Assembly: GCA_020152595.1 (NCBI GenBank)
Contig: JAIGNY010001194.1
Coordinates: 62,001 to 126,000 of the forward strand
Length of the DNA: 64,000 bases
Reading direction: 5' to 3'
Source: Chiridota heheva
Taxonomy: Eukaryota; Echinodermata; Holothuroidea; Apodida; Chiridotidae
Of the stretch, positions 1-64,000 are shown piece by piece; the stretch's first letter is position 1; every line of letters starts with the position of its first letter. The notes under the pieces were generated by a model, which made no database searches, was not told where the DNA came from, and worked only from the letters and a program-made list of their open reading frames with translations. Both the position numbers and the translations under genes were made by a program.

Positions 1-50
1 CACATTTGACTCTGACTGTCTCAGTGCCATTAAACATCAACAAACCAAAC
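1..50. repeat. Dispersed repeat tail
   Basis: The first 50 bases closely match 37,309-37,355. Both contain TTTGACTCTGACTGTC, then CAGT, then AACATCAACAAAC. This looks like the end of a dispersed, probably SINE-type repeat cut by the window edge. Confidence 0.45.
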
Positions 51-955
51 CAAACCAAACCTCTTACCTGAAAGAAAAAAAAGAAGAAAAAAAGTCTACC
101 TTATATAATTGTGAATCTTGTGTTCATTGTGAAGTTAGGCTGGTATCTGTAGGGCTTAGGATTCTAATCCCATGTATGCATTTAAACAAGTTCAGAAATA
201 GCATGAAGAAATAGTTGTCAATAATACTGTAGTGCTAAAGTTTATCAATCATAACACTGTATCTTAAATTTCCTGAAACATTCATGCTATACAAAATCAA
301 TAACACAACAAGAATCTATGGAATTGTGGATCTCAGCACCACTTATCCTACCCAGAACTTTTAATAAAACATTCAGTTCACACACTTGTCACTTAGCAAT
401 GATCTATGACCTTTCACTTGAATGTAGGTCATGCTGCATATCAGCCTTGACCTTTGACCTCATAATAGTTCACTTTTGACCTTTCCCATCACAACAATAA
501 TTCCCATCTGGCACCGAAGTAAGTATACAGAGTTTTAATTAATTCTAAAATTTCCTACGATTCTAAATAAAGGTGTCGAAAATCTCCCACTAAAATTGTG
601 ACAAGAATAATATTGTTATAGTATATACATCTTTATATCTCTTTCACAATGTAATGTATTGTTCAATGTACACTTACACAGAAAAGTTTTTAGTTCACAT
701 GTTTACCATATATACTTTTAGAAAAAACTCAAGAAATCTTTATAAGAAAAACAATTATATATATTTTTATTATTTACAAAATAAAATTCTTCCTGCAAAA
801 TCCCATTTTTCCTGTGGTTGTAACCGCCGGAAGCATACATTTTTTCCTGCTCTGTTAGTATATGATTGGCTGTAAAATGACAAACTTTATTTGCCTTTTC
901 TCCTGTGAACCATTTACTATATAGTTTTATGTACTATAACTTTTATTTTCGGTAG
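51..955. other. AT-rich non-coding stretch
   Basis: No ORF with recognisable protein content was seen. Short stop-free runs are what AT-rich DNA gives by chance. It may be an intron of a plus-strand gene if the exon candidate at 956-1093 is real. Confidence 0.4.
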
Positions 956-1093
956 GAAGAAGAAAGTAACTTTGAAGACTATGAAGCAGAACAAAAAAGA
1001 CTAAATTCAACGATATTTATCCGACCACTGAAACCTCACAAACTCATGGAGGATCATTTTGCTTGCCTGAAGCTGGCAAGGAAATGGGAATAA
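956..1093 (+). CDS. Possible 3'-terminal exon of an unrecognised gene
   Basis: A TTTTATTTTCGGTAG acceptor precedes 45 open codons and a TAA stop; the AG is itself part of an in-frame TAG, so the reading frame starts at the splice site. The peptide is charged at the start (EEESNFEDYEAEQKR), has an IFIRPLKPHKL stretch, and ends LKLARKWE. Composition looks protein-like rather than random, but I do not recognise the family. If real, the rest of the gene lies upstream of the window on the plus strand. A chance ORF or transposon remnant is equally possible. Confidence 0.28.
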   Translation, partial: EEESNFEDYEAEQKRLNSTIFIRPLKPHKLMEDHFACLKLARKWE

Positions 1094-1337
1094 AGGAATT
1101 TTCATGATGGGATGACATCTCACCAAAAAAAGTGGACAAACAACCTGGGAAGGAGTTTAACTTAACATCTATCTGAATTGGTTCATGACCTGCACTCTTC
1201 GTAAATTTTGTGTAAGCAAAATAGGTAGTCGTAGAAAGGCTTGTACAGAAGTTCAGTTTATGGATACTTCTGAACATGGTGAGATATTGGAAAGGATATC
1301 TATTTATTTAAAGTCGCATTGAACTCAGAACAATCAT

Positions 1338-1795
1338 GTCACATAGTCCTGTGACTCATATAGTCCTCTGACTCACATTGTCTGCTGACTCACATAGTCC
1401 TCCGACTCACATAGTCCTCAGACTCACATAGTCCTCAGACTCACATAGTCCTCAGACTCACATAGTCCTCCGACTCACATAGTCCTCCGACTCACATAGT
1501 CCTCAGACTCACATAGTCCTCAGACTCACATAGTCCTCAGACTCACATAGTCCTCTGACTCACCTAATCCTCAGACTCACAGTCCTCCAACCCACAGTCC
1601 TCGGACCCACAAAGTCCTCGATCCACATGGTCCTCAGACCCACATGGTCCTCAGAACCACATAGTCCTCGACTCACAGTCCTCTGACCCACATAGTCCTC
1701 TGACCCACAGTCCTCTGACTCATAACTGTAATACTCTGACTCACATACTGTAATACTCTGATTCACATAGTATTCTGAATCTGATTCACAGTCCT
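1338..1795. repeat. 17-bp tandem repeat (minisatellite)
   Basis: Tandem copies of a 17-bp unit, TCCTCAGACTCACATAG, are cleanest at about 1380-1560. They decay into variants such as CAGTCCTCTGACCCA towards 1,790. Open frames across the array come from the repeat and do not indicate a gene. Confidence 0.9.
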
Positions 1796-4330
1796 GCCTC
1801 CCAAATTTGTATGTTAGATATATATTCTGATCACATAGAGTTCAGAGTTCATACACATACTATCATAATATGTGTATGAAACTCAATCGATTGCAAGACA
1901 GCTTGCTTACATGCAGTATACACACCTTGAGAAATACAAGGTTCCTAAGCTTCAAATCTAAATATTTTTCTCTTTCGTTGATTTAAAAGGGATTAAAGAA
2001 ATGTATTGGCAATTGTTCAAGTCTCATAAAGATAGCCGATTTTTCTTGAAATTCTGTGTCTTTAAGATCTTATGTACAGTACTGCTTGATGTCTGTAATA
2101 TACATACCCAACTGGCGCTTTGTTGTCAGATTTTAAAGGGTGCAAGGTGTCCAGACAAGTTTTATGGAATCGAACCCAGTAAGAATATATTGGTGTGTAT
2201 ACTGATGTAAACATTGCAACATGCTGTGAGGGCATCTATTTTGGCTTCAAAATGTAATGTTTTGCAAATTAATGTAATATCAGGTGAATTAAAAAAAAAA
2301 AAAGTTAACAAAATTGCTTTCTCAAAATGTTCAAGATATTTAACATTACAAGGATTCTTTTATAACGAAAGATGTCATTCCCTGTCTGATACACCCACGT
2401 GAGATGCATAGGTATATGCTTCCACCCATTTAGTGGGGATATACCTGTTTTGCCATTTCCAATATTATCACTTAATACAGAATTACCCACATACATTCAT
2501 GACTTTCATCAATATTTTGTTAAGGAGGCCCCATTTCAGTAACTCACATCAAGTGTAATGTATGAAGAAGCATTCAAAATATTTTTTACAAACTATCATT
2601 TTAAGTGGATGAACAATGTGTACAAATTAAATTTGTGAACTTGATCTGATATTGATGTGTTATTGATTTTTTATAGCATAAAGTTTTCAGTAAATTTAAG
2701 ACATCTGTTGGGCAAATTAGAAAGCTTGAAAAGGGTACTGGTTTGGGACACTGGATTGAAAGTGTTGAAGGAGATGTATTATTAAGGAGATAAGCATTAC
2801 ACAATTTATGATTGCCCAACAAGAAGTCTTGTCACACATATCAAGACTCAAAATCTTTATTTTTGATTCTTTGTGATATGACTAGCTTTTGGTGATCTAT
2901 GTGACTGACATTTAAAGAAAAAATCATGTTCCCAACCTTGCAAGGCCTTACTATCTTCAGTTTCTGTGGTTACAACTAGGGCATCCGCATCTATCTGAAT
3001 AGGGCACCACTTGATACCCCACAAGACTGGAGCAAATGCACTAAAGTGGCTTGCTTGTGCACTCTTTTCAGAAATTAAACCCATTACAGTTTGATACTTT
3101 TCATCCACTGCACAAAATTGATTTGAATTTAGTGAAACTTCAGTAAATTAAAATTTAAAAAAATTCAATAAAAAATAGTGTATGATAAAGGCAGAGCAAT
3201 AACAGAGTCTATGTAAGGGCAGAAATATGGTTAAGGAAAAGAGACAGGGTGTTAGAAGTGTCATCTCTCAAGGGAGGGGGAGGGGAAGAATGCCAAAATT
3301 GTCTCGTTATAAGTAGAATATTGCACTGGATAACAAATTACTGCTCAGTGGGACATCATCTTCATGTTCCCGGCCATTTCCTTCAATTTACAGGGTTTTC
3401 AGAAAATTTCACAATTGCACAAATTTTTCTTCCTTTTAAACAAATTTGTCCTAATTTTATTTGAATACTCCAAATTTACCTTCCAATCAGGAAGAAAGCA
3501 TGCAACCGATAATGTCAAATCCTCTCAAGAGATGTAAGTTTTTCACCCCTCCCCCACTCCTTCTTATGCTTTTGGCAGAGACGGTAGGCCTGGTTGGTCA
3601 CTTTCTTTGATTTATTGGCAATGCAGTTGAAAAATCAAACCCAGAATTCGTCATAAGTGTCATTAACATGTATACAATTTATAAATGTTCTCACAGATCC
3701 TTTTCTGGTAGGAGGGACCTCTGTGGATATAATGTTTACATATAAAGGGTAGATGAATTCACAGTCCCATCATTTATTTTCTGAAGAAGACTGAACTAAA
3801 AAAATAAAACAGCGATACACTGTATGTATATTAAAAATATTTATTGCACAACTCCCATGTTAAAAAATATTTCAATACAAATACCTGACATTAGATTCAC
3901 TTTGTACAAAAACCAATGCAAGAAATACTTCTTTAAGTACAATCAGTTTATCTTCATATTTTATACACCTTAGAGAATCATTGAAAAATACTGATTTAAA
4001 TTTGACAAATTCATATGCTTTTATGGTAGTAATGTGCGAAATCCTCTTGATTGGTGTACATTTCATGTTCTGTTATCAATCTCCTTCCTTTAAGTGTTTT
4101 ACTTTAAGAATTATTGTCCCATGGATGGTTACTAATATTTTCTCTTATATTTAAGATCAATGAAAATAATTCAAATAGGTTTCGACTCTATGGAAATATT
4201 ACACCCTCTCATGCAGTTTGAATGCATTTTAGATGATTACAGGTTGCATCAAAATTTGTTGGTCTGGCATATTTGGTTACGACAAGCCCTTGATTTTCGA
4301 CGTATTTTGTAATTTTGCCGTCGTATATTA
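1796..4330. other. No assigned gene; weak exon-like segment
   Basis: Mostly AT-rich DNA with no recognised protein. At 3491-3533 a 43-nt segment beginning GAAGAAAGCATGC is flanked by CAATCAG and GTAAGTTT and has an open frame (EESMQPIMSNPLKR). It could be a small plus-strand exon. A minus-strand ORF at 2857-3108 (83 codons) has mixed, protein-like composition but is unrecognised. Confidence 0.3.
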
Positions 4331-4629
4331 CACAGGGCACTGAGTAATGTACAGGGCACTGCGTAATGTACAGGGCACTGCGCAATGTACAGGGCACTGT
4401 GCAATGTACAGGGCACTGCATAATGTACAGGGCACTGCACAATGTACAGGGCACTGCACAATGTACAGGGCACTGCACAATGTACAGGGCACTGCGCAAT
4501 GTACAGGGCACTGCACAATGTACAGGGCACTGAGCAATGTACAGGGCACTGCGTATTGTACAGGGCACTGCGTAATGTACAGGGCACTGCGTAATGTACA
4601 AAGCACTGCATAATGTACAAAGCACTGCG
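4331..4629. repeat. 19-bp tandem repeat (minisatellite)
   Basis: About 15 copies of a 19-bp unit, ACAGGGCACTGCGTAATGT, vary mainly at the CGT/CAC/AGC triplet. Because 19 is not a multiple of three and the unit lacks stops on the minus strand, all three minus frames are open. They encode rotations of the same 19-residue cycle. One plus frame is also open. These ORFs are not evidence of genes. Confidence 0.93.
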
Positions 4630-6462
4630 CTAGCAAAGCTTGCAAGTATTGTTAACACACACACACTTGTGTAGGCCTGCCTCGCTAAAGTGAATGAAAA
4701 TTGAGCTTAAAATACCAAAAACCTTAAAAAATCAGACTATTGTTACCTTTAAAATATTAAGATAAAAGTTCTTACCCAATCCTTGTATAATGCCAAAATA
4801 AAATAGAAATATACTTTTGTTTATCATATCAAAACTTCCAAGAGTTTATAGTGAACTTTGACCAATTGTCAACGATAATATACTATTGAGATCTCGAACA
4901 CACCTACTTCTTTACAGTATAGTAACTTGACTTGCAAGTTGCAGATTGTGATCAATTTACAGATACACGATCTTACACATACAACATAATACAGAAGGAA
5001 AGTAGAATCCTAGCTAATGATATCGTTGCCAATTTTTAGCCTGCATTCAAAACAACATTAAAATGTTCACGTACAGTACATGTATATACTGACTATAAAC
5101 AGTTTTAGTACTTGCCTAGTGTTTATGTACAGTACTTGTACGGACATGCTGAATCATTTGGCCGTTTTCGTAAGTCGTAGTTTTGTCATTTTTCTTTTAT
5201 TAATTTGTTTAGTAATTCAAAAACATTTTTGTGTGAAATAAAACTTTCGATCGCATCAGAGGTATGATTTTCAATTTAACTTAATGAAAAACTGCCCTAA
5301 ACGTTCACATGCTATATCTAAATTTTACGATGCAAGTACAAACGTGTTGTAACAAACTTCAGCCATAGCGTAATATACGACAAATTTGTCGTTAACATGA
5401 ACCCTGATTACAGGATAGTTTGACAATTCACTTGCCCAGGACAACCAAAACTTTGCCAAGACAGCCATAAATTTGGGAAGTATTGATCTAATTGATCCCT
5501 GAAATACAGCTGATGCACAAATTGCCCAATTGGTTCAAAGCATGCAGCAAATGTCATGACCTCTGGTAATCTTTGTAGCACCTCTTTTTAAAATGTTCTC
5601 AATATATTGCTTGGTTTTAAAGACCCACATGTTTAAATGTGTCATATACACTTAAAACTTGGAAAGGGAGATGAAAGTTATATAAAAACCTTCCATCTTG
5701 ATTAATATAAAATACATTGAAGTTAAACCCTCTAAAATTTACAAATATTTTAATTCTTGAAAAAGAAACAGATATGAACATTCAGCCAATTACTATGATG
5801 GGGTAATGTGCAAAATGCTCAAACGCAGCTCCTTCATCAAATAAGGTAGATTTTGTGCAAGATGAAGTAACAGTCCTAAAACAGGTCTCAATATCCAGCA
5901 TATGGATCCAATTAAAACATAAATGTAATTCTGTGAAGTCCTATATGGTAGTCAGTGGTTAGGAAAGTTTATCTTAAATGACAAAGTCTTTAAAGGAAGC
6001 AAAATGGCAAAGAAACTAACTACATTTGTGTAGAAATGACTAGTGTAGTTAGTCTACTATGGAAGGTTGGCAACCTGTTCCTCACTTTCACAACCATTGT
6101 TTACATTTTAAAGGACAAAATTTAGTACGTGAATTTTGTTCTCAAATTTCTTCATGTGGTCAACTATGTCGTCACTTTAACAGATTCTGTTTTGTTACTT
6201 TCTTGACAATGGTTGTTAAGCCATAAAATCAATTAAATTCATAAAGACTTTTGAGAAATGTGAGGATGAAGTGCATATTAAACTTGCTTGATCTTTTAAG
6301 AACATCCTTTTGTTTCAATGATCTGAATGATATAATCCTGACCTCTCTTTCAGTTAAACATAATCGCTTCACCCCCTTCTCCCCCTTGAAAACACAATAA
6401 TGTGAGAACCAGTGAAGTTTGTCATTTTTTTACTGAGGAACAACTCTGATTGAATGCAAGAG
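4630..6462. other. AT-rich stretch, no gene seen
   Basis: No conserved coding segment was recognised on either strand. At 6,023-6,075 there is weak similarity (TTTGTGTAGAAATGACT) to the transposon family at 48,002 and 58,643. Moonraker 3' UTR sequence may lie here, but no polyadenylation site can be fixed. Confidence 0.4.
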
Positions 6463-7717
6463 AGTCACCTCTCAACGGTGTCACCTCTCTGAAGAGCTCT
6501 CATTCTCTCCTTGGCCACCAGGCGTCACCTCTCAACGGCGTCACCTGTCTGAAGAGCTCTCATTCTCTCCTTGGCCACCAGGCGTCACCTCTCAACGGTG
6601 TCACCTCTCCGAAGAGCTCTCATTCTCCCCTTGGCCACCAGGCGTCACCTCTCCGAAGAGCTCTTATTCTCCCCTTGGCCACCAGGCGTCACCTCTCCGA
6701 AGAGCTCTCATTCTCCCCTTGGCCACCAGGCGTCACCTTTCAACGGTGTCACCTCTCTGAAGAGCTCTCATTCTCCCCTTGGCCACCAGGTGTCACCTCT
6801 CAACAGCGTCACCTCTCCGAAGAGCTCTCATTTTCCCCTCGGCTACCAGGGGTCACCCCTCAACAGCATCACCTCTCTAAGGAGCTCTCATTCTCCCCTT
6901 GGCCACCAGGCGTCACCTCTCCGAAGAGCTCTCATTCTCCCCTTGGCCACCAGGCATCACCTCTCTGAAGAGCTCTCATTCTCTCCTTGGCCACCAGGCG
7001 TCACCTCTCAACGGTGTCACCTCTCTGAAGAGCTCTCATTCTCCTCTTGGCCACCAGGCGTCACCTCTCAACAACGTCACCTCTCCGAAGAGCTCTCATT
7101 CTCCCCTTGGCTACCAGGCGTCACCCCTCAACAGCGTCACCTCTCTGAAGAGCTCTCATTCTCCCCTTGGCTACCAGGTGTCACCTCTCAACAGCGTCAC
7201 CTCTCTGAGGAGCTCTCATTCTCCCCTTGGCCACCAGGCGTCACCTCTCAACAGCGTCACCTCTCTGAAGAGCTCTCATTCTCCCCTTGGCCACCAGGCG
7301 TCACCTCTCAACAGCGTCACCTCTCTGAAGAGCTCTCATTCTCCCCTTAGCCACCAGGCGTCACCTCTCAACAGCGTCACCTCTCTGAAGAGCTCTCATT
7401 CTCCCTTGGCCACCAGGCGTCACCTCTCAACGGCGTCACCTCTCTGAAGAGCTCTCATTCTCCCTTGGCCACCAGGCGTCACCTCTCAACGGCGTCACCT
7501 CTCTGAAGAGCTCTCATTCTCCCCTTGGCCACCAGGCGTCACCTCTCAACGGCGTCACCTCTCTGAAGAGCTCTCATTCTCCCCTTGGCCACCAGGCGTC
7601 ACCTCTCAACAGCGTCACCTCTCTGAAGAGCTCTCATTCTCCCCTTGGCCACCAGGCGCCACCTCTCAACGGCGTCACCTCTCTGAAGAGCTCTCATTCT
7701 CCCCTTGGCCACTAGAA
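6463..7717. repeat. 60-bp minisatellite overlapping moonraker 3' end
   Basis: About 21 copies of a 60-bp unit are present. Each has GCGTCACCTCTCAACG, then CACCTCTCTGAAGAGCTCTC, then ATTCTCCCCTTGGCCACCAG. Some units near 6,640-6,720 and 6,910-6,960 lack the first 16 bp, giving a 44-bp variant. The right edge enters the moonraker terminal exon (stop at 7675-7677). The long plus-strand open frames across the array are repeat artefacts. Confidence 0.95.
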
Positions 7718-7861
7718 CGACTGCTTGATTTTGCTGGACTATTAGGTACTGCAACCTGCTCAAATTCTGTCTTGTACAAGGCCTCCATGTACTGACTCCC
7801 AATGTCACTGAATTCCCCCGCAACATCAGATAAGATACCATCCAGAATCCCATCTGAAACC
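7675..7861 (-). CDS. KIAA0753: Moonraker terminal coding exon 14
   Basis: 187 nt from a CCCTCAG acceptor to TGA at 7675-7677. Encodes VSDGILDGILSDVAGEF, then YMEALYKTEFEQ, equivalent to the vertebrate ending LVDEALGAVAAEL...YAEAVFTSEFLE. Vertebrate proteins stop soon after; here about 24 further residues follow, and the last ones (ENESSSER) are encoded by the first 60-bp minisatellite unit. Confidence 0.92.
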
Positions 7862-10800
7862 CTGAGGGGAACAAAAGTAATCACCCACTTCTTTTAATGT
7901 TGAATACAAGTCTTGTATGGAAATATGATTTAAGTGGTGCTTGACGAATAAGAAAAGGCATGATAGTCACAACCCCCCCACGACTGTCATAGTACACAAA
8001 TCTCATATACCTCCCTATAATTCACATAAAATTGGGAATTAATTGGAGATATTTACAAGAATTATACCTACCTTATATGCTGTTATTATGCAAATGCCTT
8101 GACAAGAGGCCCAATCATGCAAATTCAACCAAAGAGAAAACAACTTCATTGCCACCCCCATGCTATTAGTGCATGCTGCTCCCAGCACATTCACTTTCTT
8201 TTAGTTTGCATACAAAATTTCCCGAAAATCGAAAAAAGTGCCCTTAAATGAAAAATAGAAGAAAATTTCCCAAAAATTTGGGCGATATTTGACCATATAT
8301 ATTAATATTTTACACTTAATTTCTCGAATATGTAGGCCTACTAACATTTCAAATTTTTCCTGGGGGGAGGGGGGAGAAAGTTACCCCCTTTCCCCCTCCC
8401 CACCCCCACTGAATATGCCACTGTGAATCAGCCATATTTCTGTTGCAGCCGAAATGTTTTTCTTTCATTTTTTATCAAATTCAAAGATACAATTTGAATT
8501 TTTTACACTTTAGTTGAAAGCTCCTACATTTCTTTGAAAGTTTCAAGGCACATTTGTACCATCATTATCATATTACTTCAGTACTTCAATCAAATGATTA
8601 TCAGCTTCTGGAAGACCTTTACATGGCTGGAATTTTTTTTAGTATAGCGGTAAATTGCTATATAGAAGTTTAATGAAATCAGTTTACTATGTTTATTATT
8701 TTTCATTCTTTATTCTTGGACTAAAATTTCATTTTTAACACAAAAATTTAATACAAAAATTTAAGTATAAAATTTAATTTTAAATTAAACTTATATTTTC
8801 AGGTACAATTATATAAACCAAATTTCTAAAATCATCAAATAAAAAAATTAAAAAATCAGTTATTTTAATAACAGAACAAAGTTATATTACAAGAAAAACA
8901 TTTTGCCAAAATTGTACCATATACTAGGATTTTTACCACATTATTTAATTTCACAAACAAAGGCTTTTCTAAGCAATAAAAGCACAACTTACTCTTCCAC
9001 AAGCTGCCATGGGTTGAAGGTACCATAGGCATAATGAGACGTTCTTTTCAAGTGATCATCAAAATGCTGCCTGTAATCAGTTATCCTCTTGATCATATCT
9101 TGCGGAATGAATACGGAAAAAGTATCTTTTTCAGGTGCAGAATATCCATGTGACTCATGAGGACTCTGCAGTGCTACTTGGATAGGTTTTTGGTCAGAGG
9201 CAGATTTATCAGATGTCTCAGAATCTGAATATTCATTTGTAGATTTCTGGTTTGGATTGGATGAAATGACTCTGGGCTTTGATAAAACAACTGCTGGCTT
9301 GGTGGAATGGCACTGGTTTGAAAAATATATTCCTGTGTGCTGGGTCGGTGCACTGTCGATCCTGTAAAAAAAATACATTTATGTCATCATACTAAGGTAG
9401 TAGATAATTTCAGCTTTTGCTGCTGACTAAAATGTCAAAATCTGCTCTCCAGAAACTATTAAAATGAATTTGTAAAGATTTCTTTAAAATTTCCCAGTGA
9501 AAGTCAAATTTGCGCTGTTGAAAATGGAGAAAATAATTTCATCATTCTGTGGCACCAATGAAATTATTATATTTTGCATGCCCTTTTCCTACTTTTGGCT
9601 TAAACCTATTTTACCATTATGTATTTCTTTAAAAGATTTGATTTGGGAAGATGCATTGTGGGTTATAATGACAAAAACATCTCCCATTCGGGGGCTTGGA
9701 CCAAACTGTCAGACTAACTAGTATATTAAAATGTTAATCTATTAATGTACCTTTCTAGGAGCTCTCCTTCTAAAGGGGTTCCCATCATCCAATCTTCCTT
9801 TGATTCAGCAGTTTTGTCTGGTTCATGCGAGCTCCTTCTCTGTGGTGTTCATGATAACGTACACCTCTCCATCTCCTTCGTATTTGTTCCTCTTCTGCCT
9901 GTAAATGAAATAATAATTGCTTGCTTTAGTCAAAGAATCCTTTGAAGGTTTACAAAAACAGCTTTATATTCGGGTAAGACAATTTTATAATTGAAATGTT
10001 GAAAGATATATTTATTTTCCCATCATTAAAGGTATATGGAATTGTAGAGGCAACAGCTAAAAAAATATATTAAAAACTATGATATATCAGCAAAATATTT
10101 CATAAAAATCTCTTAAAAATTGACCATTGTACATCATTTGAAAATCTCAGCCACGAATTTGCATATTCTATGCAAATTTGTGATGTATTACAAAATTGAC
10201 TTTGGTATTTTCTTTTGTACATCCTGTTTTTTTAAACGTCTCTTATAATTCCCTGAAGTGGTGCAAATTATGCCCAAAAGTTTCTTAATCTTTGCCATGC
10301 CCCCAATAAAATTGATTCTAATTGTTACATGGTGAGAGGTGAATAATCTTTGTCAAATAGAGCAGTATGCCAGACCAGAAATCAAGCTGATTGTTGCATG
10401 GTGAGAGGTGAATAATCTTTGTCAGATAGAGCAGTATGCCAGACCAGAATCAAGCTGATTGTTGCATGGTGAGAGGTGAATAATCTTTGTCAAATAGAGC
10501 AGTATGCCAGACCAGAAATCAAGCTGATTGTTGCATGGTGAGAGGTGAATAATCTTTGTCAGATAGAGCAGTATGCCAGACCAGAGATCAAGCTGATTGT
10601 TGCATGGTGAGAGGTGAATAATCTTTGTCAGATAGAGCAGTATGCCAGACCAGAGATCAAGCTGATTGTTGCATGGTGAGAGGTGAATAATCTTTGTCAG
10701 ATAGAGCAGTATGCCAGACCAGAAATCAAGCTGATTGTTGCATGGTGAGAGGTGAATAATCTTTGTCAGATAGAGCAGTATGCCAGACCAGAGATCAAGC

Positions 10801-13800
10801 TGATTGTTGCATGGTGAGAGGTGAATAATCTTTGTCAAATAGAGCAGTATGCCAGACCAGAGATCAAGCTGATTGTTGCATGGTGAGAGGTGAATAATCT
10901 TTGTCAGATAGAGCAGTATGCCAGACCAGAGATCAAGCTGATTGTTGCATGGTGAGAGGTGAATAATCTTTGTCAGATAGAGCAGTATGCCAGACCAAAG
11001 ATCAAGCTGATTGTTGCATGGTGAGAGGTGAATAATCTTTGTCAGATAGAGCAGTATGCCAGACCAGAGATCAAGCTGATTGTTGCATGGTGAGAGGTGA
11101 ATAATCTTTGTCAAATAGAGCAGTATGCCAGACCAGAAATCAAGCTGATTGTTGCATGGTGAGAGGTGAATAATCTTTGTCAGATAGAGCAGTATGCCAG
11201 ACTAGAGATCAAGCTGATTGTTGCATGGTGAGAGGTGAATAATCTTTGTCAGATAGAGCAGTATGCCAGACCAGAGATCAAGCTGATTGTTGCATGGTGA
11301 GACGTGAATAATCTTTGTCAGATAGAGCAGTATGCCAGACCAGAGATCAAGCTGATTGTTGCATGGTGAGAGGTGAATAATCTTTGTCAAATAGAGCAGT
11401 ATGCCAGACCAGAGATCAAGCTGATTGTTGCATGGTGAGAGGTGAATAATCTTTGTCAGATAGAGCAGTATGCCAGACCAGAGATCATGCTGATTGTTGC
11501 ATGGTGAGAGGTGAATAATCTTTGTCAGATAGAGCAGTATGCCAGACCAAAGATCAAGCTGATTGTTGCATGGTGAGAGGTGAATAATCTTTGTCAGATA
11601 GAGCAATATGCCAGACCAGAGATCAAGCTGATTGTTGCATGGTGAGAGGTGAATAATCTTTGTCAGATAGAGCAGTATGCCAGACCAAAGATCAAGCTGA
11701 TTGTTGCATGGTGAGAGGTAAATAATCTTTGTCAGATAGAGCAGTATGCCAGACCAGAGATCAAGTTGCAACACATTTTGAATTTGTTTTGCTATGTTCA
11801 CTGGGCTATATTTCAAAGCAATGCAGGGAATGTTGCCTCTTCACATCCATAGACCTTGTAATGTGAAATTATCCTTGCAAGTATATGGACAGGTAGAAAT
11901 TTTATATTCGACAGAGAGCGTGTTAATTTCTTAACAAAACGGTTTTTAAATTACGTCAAACTTTTCATTGTATGGAAAAGTTGTGATAAATGGAATAGAA
12001 GATGGCTCAAAATATTGAATGTTAATTCTTTAAATTTTTGTCCTAAATTTCAGTCACTAAATTGTAATGAAATTGGGATTCAAAACCTCTTGGCCACATT
12101 CAACTGCTTCCTTTCTAATGTTGGTGAAGGATTGAAAAAAACAGTACGTTAACATAAGCATATTCATAAGTTCAGTAGCGAATCCAGGATTCAAGAAAGG
12201 GGGGTGGCCAGAGTAGTGTCCCATTGATGTGAGAAGCACCGAGCGGGGGTAGGTTCGTCTGACAAAATAGGCAATTTTTTTGAAAATGTAAGCCCCCTGA
12301 CGCTCTTAGAGGGCATCTTATCAAAGTTCCTTGTATTGATGTGTTGGACCATAGGCCTATAGGGATATATATATATTTCACCCCCTCCCCCGGATCCACC
12401 ACTGACCAAAGTGTTCTTGATGTGATGTCAAAAAATTCTAATAAAATTGGCAAAATTTATCATAATAATTCACAATTGCTGTATACTGGTCAATTTCTTA
12501 CCCAATTTGATGATACCTTTTTGATATTTTTATGGTTCCAATTAAGCTTCAGTTGGTGATAGCTGTCTATAGATATAGAAGAAATACTTGCAAACTGCTG
12601 AAGTAGATTCACGTGAAGGAATTCACACAAAAAAATGTAAGTGTTTGAAGTGAAATTTTTTTCTTCAAATAATTCTTTACCATAATAAGAATGGGCCGGA
12701 AGCTTTACGTCAACATCCTACACATACCTCCATGACTTGAAGAGACTGAAGTAAGGTATCTAGAGTGTGTCCATCTTTTATCGCCCAGGCTTGTTGTGCA
12801 ATGTCCTCTACATGATGAATCCGTGTTAGCTCCTTGGCAGTGTCTTCCAGAACATCGTTAAGAAGCATATCACTTAGCAGGCCAGCTTGATCATTTACCT
12901 GATAATATAACAATAAAACATTATTTCATCAGTTACTTATACCCTGTGTCTTTTAATCATGTATGATTTAAAAATTGGAACTGAATCTTGCATTACAAGA
13001 AAAAATTATTTTGTTTTTGCAAATATATACAGTTGACTAACCAAAAGCCTTGCACACCAAAAGCTACCCAAAGTCCTCCTACACTATGCACAAAACAAAC
13101 AGGGGTCTAATGCTGCAGTCAATACATGGTACAAGTCAAACATATGCACGGGGCATGTTACTGACTTAAATCAATAAACTGCATATATTTTTTTCCTCAC
13201 CTTCTGTGCTGACTTCTCAGACAAATTATACTTCAAAGACTGCTTGGAAGTATGCTGGGACTTTCCATACATACTTGCTATGGCCTGAAAGATAAGAATA
13301 AAAGTGATTGAGACAATCTACAATAACACACAAATAAGATGAATGGATGGAATCAGGCAATTTATTCAATGAGAGAGATACCTTAATGAACAAGAGAATC
13401 GACTAAACAGTGTGACAATTATTATTTATTTTTTCAGTCGATTTTAGGTAATTTATTAGGATTTGAAAATGTGTTTCTAAGCACTGTGACATGACAAATT
13501 ATTTTGAATGTCTTTCTCATTATGACAGTTTCAACATACATTAGAATCATGGCTTGATAAATTTATCTTCAATTTAATTAAATGGATAAGATTTAGTGGC
13601 AGATACAGTGCCATTTTTTTTGATCTCAGAAAGTTGGCTCAATTGACATTACAAACGTAAAGACATAGGCATTACATAGTCCGAGATTTGATTCAACAGA
13701 AATACCGGATTAACGGAATACCGGAGTAACGGAAATTCAGCATGGGGATCAGTATTATATTTCACTCGAGCCATCTTGAGCCTTCTTTGCTTAATTTTCA

Positions 13801-16606
13801 GTTTTTACTGAAAATATTACATTAGTTGTTATGATCCTTAAAATTTCAAACAGACAGACCCGACCTGATATATAACCAGGTGGGGTCAGACTTTTCCCCT
13901 TCATTTTCTTTATTCTGAAAACCACAAGTAATTAGGATCAAATTTCCCTTATCAATGGCTCCATTGTACTAGTTCTCCTGTTGGTCCTGGATTGTTGTGG
14001 AAGTTGGTGTTGAGTATCATATTAGCAATGGATGAAGTCCTTATTGCATTGTTGAGTGGTTATTTGAGTTAAGATAAGTGGTCTAAATATTTGCTATATT
14101 ACATTTGTGGTTATGATTTGCTGGAACAAATTTTTAAGAAGAAGGACAAGTCATGAATTGTGGGCTGATATCACGGAATAGACCCTCACCCATTCAGATT
14201 ACAACAGTGAAGACATATAATTTACAGAGAGAAAAAGGTAATCTGAAATGACAGACATCAAGTAAACACTGTAAAGCATTGCATTCAATGGTTTGTGTTA
14301 CAGGTTAATATGGTAGAAGAACGTAAATTGTATCAGCATAAAATATGTAATCATCATCGTGGTTGTAATTACTGGAAAGGAAGGGGAGGGGACTTTCCCA
14401 CGTTCAGTTAAATTAAAAAAAAAAATAATCTCTCACTTCTTGGAGGAATAATCTGTCCTTTTACATCCTGAAGGAGAATTATGGACCTTACCATCATTTT
14501 CATTTTAAAAAGTGAAAAATTTGGATAGATAGCAAACTTACAAAGAGCACTTGCCGGAACAAATTTCAAACAATCCACCACAAGAAATAAATAAATTTGT
14601 TTCTTTTCATATTAACTGTCATTCTGATGAAGAATTACGACCATTACAGTAGTGAAATTTCTGTATAAAAAAAGTGTAAAATTTGGATAGACATCAAATT
14701 TACAAAGAGCACTTGCAGGAACAATTCTCCACCAAAACCACAACAAGAAATTTTGGCTTCTTTTCATATAAACTGTCCATTTTTCCCCTTGAAAATTGTC
14801 TACTAATGCAAAAACCAATTGTGAGAATGGGAGGGATCTATAATGAAGCTATAATGTAATAACCATCCATGGCAGTGTGGTAAAGTTTTGGCTTCACAAT
14901 CTAGCATCCCGATTTGGGTCTCCAACTAGTGCTCCACAATTGGTAATAAAACGGCTGTGGGTATCTTGATGTGATACACTCCAATGGAATTCTGTCACAG
15001 TGTTATAAACCTAACTACTGCAGATTAGCCACTCATTGGATTCTTCCTAAAATGGGTGTACCAGAGTATTACACATCTTACCTCAGCTTTATCTAGTAAT
15101 GGCTGAAGTTTCTCTTGAATGGCTTCTTCAGCTTCATCAATCCATGCATTGACTCTGTGATTCTCTGTTCCACTTCTTCTTTCGTTTAATTGCTTTATCT
15201 AAGTGGGCAAAAAAAATGGAAGAATCTAGAAGCACCATAAATATCAAGTACAATTAAATTAAATTCAGTAGAATTGTTAAGCAAGGTTGGAGACACACCA
15301 AAAATGTTAGATATGATTAATTTCAATTCAGTAGAATGGTTAAGGAAGGTTGGGGAAACACCATTGAATATTGATTAGATATGACTAAATTCAGTTGAAT
15401 TGTTTAGCAAGGTTGAGGAAGCATCATAAATCTTATATAAGATTAAATAAAATTCAGTAGAATTGCTAAACAAGGTTGGGAAGCATCATGATTATAAGAT
15501 ATGATTAAACTCAATTCAGCAGAATTGTTAAGCAAGGTTGAGGAAGCACCATAAATATTAGATATGATTAAATTTAATCCAGTAGAATTAAGCAAGGTTG
15601 GGGAAAATGAGGGATAAAAGAGCAAGCACCACAAAGCCCAAACATTGAAGAAAAAGAATGAAAGATAGTGAGTGAGAGGGACAGCAAAGAAAAGGAGAAA
15701 AAAAACATGAGGAGAAAAATTCCATACCAGACAGAGAAAACAATACTTAGAAATGACAGAGAACTAAGTACAACTCTTGAAAAAAAGGAAGGACATGGGA
15801 GAAAAAACAAGACAGACAAGTTACAAGGACACGGGAGAAAAAGAATGAGCTGTAAGAATGAAAATGGTGCAGAATATCTATTACACCTCTTTGTATTTCT
15901 GGTAAGATTCAAACAAATTAATGCACAATGGGTGGGGAAATTGACAGTTTCCTTGACTGTGATCTCTAATAATGGGCTGGAAGAGATGCTGATTAGTCTA
16001 ACACAGAACCCTTCATAGGTAGGTATGCAGAATATCTATTACACCTCTTTGTATTTCTGGTGAGATTCAAACAAATTAACGCACAATGGGTGGGGAAATT
16101 GACACTTTTCTTGACTGTGATCTCTAATGATGGGCTGGAAGAGATGCTGATTGGTCTAACACAGAGCCCTTCAGGTAGGTAGGTAAGGTATTTGATGTCC
16201 CTTTCTCAACAGGAAGGTAATAGAGATTTCCACGGCCCTTTGATAAACCAGTTGCAAAGCACTAGTGAATGCGGACCCACCAGGGATTGAACCCAGGACC
16301 GCTAGCATGCCAAGCTAATGCTTTGAATTTCAACCATGGAGGCCTTCAATTTTAATTTCATTTTCAACTCAAAGACAGTTTTGATCAAGGACTTAACATT
16401 GTCACTTATCATTTAAATGATACTGGTGGGTTAAGCAGTAACATAAAGACACATAGAAGACCAAGCAGTAATATATATATACATATAGAAGGTCAAGTAG
16501 AACCCGTCACCCCACCCCCCCAAAAAATAAAATAATAATAACAAATAAAAAGAAATAATACCAATAATAAACATAATTAATAATAATAACAATAATCATA
16601 ATAATG

Positions 16607-16671
<65 letters not shown>

Positions 16672-19600
16672 TTGTAAAATTAAAAAAAACACATATTCTG
16701 CTTAACATGAATGAAAATGCTGTCAAAAACATGTATTTTTCTCATACATGAAAATTGCATACCTTCCTAGCAGCCTCAGCATCAAGCCACACCTGTCTGG
16801 CTATCTCTCGTTCCACAAGACTTGGATCTAATCTTATCTCTGTCTTCTCTTCCTCTTCAACATCAAACTGGACTCTCCTTACTGCATCTTTCTTCCAATC
16901 TTCTCCCTCCTTCGTACCACCTTCATCCATACCTTCCAATTTCTCCTCCTTTGTAGGGGTCCTTGGTAATTGGTGGAAGCTCCTAGGGGTGCCAGATGGG
17001 GTCCAAGCAGGCATCTTACTTGCATCCTCTTTTGTAGATTCAACTTTCCGGCGGGCTTCTTTTTGCTTCAGTATGAATGTTTTAGTGGGTTGCAGGAAGT
17101 GTGTTTCTTTGGGTAGTGCGTTGGCTTTCTGAATCCTCTCTCTGTCACGCTGAGAAGCAAAAGTTAATGTACACCAATAATCATGATTGCTATACAGGTA
17201 AAGCTAGAGAATATCTAGACACACTCACTAAATCTTGAAACATCATTTACATGTATATGTTACTACTTGGATACACTTTTTTTCAATTGTTGTAAATGAT
17301 AATAAAAGATAAACTCACAAAAAAAATACACCAAAATATTAGCATATATACATTTTGTCTGACAGACAATTAAAAGCCACTTCTAGAGAAAAAATAAATG
17401 CATTTGAAATGGCACAATTTTTCTCCTTAGAGAAAATCAGAATAATTGTACTCAGCTTCTGGAGAGTAAGAATGTGTGATATTAGCATTACAATATTGTG
17501 AAGTTGTGAAGTGACAAATAATTGAAAACATCACTGTGCTATGACATTAGTGAACTATAAACCTAGGTGACGATTTACATATGAAAATGTACATTGTAAG
17601 CAAATCTACTTTGTGGTACCAACAATTATGGTGTAAAGGCCGTAACACACCGAACATGACGCGGCGAGCAATTTTTTAGATAATCATACAGGAAACAAAT
17701 ATTATACGATGCTTTAACTTTTTGCTTACACACGATGAAATTTACAATTGAGGCTTTCTGATGATACTGGAAAATTTGCTAGAAATGCTATTTTGTTCAA
17801 ACTGTGGAGAAATTCGCTTTAGTGGGGCGCGATTTTCTGCTTGAATGGGTGTAGAAAAGCCCTTTCATTCAATTTTCAGTTATCATCTGAATAGCCATGC
17901 AATGATGTTGCTTTTCTGAAAACAACACGTCAAAATGTTCTTTCCTTTGTTTTAATTCAATTTTGTATAAAAAATCGCTCGCTGCGTTGTGTTCGGTGTG
18001 TAACAGCCTTAAGAGTACAACACCTACAACTCTGCTGTTATGAAACTCTAATCAATGACTTATGTTTTGAAGGAAGTGTCAATTTGTAAAACTTGCCATC
18101 AAAAGGTATATATAATAACATGAACAATTTGAATAATTCTACAAAAAACTTGATATAAAGCAATACAAATAAAAAATACAAAAGAAAAAAACAATGCAAA
18201 AGAGAATAAAGGCATAGGAGTATATAGCAAAAACGTTTCTTACGCACCTTTAATTTGGCAGGTAATATAAGACTTTTTGGCTTGACAGGTTTTCTTTTCT
18301 GCGGACCTCGACCTTTGACTGTTTGTTTCATATGCTGCTCCATTTTGCCCCTGCTCTTTGCCTTCTCATCAATCCTCATGAGAGCCTCTAGCCCCGCCTG
18401 TATAGCTGAAGTTCTGTCTGGGGAACCGGGCGTCCCTGAAAAAGTCATAATAATCACACTGTCATCAGAAACTTGAAGCAAAGAACCTGTTTTATCATGC
18501 TTAACAGATTGAAAGTAGATGTATGCTTAACGTTTACCATGTATACATGAAACTATACGACCTGGTTGAATGAGATGTATCTCATCTGTAAAATGCACCA
18601 ACTAGCAAAATCTTAAATGTTGTTAAAAGACTGAATTTAACCAGAGATGAGATGCATGCATGCATCAATACCTTTTTAAATTCTAATTTCATTAAATGAT
18701 TAATCTGTCATTTTTGTAGTGTCCCTTTAGCTCTCTCATGGTTAGCTTTTTAGAATGAAGAAACATAAATGACTGAGAATGCAATCGTATTGATAATGTT
18801 CTATTCCTTAATATATGAAGAATTTTGTTTGATAATATGGAAACAATGCAAAATACAAAATGTAAAATTTTGATATACATTCAACATATTTTTAGATTCA
18901 ACTTAGGAACTATTGCATTGTAGGGCATTATGTAATAGACAAATATGATATACAATGACATGGACTGACCTCTCTGTGTTGTAACTTGCCTCCTGAGCCT
19001 CTGTAAGGATGCAGGACCAGGGGTAAGTCTGCTATGCTGAGCAGTCTTGTCTTGCTGGAATGTGTGACCTGCGATCAAAACAACCAGAAAACCAAAATGT
19101 TTAGCGGTTCTTATGCATTCTTTCATTGTTGGTTGATTTTCAAGTTTTATACTGACTGCATGGCAATGCATACCATGATATATGCGAAATAACATATATT
19201 CATAAGCCATGCCACACATCCATATCAATCAAACAGAACCTCTTGACAACACTTATATGATGCAAAACATGCATACAGTTGCACATTTATTAAGAATTAG
19301 ACTTGAAGGCCCCACAACAGCAACATTGGCCACATATATGGACCATGACTCATCTGTGTACCACACATGACATGTGTGCGATGTGTTAACAAGTTTTTTT
19401 GAGCATTTTTGCAATATAAGCACAATAACTGACTAATAACATGCAAGTATAATTCAAACAGATATATGGTTGGTATAAATTTATCACTTTTTCAAGATTC
19501 ATTTTATCTTATATTAAGCCCCTCCCTTCCCACTTAGCAATATATATAATATCACCGTAAACAACAACAGAGCACACAAACAGACAATGGGTTATCTGTG

Positions 19601-22600
19601 TACCACATATGACCTGTATTGTATGTATTGTCCTTGAGTTACTGTGTTTGCAAGTTCTTTTCAACAAAACCTAATTCAGTCCTGCCCACTTTGTATATTA
19701 ATGATATTTAACAATTTTATATCTTGAAAATGTAAGCACTAGCTAACAACATAAATATACCAAGTATGAATCAAAGCAGACATGGAGTTGTTAAAATATG
19801 AGCATTTGAAGACTATTACATTAAGCCTACTCATAAATATGCATGGCAACACTACCAAAAACAATAGGGCACATATACAGACCATGGGCTATCTGTGTAC
19901 CACATATAACATGAATGTAGTTTATGGTTCTTGAGATACCATGTTTACAAGCTCTTTTCAAGGTACACTGGATGTCAGGGCTGGGTTGGTAACTACATTT
20001 TTGGTTCGGTTAGAAGTGCATTAGAATCAGGTCAGGGGACCAGATTGCATATTTATAGCATGGAAGGTATTAAAGATATAACTTGAAGTAAATATCAAGG
20101 TTGCTATGAAAAAATAATGAATAATTTAATATCTATTAGGCTTCACCAATCAGAATAACACGCTTGGTTGCATGTATTGAATATTAATGAGCTCTCATTT
20201 CATGTTTATATAAAGCGAGTGAAAACATTTACAAGGTTTGCAATAATGAATTCCTTTCTAAATACACATGCTTGTTTGCAGTGCCATTGAATGTGTGTTG
20301 TGTACTTGTTAAAGCATAAGCATGTTGAAAGGAACTAAAAAATAGTTTGAATCACAAAAGTCTGCAGTTTCATTCTCATTACGCCCAAAACTAGTTCGTA
20401 ACTCCCTATACCAAATTAAGCTGAAAAGTAAGGTAATATGCATACAGAGAAATCTATACATCAAAATTTCTGTGTATACTACGTGTAAATCACAATGCGC
20501 GTACCACTATTTTTCAAACAATTCAATTCAAATTTGTTTTTACCCAGATTTAAAAGATAAACAAAAAATCATTGAGCCTATGAGACGCGATGCGTACAAC
20601 ATGTGTACGCTGCAAGTTTGCCCGCGTTTAATGAAAGTGTATTTTGTGCATGGCATCCCGCTTCAAATCCGCATGCGTATTCATGAATATGAATAACCAT
20701 AGTGGGTTATCTAACTTTTTCTAGAGTAGTTGCTGATCTCAGCTAATTTTGGTGGTAAATTCTTCTCTAAAATTTTTACTATGAAAGAAAATATTGCATC
20801 CCATTTTATTATCTGCTTCCAAATCTTAAACATAAAAAAAGGTGCATGAACAGGGATAATGGACTTACAGCTTTCCCTACCATCCCATTTCCGAGGGATA
20901 TTGGACAGTTAAGCTTCCCCGCAGACTCGCTTATCAGTTCGTCCGCTTAAGTCGCTCAACCATCCAATATCCCACGGCAACGGAACAGTCTGAAAAACTG
21001 GTGTCCATTATCCCTTAATTACGGGTTCATAGACATACAGCTTTTCCTACAGTCCTGTTGAAGCAGGACAATGTACAGCCAGGTTCCTTAAGTGGACGAG
21101 ACAATAGCCACGTCGGCAAAGGAGACCAACTGTACATTTGCCTCCAGAACAAGGAAACAAGGGAAAGCTTAAGTCCAAGAATCGTGTTCATGTACATCAT
21201 TCATGTTTATTCAAGTGCTAAGTTTTAATTTTCCCTTGTTAGTCAATTCCTTTCCCAGGCCAGTGTTTATCTCTGATTTCAAAGGTGCAAGCAGATAAGT
21301 CTCATTGAATGGGACACTAATGCACTGTATTTCCATTACTTATTTGAGCAATAAAGCAGACTTAAAACATGCGATACAATCTGAACAAAAGAACATTTCC
21401 AGCCAGTAATTGCATGGAGAACCACTGCAATTTGAGCTAATTTTCAAACCTCTGACCTACTATGCTTCCCATAATAAGCGCACGTATAGATGAAAAATGT
21501 TGGCATCATATATATATACGTGTAAAAACATTAATGTTATGAGTTTAAATACCTCTGTCCTCTTTCATTTGATGTACAAAACTTTTTGAAGTAAAGTCCT
21601 TGTGAGTTGCAGTTTCAAAGTTGAGTTTTCTGCGTGTACTACCAGGGGTTGAAGGTTGTTTTCCTTGGTTGCCCTCAGGACTTACTGCTGAGTGGGCCCT
21701 CTGTCTACCATGGAGAGGCTCAACACCTTTTATTAGGCTCTTTCTGGCAGGAACAACCTTTGGCCTGCAAGCTGGAGACGGCTCACTCTGCCTCATCTGC
21801 TCTTCATACAACTGTAAAGTCATGAGCACACATACATTGATCAGTGGAAAGAATATATCAAACTTAGTTACAAATAATCATAGTTTACAAAAAATATTTG
21901 TGAATTACTCTATGTATGTCTTTTATGTGCCTTTAATTATCATTAGTATTACTATTATAAGTTACTTTCATTATAAACAGCGCTTTTATATAAACAAACC
22001 AAAGCGCTTAACAAAACACAGAGGAAGAAATAAGAATAAAGAATACAAACTTAAAAGCACTTTCTATGTGAGAGATATAAAAAGTATCAATTGAAATAGA
22101 AAAAGGTTGTTATTGATGCAAAAAAAAAAAAAGGAAGAAAAAAAAATGCCCTCTTTTTGGACTCGAGGTCCTTGAAGCAAAAAGTTGAAACCAATAAGCA
22201 TAAATATTGTAATAAACCAATAAAGGACAATTCTTCTGACCAAAAAGATGATGGTTAAAAGTGTCAAAAATTGTTGTTCTGTGACAAAAGTCCTCTTAAT
22301 TACTGAACTGCTTCTTTAGCAACTAACTTCTGATACGAATTTGAAAACTTGAGATCAGATTATTGATCTCAGAAATAAAAACAAATAGAACAAAATATGC
22401 AAAGAATTTTTTTAAAAACTGGTGTTTTCTCTCAAATTTCCTTTTCAGTAACCAAAAGAATATAGGAAACACTTAATAAAACAAACCTTTGCTTGTTTCA
22501 AGATATTCATTATTTCATCTGGTAGACCATTATCATCAACGTCAAGGTGTATGCAGCATGCAGCTAGCTGCTGCATGATATGACCAAGCTCATGGTAGAC

Positions 22601-25600
22601 AGGAGGCAGCATGCCATGCTCTGTCATCTGATCTGGCAGCTGGTGGATCAGGGTCTGGATGGTTCTCACAGCACCCCTGTGTGCAGCTGCAAGGCGGGTC
22701 AATGCTCTGCTCTAGGGTGCAAATATGAATCAAAAAGCCGGTTGTAAATCGTGTAATTATTGCTAAAAAATTGACAAACATGCTTCAATTCGTCATTATT
22801 CAGGGGTCAAATTTCCCACTGCTTTTTATGTAGCAACACTTCATCACTGTTTAAAAGATTGTGCCACCAATGATCAATAACTTGATTTTTGCTCCAAAAA
22901 ATGCATGTTGCGAAACAAAATTATCATAAAAATAATTTCTTTCCTAAGAAAAAGTTTTTCCAACCATGCCTGCAATTAACCTTTCCAGGTTTCCAAATAG
23001 GCCATGCCCACCATAGCAACACTGTAACTATGTGGGGCAAACAAACCTCAAATCCACAATTATGCATTACCAATGCGTTGACATTTAGATGTTCGCGAGG
23101 CCTGCTGCAAGCTTTGATTCATTTATGGCACTTCTTCAGATCTTTAGAGTTTTTAGCAAATAGGATAAACAAAATTCAGTTTGCTAACTGTTCTGGGTAA
23201 CAGCAATTTACAAAGCCCGCAGCGGGCTGTTAACAAAATTTGTATTCACCATTTTGCCGTCACTCAGTCTGTGTGTGTAGAAATTTGTTTTGTACAGTAA
23301 ATTGCATTGACTACATGAGCACGCAGCGGTAGCTAATTGTACTGTACCAGTAATGCATAGGATGTTTGCCCCACTTAACTACGCAGATTTTGTTGCTAGG
23401 AAAATTCGTGCGGTGATTGGTTAAAACAACCTGTCAATCAACCAAAAAGGTTAACTGTCAGCACAATTAACCAGGCTGCTTGCATGTGTAAGACTGTACA
23501 CAACTGGATGCTACATCATGTAAATACCAATATCCGAAAAACATATATGCACATATTACCCAATCAACAAATTTGTTGTAAATTAAGCCCATTTTGAAGA
23601 TAGGAATTTTTCGGAAAAATAGTTGCATCAGTTAAATCTGATCCAGAACAGTATTATTTGAGAAAGTACTGTTCCATAAAACAGTCACAATTTTTTTATA
23701 TTTTGACTCGTTTAAATTTTTGTGAAATCATGCTTGTATGTGAAAAATACCTGGTTTAAGTCCTGCCGTGAGTGTTACATCCTTGAGAAAGACACTTGAC
23801 TCTATTTGCTTCAGTTCACTCAGCTGTAAATGATTACCAGCACTGCTGGGAAGTTAATTTGTGATGGATTGGTGTCTTGTCTAGGGGGGGCCTGGGGACG
23901 CCATGTGCTCCTATATGCTAATGCCAAAGGAACCACGGATAAGCATCAGTCTTTTGGGGGAGCCATGTGCTCTCATATGCTTATGCCAAAGGAACCACAG
24001 ATAAGCATCAGTCTTTTGGGGAGCCATGTGCTCTCATATGCTTATGCCAAAAGAACCACGGATAAGCATCAGTCTTTTGGCCTGAAGTATGCATTAAACT
24101 TCTTTCAATTACATATGTATGTGCCAAAACTTACAATACTTTCTTAGATACCATTAATTAAAAACACTATCTGTTTTGTGTAAGCACCAAGCAGTGTGAT
24201 GTAGTAATAAAACTGAATTAAAAGAAAGAATATAGAAATATTGCCTGCAGATGTGATTAGTACTTAAATGCATAACATTATAGCAACCATATCTTTACCT
24301 TTTTTGTGTGCCTGATTTGGGAAGATCCGACCCTTTTTAAGTCTTCTTGGAGTTCCCTAACCTGTAAAAGAAAACAAAAACACCTTGTCTAAAAGTTTCC
24401 TTCGAGAAATACTTACAACTAGAAATGTGAACCTACACCAATTTCAATCTGAAAACCAGTAGAAGAATCGTTCAACATGTGATCATTGTTTACTAAACAA
24501 TAAGGCTTTTTTTTAATAGAATATATGATATGTAACTCCATGATTTGAAGGGAAAAAGAATTGAAGGAAGGCAATGAGATTTGCCAGACTCCTAGCTTTG
24601 CTGTTTTACAGGGGCGGTCTGTCCCACCCCTCCGTGGGCCCACCCACCCCTCTGTGGGCCCACCCACCCCTCCAAGGGCCCACCCTGCCCCCCTGAAGGT
24701 TCGCCCTGCCCCTCATAATATTATTATTTTATTTTTTTAATAGATTTAATAGAGGTAATTTAAAAGATTTGTATTTGGTATGTGACAATGTCTTGATACA
24801 TTATACTGGGATTGAATCTGAATTAATTTCAGTATATAATACTTAAATATGTGTGGAAAAGTAGTAGCAACATTAGCAAAATTAAGTAAAATTGTAGAAA
24901 AACAACAACAAAATCAATAACAAAAATCAGATGAATCGAAAGTTGACCATTTAGCACCTTTTTCAATCTTAGTATGCAATGCAAACTTGGGAATTTCGCG
25001 GGAAGAAAAATAATCAAAGATTTTTTTTTTTCATATAGATTTCTTGAGTAAACAACAGTATATATGTGGTAAATATGTGTTGTAAAAATGTCCCCTATGT
25101 AATTGTGCGATGAAAAGTTACATTAATTGCAAAAGAGGGAAGTATAGAAAGATGTATTCACTACATTAATATTTGTCACAATTTTTCGTGGAAAATCTTT
25201 TAACATCTTTATTCAGAAAAGTGGGAAAGTTTTTAATTCCAACTCTGATGAAAAGAAATTAAATGAATGACATCAAAGATTATAATCTGTCTTCATGTTC
25301 AAACATCACATGCTAAACTTCGATCAGGGATTACTCAAAAACTAAACATGATATTTTCAAAATTGTATGACTGTCTCTCTCAATATTTTAAGCCCTCTCA
25401 AATAAGATACAGAAGAGGGCAATTTTGAAGATTGTGATGAGTAAAAAAACTCATTAAATTAACTGAAAACATACTGTACCTGTTGTTGTAATGAATAGAG
25501 CAGTCTCGCAGACCTAGTTGCTTGCTCACTCTTTCTTGTTTTCTTTCTTGGGTCTTCATCTTCAGGCCTTGAGTTGAGCTGGGCTGTTCAATATTAAAAA

Positions 25601-26590
25601 TTATTTAAGAAACATTATATGAGCAATCAAGGAGTAAGCATACAAATCCGGAAACTTAAAAGAAACTCACAACTTTCAAACAAAAGACTGAAAATTAAAA
25701 TATGTTTTTTTTTATATAATGAAATAATTTTAAATTAAAAAACTACAAATAATAAATAAATCAAATAAATAAATAAAACATATTTGATAAATAAAGAATC
25801 CTACGGTACCTTCACTTGTCAAATGCTCAATCCTTTGTACATAAAACTTCATCTCCTTCCTCAGTCGTTTGATTTCCTGAGCTTGTCGGCTGTCAGGACT
25901 TAATTTGCCTGGAGAGGGTGAAGCTTGAGTCAACTTATCCACATGAATTGCTTCTCTATGTTGCTTTCCCGGAGAATTAAATGTCTGCCACCTGCTTCTC
26001 ACTTGGGATGCTGGGTACTCATCAAGTTTTCCCTTCCCACTGTAAAACACCATCTTGGTGGGAGGAGTTTGTGTTCTTACAGACTTCATATACAAATTTT
26101 GATTGAATTGTTGTGCTGGTTTCACTTTCACAGGTTTTGGGGCCGTTTTCACTGTCTGTGTTGTAGCTCTACCTTTATTCGCCTTTCCAACTTTCTTCTT
26201 TTTTGTCATTTTTGGTAATTCATGTTCCTCCTCTTTTTTTTTCTGATCTAGTTTCTGTTGCTGGAGCATGTTTTTCAAATCTCGTCTTGCTAACTGTATT
26301 GCCCATGACAGCTTCTCCTCCGAAACAATACTTAGCTTGACTGGAAGAGTACCCCTGTCTCTTTCTACCGGATTCTGTCCTGTATCTTTGCTGACTTTCT
26401 CAATAATTAAAGGACCAGGCTTTTGAAACCTGATTGCTAAATTTTTAGAATCACTGGGGACATTAAGGTTAAACTGAAGTTGATTTTGGTAAAGCATGCT
26501 TGGATGTTTCATATGCCTTTCCTTGACAACAGTAGCAAAAGGATCAAAATTGTTGGGTAGTGAAGAACCGACATTAAACTTTAGAGCCAT
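7675..26590 (-). CDS. KIAA0753: Moonraker (KIAA0753/OFIP) homolog, 14 coding exons
   Basis: In vertebrates moonraker is a centriolar-satellite protein that binds OFD1 and FOR20 and is needed for centriole duplication and cilium formation. Fourteen exons with consistent GT-AG phases give about 1,060 residues; human is about 967. Family landmarks seen in order: NQLQFNLNVPSDSKNLAIRF near residue 35; ATRSARLLYSLQQQVRELQ and RHTKKSRALTRLAAAHRGA around residues 282-330; VWLDAEAARK near 700; TLLQSLQVMEAEEEQIRRR near 820; FIPQDMIKRITDY and FNPWQLVEE before 1,000; a conserved C-terminal segment with YMEALYKTEFEQ. Start chosen because the distance from ATG to the NQLQF block fits vertebrate proteins. 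Exon 12 has a 1-nt frame break. The gene is divergent from the CCDC74 gene. Identification rests on remembered family sequence. Confidence 0.93.
8993..9361 (-). CDS. KIAA0753: Moonraker coding exon 13
   Basis: 369 nt, phase 2 to 2. A Ser/Pro-rich first half is followed by FSVFIPQDMIKRITDYRQHF and then YGTFNPWQLVE. This corresponds to the vertebrate FVPPGM...DYCSRFEQYL...GSFNPWLIAES block, a strong family signature. Acceptor TTTTACAG, donor GTAAGT. Confidence 0.94.
9751..9898 (-). CDS. KIAA0753: Moonraker coding exon 12, with frame break
   Basis: 148 nt. The upstream frame reads AEEEQIRRRWRGVRYHEH, matching the family's ESVRQRYNKIAYADP region, but meets TGA at 9785-9787. A second frame opens after the TGA at 9849-9851 and reads PDKTAESKEDWMMGTPLEG to the donor in phase 2, exactly what exon 13 needs. 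The length is therefore one base short. A possible rescue is a weak internal acceptor (ACCACAG) giving an exon 9751-9839, but it would drop the conserved part. Confidence 0.78.
10312..11765. repeat. 69-bp intronic minisatellite
   Basis: About 21 highly similar 69-bp units lie in moonraker intron 11, each containing GATCAAGCTGATTGTTGCAT, GGTGAGAGGTGAATAATCTT and AGAGCAGTATGCCAGACC. The period is 23 codons, so one minus-strand frame stays open over hundreds of bases (TKIIHLSPCNNQ... cycle). One unit near 10,448 lacks an A. Near-identity between units implies recent expansion or homogenisation. Confidence 0.95.
12172..12405. mobile_element. Short inverted-end element (MITE-like)
   Basis: Left end CAGTAGCGAATCCAGG and right end GGATCCACCACTG are imperfect inverted repeats. 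The resulting CAGTGGCGGATCC-type terminus is common in invertebrate hAT-like MITEs. I could not see a convincing 8-bp target duplication. It lies in moonraker intron 11. Confidence 0.45.
12728..12898 (-). CDS. KIAA0753: Moonraker coding exon 11
   Basis: 171 nt, 57 codons, phase 0. Contains MLLNDVLEDTAKELTRI and ends TLLQSLQVME, aligning with the vertebrate FLEDCASEL and RMEEME segments. Acceptor TTATCAG, donor GTATGT. Confidence 0.92.
13201..13284 (-). CDS. KIAA0753: Moonraker coding exon 10
   Basis: 84 nt, 28 codons, phase 0, including AIASMYGKSQHTSKQSL. Acceptor CTTTCAG, donor GTGAGG. No clear vertebrate counterpart; assigned by splice sites and phase. Confidence 0.8.
14505..14815. repeat. 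Imperfect tandem duplication
   Basis: Two diverged copies about 170 bp apart share TTACAAAGAGCACTTGC, GGAACAA and CTTCTTTTCATAT...AACTGTC. Located in moonraker intron 9. Confidence 0.65.
15082..15198 (-). CDS. KIAA0753: Moonraker coding exon 9
   Basis: 117 nt, 39 codons, phase 0: IKQLNERR, then AWIDEAEEAIQEKLQPLLDK, helical and charged. It matches the family's EAVLERLKPLL region. Acceptor CCACTTAG, donor GTAAGA. Confidence 0.9.
15245..15605. repeat. About 60-bp tandem repeat, six diverged copies
   Basis: Diverged units share AAATTCAGTAGAATTG, AAGCAAGGTTGG and a TTAGATATGATT segment. Located in moonraker intron 8. Open minus-strand frames here are incidental. Confidence 0.8.
15868..16172. 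repeat. Direct duplication of about 150 bp
   Basis: The segments 15,868-16,017 and 16,025-16,172 are nearly identical. Both start GCAGAATATCTATTACACC and include GATGCTGATT and CTAACACAGA. A recent local tandem duplication in moonraker intron 8. Confidence 0.88.
16185..16330 (-). mobile_element. tRNA-like SINE remnant
   Basis: On the minus strand GGTTCAATCCC matches the pol III B box (GGTTCRANNCC). It is preceded by GCATTAGCTTGGCATGCTAG, which resembles a tRNA anticodon arm. No complete cloverleaf is visible, so a SINE fragment is more likely than a gene. Confidence 0.4.
16536..16672. repeat. AAT microsatellite
   Basis: Pure and interrupted (AAT)n; about 20 perfect trinucleotides lie at the right end. 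It produces a poly-isoleucine minus-strand ORF with no biological meaning. Confidence 0.95.
16763..17149 (-). CDS. KIAA0753: Moonraker coding exon 8
   Basis: 387 nt, 129 codons, phase 0. Carries HFLQPTKTFILK, a proline-rich linker (MPAWTPSGTP), an acidic stretch and the conserved ARQVWLDAEAARK end, which resembles the AWLDAET motif of vertebrate moonraker. Acceptor TTCTCAG, donor GTATGC. Confidence 0.9.
17637..18009. mobile_element. MITE with long inverted ends, TAA duplication
   Basis: Left end AGGCCGTAACACACCGAACA and right end (reversed) AGGCTGTTACACACCGAACA extend as inverted repeats for about 40 bp through GCGAGCAATTTTTT. TAA flanks both sides (17,634-17,636 and 18,010-18,012), suggesting a 3-bp duplication of PIF/Harbinger type. 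Located in moonraker intron 7. Confidence 0.75.
18248..18435 (-). CDS. KIAA0753: Moonraker coding exon 7
   Basis: 188 nt, phase 1 to 0, residues 511-573. Begins TPGSPDRTSAIQAGL and ends in a basic stretch (RKPVKPKSLILPAKLK). Acceptor TTTTTCAG, donor GTGCGT. Confidence 0.86.
18970..19068 (-). CDS. KIAA0753: Moonraker coding exon 6
   Basis: 99 nt, phase 1 to 1, about 33 residues including HTFQQDKTAQHSRLTPGP. Acceptor GATCGCAG, donor GTCAGT. Little conservation is visible; the exact phase match on both sides supports it. Confidence 0.8.
19300..19960. repeat. Three diverged tandem units of about 250-290 bp
   Basis: Units around 19,315, 19,560 and 19,850 share ATCTGTGTACCACA, ACATATGAC and a later GTTTACAAGCTCTTTTCAA-like segment. 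Old tandem duplication inside moonraker intron 5. Confidence 0.6.
20845..21025. repeat. Inverted-repeat segment
   Basis: GGGATAATGGAC at the left and GTCCATTATCCC at the right enclose a GC-richer segment that also holds inverted copies of GGGATATTGGA and TCCAATATCCC. Probably a degraded foldback element in moonraker intron 5. Confidence 0.45.
21553..21811 (-). CDS. KIAA0753: Moonraker coding exon 5
   Basis: 259 nt, residues 392-477, starts LYEEQMRQSE and ends in phase 1. A polar, low-complexity linker rich in Ser, Pro and Arg. Acceptor CTTTACAG, donor GTATTT. Assigned by phase continuity rather than strong conservation. Confidence 0.85.
22487..22711 (-). CDS. KIAA0753: Moonraker coding exon 4
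   Basis: 225 nt, 75 codons, phase 0. Begins SRALTRLAAAHRGAVRTIQ, one of the best conserved stretches of the family, and ends EIMNILKQAK. Acceptor ACCCTAG, donor GTTTGT (weaker than consensus). Confidence 0.93.
22980..23450. mobile_element. piggyBac-like MITE, copy 1
   Basis: Flanked by TTAA at 22,976-22,979 and 23,451-23,454. Ends are CCTTTCCAGG and CCAAAAAGG, and inverted internal blocks share GTAACTA and GTGGGGCAAACA. Similar along its whole length to 50,488-50,969, and its end matches 63,912 onwards. Located in moonraker intron 3. Confidence 0.75.
23745..24095 (+). mobile_element. SINE with internal 65-bp tandem repeats
   Basis: A B-box-like GGTTTAAGTCC leads into a typical SINE body (CATCCTTGAGAAAGACACTT, CTGTAAATGATTACC). 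It is followed by about three tandem copies of a ~65-bp unit with GCCATGTGCTCTCATATGC and GATAAGCATCAGTCTTTT. In moonraker intron 3. Confidence 0.55.
24299..24361 (-). CDS. KIAA0753: Moonraker coding exon 3
   Basis: 63 nt, 21 codons, phase 0 to 0: VRELQEDLKRV then IRHTKK. This matches the vertebrate VKEIQEDL...KIKHTKK segment. Acceptor CTTTTACAG, donor GTAAAG. Confidence 0.93.
24985..25255. repeat. Dispersed repeat, pair with 43,085-43,335
   Basis: Shares GAGTAAACAACAGTATAT, AGAGGGAAGTATA and ATGTATTCACTACATTAATA with 43,085-43,335, same orientation, moderately diverged. Class unknown. Confidence 0.65.
25480..25583 (-). CDS. KIAA0753: Moonraker coding exon 2
   Basis: 104 nt, entered in phase 1 (G plus CC makes Ala), leaving in phase 0. 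Encodes residues 261-295, ending SARLLYSLQQQ, which matches the family's SAR-LYVLQQQ block. Acceptor TTGAACAG, donor GTACAG. Confidence 0.92.
25810..26590 (-). CDS. KIAA0753: Moonraker coding exon 1
   Basis: Encodes residues 1-260, starting MALKFNVGSSL. The exon extends to an acceptor at 26,616 (CACAG), so 25 nt of 5' UTR are present and an upstream non-coding exon is implied. Contains the family block NQLQFNLNVPSDSKNLAIRF, a lysine-rich middle and the coiled-coil start EIKRLRKEMKFYVQRIEHL. Donor GTACCG, phase 1. Confidence 0.92.
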
Positions 26591-26998
26591 GACTGAATTT
26601 CTGCCAGTGTTGTACCTGTGAAGTAAATAAAAAGTAAACTATCAAATTAAACATTATATGTACTATCATTTCTGAAAAATGCACAAACTTCATGTACCTC
26701 ATGAAAGTGGTCATAAGAGCTGTTTGCACTGCAATTACATTTGACTGTGACAAGTGTTGCTACAGCTCCAAGAATCAATGTTTTACTGCTAGTCTGCTAC
26801 TTAGTGTTTATGGCAATATGTATGGCTGATATAAAGTTTGATCAATTATTGATTTGCTTAGTCATGCACAGTATGACTGGATGGCCAGCTCAAAATCTTG
26901 ATGTAATTCTTTAAATTTCCTTTTAATCCTTTAGTGAGTCATTGATAATGATGGAATAGGAAAGTATATTATTTTACCCAAATTTGATTGTGGGTATA

Positions 26999-27140
26999 TT
27001 ATTATTATTATTATTATTCACAACTTCTACAGCGCCAAATTCAAAAAAGGCTCTTGGCGCTTTACAAAAGACAAAACATGAAAGACACAATAAAAGCTTA
27101 AATACAGTAAAACGATACAAGGGCCTAAACAGTATAAAAG
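26999..27140. mobile_element. ATT tract plus retroelement-like 3' end
   Basis: An (ATT)n run is followed by AGCGCC, CTCTTGGCGCTTTACAAAAG. Short ATT tails next to GCGC-rich ends are typical of L2/CR1-type elements and the SINEs that use them. Reverse orientation is inferred. Confidence 0.4.
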
Positions 27141-28467
27141 CTTAAACAAAAACAAAACAAAAAATTACTCAAAAATAACATTTGGGTCAGAATTTTCTGC
27201 ACCACTTCAAAATATTATAATAGACCTATAAAAAAACCAGAAGGATTTACAGTTTAATTTACAAATGAAAACATCATGGTCACCCTGCAACATATCACAA
27301 ACTAGAATCTTAGCACTCTGTGGAGTACATACATGTATCTCCGCCTTGGTTGCAATTCCAATATACAGTATGTCTAAAATAATCAGTAATAAAAAGTCCA
27401 TTTGATGCCATACCCAATACGATCTACCTCAGATATCCTAGGCCCACAAAGATTTGATCTATATTGATCATTTGCATTCTGAACACTTAAGGGGTTTATC
27501 CCCCATCTGAATTTTGTCCAGGACAATATCATTGTCTTCAGTTTTATTCAGGCTAAGCATCCATACTTCAATTTCATTTCATTCAAGATTCACATTTCCT
27601 GAGTATCCCATTCATGGCAGAAACCAATTGTTTTATTTTCTTTGGTAGTAGAGACCACTTGATTAAATTTTCAAGGAGTCCAGAAAATTGATTTGTTTGG
27701 ATATCCTTTTATGGCATGAATTAATTGCTCACCACATTTCATTGGAAAGTTTCACCTAACCCTACAACTAGTTTTATCCCCACCCTTTATTTCTACCCTT
27801 CCCTTGTACCAATACATCCCAAATTGTAATCACTTGTTTCTTAAGCAATAATAAAACCACACACCAAATTTATTACAAATCCAATCTTCAATGCTTGAGA
27901 TATGTTGACAGACAGTTTACTCTAAGAAATCCCACCCATCCATTTCTGCCATTTCCCTGTTCCAATGTCAAAAACTTTAATCACTTCTTACTTAAGTAGT
28001 AAAAAATTATCCTGTTCCTACTGTATTCTTACAATAAGTTACATACATGTAAGATTGTTTCCATATTAACTCGAGTTATTTCTGGAAAGTCAAGAAACAT
28101 CAAAACATGTAAAAATCCATACTTTCTCTGAAAAATAGAAACACTAAAATGATTATTTCTCTTAAAAAGGGAATTTCCCCTCTTACAGTAGCAGCTTTAA
28201 ATGACAAAATATAGGTTTTTGTTAATTCATTTTGATTCTGCATTCATAATTTAATATTAAATTTAAGCATTATTTATTCGTGGAACTACCTTAAGCCCAC
28301 ACCACATACTAAATGCATTTTTTTGTCATAATCGAACATTTAAATAACAACACAATAACTCACAGTATATTAAAGCAAAGTCGATTTATATATTTCTTTA
28401 CCTAATCTTTTACTATTTCCAGTTTCAAATCCGTGCACTAAAATGAGTTCGGGTTTGTTTTTCTTAC
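27141..28467. other. AT-rich stretch upstream of moonraker exon 1
   Basis: No conserved protein seen. Most likely the 5' intron of moonraker. The minus-strand candidate donor GTAAGAA (reverse complement of 28,461-28,467) could end a non-coding first exon whose boundary would be 28,468. Confidence 0.3.
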
Positions 28468-29183
28468 GTTAGCAAAAGGTCGCAAATGGAATTTAAAATT
28501 TCATTATTTTCAGTGGCAACATGTAGGGTCTTGATATGATAAGTCCAAGTAAAAAAGTTAAGATACATTTTGTTAGCCTTTAAAATGAATAAAAATTACT
28601 TTTTAAAATATTTTATTTCCATTAAAGATAATAATTTTATTAAAAATCTCAAATTTTACGAAAATTGCTTCCCTTTTAACTTTCATTTCAATTATAGACA
28701 AAAAAATATTTAAGGCTCGCTTTTTAATCTGGCATCTATATTTTGTACATTTAAAAAAGTGTTCAATAATTCGGAAAATTATATTGGACTAATATAAGAA
28801 AAAATGTTTCATTTCAAAGAAAATTTGATGAATTACTAGTAAAGACTAGAATTATTGCATACGAAAAAAAGTTGTATTATTGAATGATTAAGCGATCTTA
28901 AAACTTCACCTGACACTGACAGACAAGCCGACGGTCGTGTCACTTAGCAACGCAAAATTTGCATAAACAGTTTGCCTGCATTCATTATGTTGATGCTATT
29001 TTCGCGATTGCCCGAATACCACGTATGCTATACACAGTATATAATTATAGGCGCAGGCCTATGCACAGTGTATGTTACCGTGGTATTTGTATTGTTATTC
29101 ACAATCTGCAGTAACGTAAAGCCTGTATCGAAGTTTCTGTATACCCTAGCAAATTTTAAGACTGACTGAGCGTTTAGGATAAC
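28468..29183. promoter_or_regulatory. Putative bidirectional promoter interval
   Basis: This interval lies between the start regions of two divergent genes. A candidate moonraker 5' exon ends at 28,468 (minus) and a candidate CCDC74 5' exon ends at 29,205 (plus). No TATA box is obvious. It contains the X-box-like site at 28,939-28,951. Transcription starts are not visible from sequence, so limits are approximate. Confidence 0.35.
28939..28951 (+). promoter_or_regulatory. RFX X-box-like site
   Basis: GTCACTTAGCAAC fits the X-box consensus GTNRCC-N(0-3)-RGYAAC with a 1-nt spacer and one mismatch, in the left half. RFX factors drive many ciliary genes. The near-identical GTCACTTAGCAAT at 388-400 shows that chance occurrence is possible. 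Confidence 0.4.
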
Positions 29184-29205
29184 ATGGATTTACTTGGAAT
29201 GTGAT
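29184..29205 (+). other. CCDC74: Candidate CCDC74 5' exon end with short uORF
   Basis: A strong donor (GTAAGT at 29,206) follows an ATG at 29,184 whose frame stops after six codons (TGA 29,202-29,204). CCDC74 coding exon 1 is preceded by an acceptor, so a non-coding first exon is needed, and this donor is a plausible one. Confidence 0.3.
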
Positions 29206-29460
29206 GTAAGTTTATTTAACTTAAGTTTTGACTCTGATGGCATAACGTTAGTCGTTTAGTCTAATTAATTTCGAGTTGAACAGTTGAAGCTGGTTGGATA
29301 TTTTTTGTCAAATGTATTTTGTATTTGTAACATTACGCCCAAATCTGAATATTATTTGCATGGTAGGCCCATTAAATGTTTAAGTAAACATTGTATTCTT
29401 TATTTGAGCCTAGGCCGTACTGTAATTGATTTAGGCCTATAACAAATTAGGCACAGTTAA

Positions 29461-30432
29461 AGGAATAGGCCTATGTATTCCCATGATTTTATAATCTGTC
29501 GTAAGAAAGAGAATTTTTTTTAAACAATTTAATACAAAAAGCATGTTGATATGTTATTCCTACCAGGAGACACGGAACAGGAAAAGGCTCAGACATCACA
29601 ACAACACATTCTCCCACAAAGTTGATGTATTTCATTAAAATCTATCATCATTTTTCATTAGTTCAACCTGCTAGAAAAATAAATTGATGAAAGTTTGGTA
29701 TTCATATGCCGTACTTCCAATACTTTTGAAAATTGTTTCTAATGTTAATCAAAAAAAAACAATCAATTAACACTCAAAGAAATACGTTAACATTTGCAAT
29801 GGAATTGTTTTAGTATGACATCATCAAACACGAATTCATCATATCGTACAAAAACTTTGAAATGCAATTGGGAAATCTTTCAAAATCCTTATCTCCTGAA
29901 CGGAATATAATATCAACCTGATTTTTGTACCAAATTGGCTCTAAAAGTATGCTCTTTCAAAAAAAAAATCACAAAAAAGGAGTCCTGTTGTTCAGTTGGT
30001 AGAGCACATGACTGAGATGCTGGAGGTACCTGGTTCAAGTCTCTGACAGGTCTAACCAGTTTTTCCACAGCCATGCAGACAGATACACCGATCATCAAAG
30101 TGGAAGTACATCATTTGCAGCTTCTGCTCCTCATTCAGCTGTTGAGAGAAGTGGCAATGGTTGAATAGCGCTCGCCGTTCTTCAGAGGGGACATTGGGCC
30201 ATCGGTCCTGATGGTAGGACAGTCACACCCTACCTGGTTCTCTAAACACTTCTCGAAAAGAGTAGGGTGAAAACCCAGTGTCCATCCACTTCCGTCCCGG
30301 TCGCACGGGACTGGTATCTGCTATGCAGGCTATAGCTTGGCATCTATGCTTTATATAGGAGTCTTGCCGAGTTCCCATAAGGGAAGATCATGTACAAAAC
30401 CAAACAAAAAAAAAACCCATCGGAATATTCCT
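29461..30432 (-). mobile_element. TTAA/AGGAATATTC MITE interrupted by a SINE
   Basis: Reverse copy of the element at 57,185-57,783: left end TTAA then AGGAATA, right end GGAATATTCCT then TTTA. The body matches in reverse order (CAGACATCACAACAACACATT; CAATTGGGAAATC). A tRNA-derived SINE (about 29,980-30,412) splits it near the right end, so the SINE is younger. Lies in the presumed first intron of CCDC74. Confidence 0.72.
29982..30412 (+). mobile_element. tRNA-derived SINE
   Basis: The head has an A-box-like TGTTCAGTTGGTAGAGCA and B box GGTTCAAGTC with about tRNA spacing. A 350-bp body follows (CCATCGGTCCTGATGG; GTCCCGGTCGCACGGGAC), ending in an A-rich tail ACCAAACAAAAAAAAAA. It is inserted into the MITE at 29,461-30,432. 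No intact tRNA fold is expected. Confidence 0.75.
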
Positions 30433-30962
30433 TTTAGAACCTGTATCAACAGCTATCAATTTTAGAAACTTGGTATTTACATGTTTTCTTCCAAAGCAAA
30501 TATAGGCCTAGCATGCATCCTGAAATAGAATGTCTCACTTGGAATATAAAATACTCATTGTCTTAATTGTATATTTCCTCCACTATACTATTTAAGAGAC
30601 AAAAGTTTGATGTTTTAAATTTTTACTGATTGAAGTCAAGATTGCATATCATGTACAAAAAACTTAAGTAGCAAGTAACAAATCTATCAAAAAGTAAAGT
30701 GATTAGTATTATTTTTCTAGGAAATATAAAGTTTTGTTTGATAACAATATGGAATTTTAATAAGCTACATACTGTACTTTCATTGTTATACTGGATCTCC
30801 ATTTATAAACATTTCTTTCCTTGTCTTATTTCATTTTTGAAATAAGTGAAAAATGAATGTGTGAATTGAAGATTTATGCAAATTATTTCATTGCAATGGA
30901 TTTTGCCACCATCCCTTTTTTATATTTACAGATTCTGATAGGTCCATAAAGATGCAGAGGCT

Positions 30963-32039
30963 CACCTCACCTCACCTAGTCTCTTCAGGCTTCCTGGCCC
31001 ATAAAGCTACAGTGCACTCTCTTCACTGGACTCTGTTATTTGCAATTTGTCTGGCTTCTGCCCACAAGCTCCATCCATCACTTTTCTCTCCTTCTCGACT
31101 TTCCTTCTCCAGGCTGTTCTAGGACGAACAACTTTCCTTCTCCCCTCTGGTTTCCACATCATAGCTGTCACACAGTGCTTAATAGTGCTCATGTGCATCA
31201 CATGACCAATCCACCTCCACCTTCTTTTTACTTCAGTGCGGATTTTGTCATGTTTAGTGATTCTCAGTATTTCATCGTTAAGATATTACATATGGCCATC
31301 TGATCTTCAAAATTCTTCTGTAGCATTTAAACATACATGTATCCAGCTTTTTATTATCTGCTACATTAACTCTCCATGTCTCACAACCATACAAGAGTAC
31401 AGACTAAACAAGAGAGTTAAACATTTGTATTTTTGTATATATTGAGAATATGCTTGAGTTCCATATCTTATTTAACTTCATAAATGCTACTCTTGCTTTA
31501 GAGATTCTGTTTTGGATATCTTCCTTGCCACCACCTTGTAAGCTTACTGTTGCACCAATGTATTTAAACTGGTTTACTTCATTTAGTTGTTGGTTTTCGA
31601 TATAAACTTTGTTTGCACATTTGCTGTTAACTTTCATGAGCTTTGTCTTATCCTTATTAATTCTTAGCCCAGTTTGTGCAGCATACTGATTGAGCCTGGT
31701 CACTTTGGTTTGCATGTGTTGATATGTAGATGAAAGTAGATCGATATCATTAGCAAAATCTTAAGTCCTCAAGGGTTGACATGAACTTCCATGTAATTCC
31801 ATTCCTGTTATCATCAGTCGTTTTCCTCATCACCCAGTCTACCACCATCAGAAAAAGGAACCCTGACATTACATCACCTTGCTTTACACGACTTTTTAGA
31901 TTCCACACTACCATCTATAACTGCACATTCACTGTCTTCATATAACGCTTTAGTCAAACATTATATTTTGTGGAATACCATAGGCTGCCATTATTTTCCG
32001 GAGGCTTTTTCTGTGCACTGAGTCAAACGCCTTCTAATC
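30963..32039 (-). mobile_element. 5'-truncated LINE, reverse transcriptase remnant
   Basis: Read on the minus strand with frame breaks: KAFDSVHR and MAAYGIP (RT palm), VMSGFLFLMVVDWVMRKTT, FANDIDLLSS at the catalytic FADD position, GLRINKDKTKLM, FKYIGATVS, and a C-terminal RRKVVRPRTAWRRKVEKE. Asp to Asn in FAND and several stops show it is dead. The 3' end is a CTCAC repeat. CAGAGGCT flanks both ends (30,955-30,962 and 32,040-32,047). RTE/CR1-like; clade not certain. Confidence 0.85.
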
Positions 32040-32228
32040 CAGAGGCTACTCTGGCTAAATTGCTTTCTCATGAAAATCTAGCTGTAAAAATGTCATCAAA
32101 ATTAATGAAAAATAGACTATTATAAATATTTGAATTTTCAACCCTTGCTAATGCAATTTTTTTAAAGTTGATTTGTTATGTATTTAGTTATTTTGCTCAT
32201 CTTTTGCTTTTTAGTCACTTTCCTTTTA

Positions 32229-32555
32229 TGCACTTGTCAGTTGTATGACTCACCCCTACAACCTCTGGCAATATCAGTCAAAGGTGAGTCATTGACATAT
32301 GAAATAGTGACTCACATGTGCATTCATTGTACTAAATTGTTAGTCACCAGAGTGACTCTGAGGTGGGTCAATTTACTTTAGACACATTGACTTTGTACAG
32401 AGGTGATTGATTTGAGGTAAGTCATTTCACAAAAAATATCAGTCATCTAAGTGACCGAGGGGTGCGTCAATGTATATGATTTGTCCACCCACTTTGGTGC
32501 AATGACTCACCTTGTCCAGGGGTTGTAGGGGTGAGTCACACAATTGACAAGTGCA
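32229..32555. mobile_element. MITE with inverted ends, TTA duplication
   Basis: Left TGCACTTGTCAGTTGTATGA and right (reversed) TGCACTTGTCAATTGTGTGA are followed by CTCACCCCTACAACC in both arms, giving inverted repeats of about 35 bp or more. TTA flanks both ends (32,226-32,228; 32,556-32,558), fitting PIF/Harbinger-type insertion. Confidence 0.8.
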
Positions 32556-32558
32556 TTA

Positions 32559-33142
32559 CAGTTACTTTGATCTGTTTAAAGCTGTATATGCTTGTTTTAT
32601 CTTTTGTGTTTTACCTGGTTTGCACTCCAACCATTGTGCTCAAGCAGAGGTTTCTGCACAGTAAAGGAAGATAATGATATGGAAATAATGAATCCAAATA
32701 TGCCAAAATTCTTCAAAATTAATCAGGAAATCATAATAATATTGTTTTTGGACATCAACCATGATACAGTACAATATCTTATGAAGCAATATCAACTTAT
32801 CAAGCTAGAAATTGGAATATACATTTAAAAAACAATTAAATTAAAGATGTATATGACATTAGCCCAATCATTTTGAGTTTTGTTGCCAGCTGTTCTTCAC
32901 AAATCTTGTATGTTTTGAAAATCTTCAAATTGTGATCCACTACTATATAATCTCTTTAAGTTGATGATTTACAATGTAGCAATAAGAATAATTTCATTGA
33001 TTTGAACAAAAATTGACATTTGTAAGATAGGCTTTGATTGTTTTTGTATCTCAGTCTCAGGAAAACAGTACAAGTACAGTACAGTCATTTCTGAAAGAAT
33101 TTTGACTTTAAACTTTATGAATTATTTCTCTTTTGTTTACAG
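32559..33142. other. AT-rich intron-like stretch
   Basis: No conserved protein recognised. Probably the end of the 5' intron of CCDC74, closing with the acceptor TTTTGTTTACAG at 33,131-33,142. Confidence 0.4.
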
Positions 33143-33271
33143 GATTGTATTGGTATATATGAAAACAGAAAACTATTAACTTGGAAGAATAGTCACATCT
33201 GAAAGGGACCTTTCCAAAACTATTTTTGTATCAATTTTTTTCTCATCTTTGCAAAGCTGTTTATTTTACAA

Positions 33272-33626
33272 ATGAGTGTAGCCTGCGGTGTATCCATGGA
33301 GACCCAAGCTGTTACGTCAATGAGCTTGCCTCCCCTTCAAAACTTGCCACAGTGGCCGCGTATGCAAACATTAGACAAAGCCCGCTATCCACGCCCCTTT
33401 TTAAAAGATCAAATTCAAGTTTTGCCAACTCCCAATGTCAATTCGTTCAGTGGAAGGGATTTACTTGATCTGGACAGTCTAGATGGCACGTCAGTGTCAG
33501 GGGAGATGGACCCAGCACATCGGATGCATCATCTTGAGAAAAGTATTGAATTCTTGAAGAGACATCATAGAGAAGTTCTTGCCAGTTTACATGAAGAGAT
33601 AGCATCCTTGAAGAAGGAAAATAAAG
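33272..33626 (+). CDS. CCDC74: CCDC74 coding exon 1
   Basis: Exon from acceptor at 33,143 with 129 nt of 5' UTR, then ATG at 33,272. Residues 1-118, ending in the coiled coil LHEEIASLKKENK. Donor GTACGG, phase 1. A second in-frame Met at residue 9 is an alternative start. Confidence 0.92.
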
Positions 33627-36600
33627 GTACGGTCTTGTGTTTTGAAGTCGTCACGAAAGAATGTTGAAAAGTTCTCTTTAATTTATTTTGTTTGACTAAA
33701 TATATTAATGTGTCCTTTACATAACTATTTCATCAAAATGTTTGTTTTGAATTGTGATATCCTGTTAGAGATGAGCTTTTTAGTATGACATGTTAAGAAG
33801 AAAATTTCAGTATGTACTTCAGAAAATCTTTTACAAAAATCTTTTAATTTTTATTATTTTAAACTCCCGGCGCATTTTAAAAATAGTGCTGGTAGAGTAA
33901 GGGTTAATCAGCCCGCGACATATCGCCAACCGAAAATTCAGCGGAAGGGTCCGACTTTTTGACCCTTCAATAACATTTGACTCTCTGACGTTTTGTGCCC
34001 GTCTTTGCAGTGCTGGTTAAAGTAACGGTTAGCAACAAACCAACCTTAAACTTCAGCATATGTGTAATTTAGCTAATCTTGCCTCTTATAATATTATTAA
34101 TTATATTATTGTATATTATATCTTATAATGCATTTTTTTTAAAAATAATGATATGCTTATAATTTCAAGATTTATGGACAGGCAGAACAGAATAGATAAT
34201 CAACCATGGAAATATAATTTTGTTTTGTCAAAATCAGTTAATTACTTTTTTTAGGTTCTAAATATGTATTTTTTATGCAAATTTGTGATGCACTGTATCT
34301 ATGGGCAGACCTCTTTTGTTCCTATTTAAATCCATTGTTTTGGAATCCTCTGCCACATTCTTTTGAAGTACACACAGGTGATTCAGATAAGGAGTTTTTG
34401 ATTGTATCCAAATCACTTGTCAAGTTTCTGCTCAGGTCAACACAAAGTGTCACAAACATAATCTCAGCAGCCTGACAGCTTGTACTAAAACACATAAAAT
34501 ATTCAGGGCGACCTAATTTTATTTCAATGTCTAGGGGACAAGTTGTCTTAAGAACTCTGATTGTAGCTATGCTCCTAATCATCTGCAGCATAAAACGACT
34601 TTTATATTCTTCTGAATATTTTCTTTAAAAAACATATAAAAATAAATCCTACCATACATGGGGTGACAGATCATTTGCTGTTGCAGCTCCGCGTCTTTGG
34701 GATTGATTGCCACTCCATATCAGGTTGTCTTTTGTTGATTCATTCAAAAATAATCTAAAAGCCTATCTCATGTGTGATGCCTATGTAAATATGTATTTAA
34801 TTTAAAATCCTTGTTTATTATTTTATTGTTCATGTATACTTATTTGTAATTTTAATGTAATATGTATTATTGTTATTATTAAAATTATTATTATTATCAT
34901 TATTATTATTATTATTATCATTATTATTATTATTAGTATTATTTTCTCACATTATTTTGATGTTGATTTACCAAGAAAGAAAGATGCAAATTATTTAATT
35001 GTATTTTCTTTATATTTCAGAATTACAATTCAAAGCTATTATGGGAAGAGAAGATACACCCAAGAAAGGTTTGTAATTTTCATGTTTTTTAATTACTGCA
35101 TAAAAAATAGACTTTGTAGTCACTCAAAACATTTGTCAGTGTTGACTATTGATCAGTTCAGTATGATCTGTGCTTAAAGGAAGTTGAATTTATTGCTATA
35201 AAAGTTTCATATGTACTTATATTACTGCCTAATGTAAATTTGTATTGTCAGAAAATTTTCATAGTTATTATTTTCTTATGAAATGTGATTGTAATGTTAG
35301 TTTCATAAATTACATACAGATACAGTATTCCCTTATCGTATGTTGTACACATATTACTGCCTAATTTGTTGTGACACACACTCAACTTGTTGTTTTATAT
35401 GATCAATATTAAACTTGAAAAACATGATTCAACAATCGTTTATCAATGGCCTCATTGATTAAGTGTTTAATAGCATCTGTAGATTAGCTTCCATTTTACT
35501 TTTCATTGAAGGTTTCAGATGGTTTTTTTACGGAAAGTGAAGAAAAACCTAGCACATAACACAGCATTACCTTAATTGGCACTTATATTACACTGCATGG
35601 TTTCTTTGTTATGTTTTTTGATCATATGTAAAAAAAAAAATGACCAAAGCTCATTGATTTCCTTGTTTGCCTGATTTAGGAACTTGGCTAAAGCCAGAAA
35701 TGCCACATCATATTTGATCATGTCTTATCATCTGTTTTGTTCATATTATTAGTGATATGAACCTTTTTTTTTTCATTTTAACAATAACAGAGTCAACTAG
35801 TTCCTCTCCCAAATCCAGGACGCCTGAAGAAAGCAATAATCCATTGTCAGGATCACAAGGTAAGCTCAGTAAAAAGTTTAAAAAAAATCCTCAATGAAAC
35901 AGTTGGTGATTCAACCTTGTTGGGAGTAATCACCCCACTATAGGTCTGACTTGTGTACTGTAGATGTTATTAACACAAGCCTTATAATTGGACAGTTTTC
36001 ACATTCTTTTAAAACTCTTTAAAGACAATTCACAAGTGGCTACAGAAAGTTTGGGGCACAAATGATCACTTTTAAAGTGAACACACTTCCGGGTTTTCTT
36101 TTTCGGTTTTTCTAACAATGCTTTTAAAACTTCTTCCACCCAGATGAGACAATTCGGACAGACATAACATGGACAACCAAGTTTGTCCACTGCCTTTGAT
36201 AAATGTCACTATCACTATCCAATTGTCTCTCCCTTTTATTGTTAATTATTTTATTGTTGATTGTCCCTATTCCAGTAATTCTAGGGACTACCTCTCATAT
36301 TATTAGGTCCTCAAGATTATAAAGCTTAAACCATTAAACCTAGAGATATTGCCACCTGGCTTGAACACCTTTTTAATCCACCTTTAGTCTTGTGTTTGCT
36401 CACTGTGACTTTATGTTTATTTTAATCTTCTTTTTACCTGTTTGGACAAGACCAAGTCTTTCTGAAAGCCACAGCTAATAAATGGCTGAAAAGATCATTG
36501 AAGATAAATGGCTGAAAAGATCATTTGACAGAAGTAATTTACATAATTATTTACATCTTCTTTTAAGCAATTGAAGATTTGTTCATTCTCTGTACATGAA

Positions 36601-39600
36601 TCATTGAGGTAGATTGCATTTTTGTAAATGTTACTACAACACAGCTGGAGGCCTTTATATTTGTGCACTTTGCATATTTAACTTTATTTTTGATAAGCAT
36701 ATGGTTGCTTGCCCAACTATCGTATTTGCTTCAGGTGTAAGGTAGCCTTGTATATTTTTCCTGGTCTATGTCACAGTATTTTATTAAGATAAGGGAGAAA
36801 TTCTGGAAGGAAAGTATGCATGAATATGTTTCTTTTGAATTATTGTAGTGTACAATATTTTATAAATTTTCATCATCTTTCTACACATTTCATGCTTGTA
36901 TTTTTTCTCTTTCTCTTTCATTTAAAGCTAAAAAATTAGATCAACTGAAATCCATGTTCCTAGAAGAAAAAATTCGAGAGTTACAAGGTGCTTTACAAGA
37001 GGCTCGCAACAGCAATGTTTACCTCCAACACAGACTAAAGGAGACATTGGAGAAAAGGTATTGGTTTGATTTAACCAATATTTAGTTTGATTATTATTAG
37101 TTTGTCATAAATATCCCCCAAATCCAGTGTCTTATTATCTCTGTAATGAGCGAGAATTTAATTGCAGCAGATTTGTGTATGTTCTAATGAAAAAGCCCTT
37201 GAGAAGTTTTGTGTCTCAGAGATAGATCATTTGTAAGTTACTTAAAATAGCTTGAAATGATTAAATCTACAAATTTTTAGCACCATAAATTTTTAACACC
37301 CTCCTGGTAGATTTGACTCTGACTGTCGCAGTACCTTTGAACATCAACAAACAAACGTGTATTTTTAGGGATATATTTAATCATAACTTTATTTGAGAAG
37401 ACGTTGTTATATTGTTCATTTTTGGGGGTTTTAAGACAAACTTATAGTTTTCATTTCAACCAGGTTATTATCTTTAAAGTAGAAAATGTATTTAATTTTT
37501 ATAGGTAAATGACTATCATAACTTTAACTTACACTTTTACCATTGTTTTTCAAAAGATGCATGAAAAAGTAATAATAATAATAATAATATAAAAAGATAA
37601 ATAAGATTGATAATGCGCACATATCCATCCTAATGGATGCTCAAGGAGCCGTACTAATAACATTAAAATTACAAATAAGTATATATGAACAATAAAATAA
37701 ATGAACTGATTTTAAATTAAATATATATTTGCATAGGCATCGCACATGAGATGGGTTTTTAGGTTCATGTGTATAATACCCCATTTCTCAAAATTAGCTA
37801 AGGCTCTCTCACAAAAAAGAGCTTGTCTCTTATTGACTTATTGAGTGTAATCAGGAGCGGCCCTACCCGTTCTGAACCCCCTGAACTTTAATTTGAATTG
37901 CTTCCTGAAAACAGCCTTTGGCGTTTGATTGATTTTTCTCCGTAAGTGACACTATTTCAATCAACCCTCATGAATTTGAATGAGTTGTTACCATGACGAT
38001 ACCACCATGATAGCTAGCTTCTGTGCATACATACAGCTTAGATTAGTAGTCTCAATATATTTACATAACCTGGACAGTGTGAAATAGTTTCCTAGCTCCA
38101 GTTGCAATTCAAATATTTATGTTGAATTTAGTAATCATTGAAACCCATTAGTTTTATTCGCTTGTTTGAGGAATGGATTAAATCTATCTCCATTGGGTTG
38201 GTTAGATGCAGAATGGAAGTGGATTAAATGCTTCATTGATGTTCAGGGTTACATAGAAGCTATTTCTTGTTGTTTTCTAGTGGTTGACATGGTGCAAAAG
38301 TTTTTCCATTGCAAATAAGATAAAGGTACCATTTGAGATGTAGGTAAATGTTCTCACAACTTTATGGTGTATCAAGCCATAAATAATAGGAACATGACCA
38401 GAAATGTTTAGAATGTAGCATACCAAGTTATGGTTTTAAAAATAATTCTTTTATTTGCAAGAATTGTTGTATACATTTTCAGGTATTCCTTAATTTCTTA
38501 AGATGAAAAAAAAAAAAAAAAGTGTCTGGTAATTGTTATGGCATAAGGATGATTCTTTCTTATTGAAATAAGTAAATATGATCAAACAGTTTACTTTTCT
38601 AAGATTATGTAAATTTTAAACTCTGCTCTTATAACATGGTGTAATTCTATTTCAAATCCTCTGTGGTACTCTCTTTAATTGTGCTAGACATATAAGTTGA
38701 TTCCTCTCAAAAGATAAATAAAAAGCCTGCAGAAACACTGATGCCAAGCTGGGAAACAGAAAGTGTGGAATTACATGACCTTCTGCTTTAACAAAACTAA
38801 ATGTTATTTAATTCCTAGAACATATTTTGCAAAGAAATGTAAAATGTAATACATGCAAATGTTGGTGCCTTCATTGATGAACTCCTGTCTCTACCTTACA
38901 ACAGAGTTGTTGGCTTGAGTTGCTGACATGGACTTGAGTCGGACTTGAGTCACATTTTTTTGACTTGTGACTTGACTTCTGAACATATGACTTGACTTGT
39001 GAACAGTGACTTTCAAAAATATGACTTAGTTACAACTCTCTGCCTTATAGACTCTTCCTCCTTCATCATTTCTTATTGAAGTATTGCATGGCTCCACTTT
39101 TTTCTCCAGACCAAACAGTGAGGAGATTGGACAGAAATCCAGCCCATCGAATAGTGCACAACACTATGAAAATATTGTTCCTCTTAGTATTCATCCTCTT
39201 CAAGTTCAGCGACCGACAGACACAAGACCCCGCGCCCCAACCCTGGAGGAATGCGAATTGATTATCAGGAGGCTGCACGAAAGCAATGAAAGGCAGCATC
39301 ATGAGGTGAGTGTGGGGTTGTTGGTGAGTTAAGTGTCGCCATGACAACAATGTTCAAATAAGAGATTAGAGTATGTCAGAGGTGCAAAGAGCTTGAGAGG
39401 AGATAGTCAGGTGAGCAGGAAATAGGTATGGAAGGGAGAAGTTTAGATGTTCCGAGTGTGTGGCAGTCAAAGATTAACAGACCTGAAATTGCACCAATCA
39501 TGTTTGCTGCTTACAGAGTTAGGTTTTTTGTTAAATTATTTCCTGTTCTTAACTCACCTCACCTCACCTAGTCTCTTCAGGCCTCCTGGCCCATAAGGCT

Positions 39601-42600
39601 GCAGTGCACTCTCTCTACTGGACTCTGTTATTTGCAACTTGTCTGGCTTCTGTCCATGAGCTCCATCCCATCACTTTCCTCTCCTCGACCTGTTCTTCTC
39701 CAGGTCGTTCTAGGACGACCAACTTTCCTTCTCCCCTCTGCTTTCCACCTCATAACTGTCACACAGTGCCAATAGTGCTCATGCACACCACATGACCAAT
39801 CCACCACCTTCTTTTTACTTCAGTGCTGATTTTGTCATGTTTAGTGATTCTCAGTATTTCATCGTTAGATATTACATTGAGTTCTTAACTCAGAGCAAAA
39901 GAATTAGAAATGAAACTTTAGATCATAATTATTAATTACATTCGGTTTTTTACAAACTGTAAACCCGATTAGCATAAACCTTTTTAAATGTGCGAATCAC
40001 AAATGCGCAGTAATCACCAATGAATGGGGATATTATGCACTTTGATTTTGCCGAAATCTGAGTAGACCAACTTGTAAAATGCACAGCGAATGTGCAGCAG
40101 TAAACAGTGAAACTAACAATAGGCCTAACGTTAGGCCATAATTAATAAGGCTTTAAATCCCATGCAATCAAGGCCTGTTTTACAAGCTCTTAAATCGACC
40201 AAAAAAATACACCAGTCAAAATACTGGAATCGTGACAATCAGTACATTTACATGTAAATATTACCTGATGAGTCAAATAAATTTTGCCAGAAAGAAAAAA
40301 TATTGCAAAATAAACAAACAGAATAAGGTTTTAACAGAGCTGAAATTCTGCATGCGTCGCAAACATGGCGGCCATTTTTTAGGAGGACTGATATTTCAGA
40401 ACTTCCGGGTGGTGGCGTAGTTTTAAAATCTTTCACGGCGAGGTATCATAGGCCTAGTATGCAAGATTTTACAGTGGAACTTTGAAAGCCGTAGCAAGTA
40501 GGGAAAAAAAGTTATGCGATGTTGAGTTTAAATGACATTGAAAGGAAGTTATCTGTTCTTTCTAAACTGAATTCCCATGCATATTTTCCATAAAAATGAT
40601 GATTTATACTGTAGAAGTAAACTTTTTATGATTTGGAAAGCAAAACTTAGCGTCTATTTGGGCAATGGAGTCAGTACTTTTAACATACTGGTTGAGCGAT
40701 TTTTTTTTTACTTCGCCTTGTAGTTTTGAGGCAATTTTGGTGTAATTCTGAAAATTACGGTTCTAAATGTGTGTACATGAAACACGTTTGCTTTTTTGCG
40801 TGTACACGTTTACTAAAATCCCTAAACGTTCACAGCTCTACTTCCTTTAATTCTTTGCTCTCTCTTCTACAGTTTCCACTCCCGAGCACCACTCAACATT
40901 TATTTGTCTTCAGAAATTGGTGCTATGCAGTTTGATTTGATTTACAACCTCTTTTGGCACATGTTAAACTGTTGAAGTTCTTTTAAACACAAACAAACAT
41001 GCCATTTTATTGAATTGTGTTCTCTTTCTTTTCCAGCTTAAGAGTTTAAAATCTGACTTAAAGGATGTTTTGTATTCTCATAAATGGACCCCTGATGCGT
41101 ATCTTCTGGCCAAAGCTTACATTGCTGAAGAGGAGGTAAAAGCAGGGTAAGTAGGGAACAGATAGTACATTGGTTTGTTACATCTCGATTAGATATGGGA
41201 AATTTCTGCTGCATGGACTACCCCACAAACAGATTCATTGTCTTCAAAACACGGCTGTGCGGATTGTAACACTCTTAAAGAAAACATGTCGCATAATTAC
41301 CATCCTGAAAGATTTGCATTGGCTTCCAGTTTCTCATTGCATCATGTACAAAATGTTACTTATTGTTTACAAATTGATGAATGGTTGTGCCCCAGTTTAT
41401 ATGTTTAACTTGCAAAAATTATATGTTCCTCTTCGTAATCTTCATTCTGGTGATAAACTCCTTTTATGTGAGCCAAAATCCTACCATACATGGGGTGACA
41501 GATCATTTGCTGTTGCAGCTCCGCGTCTTTGGGATTGATTGCCACTCCATATCAGGTTGTCTTTTTCTGTTGACTCATTCAAAAAGAATCTAAAAACCCA
41601 TTTCATGTGTGATGCCTATGCAAATATGTAGTTAATTTAAAATCACTGTTCATTTATTTTATTGTTTCATGTATACTTATTTGTAATTTTAATGTTATAT
41701 GTACGGCGCCTTAAGCATCCATTAGGATGGATATGTGCGCGTTATAAATCTTATTTATTATTATTATTGTTGTTGTTATTATTAAATATTGCCATATTTG
41801 AAATAATTTTAGTTTGTTGCATATTCTTGAGATGAAAAAACAGATAAACAATATATTCAGTGGAAAATTGCTTTAAGGGCTCACTGTACATCTCAGTGGT
41901 TGAGCGGCTTATCCAGGAGCACCATACGCAATGTGTGGGTGTACATACCATGTAAGTTCTTTTTCTAGCTTTTTGTTGATGTCCATGTGTTGCTACCGTA
42001 AAGTAGGACTGATTCTACAGTTGTTAATTTCAGAAGAATAAACAATTGTCTATTTTCTCTACAGGGATGGAAAGTTGCCAAAGATTCCTCTGAAAAACCA
42101 AACAAGGAAGATGTGAGTGGCATATTTGATTTTCATAATGAGGTGTACATACTGAACTGCTAGAGTTTAAGATGTTTTGTTTTTTTCCCCTTAAGTTGTT
42201 TTAATGCACTGGCCAGCATTTGCAGTGGGACATGCATATTGATTCATTCAAATTAGAATCTGTTTTTCTTCAACATGTTTGTTTTATACCAACAGTTGTA
42301 GAACTGATATTTATTTAATTTTCTTTTGTTTCTGAATGTACTGAAAATGTCAATTTTAATGATTGAATGCTATGAGTGAGAATGTTATCAATCTAAATGC
42401 AGCAGATTTAATGTTGACTTTTATCAAATGGGCATTGAAATATGAGGGTGTATTATTATGGGGTCTGTATAATGTAGGACTGATATTTATTTAATGTTCT
42501 TTGTTCTTAAAAGTACTGAAAATGTTAATTGAAATGATTAAATGCTATGAGTGAGAAATGTGAATCAATATGGACCAGGGTTACAGACCGCTGGCGGGCC

Positions 42601-44258
42601 CGCCCAGGACTAATTCCGCCCACCACTCGGCTCTAAGATTCACTCTTGCGCCCAGCACTCAAAAGTTCAATTCGGTTAAATAATTAAGTGTTTAAACAGA
42701 TCTCGTTTTAATCTTGCTCTATTTATGTCATTCGCTGATTTACACACAAAACATAACATACATTATGCACATTAAATTCCGATCAAAACAAATAACTGAA
42801 CTATAGGATGCATTTTGACAGTTGAATATCCATTGTATTTTAAATATCCATTGTACATAAAGAAAATTTTGTAAATCCTTCTAGCATTCGCATAAGAAAT
42901 AATAATAATAATAATTTCATTGACAATTGTCAATAAAAGTGGACTAAATTTGAACAGTTCTTCATGGGAGGGGGGTCTAGGAGGTCACCCTGGATTATTA
43001 CCAGAGCCCGGCACTCAAACTTGTCTAGCTAGAACCCTGATATGGACCAGGAAAATAAAGACGGATATAATTGGGAAAATTGGGAATTTGCAGGAAGAAA
43101 AAAAAAAAATTCCTTCGAGTAAACAACAGTATATGTGGTAAATTTGTGCTCTAAAAACATCCCCCATGTATTCGAGCGTTGAAAGGTACATTAAATTGTG
43201 ATAGAGGGAAGTATATAAAAATGTATTCACTACATTAATATTATTTTTGTTGAGATTTTTTGTGGGAAGATTTTCGACACCTTTATTCAGAACTGTGGGA
43301 AATTTTGTAATTAATTCCAACTCCATCAAGATACAGCTGTTCTTAAAGGAGCACTCCGGCTAAAATGTGAGGGCATAGATATCAGGGGTCCATTCTCGCG
43401 GCCGGAGTTGACGTAACCGTGTACAGGCTCAGTGCCGATTTTGCCAAGTTGGAGGGGAAACTTTATCATATTACATTCAATGGGATATTTTTTACTAATA
43501 CTTTTGTGCCACCTCAGCCAATGAGCGAAAATTAATGGTACTCCATATATGTTGGAAACTGTTACACAACATATTTGAAGAAAAATAAATTCTGTCCATT
43601 TGTGTTAAAAAATTACAAAAAAAGGTTTGTCTCCCATTGACTTGCAATGATAACTGACTGTTTGTGTTCCCCTTTGACTGAGTTTTGAGATTGTCAAAAA
43701 GCATTGTTATGTCGCCGTGCACCACACCATTCTTGGATGTCTGACCTCCAGAATAGGATATTTGGATACACTTTTCTTGAATGTTATGTTACTGGTAACC
43801 TTTGGTAAGAAGTATGTTCAAATCAACCAAATTTCTAACATACATAATTCACTTTTCAATAACGCATGTATTAAAATTGGAATCTGTCGATTTTAAGATT
43901 CTCATTATTTAGCAAAAGAGATGCCTTCACATTTTGACCAAGAGCTCTTTTAGAGAAGCAGTCAAATTATCTTTAAACTTTGTTAATGCAATTGCTTATT
44001 TGAGCACTACTCGTTACAGCTTGGCAGTATTATCTGCCATAGTAAGTCAGCAGTATAGTAAGAAAACTATAGATATTGCTACCATTCAAATTTTATTAAT
44101 ATAATTCTTTTTTTTGCAGACCTGAAAATGCCTTCAGCAAAGATAGCATCTCCCTTCCACCTCTGACTCACACCATGGGCAACAAGGTAGCCGACCGCCA
44201 AAAGAGGATGCATGCCGTCAAGAGAGCAAGACAACAGAGGAAGGAAGTCTTCCTTTGA
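33272..44258 (+). CDS. CCDC74: CCDC74-family coiled-coil protein, 8 coding exons
   Basis: Vertebrate CCDC74A/B are coiled-coil proteins linked to the mitotic spindle and cilium; the biochemical role is not settled. Eight exons with consistent phases give 1,095 nt, 364 residues; human is about 378. Order of landmarks: disordered N-terminus; MHHLEKSIEFLKRHHREVLA and LHEEIASLKKENKELQFK (residues about 90-125), the CCDC92/74 coiled coil matching human LEKSLQFLQQQH...LHEEIEHLKRENKDL; a second coiled coil, EEKIRELQGALQEARNSN; PTLEECELIIRRLHE, matching human PTTLRQCEVLIREL; and a basic end, ADRQKRMHAVKRARQQRK, matching human FAERQKRLQAMQKRR. The start is the first ATG giving the full N-terminus; a 6-codon upstream ORF precedes it in the same exon. 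Confidence 0.92.
34645..34935 (+). mobile_element. CR1/L2-type LINE 3' fragment
   Basis: TACCATACATGGGGTGACAG and GCTCCGCGTCTTTGGGATTG match 41,480-41,540, the end of the ORF2-like reading frame, and the copy ends in ATT repeats. In CCDC74 coding intron 1. Confidence 0.75.
35021..35068 (+). CDS. CCDC74: CCDC74 coding exon 2
   Basis: 48 nt, phase 1 to 1: ELQFKAIMGREDTPKK, matching human DLHYKLIMNQTSQKKDG. Acceptor TATATTTCAG, donor GTTTGT. Confidence 0.92.
35791..35859 (+). CDS. CCDC74: CCDC74 coding exon 3
   Basis: 69 nt, phase 1 to 1: a Ser/Pro-rich linker, STSSSPKSRTPEESNN. Acceptor AACAATAACAG, donor GTAAGC. Supported by phase; low conservation. Confidence 0.86.
36928..37057 (+). CDS. 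CCDC74: CCDC74 coding exon 4
   Basis: 130 nt, phase 1 to 2: KLDQLKSMFLEEKIRELQ then ALQEARNSNVYLQHRLKETL, a clear heptad coiled coil. Acceptor TTTAAAG (non-pyrimidine just before AG), donor GTATTG. Confidence 0.88.
37563..37775 (-). mobile_element. CR1/L2-type LINE 3' end, reverse
   Basis: Reverse copy of 41,580-41,770: (ATA)n, then ATGCGCACATATCCATCC and TAATGGATGCTCAAGG, then the region matching TTTCATGTGTGATGCCTATG. In CCDC74 coding intron 4. Confidence 0.75.
39110..39305 (+). CDS. CCDC74: CCDC74 coding exon 5
   Basis: 196 nt, phase 2 to 0. Ends PRAPTLEECELIIRRLHE and NERQHHE, the start of the family's C-terminal domain. Acceptor TTTTCTCCAG, donor GTGAGT. Confidence 0.92.
39557..39880 (-). 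mobile_element. 5'-truncated LINE with 12-bp target duplication
   Basis: A 324-bp copy of the 3' end of the LINE at 30,963-32,039. A perfect 12-bp duplication, GTTCTTAACTCA, flanks it (39,545-39,556 and 39,881-39,892). It ends in CTCAC repeats rather than poly(A). In CCDC74 coding intron 5. Confidence 0.88.
41037..41146 (+). CDS. CCDC74: CCDC74 coding exon 6
   Basis: 110 nt, phase 0 to 2: LKSLKSDLKDVLYSHKW then AYLLAKAYIAEEEVKAG. LKSLKSDL aligns with human LRHLKSLLEG. Acceptor CTTTTCCAG, donor GTAAGT. Confidence 0.92.
41178..41770 (+). mobile_element. CR1/L2-type LINE, RT C-terminal part
   Basis: Open for 122 codons from 41,170: LPHKQIHCLQNTAVRIVTLL, LKDLHWLPVSHCIMYKMLL, YKLMNGCAPVY, then WGDRSFAVAAPRLWD. 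These are hallmark CR1/L2 reverse transcriptase C-terminal motifs. The 3' end has GGCGCCTTAAGC and ATT repeats. In CCDC74 coding intron 6. Confidence 0.85.
42065..42112 (+). CDS. CCDC74: CCDC74 coding exon 7
   Basis: 48 nt, phase 2 to 2: GDGKLPKIPLKNQTRK. KLPKIPLK resembles the short PALK-type motif before the C-terminus in vertebrates. Acceptor TCTCTACAG, donor GTGAGT. Confidence 0.85.
42300..42565. repeat. Tandem duplication, about 177-bp spacing
   Basis: GAACTGATATTTATTTAAT, TACTGAAAATGT and AATGCTATGAGTGAGAA occur twice, diverged slightly (42,300-42,390 and 42,476-42,565). In CCDC74 coding intron 7. Confidence 0.65.
42576..43039. mobile_element. hAT-like MITE with 8-bp target duplication
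   Basis: Perfect 8-bp duplication ATATGGAC at 42,568-42,575 and 43,040-43,047. Ends CAGGGTT and AACCCTG are inverted repeats, and the interior has a GC-rich GGCGGGCCCGCC. The 464-bp length and lack of an ORF indicate a non-autonomous element. In CCDC74 coding intron 7. Confidence 0.88.
43085..43335. repeat. Dispersed repeat, pair with 24,985-25,255
   Basis: Same-orientation diverged copy sharing GAGTAAACAACAGTATAT and ATGTATTCACTACATTAATA. Immediately after it, TTAAAGGAGCACTCCGGC at 43,345 resembles the left end of a TTAA-type element, but no matching right end was found. Confidence 0.6.
44120..44258 (+). CDS. CCDC74: CCDC74 terminal coding exon 8
   Basis: 139 nt, entered in phase 2, ending TGA at 44,256-44,258. 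Encodes SISLPPLTHTMGN then VADRQKRMHAVKRARQQRKE, the basic family C-terminus. Acceptor TTTTTTGCAG. Confidence 0.93.
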
Positions 44259-44305
44259 CCTTGCTGACCTCTCTCTCCTTTTATTCTCACCTCTATGAAC
44301 TCTTT

Positions 44306-44311
44306 AATAAA
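44306..44311 (+). terminator. CCDC74: Candidate CCDC74 polyadenylation signal
   Basis: AATAAA 47 nt after the stop codon, followed by a T-rich stretch. A second AATAAA at about 45,902 is followed by GT-rich sequence and could serve a longer 3' UTR. Confidence 0.5.
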
Positions 44312-44444
44312 ATTCTTTTTACGATAAAGGATTCAACAAAATGGTTGCTTGGAATAGATCTTGTAAGGGATAACATTAGTGTTGATTGTTTGTGTACCTT
44401 GGGTTGGTTGGGCATATACTTATGAAGTGAGTAGTCGTTGTAGA

Positions 44445-44522
44445 TTATACACCTGGAATGTACTGTAGATTATACACCTGGAATGTACTGTAGATTATAC
44501 ACCTGGAATGTACTGTAGATAA
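44445..44522. repeat. 25-bp tandem repeat, three copies
   Basis: Three identical copies of a unit TAGATTATACACCTGGAATG plus TACTG, just 3' of CCDC74. Confidence 0.9.
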
Positions 44523-47500
44523 CCAAATATAGATGTAAAATGGTTCTCTAATGTGTTTTGTTGCTATTCTTCATAGAAATGCTTTGCATATACTTTGCAT
44601 ATGCTTTGCACATAGTAACATCACAGTAAAGCGGTTATCATTGCCATGATTTGTTGGGTAAAATTGATTTTCTGACCACTATTGCCTATTGCCTTCATGC
44701 ATTTCTTTGTAGCACAATTCTCATTATTTCAACCTTTTCTCCTGCTATAACACCCCAAAATTCAAAATTCTGTGAAATAACCAATTTGTTACCATTTTTG
44801 ATGAAACCTTTTACATGGTTTCAAGCATATTTTCTTCCAATGACTGTATTAATGATTTTTAGGCAGCTTACACTTTACCAATTTTGAGGAACAGTACAAA
44901 GTATTAGTATTTTGGGAAGCTTACAATAACCTGCTCTAGACATAAGTAGCATACCCAAACACGTTGAATGGCATTGTGGACAGCCCACTTGTCAGAAATA
45001 ACATGTCCGACACATTTTATGTCCCTAGACAATTTTGGATATTGACATCAAAAGTCAGTTGGACCCTCTATATTTTGGCGTTGCTAGACATGAAACTATC
45101 ATACTGTTATGTGTAAAACTGGGATGGCGGGTTTGGCAGCGCACAATTTTGTTTGATGTCTTGTCAAGTTCCCTATAACCATGAAAATAGGTATCACAAC
45201 AAATGCATTTTGTGGCAATTATATGGTGCTTAAAAAGTATCGTTCACCCCTTGCCCCCCCAAAAAATAAAAATAATAATGAATAATAATAAACTGAATCG
45301 GATGCATGAAAGGAATGCCTCTTGTTAGTGGAGTAGATATGACCATATATGTTTAATTCCAGAAACAAATGTTAAAGATTAAAAATTCAGTGTACTGCAG
45401 GGATGACACTAAAAGTTTCCAACAGCTTTGTAAGATTAGGGAATAACTAAGATTTTTTCCTTCATTTGATTTCCTTATAATATTGCACAACCTTTTGAGG
45501 CTGATTTAGGTTTGCTGTATACATTTTGCAACACTTTTTGTACAAGTTACTGGCTATGCTCTTTTACTGTTCTAAAAGTAATGTCCGATTGATTGATCAG
45601 TTGGTTTTCACATTGTGCAATTTGTTAATTGTGTTTCAGTTTTTGATGATCGTTCATAACTGTAGATGCAAATGATAGAAATCATTTAAATATTTAAATG
45701 TACTAGTAGTGCCCGCCCCTTCTTCAGTACAAACGTATATTTTATTATTATATGGTCAGAATATGATGTAAATATTTTGTATTTTTCTTTTATATTTGTG
45801 AAGAAAACGAGTTCAAGGTTAAATTGTAATGAACCATGGAAATATTTTGTACAAATTGAACCCATAGCTATCTATATGTGTGCGAATTCGAGTGTGTGTA
45901 GAATAAATGACGCCACGGTGAAACTGCTCTGTTTTTCTTTATTTTGAGTAATTATTGACTTAATATTAATGAAGAATTATTTGTGTGCTTCTGATTTTGA
46001 AACAAGTGTATTTGCTATTGGTCTGGTGTGATATTGTGGTAAGATATTTATTTACCTGGACTGTCTGTGTTGAGGTATTCCAATAATTTAAAATCAGGAT
46101 AAGGAAAGGGATGTTGATCATACTTCTAGATAAATGTTTCTGTGTAGACCTCCGCAATATAAGACTGAATGACGGGAGCTCCAACGTTTTGTATTGTCAC
46201 GCTTGGAAAAATTATCATTCTTGGTATTTCACAGAAAATAACTGCATAATTTTTCAAAGGACACGAAAATCAAACTTCTATTCAAACAGAAACATTGACA
46301 CTGACATTAGCTAAAAAATGATCTTCTTGCAGAAATTTGACAGAAAAAATTATACTTTTCCTAAACACATACTTTTAGCAATGACATTGTATGGAGAGCC
46401 AAAAGTCCCATCTGCCAATTTATTTCTGTCAAAATTTGGGGTTGGAAGGTAAGAATTTTGTGACACAAGTCAATATGTTTCTTATGGAAAGGTTTTGACT
46501 GTTAATTTGGTGAAATAATGCAGTAATTTTCAGTGAGTTACCAAGAACAATAATTTTTCTGAGTGTGCTGCAAAGGCTCATAGCACTGCCAAAAGACCGC
46601 CAAACACTAAACCATTCTTAATGTATAAAACCTCTTTTGGCAAAGGCTCATAGCACTGCCAAACACTCAACCATTCTTAATGTTAAAAAGTGACTGTTAA
46701 ACGTTACAAACAGCAAAGGCTGTAACAGCAATACCAAAGTCTTTTGTTAAGGTCTATAGAAACTAAAAACTACTTTGAATAAAGACTAAAAAAAGAAAAG
46801 AAACACTGTTTCTGCATTAATATAAACATTTTATTTACATTCTTCATCAACCTGGTAGATTGAATGTTTCAAGCACCCTCTTTTAATCCATACATTATAG
46901 AAGCTTCTTTTTAACCCCAAACTACACTGAAAGCACAGGACTCTAAATACCATCTAATTTTTACTAAATAAATACTAAATTTAACATCCATGCACTTAAA
47001 ATCCTTCTTTTAATATCAACATCCCAATGCTAGATATCAATCAATATGATCCAAAGTTGATATCGAAAAGGCTTTCACAACTATTTCACCACAAATGATT
47101 CACCACAAACCCTAAACATGTTTCAAGGGTTACAGGAAGAAACGAAGACCCTAGTGGCAATGCAATACAAGGGCTAAGAACTACTATACAACCTGGCAAT
47201 TAAAATATTTCAACTTGCCAAGTACTATCCAGAAAATCTTCCCCATATAACTGGAAGAATGAAATGTCACATTGAGGATCTTTCATTAAGGAGCACTAGA
47301 CCAAAAAGTGACAAGGCTCGGTTTTTGCAAATTTCACAAATATATTATCCACAACCTATTATCCACAACCGTTTAATAAACTTCATGCCTCCATACTCAT
47401 AGTGCACAGACAACGTGAGGACAGAGGTCACTTAAATATTTATATTAAACCAGAAAATTACTATACGGTTGCATAACAGATAAGCATTTGATTTTTTGGG

Positions 47501-47997
47501 GAAAAATAAAAATATGCCCAGGATAAAGATTGGCTGTTGCATGAGACAGATGTTACTTGTTTTTATCCTAAAATTGACACGATTATAGCTTTCATCCAAC
47601 AACTTAGTATTTGTAATGTTCAAGTGATAAAAAGTAGAGTTTCACTAATGCATGCTGTGTGGCAAGGATTAAGAAAAAAGAATAAATAGCTACATATGTG
47701 AGATTAAATACATGAACACAACTATATATTTAAATATAAAACCTAAATGGACCTTGTTTAAGATTAAACAAAATTGAAACCATTAATATTCCGGTTTGGT
47801 ATGGTACAATATTATTACAATGAAGTAATCTCTTTAAATTGAACTGATATACTGCAGGAAATTGATTGCACCAAAAGTTTCCAAATATCCAACCAAATAG
47901 TTAAAAATAACTGAATAAATTCAAATTTAGACAATCATGACTAATACACCATTGTTAACGTGCATTATCATCATGGAAATGTATTAACAGCTTAATG
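44523..47997. other. Convergent intergenic stretch, no gene seen
   Basis: AT-rich, no recognised coding exon. AATAAA words on plus (45,902; 46,779) and minus (near 46,833) strands could be ends of the two converging transcripts, but none can be assigned. A short direct repeat, CAAAGGCTCATAGCACTGCC, occurs near 46,572 and 46,641. Confidence 0.4.
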
Positions 47998-48001
47998 TTA
48001 A

Positions 48002-48280
48002 AGGATTAGTTCAGGGGTTAAGCAAGATTTGAAAAGAAACAAAATGGTGAAGAAAGCATTCAAAATTTTATTCTGTTAAGGAGATATCTAAGTTTAAAAT
48101 TTGATATCATTTGTGTAGAAATGACTGAAATCAGACTAGTTGTGATGTTATAGCATCAGATTCCTCAAAGACTTTATGTATTTTACATTTTGTCCTACTA
48201 TTTTGTGGCTCAAAAACCATGGGATAAATCAGAAAAGTAGTAAAACTGAATATAGTAATGGTATTTATAATATACCAACT
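48002..48280 (+). mobile_element. TTAA/AGGATTAG element, partial copy
   Basis: TTAA then AGGATTAGTTCAG at the left; the body (GTTAAGGAGATATCTAAGTT; AATCAGACTAGTTGTGATGT) matches 58,643-58,945. From about 48,330 to 48,430 a diverged inverted version of the same blocks follows. Confidence 0.6.
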
Positions 48281-48786
48281 GAAGGAAAATTATCTAAAAA
48301 GTAAACAATTTAAATCAACTCTAACAATTGTTATGAATATGATGATGCCAACTTTCCATAGTAGACTTACCACACCAGTTATTTCTACACATATAAGACA
48401 ATGCTTTAAACTTGTATATCTCCTTAGAAAAAGGGGAGGGGGGAGGGTGGCAACTAAGCTTTGGATATGACCCCATCTTTTCATTTGATATTATACCATG
48501 CAGTACATTAGCAAGGAAATATATTATAGAGCGATATCACCCTGAAAGCTTAAAAATAATATTGAATATCTTCACTCATATTACCCGAATGTTAAAAGAT
48601 CTATCTATGGGCAAAAGTGAATCTAAGCTGGAATATGTTGGAATATTCTTAGAATCTTGTTCAGGTTTGAAGATACGCACTGGTACTTATATAAGGACAC
48701 TTGTAAAAAAATTCCTTCATAAGAATACAATTTATAATAAAATCACCCAACATAAGAGCAATGGACTAATTTGATGGAATAAAGTT

Positions 48787-49235
48787 TAAAAAATATTCCC
48801 ACTGTTTTTTGTAAAATTTTATTTGAAAGAGCATACTTTTAGAGCCAACTTGGTACAAAAATCAGGTTAATATATCATATTCCATTCAGGAGATATGGAT
48901 TTTTGAAGATTTCCCAATTGCATTTTAAAGTCTTTGTACAGTATGGTGGATTCATGTTTGATGATGTCATAGAGGCAATTCCATTGCAAATGTTGATGTA
49001 TTTCTTTGAACATTAATTGGTTGTTTCTGTATGATTAAAAACAATTTTTCAAAAGTTATTGAAGTAGGGTATATTTGGCAATGTACATAAATACCTAACT
49101 TTCATCAATTGATTTTTCTAGCAGGTTTTACTAATACAAAAGGATGATAAATTTGAATGAAATACACAAACTTTGATGGAGAATGTGTTGCTGTGATGTC
49201 ATACTGAGCTTTTTCCTATTCGTTTCTTGACAGCT
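48787..49235 (+). mobile_element. TTAA/AGGAATATTC MITE, right-truncated copy
   Basis: Matches 57,185-57,640 over most of its length (TATTTGAAAGAGCATACTTTTA; TGCAAATGTTGATGTATTTC split across the body) but lacks the right terminal part. Confidence 0.68.
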
Positions 49236-49494
49236 ACAGCAGGCAAGTACTTGCTAATTACACATTTAGTCATTACGATATTATCTTTGAAGAACTTTTG
49301 ATCCACTCACTATGCCAACAGAAAAATAAGAGCTACAATCTTGACAAAACTGTTGGAACAACTTTTGATTATTTTCTTTCCCCTCCATTTTATAACTCCC
49401 AACCCCCTCCTCTCCATTGTTGGATTTTTTGTGCACTTTAAACCTAATTTGGAAGAAAAAAGCCATTAACAATGTCAACATTGATTGGGGTGGG

Positions 49495-49760
49495 GGAGAA
49501 AGGGGAACGGGTAATATAGCAGGGTAAAGTTGGAAACACTGTGGACATCAAGAAATTATGCAAATGTTTAAAGAATAAAGAGATACTAATAAAAAAAATG
49601 AGAGAATATGGGTCAAAGAACTACTAAGAAAATAACCATTATTTATGGTGTATGAATGTTGAATAATAAAGTATAGAAAAGCATGTTCATTAAAACAGCA
49701 CAAAGATTTCCAACAAGTTTTATTCCAAGACTTTCAACAAGTTTTGTTCCAAGATTTTTT
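49495..49760 (+). repeat. Dispersed repeat, pair with 63,088-63,305
   Basis: CCATTATTTATGGTGTATGA, ATGTTGAATAATAAAG and AGAAAAGCATGTTCAT recur at 63,200-63,255 in the same orientation. Class unknown. Confidence 0.65.
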
Positions 49761-50487
49761 ATAGCTAATCTATAGCTTCCTATATTACATAAGCTTCAAA
49801 CAAAAATTTTCAAGTCCATCCTTCTGAAGAATTATCAGATTTTACTACACGCCAAAAGCATTGCTGAATATATCAATATTTTCAAGCACCAAATCAATGA
49901 AAGAAAATAATTTTTACAAAAAAAAAAAAAGCTATCAATATCAATTGTTGCTACCCTAAGCACATATTCACAAAGAAAAATTATTTCTAATATTTGACAA
50001 AATTCACATAAATATTTTCAAGTACTTAAGCAAAATTAATTTGCATAGATATATTACAGTATATATCGATTCATGTTTATTCTATTTTACATTTGACACA
50101 CTGTCAAGAATTCAAAAAACAAATTGAAAACTGGAAGATCATGTACATGTATCTGAGAAAAAAATATCAAAAAATAATTTTCAATGTTAAATTCAAACAA
50201 AAACATTCACTATATTCTAATTGCACACAAGCCATAATTTCTGTCAAATCTAAATAAATGTGGTTGAAATCAAAATCACCTAATATGGGACATAGCATGC
50301 TGATATTGGACAGCACACAGAACATTTGGCCAATCACATATCTTTATTATTTATGTCAAATCTGGGAAACAAATTTAAAGATAGAATTTCACCTGATCTT
50401 CTTATCCTCAAAGACTACTTGTGCCAGCAATGGCCACAATTCCATCACACAAAAGTACTATATGAGAGAAGTCACCATCTAAATTAA
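49761..50487. other. AT-rich stretch, no gene seen
   Basis: No recognised exon, RNA gene or repeat end. May belong to a long CLIP 3' UTR on the minus strand. Confidence 0.4.
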
Positions 50488-50969
50488 CGTCTCTGAGTTA
50501 CAAAATAAGCCACACCCACCATAGCAATGCGGTAACTAAATAGGGGCAAACAAACGTCAAATCAGCAATCATGTACGACCAATGTATTGACATTTAGACG
50601 TTCGCGAGGCTTGCCACAAGCTTTTAATCATTTATGGCACTTCTCCGGATCTTTAGAGTTTTTAGCAAACGGGATAAAGAAAAATCAGTTTGCTAACTAT
50701 TATGGGTAACAGCAATCAGATTTACAAATCCCGCAGCGGGCCCGTAGGTGCAATTTTTGTTCACCAATTTGCCATCACACAGTCTGTGTGTGCAGAAATT
50801 TGTTTTGTACAGTAAATTGCATTGACTACATGAGCGCACGCCGCTAGCTAGCTGTACTGTACCAGTACCGCATAGGATGTTTGCCCCACTTAGTTACACA
50901 GATTTTGTTGCTAGGCAAATTCATGTGGTGATTGGTTGAGAAAGCTGTAAATCATCAAACCCAGAGAGA
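50488..50969. mobile_element. piggyBac-like MITE, copy 2
   Basis: TTAA at 50,484-50,487 and 50,970-50,973; ends CGTCTCTGAG and CCCAGAGAGA. Same family and orientation as 22,980-23,450; long matches include CATTTAGACGTTCGCGAGGC and GTACAGTAAATTGCATTGAC. Confidence 0.78.
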
Positions 50970-50973
50970 TTAA

Positions 50974-52266
50974 TCACTGTTGTATATCTAAACTATTGGT
51001 GCATCATGCAGCCCTTAGTGGCGTTGGATGGACAAGCTCCAGTAGGATCCGTGGAACCTGTGATCGGCAATATTTCAAGAGAGTTTGGAGATTGTTGGTC
51101 TTTTCTTTCTCTAAGAAGAAAAGATTTATCACATTTAATTTTCCTCCTAACTCATCAATTGAAAACAGCAAACTATTCCTAAACCTCTTTATCTTTGACA
51201 AAAAACAAAAGGAAACCTGACTATATGAGTCGAGATTGTTATCAATAACCTACCTTTGTACTTAGCTTAAGAACTGGGATATCCATCTTGGGAAATATAT
51301 TGGCATGTTGTTTCCATACAATTGAAAGAACTTGAAGAGATAACTAGGTATAAAAGTTAGCTTGTTCTATAAATGGTGACACAGTCATGGGGAAGCTTAA
51401 TTCTTTTCTTAAATGATGTTCAGGAAACACCAAAAACAACTAGAAATTTAATTAAAGAAATACAATATTTGTAATGGAAATAAACAAATACTACATGGAA
51501 AAATATACTGTTAGAGATATCTAGGTATAAAAGTTAACATGCCCTAAAAATTTGTGACCGAGTTATGCGAAGCTTATTTCTATTCTTAAATGATGTTCAG
51601 AAAGTCAACTGGCAATTTCATTCAAGAAATGCAACAATTTCATATATACTGAATGATGCAAATGAACTACATGTGGTATTACATGGCAAAGAATACGTCC
51701 CAAGATCTTTTTACTGAGAAGTAAACATTTGCAAACACTAAGTTAAAAAAGCTTGAGCAAAGGAGTTTTCAAAATAATACATATATGTAAATTCCCATGC
51801 ATAAGATTATATCATAGCATATGCAACAAAAGATCTTTATTCATATTCCTATACAAATATTTCCATGTAAACCTTAAACAACAACATCTAAAGTACTCCA
51901 CAAACAAAAAGTATTCAAACAAAATCTGATCTTGGAATGACTGATAAGGACAAAAGTTACTGAGAGAACAAGAACGTTCTTAATACAAGGTGTGGGAACA
52001 GTGCAGGAGGACGCATCCTGCAGTCTACCTTCCATGCGAGAAAGTACAAAAACAAACGGTGCAGAAATAGACAATTTACCTCCTCTAGTACATAAATCTC
52101 AAGTACTGAAATGCTCTCTAAAAGTTATTTTTCTTACAGACTTGTTTCCTCAATTTTTTCATGCAACATGGTTTTCTGTCGAAAACAATATTTTTGCCCC
52201 CTAAATGTCAGTGAAAAAAATCTTTACCAGTATGGATGTGTACTACTGCCTGCACATTTTCGTATA
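50974..52266. other. AT-rich stretch, no gene seen
   Basis: Holds weak internal duplications: GATATCTAGGTATAAAAGTTA at about 51,515 resembles GATAACTAGGTATAAAAGTTA at 51,340, each followed by a CTTAAATGATGTTCAG block. No coding signal recognised. Confidence 0.4.
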
Positions 52267-52409
52267 AGGAAAGGCTCACAATTCTAACTGCCCAGACATA
52301 GCCAGTGATGTCATGCTTCAGTGCACATATACTATGCACTTTTTTGTATATGTACTGAAGCATGACTTCACAGGCCATGTCTGGGCAGTTGGAATTGTGA
52401 GCCTTTCCT
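52267..52409. repeat. Near-perfect long hairpin, about 65-bp arms
   Basis: Left arm from AGGAAAGGCTCACAATTCTA and right arm ending in its reverse complement pair across CTGCCCAGACAT and GTCATGCTTCAGT with few mismatches, around a short loop near 52,340. Either a foldback MITE or a structured transcript in the CLIP 3' UTR or downstream. Confidence 0.85.
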
Positions 52410-54637
52410 CATTCAGGAGGTTAACCACTGAAATAACATGAAAGCTCCATCATGCAATTTAACTGGATCATAAGTCCAGTTATTCAAAGAGTTTTTCGGA
52501 GCTGTGCAATAGTTATTGAGCTGCACCAAGATAATTAAAATTCTTCATGAAACTTCAAGGGTAAAACAATTTGCAATAATCCCTTTGCATCCATCCAAAT
52601 CCAGGATATACAATACGATAGTCCCAACCAACCAAGTACTTAATACTTAGACTGATATCATCTTACCGTAGATACTAGAAACACGATACAATCCAACGTG
52701 TCTGATTGGTCAAATTGTTTACACAATCACTGACCATGCACGGACAAGTTAATAAATTACTGCTGCGTGAGTGACTTTACTAATATGATCAGATTTATTG
52801 GTGAAGGTCAAGGGGTTTCCTTGAGACGAGATTCCATCTTTAACTAACCAATCTTAAACCCATCGCATAGTACCTAACGGCGAGGGCGTCAGAGTAAGCC
52901 TTTCTGTCACAAAGTATGATGATGGTAAGAGTAAGGCATTGTTTGAAGTATTTGACACTACAAACACTGATTACAGGTCAGTTATTCACTTGATTGATCA
53001 GTAAGTCAGCGCTTCTAACCTCTAGTGTCAAAACATTACAACCCTTTTCACCTGAGAGGTAAAGTAGTTTTTGTTTTTTTACAGTTTGCTTGTATTTTTA
53101 CCAAGATAAAGGAAGTAGCATATACTTTATAGTCATCAGTAACAATGAAGATTATTATTATATACACAAGGCACATAGCAATCCACCCAATAATAAACAC
53201 AATTTCCTACATGAAATTTTGTCACCCTAATATTAACACAGAGGTATATCCTTTATTTCATCACAATTATTGACTACATAATACATACAGAATGGTAAAG
53301 GTTACTTTCACTATAAATGAATAGGAACTACCCATTAATCACCTTTTACAGGAAGCAGTACAGAGGTCATGACCTCTGACCCTAACTGTTTCTCAAATTA
53401 ATTATCATTAAAAAGTTGCATATACAGCATACTTTAAATCATTTGATGATAACTCAAAATAAATCATATTGTTATCATGGTTTAAAAAAATGCAATACCA
53501 AAATATTGAACTTCTTTCCCATTTCCAGTCAGTTCCCAGCCTCGCAAAAGTCGCTTATTCTCTTCTGTGCATATTCCTTCCACTTGGAATTATGAATATA
53601 TAATGAGCTGAAACATGCTGTTTTTCTAAGGTGATTACAGCTTTGTTATGGTAGAAAACGGTATCAATACATGAAAATTAGGCAAATAAAGGGTTGAAAA
53701 TACTATACATTAACATTTTAAGAAATAATTCGAGCAAAAAATAATGAAAATCAAAGCAATTGAAAATCAGAGGTCACAAAACACAGTCTGGTCACAATCT
53801 TTGCATACGTGATAGCTTTTTATCTAAATCTATAAAAATCAGAGAAACGGTCAGGAGCTCGCAAGCTTTGCACCGATTTCCAGAGGAATCATGTTGATTT
53901 CACTCATATCGTACGATCCATATCATGATTGCACAATGTGCAATCACGTGGTGTTGTTTACATCAGTATCCTAATCTTGCATGTACTAGGTATGGAATGG
54001 CATTTGCATGAAATAGCCAAAAGTTACCCTTGTAATTCCCTGATAACTTAATAGTTTTTTCAAAAACAAACAATATATATTTCAGATTACATGAGGAATC
54101 TTAATTGTGTATCAAAATCAGAAAAAAATGAATTAGATTTATTAACGACAGAGCTTCTTGAGGCAACTGAATACACTTACTCGGTGTATGCAAGGTTTTG
54201 ATTAGAACCCTAGTGTATGTAAAGTGGTGTCAATCTGTTAATACTGATTTTCTAAAATTCAACCTATGCAGTAGTATTTTCACTATTCTTTTGCTAAAAT
54301 TCATAGGGTTAAATACATTTATATTTTTATACTGCTAAAATAATATCACCAGGATTTGCCTAAATAACAAAGATTTAGTACTTTTTCCAGCTTGTAAAAC
54401 ACATTGTTGCAGCCTTTTGAATTTTCATGAATTATGGATTGGACTCTTGCCTCCTCTGAAAAAATGTTAATGTAAGTTGAGATTATTTTGGTAATATACT
54501 ATATGTTTGTTTGTTTGTTTGATGAGGTCTTAACGGCACCACGAAGTGATTTAATAAATGGCAATTATTATTAAACGATTTAAACATAACAAAAAATATT
54601 CAATTTTGTTTTTATGGACCTGGTTCGGATAAATACC
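52410..54637. other. AT-rich stretch, no gene seen
   Basis: No coding exon recognised. 54,506-54,545 shares GTTTGTTTGTTTGAT and CTTAACGGCACCACGA with 60,127-60,162, a short dispersed repeat. CAATCACGTGGTGTTG at 53,941 contains a CACGTG E-box with no context to interpret it. Confidence 0.4.
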
Positions 54638-54858
54638 TAGCCAATATTCTACATAGCCTATTTATACAATGCGTATATGATTATTATCCACTGTTATGTT
54701 TTAGGCTATTTTGTGGTGTAAGAATGACCTCTAAACCGAAACATTGAAAACAAAAATTACCTTATAAAATCACGTAATTCACAAAATAGCCTAAAACATA
54801 ACAGCAGATAATAAGCATATACGCATTGTATGAATAGGCCTATGTAGAATATTGGCTA
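54638..54858. repeat. Long hairpin, about 78-bp arms
   Basis: The left arm from TAGCCAATATTCTACATAG and the right arm ending CTATGTAGAATATTGGCTA are inverted repeats. The pairing continues through ACAATGCGTATATG and TGTTATGTTTTAGGCTATTT; a loop of about 65 bp separates them. Foldback or MITE-type element. Confidence 0.82.
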
Positions 54859-56461
54859 CTTGTATGGCATAGCATGATATACTACAAAAGGATCACATGT
54901 GCACTTCCACTGGTGTTCTATATATCCATGCTTGCACGATGGCATTAACTTGCAACAATTAAAATTGGCAATGCTCTTTCGAGGAGGAAGACACTTTTTC
55001 TTCAACAGTTTTTTTACTTAAAATATAAACAGAATACACACATGCAGTACTGTTCTTCAGCTGTTACAGACAATAAAAAAAAAAAATGTTCACAACTTAT
55101 CTTTTTATTCAAAACAATCCCATGCAAGGTACATATGTATATGAGTAGTGCCACTAGAATTTTTTTAACAGAAATTAAGATTAATGAAACACTCAGTTGG
55201 AAAAATGAATTACACACACATAAAACGGAAAAGTTTGAACAACCACTCAAATTGCTAATTTAAGTCTTCAAGCTAAGGATTCAACTAGTAGATAATCTGC
55301 AGTCTAGATATCTTGGTCTTGAAGTATTTCCTTATTGTCTAATGCGATATTTCAAGACAATTTTTAAAATACTGCATACCAACACGGCAACACACTAGGT
55401 TGACATTGAAAATAACCTGACTGTTAATTTTATCCTGTAAATATAGAACATAGATCCATGGTTGATTTGTAAACATGGACACACTATTCTCATTTTCACA
55501 ACAGACCTTGCTCACACTTCAACTTAAACAATAATAAAACAAAAAACAACAACTGGTATTTCACTATACAACACCACATTTCAAATATGCTTATGATTAA
55601 CTATCATTTGGATTTAACACTGCAAAGATTAAAAGAATCAAATTACACATTGACAGCTACGCCCTGGGCTAGGTCAGAGTAAATAAGACTGATGTAAAAT
55701 AAATCTTATCCTAGCTACCACACCAACTTACTCTTGATTGCGATAAAATCCATGTAAATTCTGTTGCTAATCTCTGTGATGGTGGACAATTTCAACTTCA
55801 AAACACTGTCACTAGTCGCCACCGGGCCCATACAAATTTAGTTCTGGCAGAAAGCTTATTGTGTCATTAATGAATAATTGATTAATTTTACCTTAATTTG
55901 AAGGAAGCTGGTCAGGAGCTCCGCATAATTTTGGCCAAAAATTAAGCCAATGTTTTAGTACACAAATCCAAACGACAATTATGTAAAAATGGAAGTCGAA
56001 AATATGGAAAACTTGGTATCAATGCAAAGAAAAATCAGCGAACTCCCACCTAGCTTAGAAACTTTACTGCTACATCCTTGTCAGATGGCACCCCACGTGA
56101 TAAAAAATTGTCTTCCAGTGATCGGTTTCGCGAAAACTGTGACATTCCTAAAGTGGCGTGAGTCCTGTGCGAAGCGGATGACGTCAAACCACCACATTAA
56201 CGCGAGGCTGAGAACTGACTGTTTCAGAAGAACCCACTCAACTTGCTTTGCAAAGGGAAACATATGGCGCTTCTGAGTATTCTCTTGGTTTTAACCCATA
56301 TATTCTTTGCAGCAATGACCAAATGGCATTTTCATCATTAACAACATGTAGCAAGAATCAAACTTGTTAACACATGCAGGCAAACCACACACACAATGCT
56401 GAGAGTGCTGACAGGACAATTTCCACATCTTGACAACAACACAGGGACCACTGAAGCGAGA
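54859..56461. other. Probable CLIP 3' UTR, no other gene seen
   Basis: Directly downstream (minus strand) of the CLIP stop codon. The plus-strand ORF at 55,989-56,276 (95 codons) lacks any recognised domain and is not called. Confidence 0.4.
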
Positions 56462-56508
56462 TTAGTATGTCTGTTCATCATCACAATTCTCAGTCCAATG
56501 ACCAAACG
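56462..56508 (-). CDS. CLIP1: CLIP1 terminal exon, zinc knuckle 2 and C-terminus
   Basis: 47 nt, entered in phase 1 (G plus CG makes Ala): [15 protein letters not shown] and TAA at 56,462-56,464. Completes C-x2-C-x4-H-x4-C. Acceptor TCTTTTACAG. Ends in Tyr where vertebrate CLIP-170 has Phe. Confidence 0.95.
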
Positions 56509-59500
56509 CTGTAAAAGAAAGAAAACAAATTGAAAAAAAAAAAAAAAAAACACTGCAAAATCCAGTAAGAAACACAGACAAAACACAGCAAGACATAAGT
56601 ACTAAATACTAATTAAAAGATTAGTTTGGTAGTCGAATGCCCATCTTGTTGTATGAAAGAAGACATGAAGACAAACTAAACTGTAAAGAAACTAATACAT
56701 TATCTTTTACAATTTAAACAATTTTGCTGTTCGAAATATTTTCCCTCAGAACTTTCTTCAGGTGGTAAATTATAATTAACCCTAATCTTAAGATTTTTGA
56801 AGGACAAATAAGTGTACAAAGTCTTCTTTAAGAAAGCGTTATCACATTCTAATGATTTGAAAAAGTTCTTATTGCGCTTCTTCCAGAATTGAAACATTTT
56901 CAAAATTTCCTCTGTTGAAAATTACTAAAGATTTGTTGTACTTATCTATTTTACTAATCGGCAATCATACCATGTAGTTTTTAAACCACAAAATAAAATA
57001 AATACAAATTCAGTTAAAATACACAAAGTTCTGAGGAGTAGTTGGCTGCAATGTCACATCTCATCTGAGTTAATTCTGTTTGAAAAGGTCTATTAGGAGT
57101 TTTAAATTTAGGGAAAAATTTTTTTTCTTCTGAATTATGGCTGACTAAATTTACATGAGTTTTCAATATATTTGAAATTATTAAAGGAATATTCCCATGG
57201 TATTTTGTAATATTCCCATGGTTTTTTGTACAATTGTATTTGAAAGAACATACTTTTAGCCAATTCGTACAAAAATCAGGATGATACCAAATTCCGTTCA
57301 AGAGATGTGGATTTTTAAAAAATTTCCTAATTGCATTTTAAAGTTTTTGTACAGTATGGTGAATTCGTGTATGATGATGTCATAGAGACAGTTCCATTGC
57401 AAATGTTGATGTATTTCTTTGAATGTTAATTTGTTGTTTCTGTATGATTCAAAACAATTTTTTATAAGTTATTGAAGTAGGGTATATTTGGCAATGTATA
57501 TAGTTATCTAAGTTTTATGAATTTATTTTCCTAGAAAGTTTTACTAATAAAAAAAAGGATGATAGATTTTAATGAAATACATCAACTTTGTGGAAGAATG
57601 TGTTGCTGTGATGTCATACTGCAGTACTGAGCCTTTTCCAATTTGTTTATTGGCTTTTTTTGTGAACCTTAAAATTTGAATATCTCTGGTAGGAATAACA
57701 TATCAACATGATTTTTGTACTAAATTGTTCTAAAAATATTCTCTTTCTTATTAAAGATTATGAAAAAACATGTGAATATTCCTTTAATGCATAAATTGGC
57801 GGGCGGATGGCTCAAAATCTGTACATAGTCCTTAAATAATTTTATAAATCCCAGTCACAAAAAATGATGACAAAGTCTATTTCTAATTAAATTTGATTGG
57901 CAGAATGGTAAAGACCCCAAAAACATTAGGTCAAAATTGCTGCATGTCTTAAAGAATTTCTGATAGACAATTAAAGACAATTGAAATAATTTACATCAGA
58001 AAATACCAAGATTGCATAGCCATTACATTACAAATTACCATACAATATGGTGATTGATGCAAGAAAAAGCATGTAATAGCCAATTCCTAACCGGTTTGAT
58101 AAAAAATTTTGCCTTAAATGTTTACTTTAATCATTTCAAATAATATTTTAAGTAACAAGCAAAACTTCTAATGCAATAGGAGAGCAACATTTTCTTTAAG
58201 AAATTGTTTCCGAAATAAAATATGGTTTCACTTACATATTTAAACCGTAATCTATAAAATGCCTCAATAAACAGGTTTCTCAAAGGGAAATGTTCAACTG
58301 TGAAATTAAATACACTAAACTTGCTAACAAACAATGTTAAAATATTAACAAGAAGGAGCAGCTCACACCACTCGTCACTTATCAAACTAACGCTGTTACA
58401 TATACTAACATACCTTCACATATATCACAGTATGATCTCTGTTCACTTCGGTCACCGTGGTACTGGCTTGGTGGAGGGCTGTCTGAGCTGGCCTGTAGTG
58501 GGCAGTCTTCGGTATCGTGCAGGTCAAACACGTCACAGATATCACAGAACAGTCTTGGGGGAGGTCCCTGGCTGCTGGGCTCCAGACTGAAATTGAAAGT
58601 AAAATTATTAGAAATCACAACAAATGATCAATATATTGATTAGGATTAGTTCAGTGGTCAAGCATGTCCATCTTACATAAAAGAGGACTTAAAAAGAAAC
58701 ACAATGGTGAGTGAAGAAATCGTTCAAAAATGTTATTCTGTTAAGGAGATATTCAAGTTTAAAGTTTGGTATCGTTTGTGTAAAAACGACTGAAATCAGA
58801 CTAGTTGTGATGTCATTGCCTCAGATTCCTCAGTCTTTTGATATTTTCTATCATATTTTGTCCTGTGATTTTGTGGCTTAAAAACCATGGGATATGTCAA
58901 AAAAGTAGTAAAACTGAATCTAGTAATGGTATCTATAATTATCCTTTAAGAACTATTACACATCAATAATTTGAACTGATTGTCAGGGTTATGTATTTTA
59001 CACATAAGTGAATTACTTCGGAGAATATATTTTTCTTTCTTTTTGAGATATGCATCTCAACTTGCTTGATGATCTGTCACACTGCCTGCTCATAAAGCAC
59101 TTACAGAAGTTAAAGGAGACTTAAAGTCTGATATGATCATTATTTGATATGATAGAGGATACAAATCTTAACCAACTGCCAAAACAGCAAGTCAAAATCT
59201 TATTCCTATCTCAAGTTATTCATGTTTGAAATCGACACATAGGGGCTGCCATTTTGTTTAATTCTGTATTGAAATATTGTGCATGATGACATATTTTCCC
59301 TAATAGGCAAATAAGGATTATAATGTATTTCTTTATAAATGTGATTAAAGTTTTCATTCCAAAATGATGTGACACAAAGTTTTAACAGAATGTTTTGATA
59401 ATTTCATGTGAACACAAAATTGTCCTTCACCCTTACAAAAGGAAAACAATTTTTCATAAGCTAGAAAACTTTAGGTAGATTATAAGAAATACAAAGCATT

Positions 59501-62500
59501 CCAACATCCTACTGGGCTGATGACATCATATTTTGCATGTTTTGAAATCAAAATGGCAGCTCCCATGGTACTATTAAGCAGTAGTATTAAAGTTTTTAAT
59601 AATTACAAAAAATGTGTTAGATTTCTTCAGGAGTTATGAAACCTGGTCAGTATATTTGTTATTTTCAATTCTATGATATAATATAAGGATTATGTCAGAC
59701 TTTATGTCTCCTTTAAATTAAGTTATATCTTTAAAGGAATATTGACATGAGCTTTCATGTTCATAATGGAGGACTATTCAAATCGGTGTAACACCATGTT
59801 GATATCCCCACTTAGGAAAAGTTGCACTTCCAAGATTTCACCAGTGTGTTGAAAAGTAACCTTGCAGTGTGAAGTATGATGTCATAATTGGAGATCCAAG
59901 ATTGTTCTGTGTTTCTATAAAATGGAAATGTATGTTTCTTTCATTTAGAATGTAAGGTGGGCGAAGAATGTTCCTGTAAAGTGCATGTTATACCCCATCA
60001 CAATAATTAAACAACAAATGTTTCCTGTAATTTAGAAAAGAGACAATTAATTTTGAAAGATAAACAAATGGAATATGATATCAACATGTTTTTTTTTTCT
60101 TCATTAATTTGTTTCATTAATGTCTGTTTGTTTGTTTGATAAGGGCTTAACGGCACCACGACAACGAGGGTCAAATTGTGCCTGAGAGGTGAGATCATTC
60201 TAGAGGTAGGAAGGAAAGGAAACAGGGGGAGAATGAGAGAAATTCAAGAACAAAAAGTCAGAAAACTGTGATCGAGAAGGGATAACAAATTCATGGGAAT
60301 ATTCCTTTCAATAACAACAAAACAAAAATAACATGTATCCCTGATTGAATGATCCCCTCTTTTTAACATATTTCTCATTCCCTTAAATGTCTTCTGTAGA
60401 ACATTATTCATGGTTCTCCTGTTTTACAAGTTGATACATCAGAGGTTACTGTTGAAAGATGGAAGATTAAACCAGAACTTACCTGGTTTAAAGTTTCAAA
60501 TTCATTTGATCAAATAATGGTAAGTGAGAAGTAATGTGAGATCCCATTCGTGCATGCGCACTTAACAGGTCTCAAATTGGTATGGGAAAGTGTTTTATTT
60601 CTGATATTTCCAAAAATATTCTAATAGGTTTGTATGCAATCTTTTCTGTTACAAGTCTGTGGCTAACTGCTTGATGTAAAGAACACACTGACTGCACATG
60701 CGCAAACGGGATCTCACAACTCCAATGTATAATGAAATAAAATAAACCATAGCTTACTCCAAGTCTGACAGATCGTGATCCATGGTGCCATTCACAGAGT
60801 AACCATTCTCCATAACTTCAAGGCGAGCACGCAGGTCGTCATTCTTGCGCTGGATATCCACAATGACTGAATTAAGGAATGATATCTGTTTAGATAAAAA
60901 ATATCAAAGATTAAATATTTCATAATTGATTCCACATGCAAGATTCAAGAAGGTGAACAAATAGCTCTAAACACACAACAGGTTGGAGGGTAAAAGTATA
61001 TGATCTTTATGTTTTCCCCCTTCCATCTTTTATTGTTTGGCCAATTTTCATTTGTTAAAAGAAAATAAAAGCTTACTTTCAGAGTTATAATAAGTGAAAA
61101 TAACATTAAAAAAAAAAAAAAGAATTGAGATAAAATAACTAAAAGGCAGTCTTGGAGTTTTGAAAGTTCAAAGACAAACTTTGTATTTGAGTATGGTCAA
61201 GATTCAAATCAATCTTTGCTAAAGCTAAATGGTCATTCTTAAACTTAACCCTTAAATGCCCATGTGGTCGTGACACGACCGATTGGACATGCACTTTTCA
61301 TTAAAAAAGTTATTTTGCTTCGTCAAATAGGCCCACAGCAGTGATTGTGGGTATCACTTGAAAGAGCTGGAGTATTTCTTTCAGAAAATGTAACATTTTG
61401 ATGGGAGTTTTTGAAGATTTTTGAAGAAAAAATAGATTAAAATTAAGAAGAAAAAAAAAAAGAGGAAAACTATTTCCCCCAAAAACATGATTTTTTCTTC
61501 AAAAGTTTACTTGCCATACTTCCAAAACTAGCTTTTGCTTGAAAAGCTGTGAACAACTGTTCAAGATATCAAAGTATCCAATTCCGGTTGAATTTTGTCT
61601 GCCCTTATGACCTTAATTTTTTTTGGCAAAAATTGTGCAAAATTGGATGATCTTTAGCCTTTTTCAGACCAATTTAAAAAAAAAAATCATTACTCTGGAT
61701 CGCAGTACACCTGCTGCCTGCCAAAAATATTGTTACAAAGCTTACATCATGTACTTTCCATTGAAAACAAAAAACAACTACCCCTTCATATTCATACCAT
61801 TATTTAAGTTCAAAAACAAACCCATATACCGAAACATATGAAGTTTGGTGTAGCGGATAGATAGTGTGCAAGCTGGCAATATGCATGCCCAGGGTTTCAA
61901 TACCGGCCATGTGCGTGGCTTTATTTTTCATGATTAATTACAGCGGTGATTATTATTTGTTTTCATTGTTTTTGCATCTTTTGCTTGGAAAACAAAAATT
62001 AGACTGGTATCACTGGAAAGAAAATTTCACAAACAATCTAAATATGTAAAACAAAATCCATTTTCATTACAATATGCTCAAAAAATTGGCCTAATTTTGC
62101 CCAAAATTTGCAAATTTATGTCAATATTTTCTTTATTAAGACTTTTTAATTGAAAAGTTTAGTCTTAGCATTCATTATACACAAAACCTGTAGTGAAAGA
62201 AAAGAAAGGAAAGTTGTGAAAATTAATTTTGGAAAAAAAGAAGAAAAAATTTTTGGTCATGTTTTGAACCCCTGGGGCTTTAAGGTTAAGTGGCAATGGA
62301 TTAGCAAACTTAACATCTGACATTGATAAATGCAGCAGAGCTGTTCCGCTAAACTTCAATAAAATGACCTAAACATTCCCAAAGCTCAAATGACTCATTT
62401 CTAACCATATGTTTAATCTTCATGATTTTCATTTCATTCAAGAATTATTTTAATTATTTTGCTATAATTGCATGTGTCACAATCCCTTCAGTAGTTTATA

Positions 62501-63533
62501 AACTATTCCGCCAACATAAAATTATGGATTTATAAACCTCCTTGCTTTACAATTTTCAAACAAGAGAGAAAAGTAGGTACCTGGCCTTCAGCCATTTCTT
62601 TTTCTTCTCTGAGCTTTGCAACAACTGGATCACCTGATAAAAACAATGTGCACATTTATAATCAGCCGATTCACAACTCTCATGAAAAAAGGTTTTCAAA
62701 TAGCTCAAAATCTAAATGAAGTGGAATAAAAGAACACAGCTGTCTGTGTAAGTTCCAAATCCCATAACAGCCTTTGCCTTAACAGATGTTTAAAATTGTT
62801 ACTAAATCATTTCATTCACAATTAATCAATAAATCAAATACATTAAGAATGTGCTCCTCTTAAGTACAAAATAATAACTTTTGATCAATTTTTAATCCGC
62901 AATCAGTCAAGAAAGAACTCTCAATGTTTTTAATTTACTTTTGAAACTTCAACGAAATCATAAGTTTCTTGCAAATAATATGCAAGAATATTTGATTTTT
63001 TGAAAAATAATTTGTGTGAGAAACATTCAGAATTATTAGGAAATATGATATTTTTTTTAGATGAGAGCTCTAAAATTATGATAGTAAGGTAAGGAACACT
63101 GGGGATGTAAGAAAATTATGCACATGTCTTATTAAAAAAAAAAACTTGTTTAAAAACTGACAGAATACAAATCAATGAGCCACTAAGAAGAACAATCACC
63201 ATTATTTATGATGTATGAATGTTGAATAATAAAGACTAGAAAAGCATGTTCATAAAAAGCAGTTGAATTTTTAAAGCGTTCCAACAGGTTTTGTCCAAGA
63301 TTATATACCAATGAGAGGAAAATTAAAATAAAGCTGCTTTTACCATCCTCCTCATCAATATCGCTGGATCTAGCTGCTCTCTCTAAGCTCATCTGAGCCT
63401 GTGTCTGTGTGTCTTCCAGAGCAACTCTTAACTTGGAAGCATCTTGTTGCAGAATTGCTTTCTCTGCCTCCAGACGTCCAACGGTAGTTTTATAACTTTC
63501 CAGTACAAAGCTGTCAGCTCTTAGGTCTGTGAT
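56462..63533 (-). CDS. CLIP1: CLIP-170/CLIP1-family protein, last five coding exons
   Basis: CLIP-170 proteins track growing microtubule plus ends through N-terminal CAP-Gly domains and bind dynactin p150 and themselves through C-terminal zinc knuckles. The five exons here encode the last 196 residues in unbroken frame. Order: coiled coil ([20 protein letters not shown]); [20 protein letters not shown], matching human [19 protein letters not shown]; zinc knuckle 1, [19 protein letters not shown] (C-x2-C-x5-H-x4-C); zinc knuckle 2, [15 protein letters not shown] (C-x2-C-x4-H-x4-C); and an acidic end, DDEQTY. Human ends [35 protein letters not shown]. Two zinc knuckles favour CLIP1 over CLIP2. 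The CAP-Gly part lies beyond 64,000. Confidence 0.94.
57185..57783 (+). mobile_element. TTAA/AGGAATATTC MITE, complete copy
   Basis: TTAA at 57,181-57,184 and 57,784-57,787; ends AGGAATATTCCCATG and GTGAATATTCCT are inverted repeats. 599 bp, no ORF. TTAA targets with AGG/CCT termini point to a Kolobok- or piggyBac-type mobiliser. Fills most of the last CLIP1 intron. Confidence 0.82.
58414..58586 (-). CDS. CLIP1: CLIP1 penultimate exon, zinc knuckle 1
   Basis: 173 nt, phase 2 to 1. Carries [19 protein letters not shown] and the first half of knuckle 2 (RSYCDICE). A Ser/Pro-rich spacer, [17 protein letters not shown], matches the human HHGSRGEE region. Acceptor TTTCAG, donor GTATGT. Confidence 0.96.
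58643..58945 (+). mobile_element. TTAA/AGGATTAG element
   Basis: Left GGATTAGTTCAG and right ATAATTATCCT then TTAA (58,946-58,949); the body matches 48,002-48,280. The left TTAA is degraded to TTA. In the penultimate CLIP1 intron of the window. Confidence 0.65.
59114..59712. mobile_element. TTAA/AGGAGACTTAAAGTC MITE
   Basis: TTAA at 59,110-59,113 and 59,713-59,716. Left AGGAGACTTAAAGTCTGA and right (reversed) AGGAGACATAAAGTCTGA are inverted repeats of 18 bp with one mismatch. 599 bp, no ORF. Confidence 0.85.
59735..60306. mobile_element. TTAA/AGGAATATT MITE
   Basis: TTAA at 59,731-59,734; left AGGAATATTGACATGA and right (reversed) AGGAATATTCCCATGA; right flank TTCA is a degraded TTAA. The interior differs from 57,185-57,783, so it shares ends but not body. 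It starts only 14 bp after the preceding element's right TTAA. Confidence 0.75.
60758..60885 (-). CDS. CLIP1: CLIP1 exon (third from last)
   Basis: 128 nt, phase 0 to 2: [20 protein letters not shown], then [20 protein letters not shown]. The first part is nearly identical to vertebrate CLIP1. Acceptor TCTAAACAG, donor GTAAGC. Confidence 0.95.
61259..62285. mobile_element. piggyBac-like non-autonomous element, about 1 kb
   Basis: TTAA at 61,255-61,258 and 62,286-62,289. Left end CCCTTAAATGCCCA and right end (reversed) CCTTAAAGCCCCAGG, with the CC...GG termini expected for piggyBac. No transposase frame is seen. A tRNA-like segment near 61,850-61,910 (GGTTTCAATACCGG, B-box-like) may be a nested SINE fragment. 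Occupies most of a CLIP1 intron. Confidence 0.75.
62581..62633 (-). CDS. CLIP1: CLIP1 exon (fourth from last)
   Basis: 53 nt, phase 1 to 0: [17 protein letters not shown], coiled coil leading into the conserved FLNSVIVD block. Acceptor TTTATCAG, donor GTACCT. Confidence 0.9.
63088..63305 (+). repeat. Dispersed repeat, pair with 49,495-49,760
   Basis: Shares ACACTG, GCATGTTCAT and ATGTTGAATAATAAAG blocks in order with 49,495-49,760. In the CLIP1 intron next to exon 63,344-63,533. Confidence 0.6.
63344..63533 (-). CDS. CLIP1: CLIP1 exon (fifth from last)
   Basis: 190 nt, phase 0 to 1: [19 protein letters not shown], then [20 protein letters not shown] and SSDIDEED. Heptad coiled coil ending in an acidic linker. 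Acceptor TCCCCACAG, donor GTAAAA. Confidence 0.9.
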
Positions 63534-63911
63534 CTGTGGGGAGCAGATTTGAAACTTGTTGATCTTCCTAAAATATATTGTAGGTACACCTTAATATATT
63601 GAATGAACAGGTACAATGAACAGAATGTTCAACTTAACTTTTTTTTACCAGTTCCCCATTTCTTAAAATTGTATGTAAAGGTTACAAAGCATCACATCAC
63701 ATAAACAATGCTTTAAATAACAATAGATTTTATGTTCTTTACTTTCAAAATTGCATAGTAAATTATCTAGCTAGTTTTGAATTAGAAATTTTTCCGAAAA
63801 TTATGCTAAAATGATGTAAGATAAAAGCATGGCCAAGTTGGGCAACTGTATATTCTGATTAATGTTCTTTTTAAATATTTAGAAGCACAAAAAATGGCTA
63901 TCATTAATTAA

Positions 63912-64000
63912 CCTCTCTGGGTTTGATGATTGACAGATTTTTCAACCAATCACCGTATGAATTTTCCTAGCAACAAAATCTGCGAAACTAAGTGAGGCAA
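63912..64000 (-). mobile_element. piggyBac-like MITE, copy 3 (cut by window end)
   Basis: TTAA at 63,908-63,911, then CCTCTCTGGGTTTGATGATT and CAACCAATCACCGTATGAAT, the reverse complement of the right end of 50,488-50,969. In the intron upstream of CLIP1 exon 63,344-63,533. Confidence 0.78.

Follow-up and report, generated by a model that had tools for sequence, protein, structure and literature searches.

A CpG-rich interval between divergent moonraker and CCDC74 genes in Chiridota heheva: a candidate shared promoter with an X-box-like site

Head-to-head gene pairs can share a bidirectional promoter, a term used where less than 1 kb separates the two transcription starts (PMC4089025). A probable promoter of this kind has been described near the ciliary gene Cep290 in multiciliated cells of Xenopus, where H3K4me3, transcription-factor binding and expression are known (PMC5245798). 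Ciliary promoters are also known for the X-box bound by RFX factors. Its consensus has been given as GTNRCC N0-3 RGYAAC, and that of the RFX monomer as GTTRCY (PMC10530576), while a restricted consensus, GYTRYY N1-3 RRHRAC, has been used in Drosophila (PMC2375033). In human RFX targets, the sites lie near transcription starts, with a robust window of 500 bp on either side (PMC5838959), and in conserved choanoflagellate ciliary genes 60.4% of RFX-like motifs lie within 50 bp of transcription starts (PMC10530576).

We analyzed a stretch of 64,000 nucleotides of Chiridota heheva DNA (the window), in which an earlier note had proposed that moonraker and CCDC74 lie head to head with an X-box-like site between them. 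The pair resembles those served by bidirectional promoters in that two divergent genes enclose one CpG-rich interval. However, its transcription starts are predicted only, and its coding starts lie 6.7 kb apart, so that a distance below 1 kb between the starts is attainable solely through predicted non-coding exons. Like the Cep290 promoter, it involves a ciliary gene for which a start in both directions is proposed, but the evidence for the pair comes from sequence. The X-box-like site is similar to the X-boxes of ciliary promoters in its overall form, its spacer of 1, its perfect half-site GTTGCT and its place in the probable promoter core. It differs by one mismatch, by a weak second half-site and by the chance-level frequency of such sites in the window, and it is a candidate X-box. 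The divergent pair is an ordinary, even routine, arrangement of genes that includes a single candidate binding site.

Moonraker is a centriole distal-end gene with a role in building the base of the cilium. Among nine minus-strand open stretches between 8,992 and 26,638 that were scanned with Pfam, four match the MNR family (PF15718), and the other five are without a match. The four matches are collinear with the family profile (profile positions 12-238, 297-367, 739-788 and 836-930), and their E-values range from 3.6e-26 to 1.1e-3, with three of them above the curated cut-off and the weakest below it. The candidate first coding exon occupies 25,733-26,615 on the minus strand (PF15718, E = 3.6e-26), where the exon start is at 26,615, the ATG at 26,590 and the 3' end nominal. 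Further exons lie within 8,992-22,711 on the same strand, with PF15718 matches in the open stretches 22,448-22,711, 12,713-12,925 and 8,992-9,378. A PDB search with the first coding exon returned no meaningful match. Inside the span of the gene, at 10,321-11,765, there is a 69-bp tandem array of 21 copies (97% matches), within which minus-strand reading frames stay open over 259 and 212 codons.

On the plus strand, the first coding exon of CCDC74 occupies 33,143-33,626, with its ATG at 33,272 and a donor after 33,626 that ranks 53 among 6691. It encodes a CCDC92-type coiled coil (PF14916, E = 1.6e-12) and gave no meaningful match in a PDB search. Two CCDC74_C exons lie within 39,051-41,147 on this strand, in the open stretches 39,051-39,329 and 40,968-41,147; the E-values of their matches to PF14917 are 5.1e-8 and 1.3e-4, the latter below the curated cut-off. 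The two domains of the CCDC74 family, an N-terminal CCDC92-type coiled coil and CCDC74_C, are therefore both present. The plus-strand stretch 36,849-37,082 has no Pfam match above the cut-off. The probable last coding exon, 44,120-44,258 on the plus strand, was found by its residue pattern; it ends in ADRQKRMHAVKRARQQRKEVFL followed by a stop, which we take to resemble the human CCDC74 C-terminus. With MNR matches on the minus strand and CCDC74 domains on the plus strand, the proposed divergent pair is borne out. The interval previously given for it, 28,468-33,272, has the CCDC74 ATG as its end coordinate, and the moonraker ATG lies about 1.9 kb outside.

The best support for a promoter common to the two genes is independent of the X-box-like motif. 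The ratio of observed to expected CpG is 0.37 in the whole window, and the interval 28,201-29,400, our candidate shared promoter, exceeds all other 1.2-kb windows (step 50) in this measure, at 1.12 versus 0.79 for the next. In a CpG-depleted genome, a CpG peak of this kind has the look of an unmethylated promoter. The interval between the genes is CpG-rich on the 1.2-kb scale, but the signal at 350 bp is not unique. The core, 28,926-29,275, contains 16 CpG, the maximum at this scale, and shares that count with a window at 7,351 that lies in a minisatellite. Its ratio is 1.29; among the 16 most CpG-rich windows listed, those at 5,051, 20,376, 33,826 and 17,651 have ratios of 1.53, 1.29, 1.28 and 1.26. 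A blastn comparison of 28,400-29,300 with the window found no second copy.

Splice sites were scored with generic weights that were not trained on this organism. The acceptor before the moonraker ATG exon (TTTACTTCACAG, before 26,615) ranks 16 among 7083, and that before the CCDC74 ATG exon (TTTTGTTTACAG, before 33,143) ranks 6. Because both acceptors are very strong, both genes probably have upstream non-coding exons. A candidate 3' end for the moonraker non-coding first exon lies at 28,910-28,952 on the minus strand, with 28,910 as the last exon base and the other limit nominal; its donor heads the 58 found on the minus strand of 28,201-29,400 and ranks 70 of 6691 overall. For CCDC74, the candidate donor of a non-coding first exon lies at 29,205-29,206 on the plus strand, between AATGTGAT and GTAAGTTT, and is the best of 66 plus-strand donors in the same interval (198 of 6691 overall). 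Use of these two donors would allow both transcripts to begin within the 295 bp that separates them. The overall ranks of the two are middling. On the minus strand, the donors at 27,733 and 27,784 score higher and lie nearer the moonraker ATG exon, and on the plus strand higher-scoring ones occur at 32,283-32,530, inside a repeat-like stretch. The moonraker boundary at 28,468 that the earlier note implied (28,468-28,469, minus strand, between TTGCTAAC and GTAAGAAA) is a weak donor, which ranks 6 of 58 in 28,201-29,400 and 456 of 6691 overall; we have discarded it as the best end of a moonraker first exon in favor of 28,910.

Given the CpG peak and the strength of the acceptors ahead of the two ATG exons, we think it fairly probable that the region at 28.2-29.4 kb is one CpG-rich, probably unmethylated bidirectional promoter common to moonraker and CCDC74, where we infer the starts, the lack of methylation and the sharing. 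For moonraker, transcribed leftward, splicing would join a short non-coding first exon, whose end is best placed at 28,910, to the ATG exon that begins at 26,615. CCDC74 would be transcribed rightward, and an intron of about 3.9 kb would separate its non-coding first exon, with 29,205 as the leading candidate for the end, from the ATG exon that begins at 33,143.

Several repeated sequences lie in or near this presumed first intron of CCDC74. Remains of a reverse-transcriptase element are found at 31,407-31,760 on the minus strand (RVT_1, E = 1.9e-5, below the cut-off), and the segment 30,961-31,291, part of the reverse-transcriptase remains in the intron, has a 90% copy at 39,553-39,877. Inverted repeats of 46 nt at 32,223-32,268 and 32,516-32,561 are 89% complementary and 247 nt apart, and the whole unit, 32,223-32,561, looks like a small non-autonomous DNA element. 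The repeated GTGAGTCA of this element gives high-scoring donors that are probably spurious. A short repeat at 29,900-29,978 has copies at 48,805-48,883, 57,239-57,297 and 57,692-57,747 that are 85-90% identical, and an Rfam scan of 29,850-30,450 for a tRNA-derived element gave no match. Elsewhere in the window, we observed a nested 44/60/268-bp minisatellite at 6,464-7,712 and a tRNA match at 16,272-16,343 on the minus strand, which scores 32.4 bits against an Rfam gathering score of 29 and for which ARAGORN makes no call. A coiled-coil-like stretch at 63,186-63,590 on the minus strand, which matches ADIP weakly (E = 0.033, below the cut-off), is perhaps part of another gene at the edge of the window.

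The X-box-like site GTCACTTAGCAAC at 28,939-28,951 (minus strand GTTGCTAAGTGAC) is confirmed, as is its distance of one mismatch from GTNRCC N0-3 RGYAAC, which it therefore does not match in full. It combines a perfect RFX half-site and a weaker half across a spacer of 1, and its minus strand opens with the perfect half-site, GTTGCT, which fits the monomer GTTRCY. The site falls inside the CpG core and is 29 bases away from the moonraker donor at 28,910, and if this donor is the true one, the site is probably close to the moonraker start. The 13-mer has one exact copy in the window; with a tolerance of 2 mismatches the number rises to 4, versus a shuffle mean of 1.22, a count of 4 being reached by 3 of 100 shuffles. 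A near match at 388-400, which had been thought to weaken the motif argument, does exist. The final C of its half-site is missing, and its flanks agree with those of the site at just 14/60 and 14/60 positions, so that it does not represent a copy of a repeat. Two other motifs near the site were considered as support and found weak: a forkhead-like ATAAACA at 28,963-28,969, given that RTAAACA occurs 51 times in the window, and the octamer ATGCAAAT, with 19 occurrences.

It is important to consider how often such a site arises by chance. X-boxes with one mismatch or better have 15 matches at 14 distinct starts in the 64 kb, versus a mean of 11.1 in 30 shuffles (range 6-17). A one-mismatch X-box is present in 88, 95 and 109 per 1000 local shuffles of 28,926-29,275, 28,468-29,205 and 28,201-29,400, and in 134 of 200 shuffles of 26,615-33,142. 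Others actually occur between the two ATGs at 27,279, 30,668 and 32,343. One-mismatch sites are thus found at chance frequency, and therefore the earlier note's criterion fails to set GTCACTTAGCAAC apart. We also used a half-site matrix, consisting of ad hoc weights and written after the site was known. By this matrix only 39,335 scores higher in the window, and the score of the site is reached by 5 and 12 per 1000 shuffles of 28,926-29,275 and 28,468-29,205. The seven best matches include three others between the two ATGs (32,343, 27,279 and 26,756). The restricted Drosophila consensus is matched by the minus strand, GTTGCTAAGTGAC, and has 8 distinct starts in the 64 kb. These finer measures modestly favor a real site, with the caveat that the weights are ad hoc and were applied post hoc. 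The widest published X-box consensus has 93 matches in the window, and is thus uninformative here. An initial pattern, GTNRCY, was loosened post hoc to admit the site, and we set its shuffle figures (21/2000, 9/2000, 27/400 and 26/400) aside as evidence. The sole zero-mismatch GTNRCC N0-3 RGYAAC in the window is GTTACCAGTAAC at 43,788-43,799 (minus strand, spacer 0), roughly 0.3 kb ahead of the probable last exon of CCDC74.

The previously proposed shared ciliary promoter consists of two claims that fared differently. The shared promoter has gained support from the CpG peak and the strong acceptors, neither of which had been used for it. Our analyses lend no support to the claim that, in this lineage, CCDC74 belongs to the cilium genes. 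Human CCDC74A/B are described as crosslinkers of spindle K-fibres (PMC6744678), and ccdc74 has served as a tegument marker in schistosomula (PMC7749135). Among the literature matches listed, none links CCDC74A to cilia, and one CCDC74A passage is a reference-list entry only. The words "cilia" and "cilium" have a count of zero in the main text of PMC6744678; this carries little weight, as the count of "expression" is, oddly, zero too. Matches for CCDC74 together with KIAA0753 contain nothing related, judged by title.

Two readings of the X-box-like site are compatible with a shared promoter. We give roughly even chances to the one in which the promoter is an ordinary bidirectional one of housekeeping type, the site is a chance match and RFX has no role. 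The 14 distinct one-mismatch sites versus 11.1 expected and the 88-109 per 1000 local shuffles that contain one argue for it, as does the report that presence of an X-box alone failed to predict RFX dependence in Drosophila (PMC2375033). However, the ad hoc weights make the site locally unusual (5 and 12 per 1000 shuffles), and its position within the CpG core, at a distance of 29 bases from the interval's best moonraker donor, also speaks against pure chance. According to the other reading, RFX bound at 28,939 would switch on the two genes in ciliated cells, possibly together with a forkhead factor at ATAAACA (28,963-28,969). This is consistent with the perfect half-site, which fits the reported monomer GTTRCY (PMC10530576), with the restricted Drosophila consensus, whose 8 distinct starts in the window include the site, and with the forkhead-like heptamer 11 bases away. 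The second half-site is poor, though, the forkhead-like RTAAACA is found 51 times in the window, and the literature matches listed provide no evidence for a ciliary CCDC74. We therefore consider RFX-driven activation of both genes a possibility to be held tentatively. That RFX binds at 28,939-28,951 and couples both genes to ciliogenesis, a step beyond the shared promoter itself, is likewise possible but rather doubtful.

A third explanation dispenses with sharing: moonraker would start near 28.9 kb, and CCDC74 would start near its own ATG exon, at about 32-34 kb. The region 33,101-34,300 has a CpG observed/expected ratio of 0.68, which is sixth among the 1.2-kb peaks, the 350-bp window at 33,826 reaches 1.28, and there is a one-mismatch X-box at 34,022. 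However, the acceptor of rank 6/7083 lies directly before the CCDC74 ATG exon, and therefore that exon is probably not the first. In addition, parts of 30-32.6 kb resemble mobile-element sequence. We regard separate promoters as unlikely, and prefer one promoter at 28.2-29.4 kb common to both genes.

A more far-reaching proposal, which we consider quite improbable, is that in this lineage the centriole distal-end gene moonraker and CCDC74, which encodes a microtubule crosslinker, are tied together under a single bidirectional promoter driven by RFX, and that CCDC74 was ancestrally a protein of the basal body or axoneme, its role in the human spindle being secondary. Shared regulation of the pair, if real, would tie CCDC74, a little-studied microtubule protein, to the ciliary program, and it would offer a rapid guilt-by-promoter check on CCDC74 wherever an animal has cilia.
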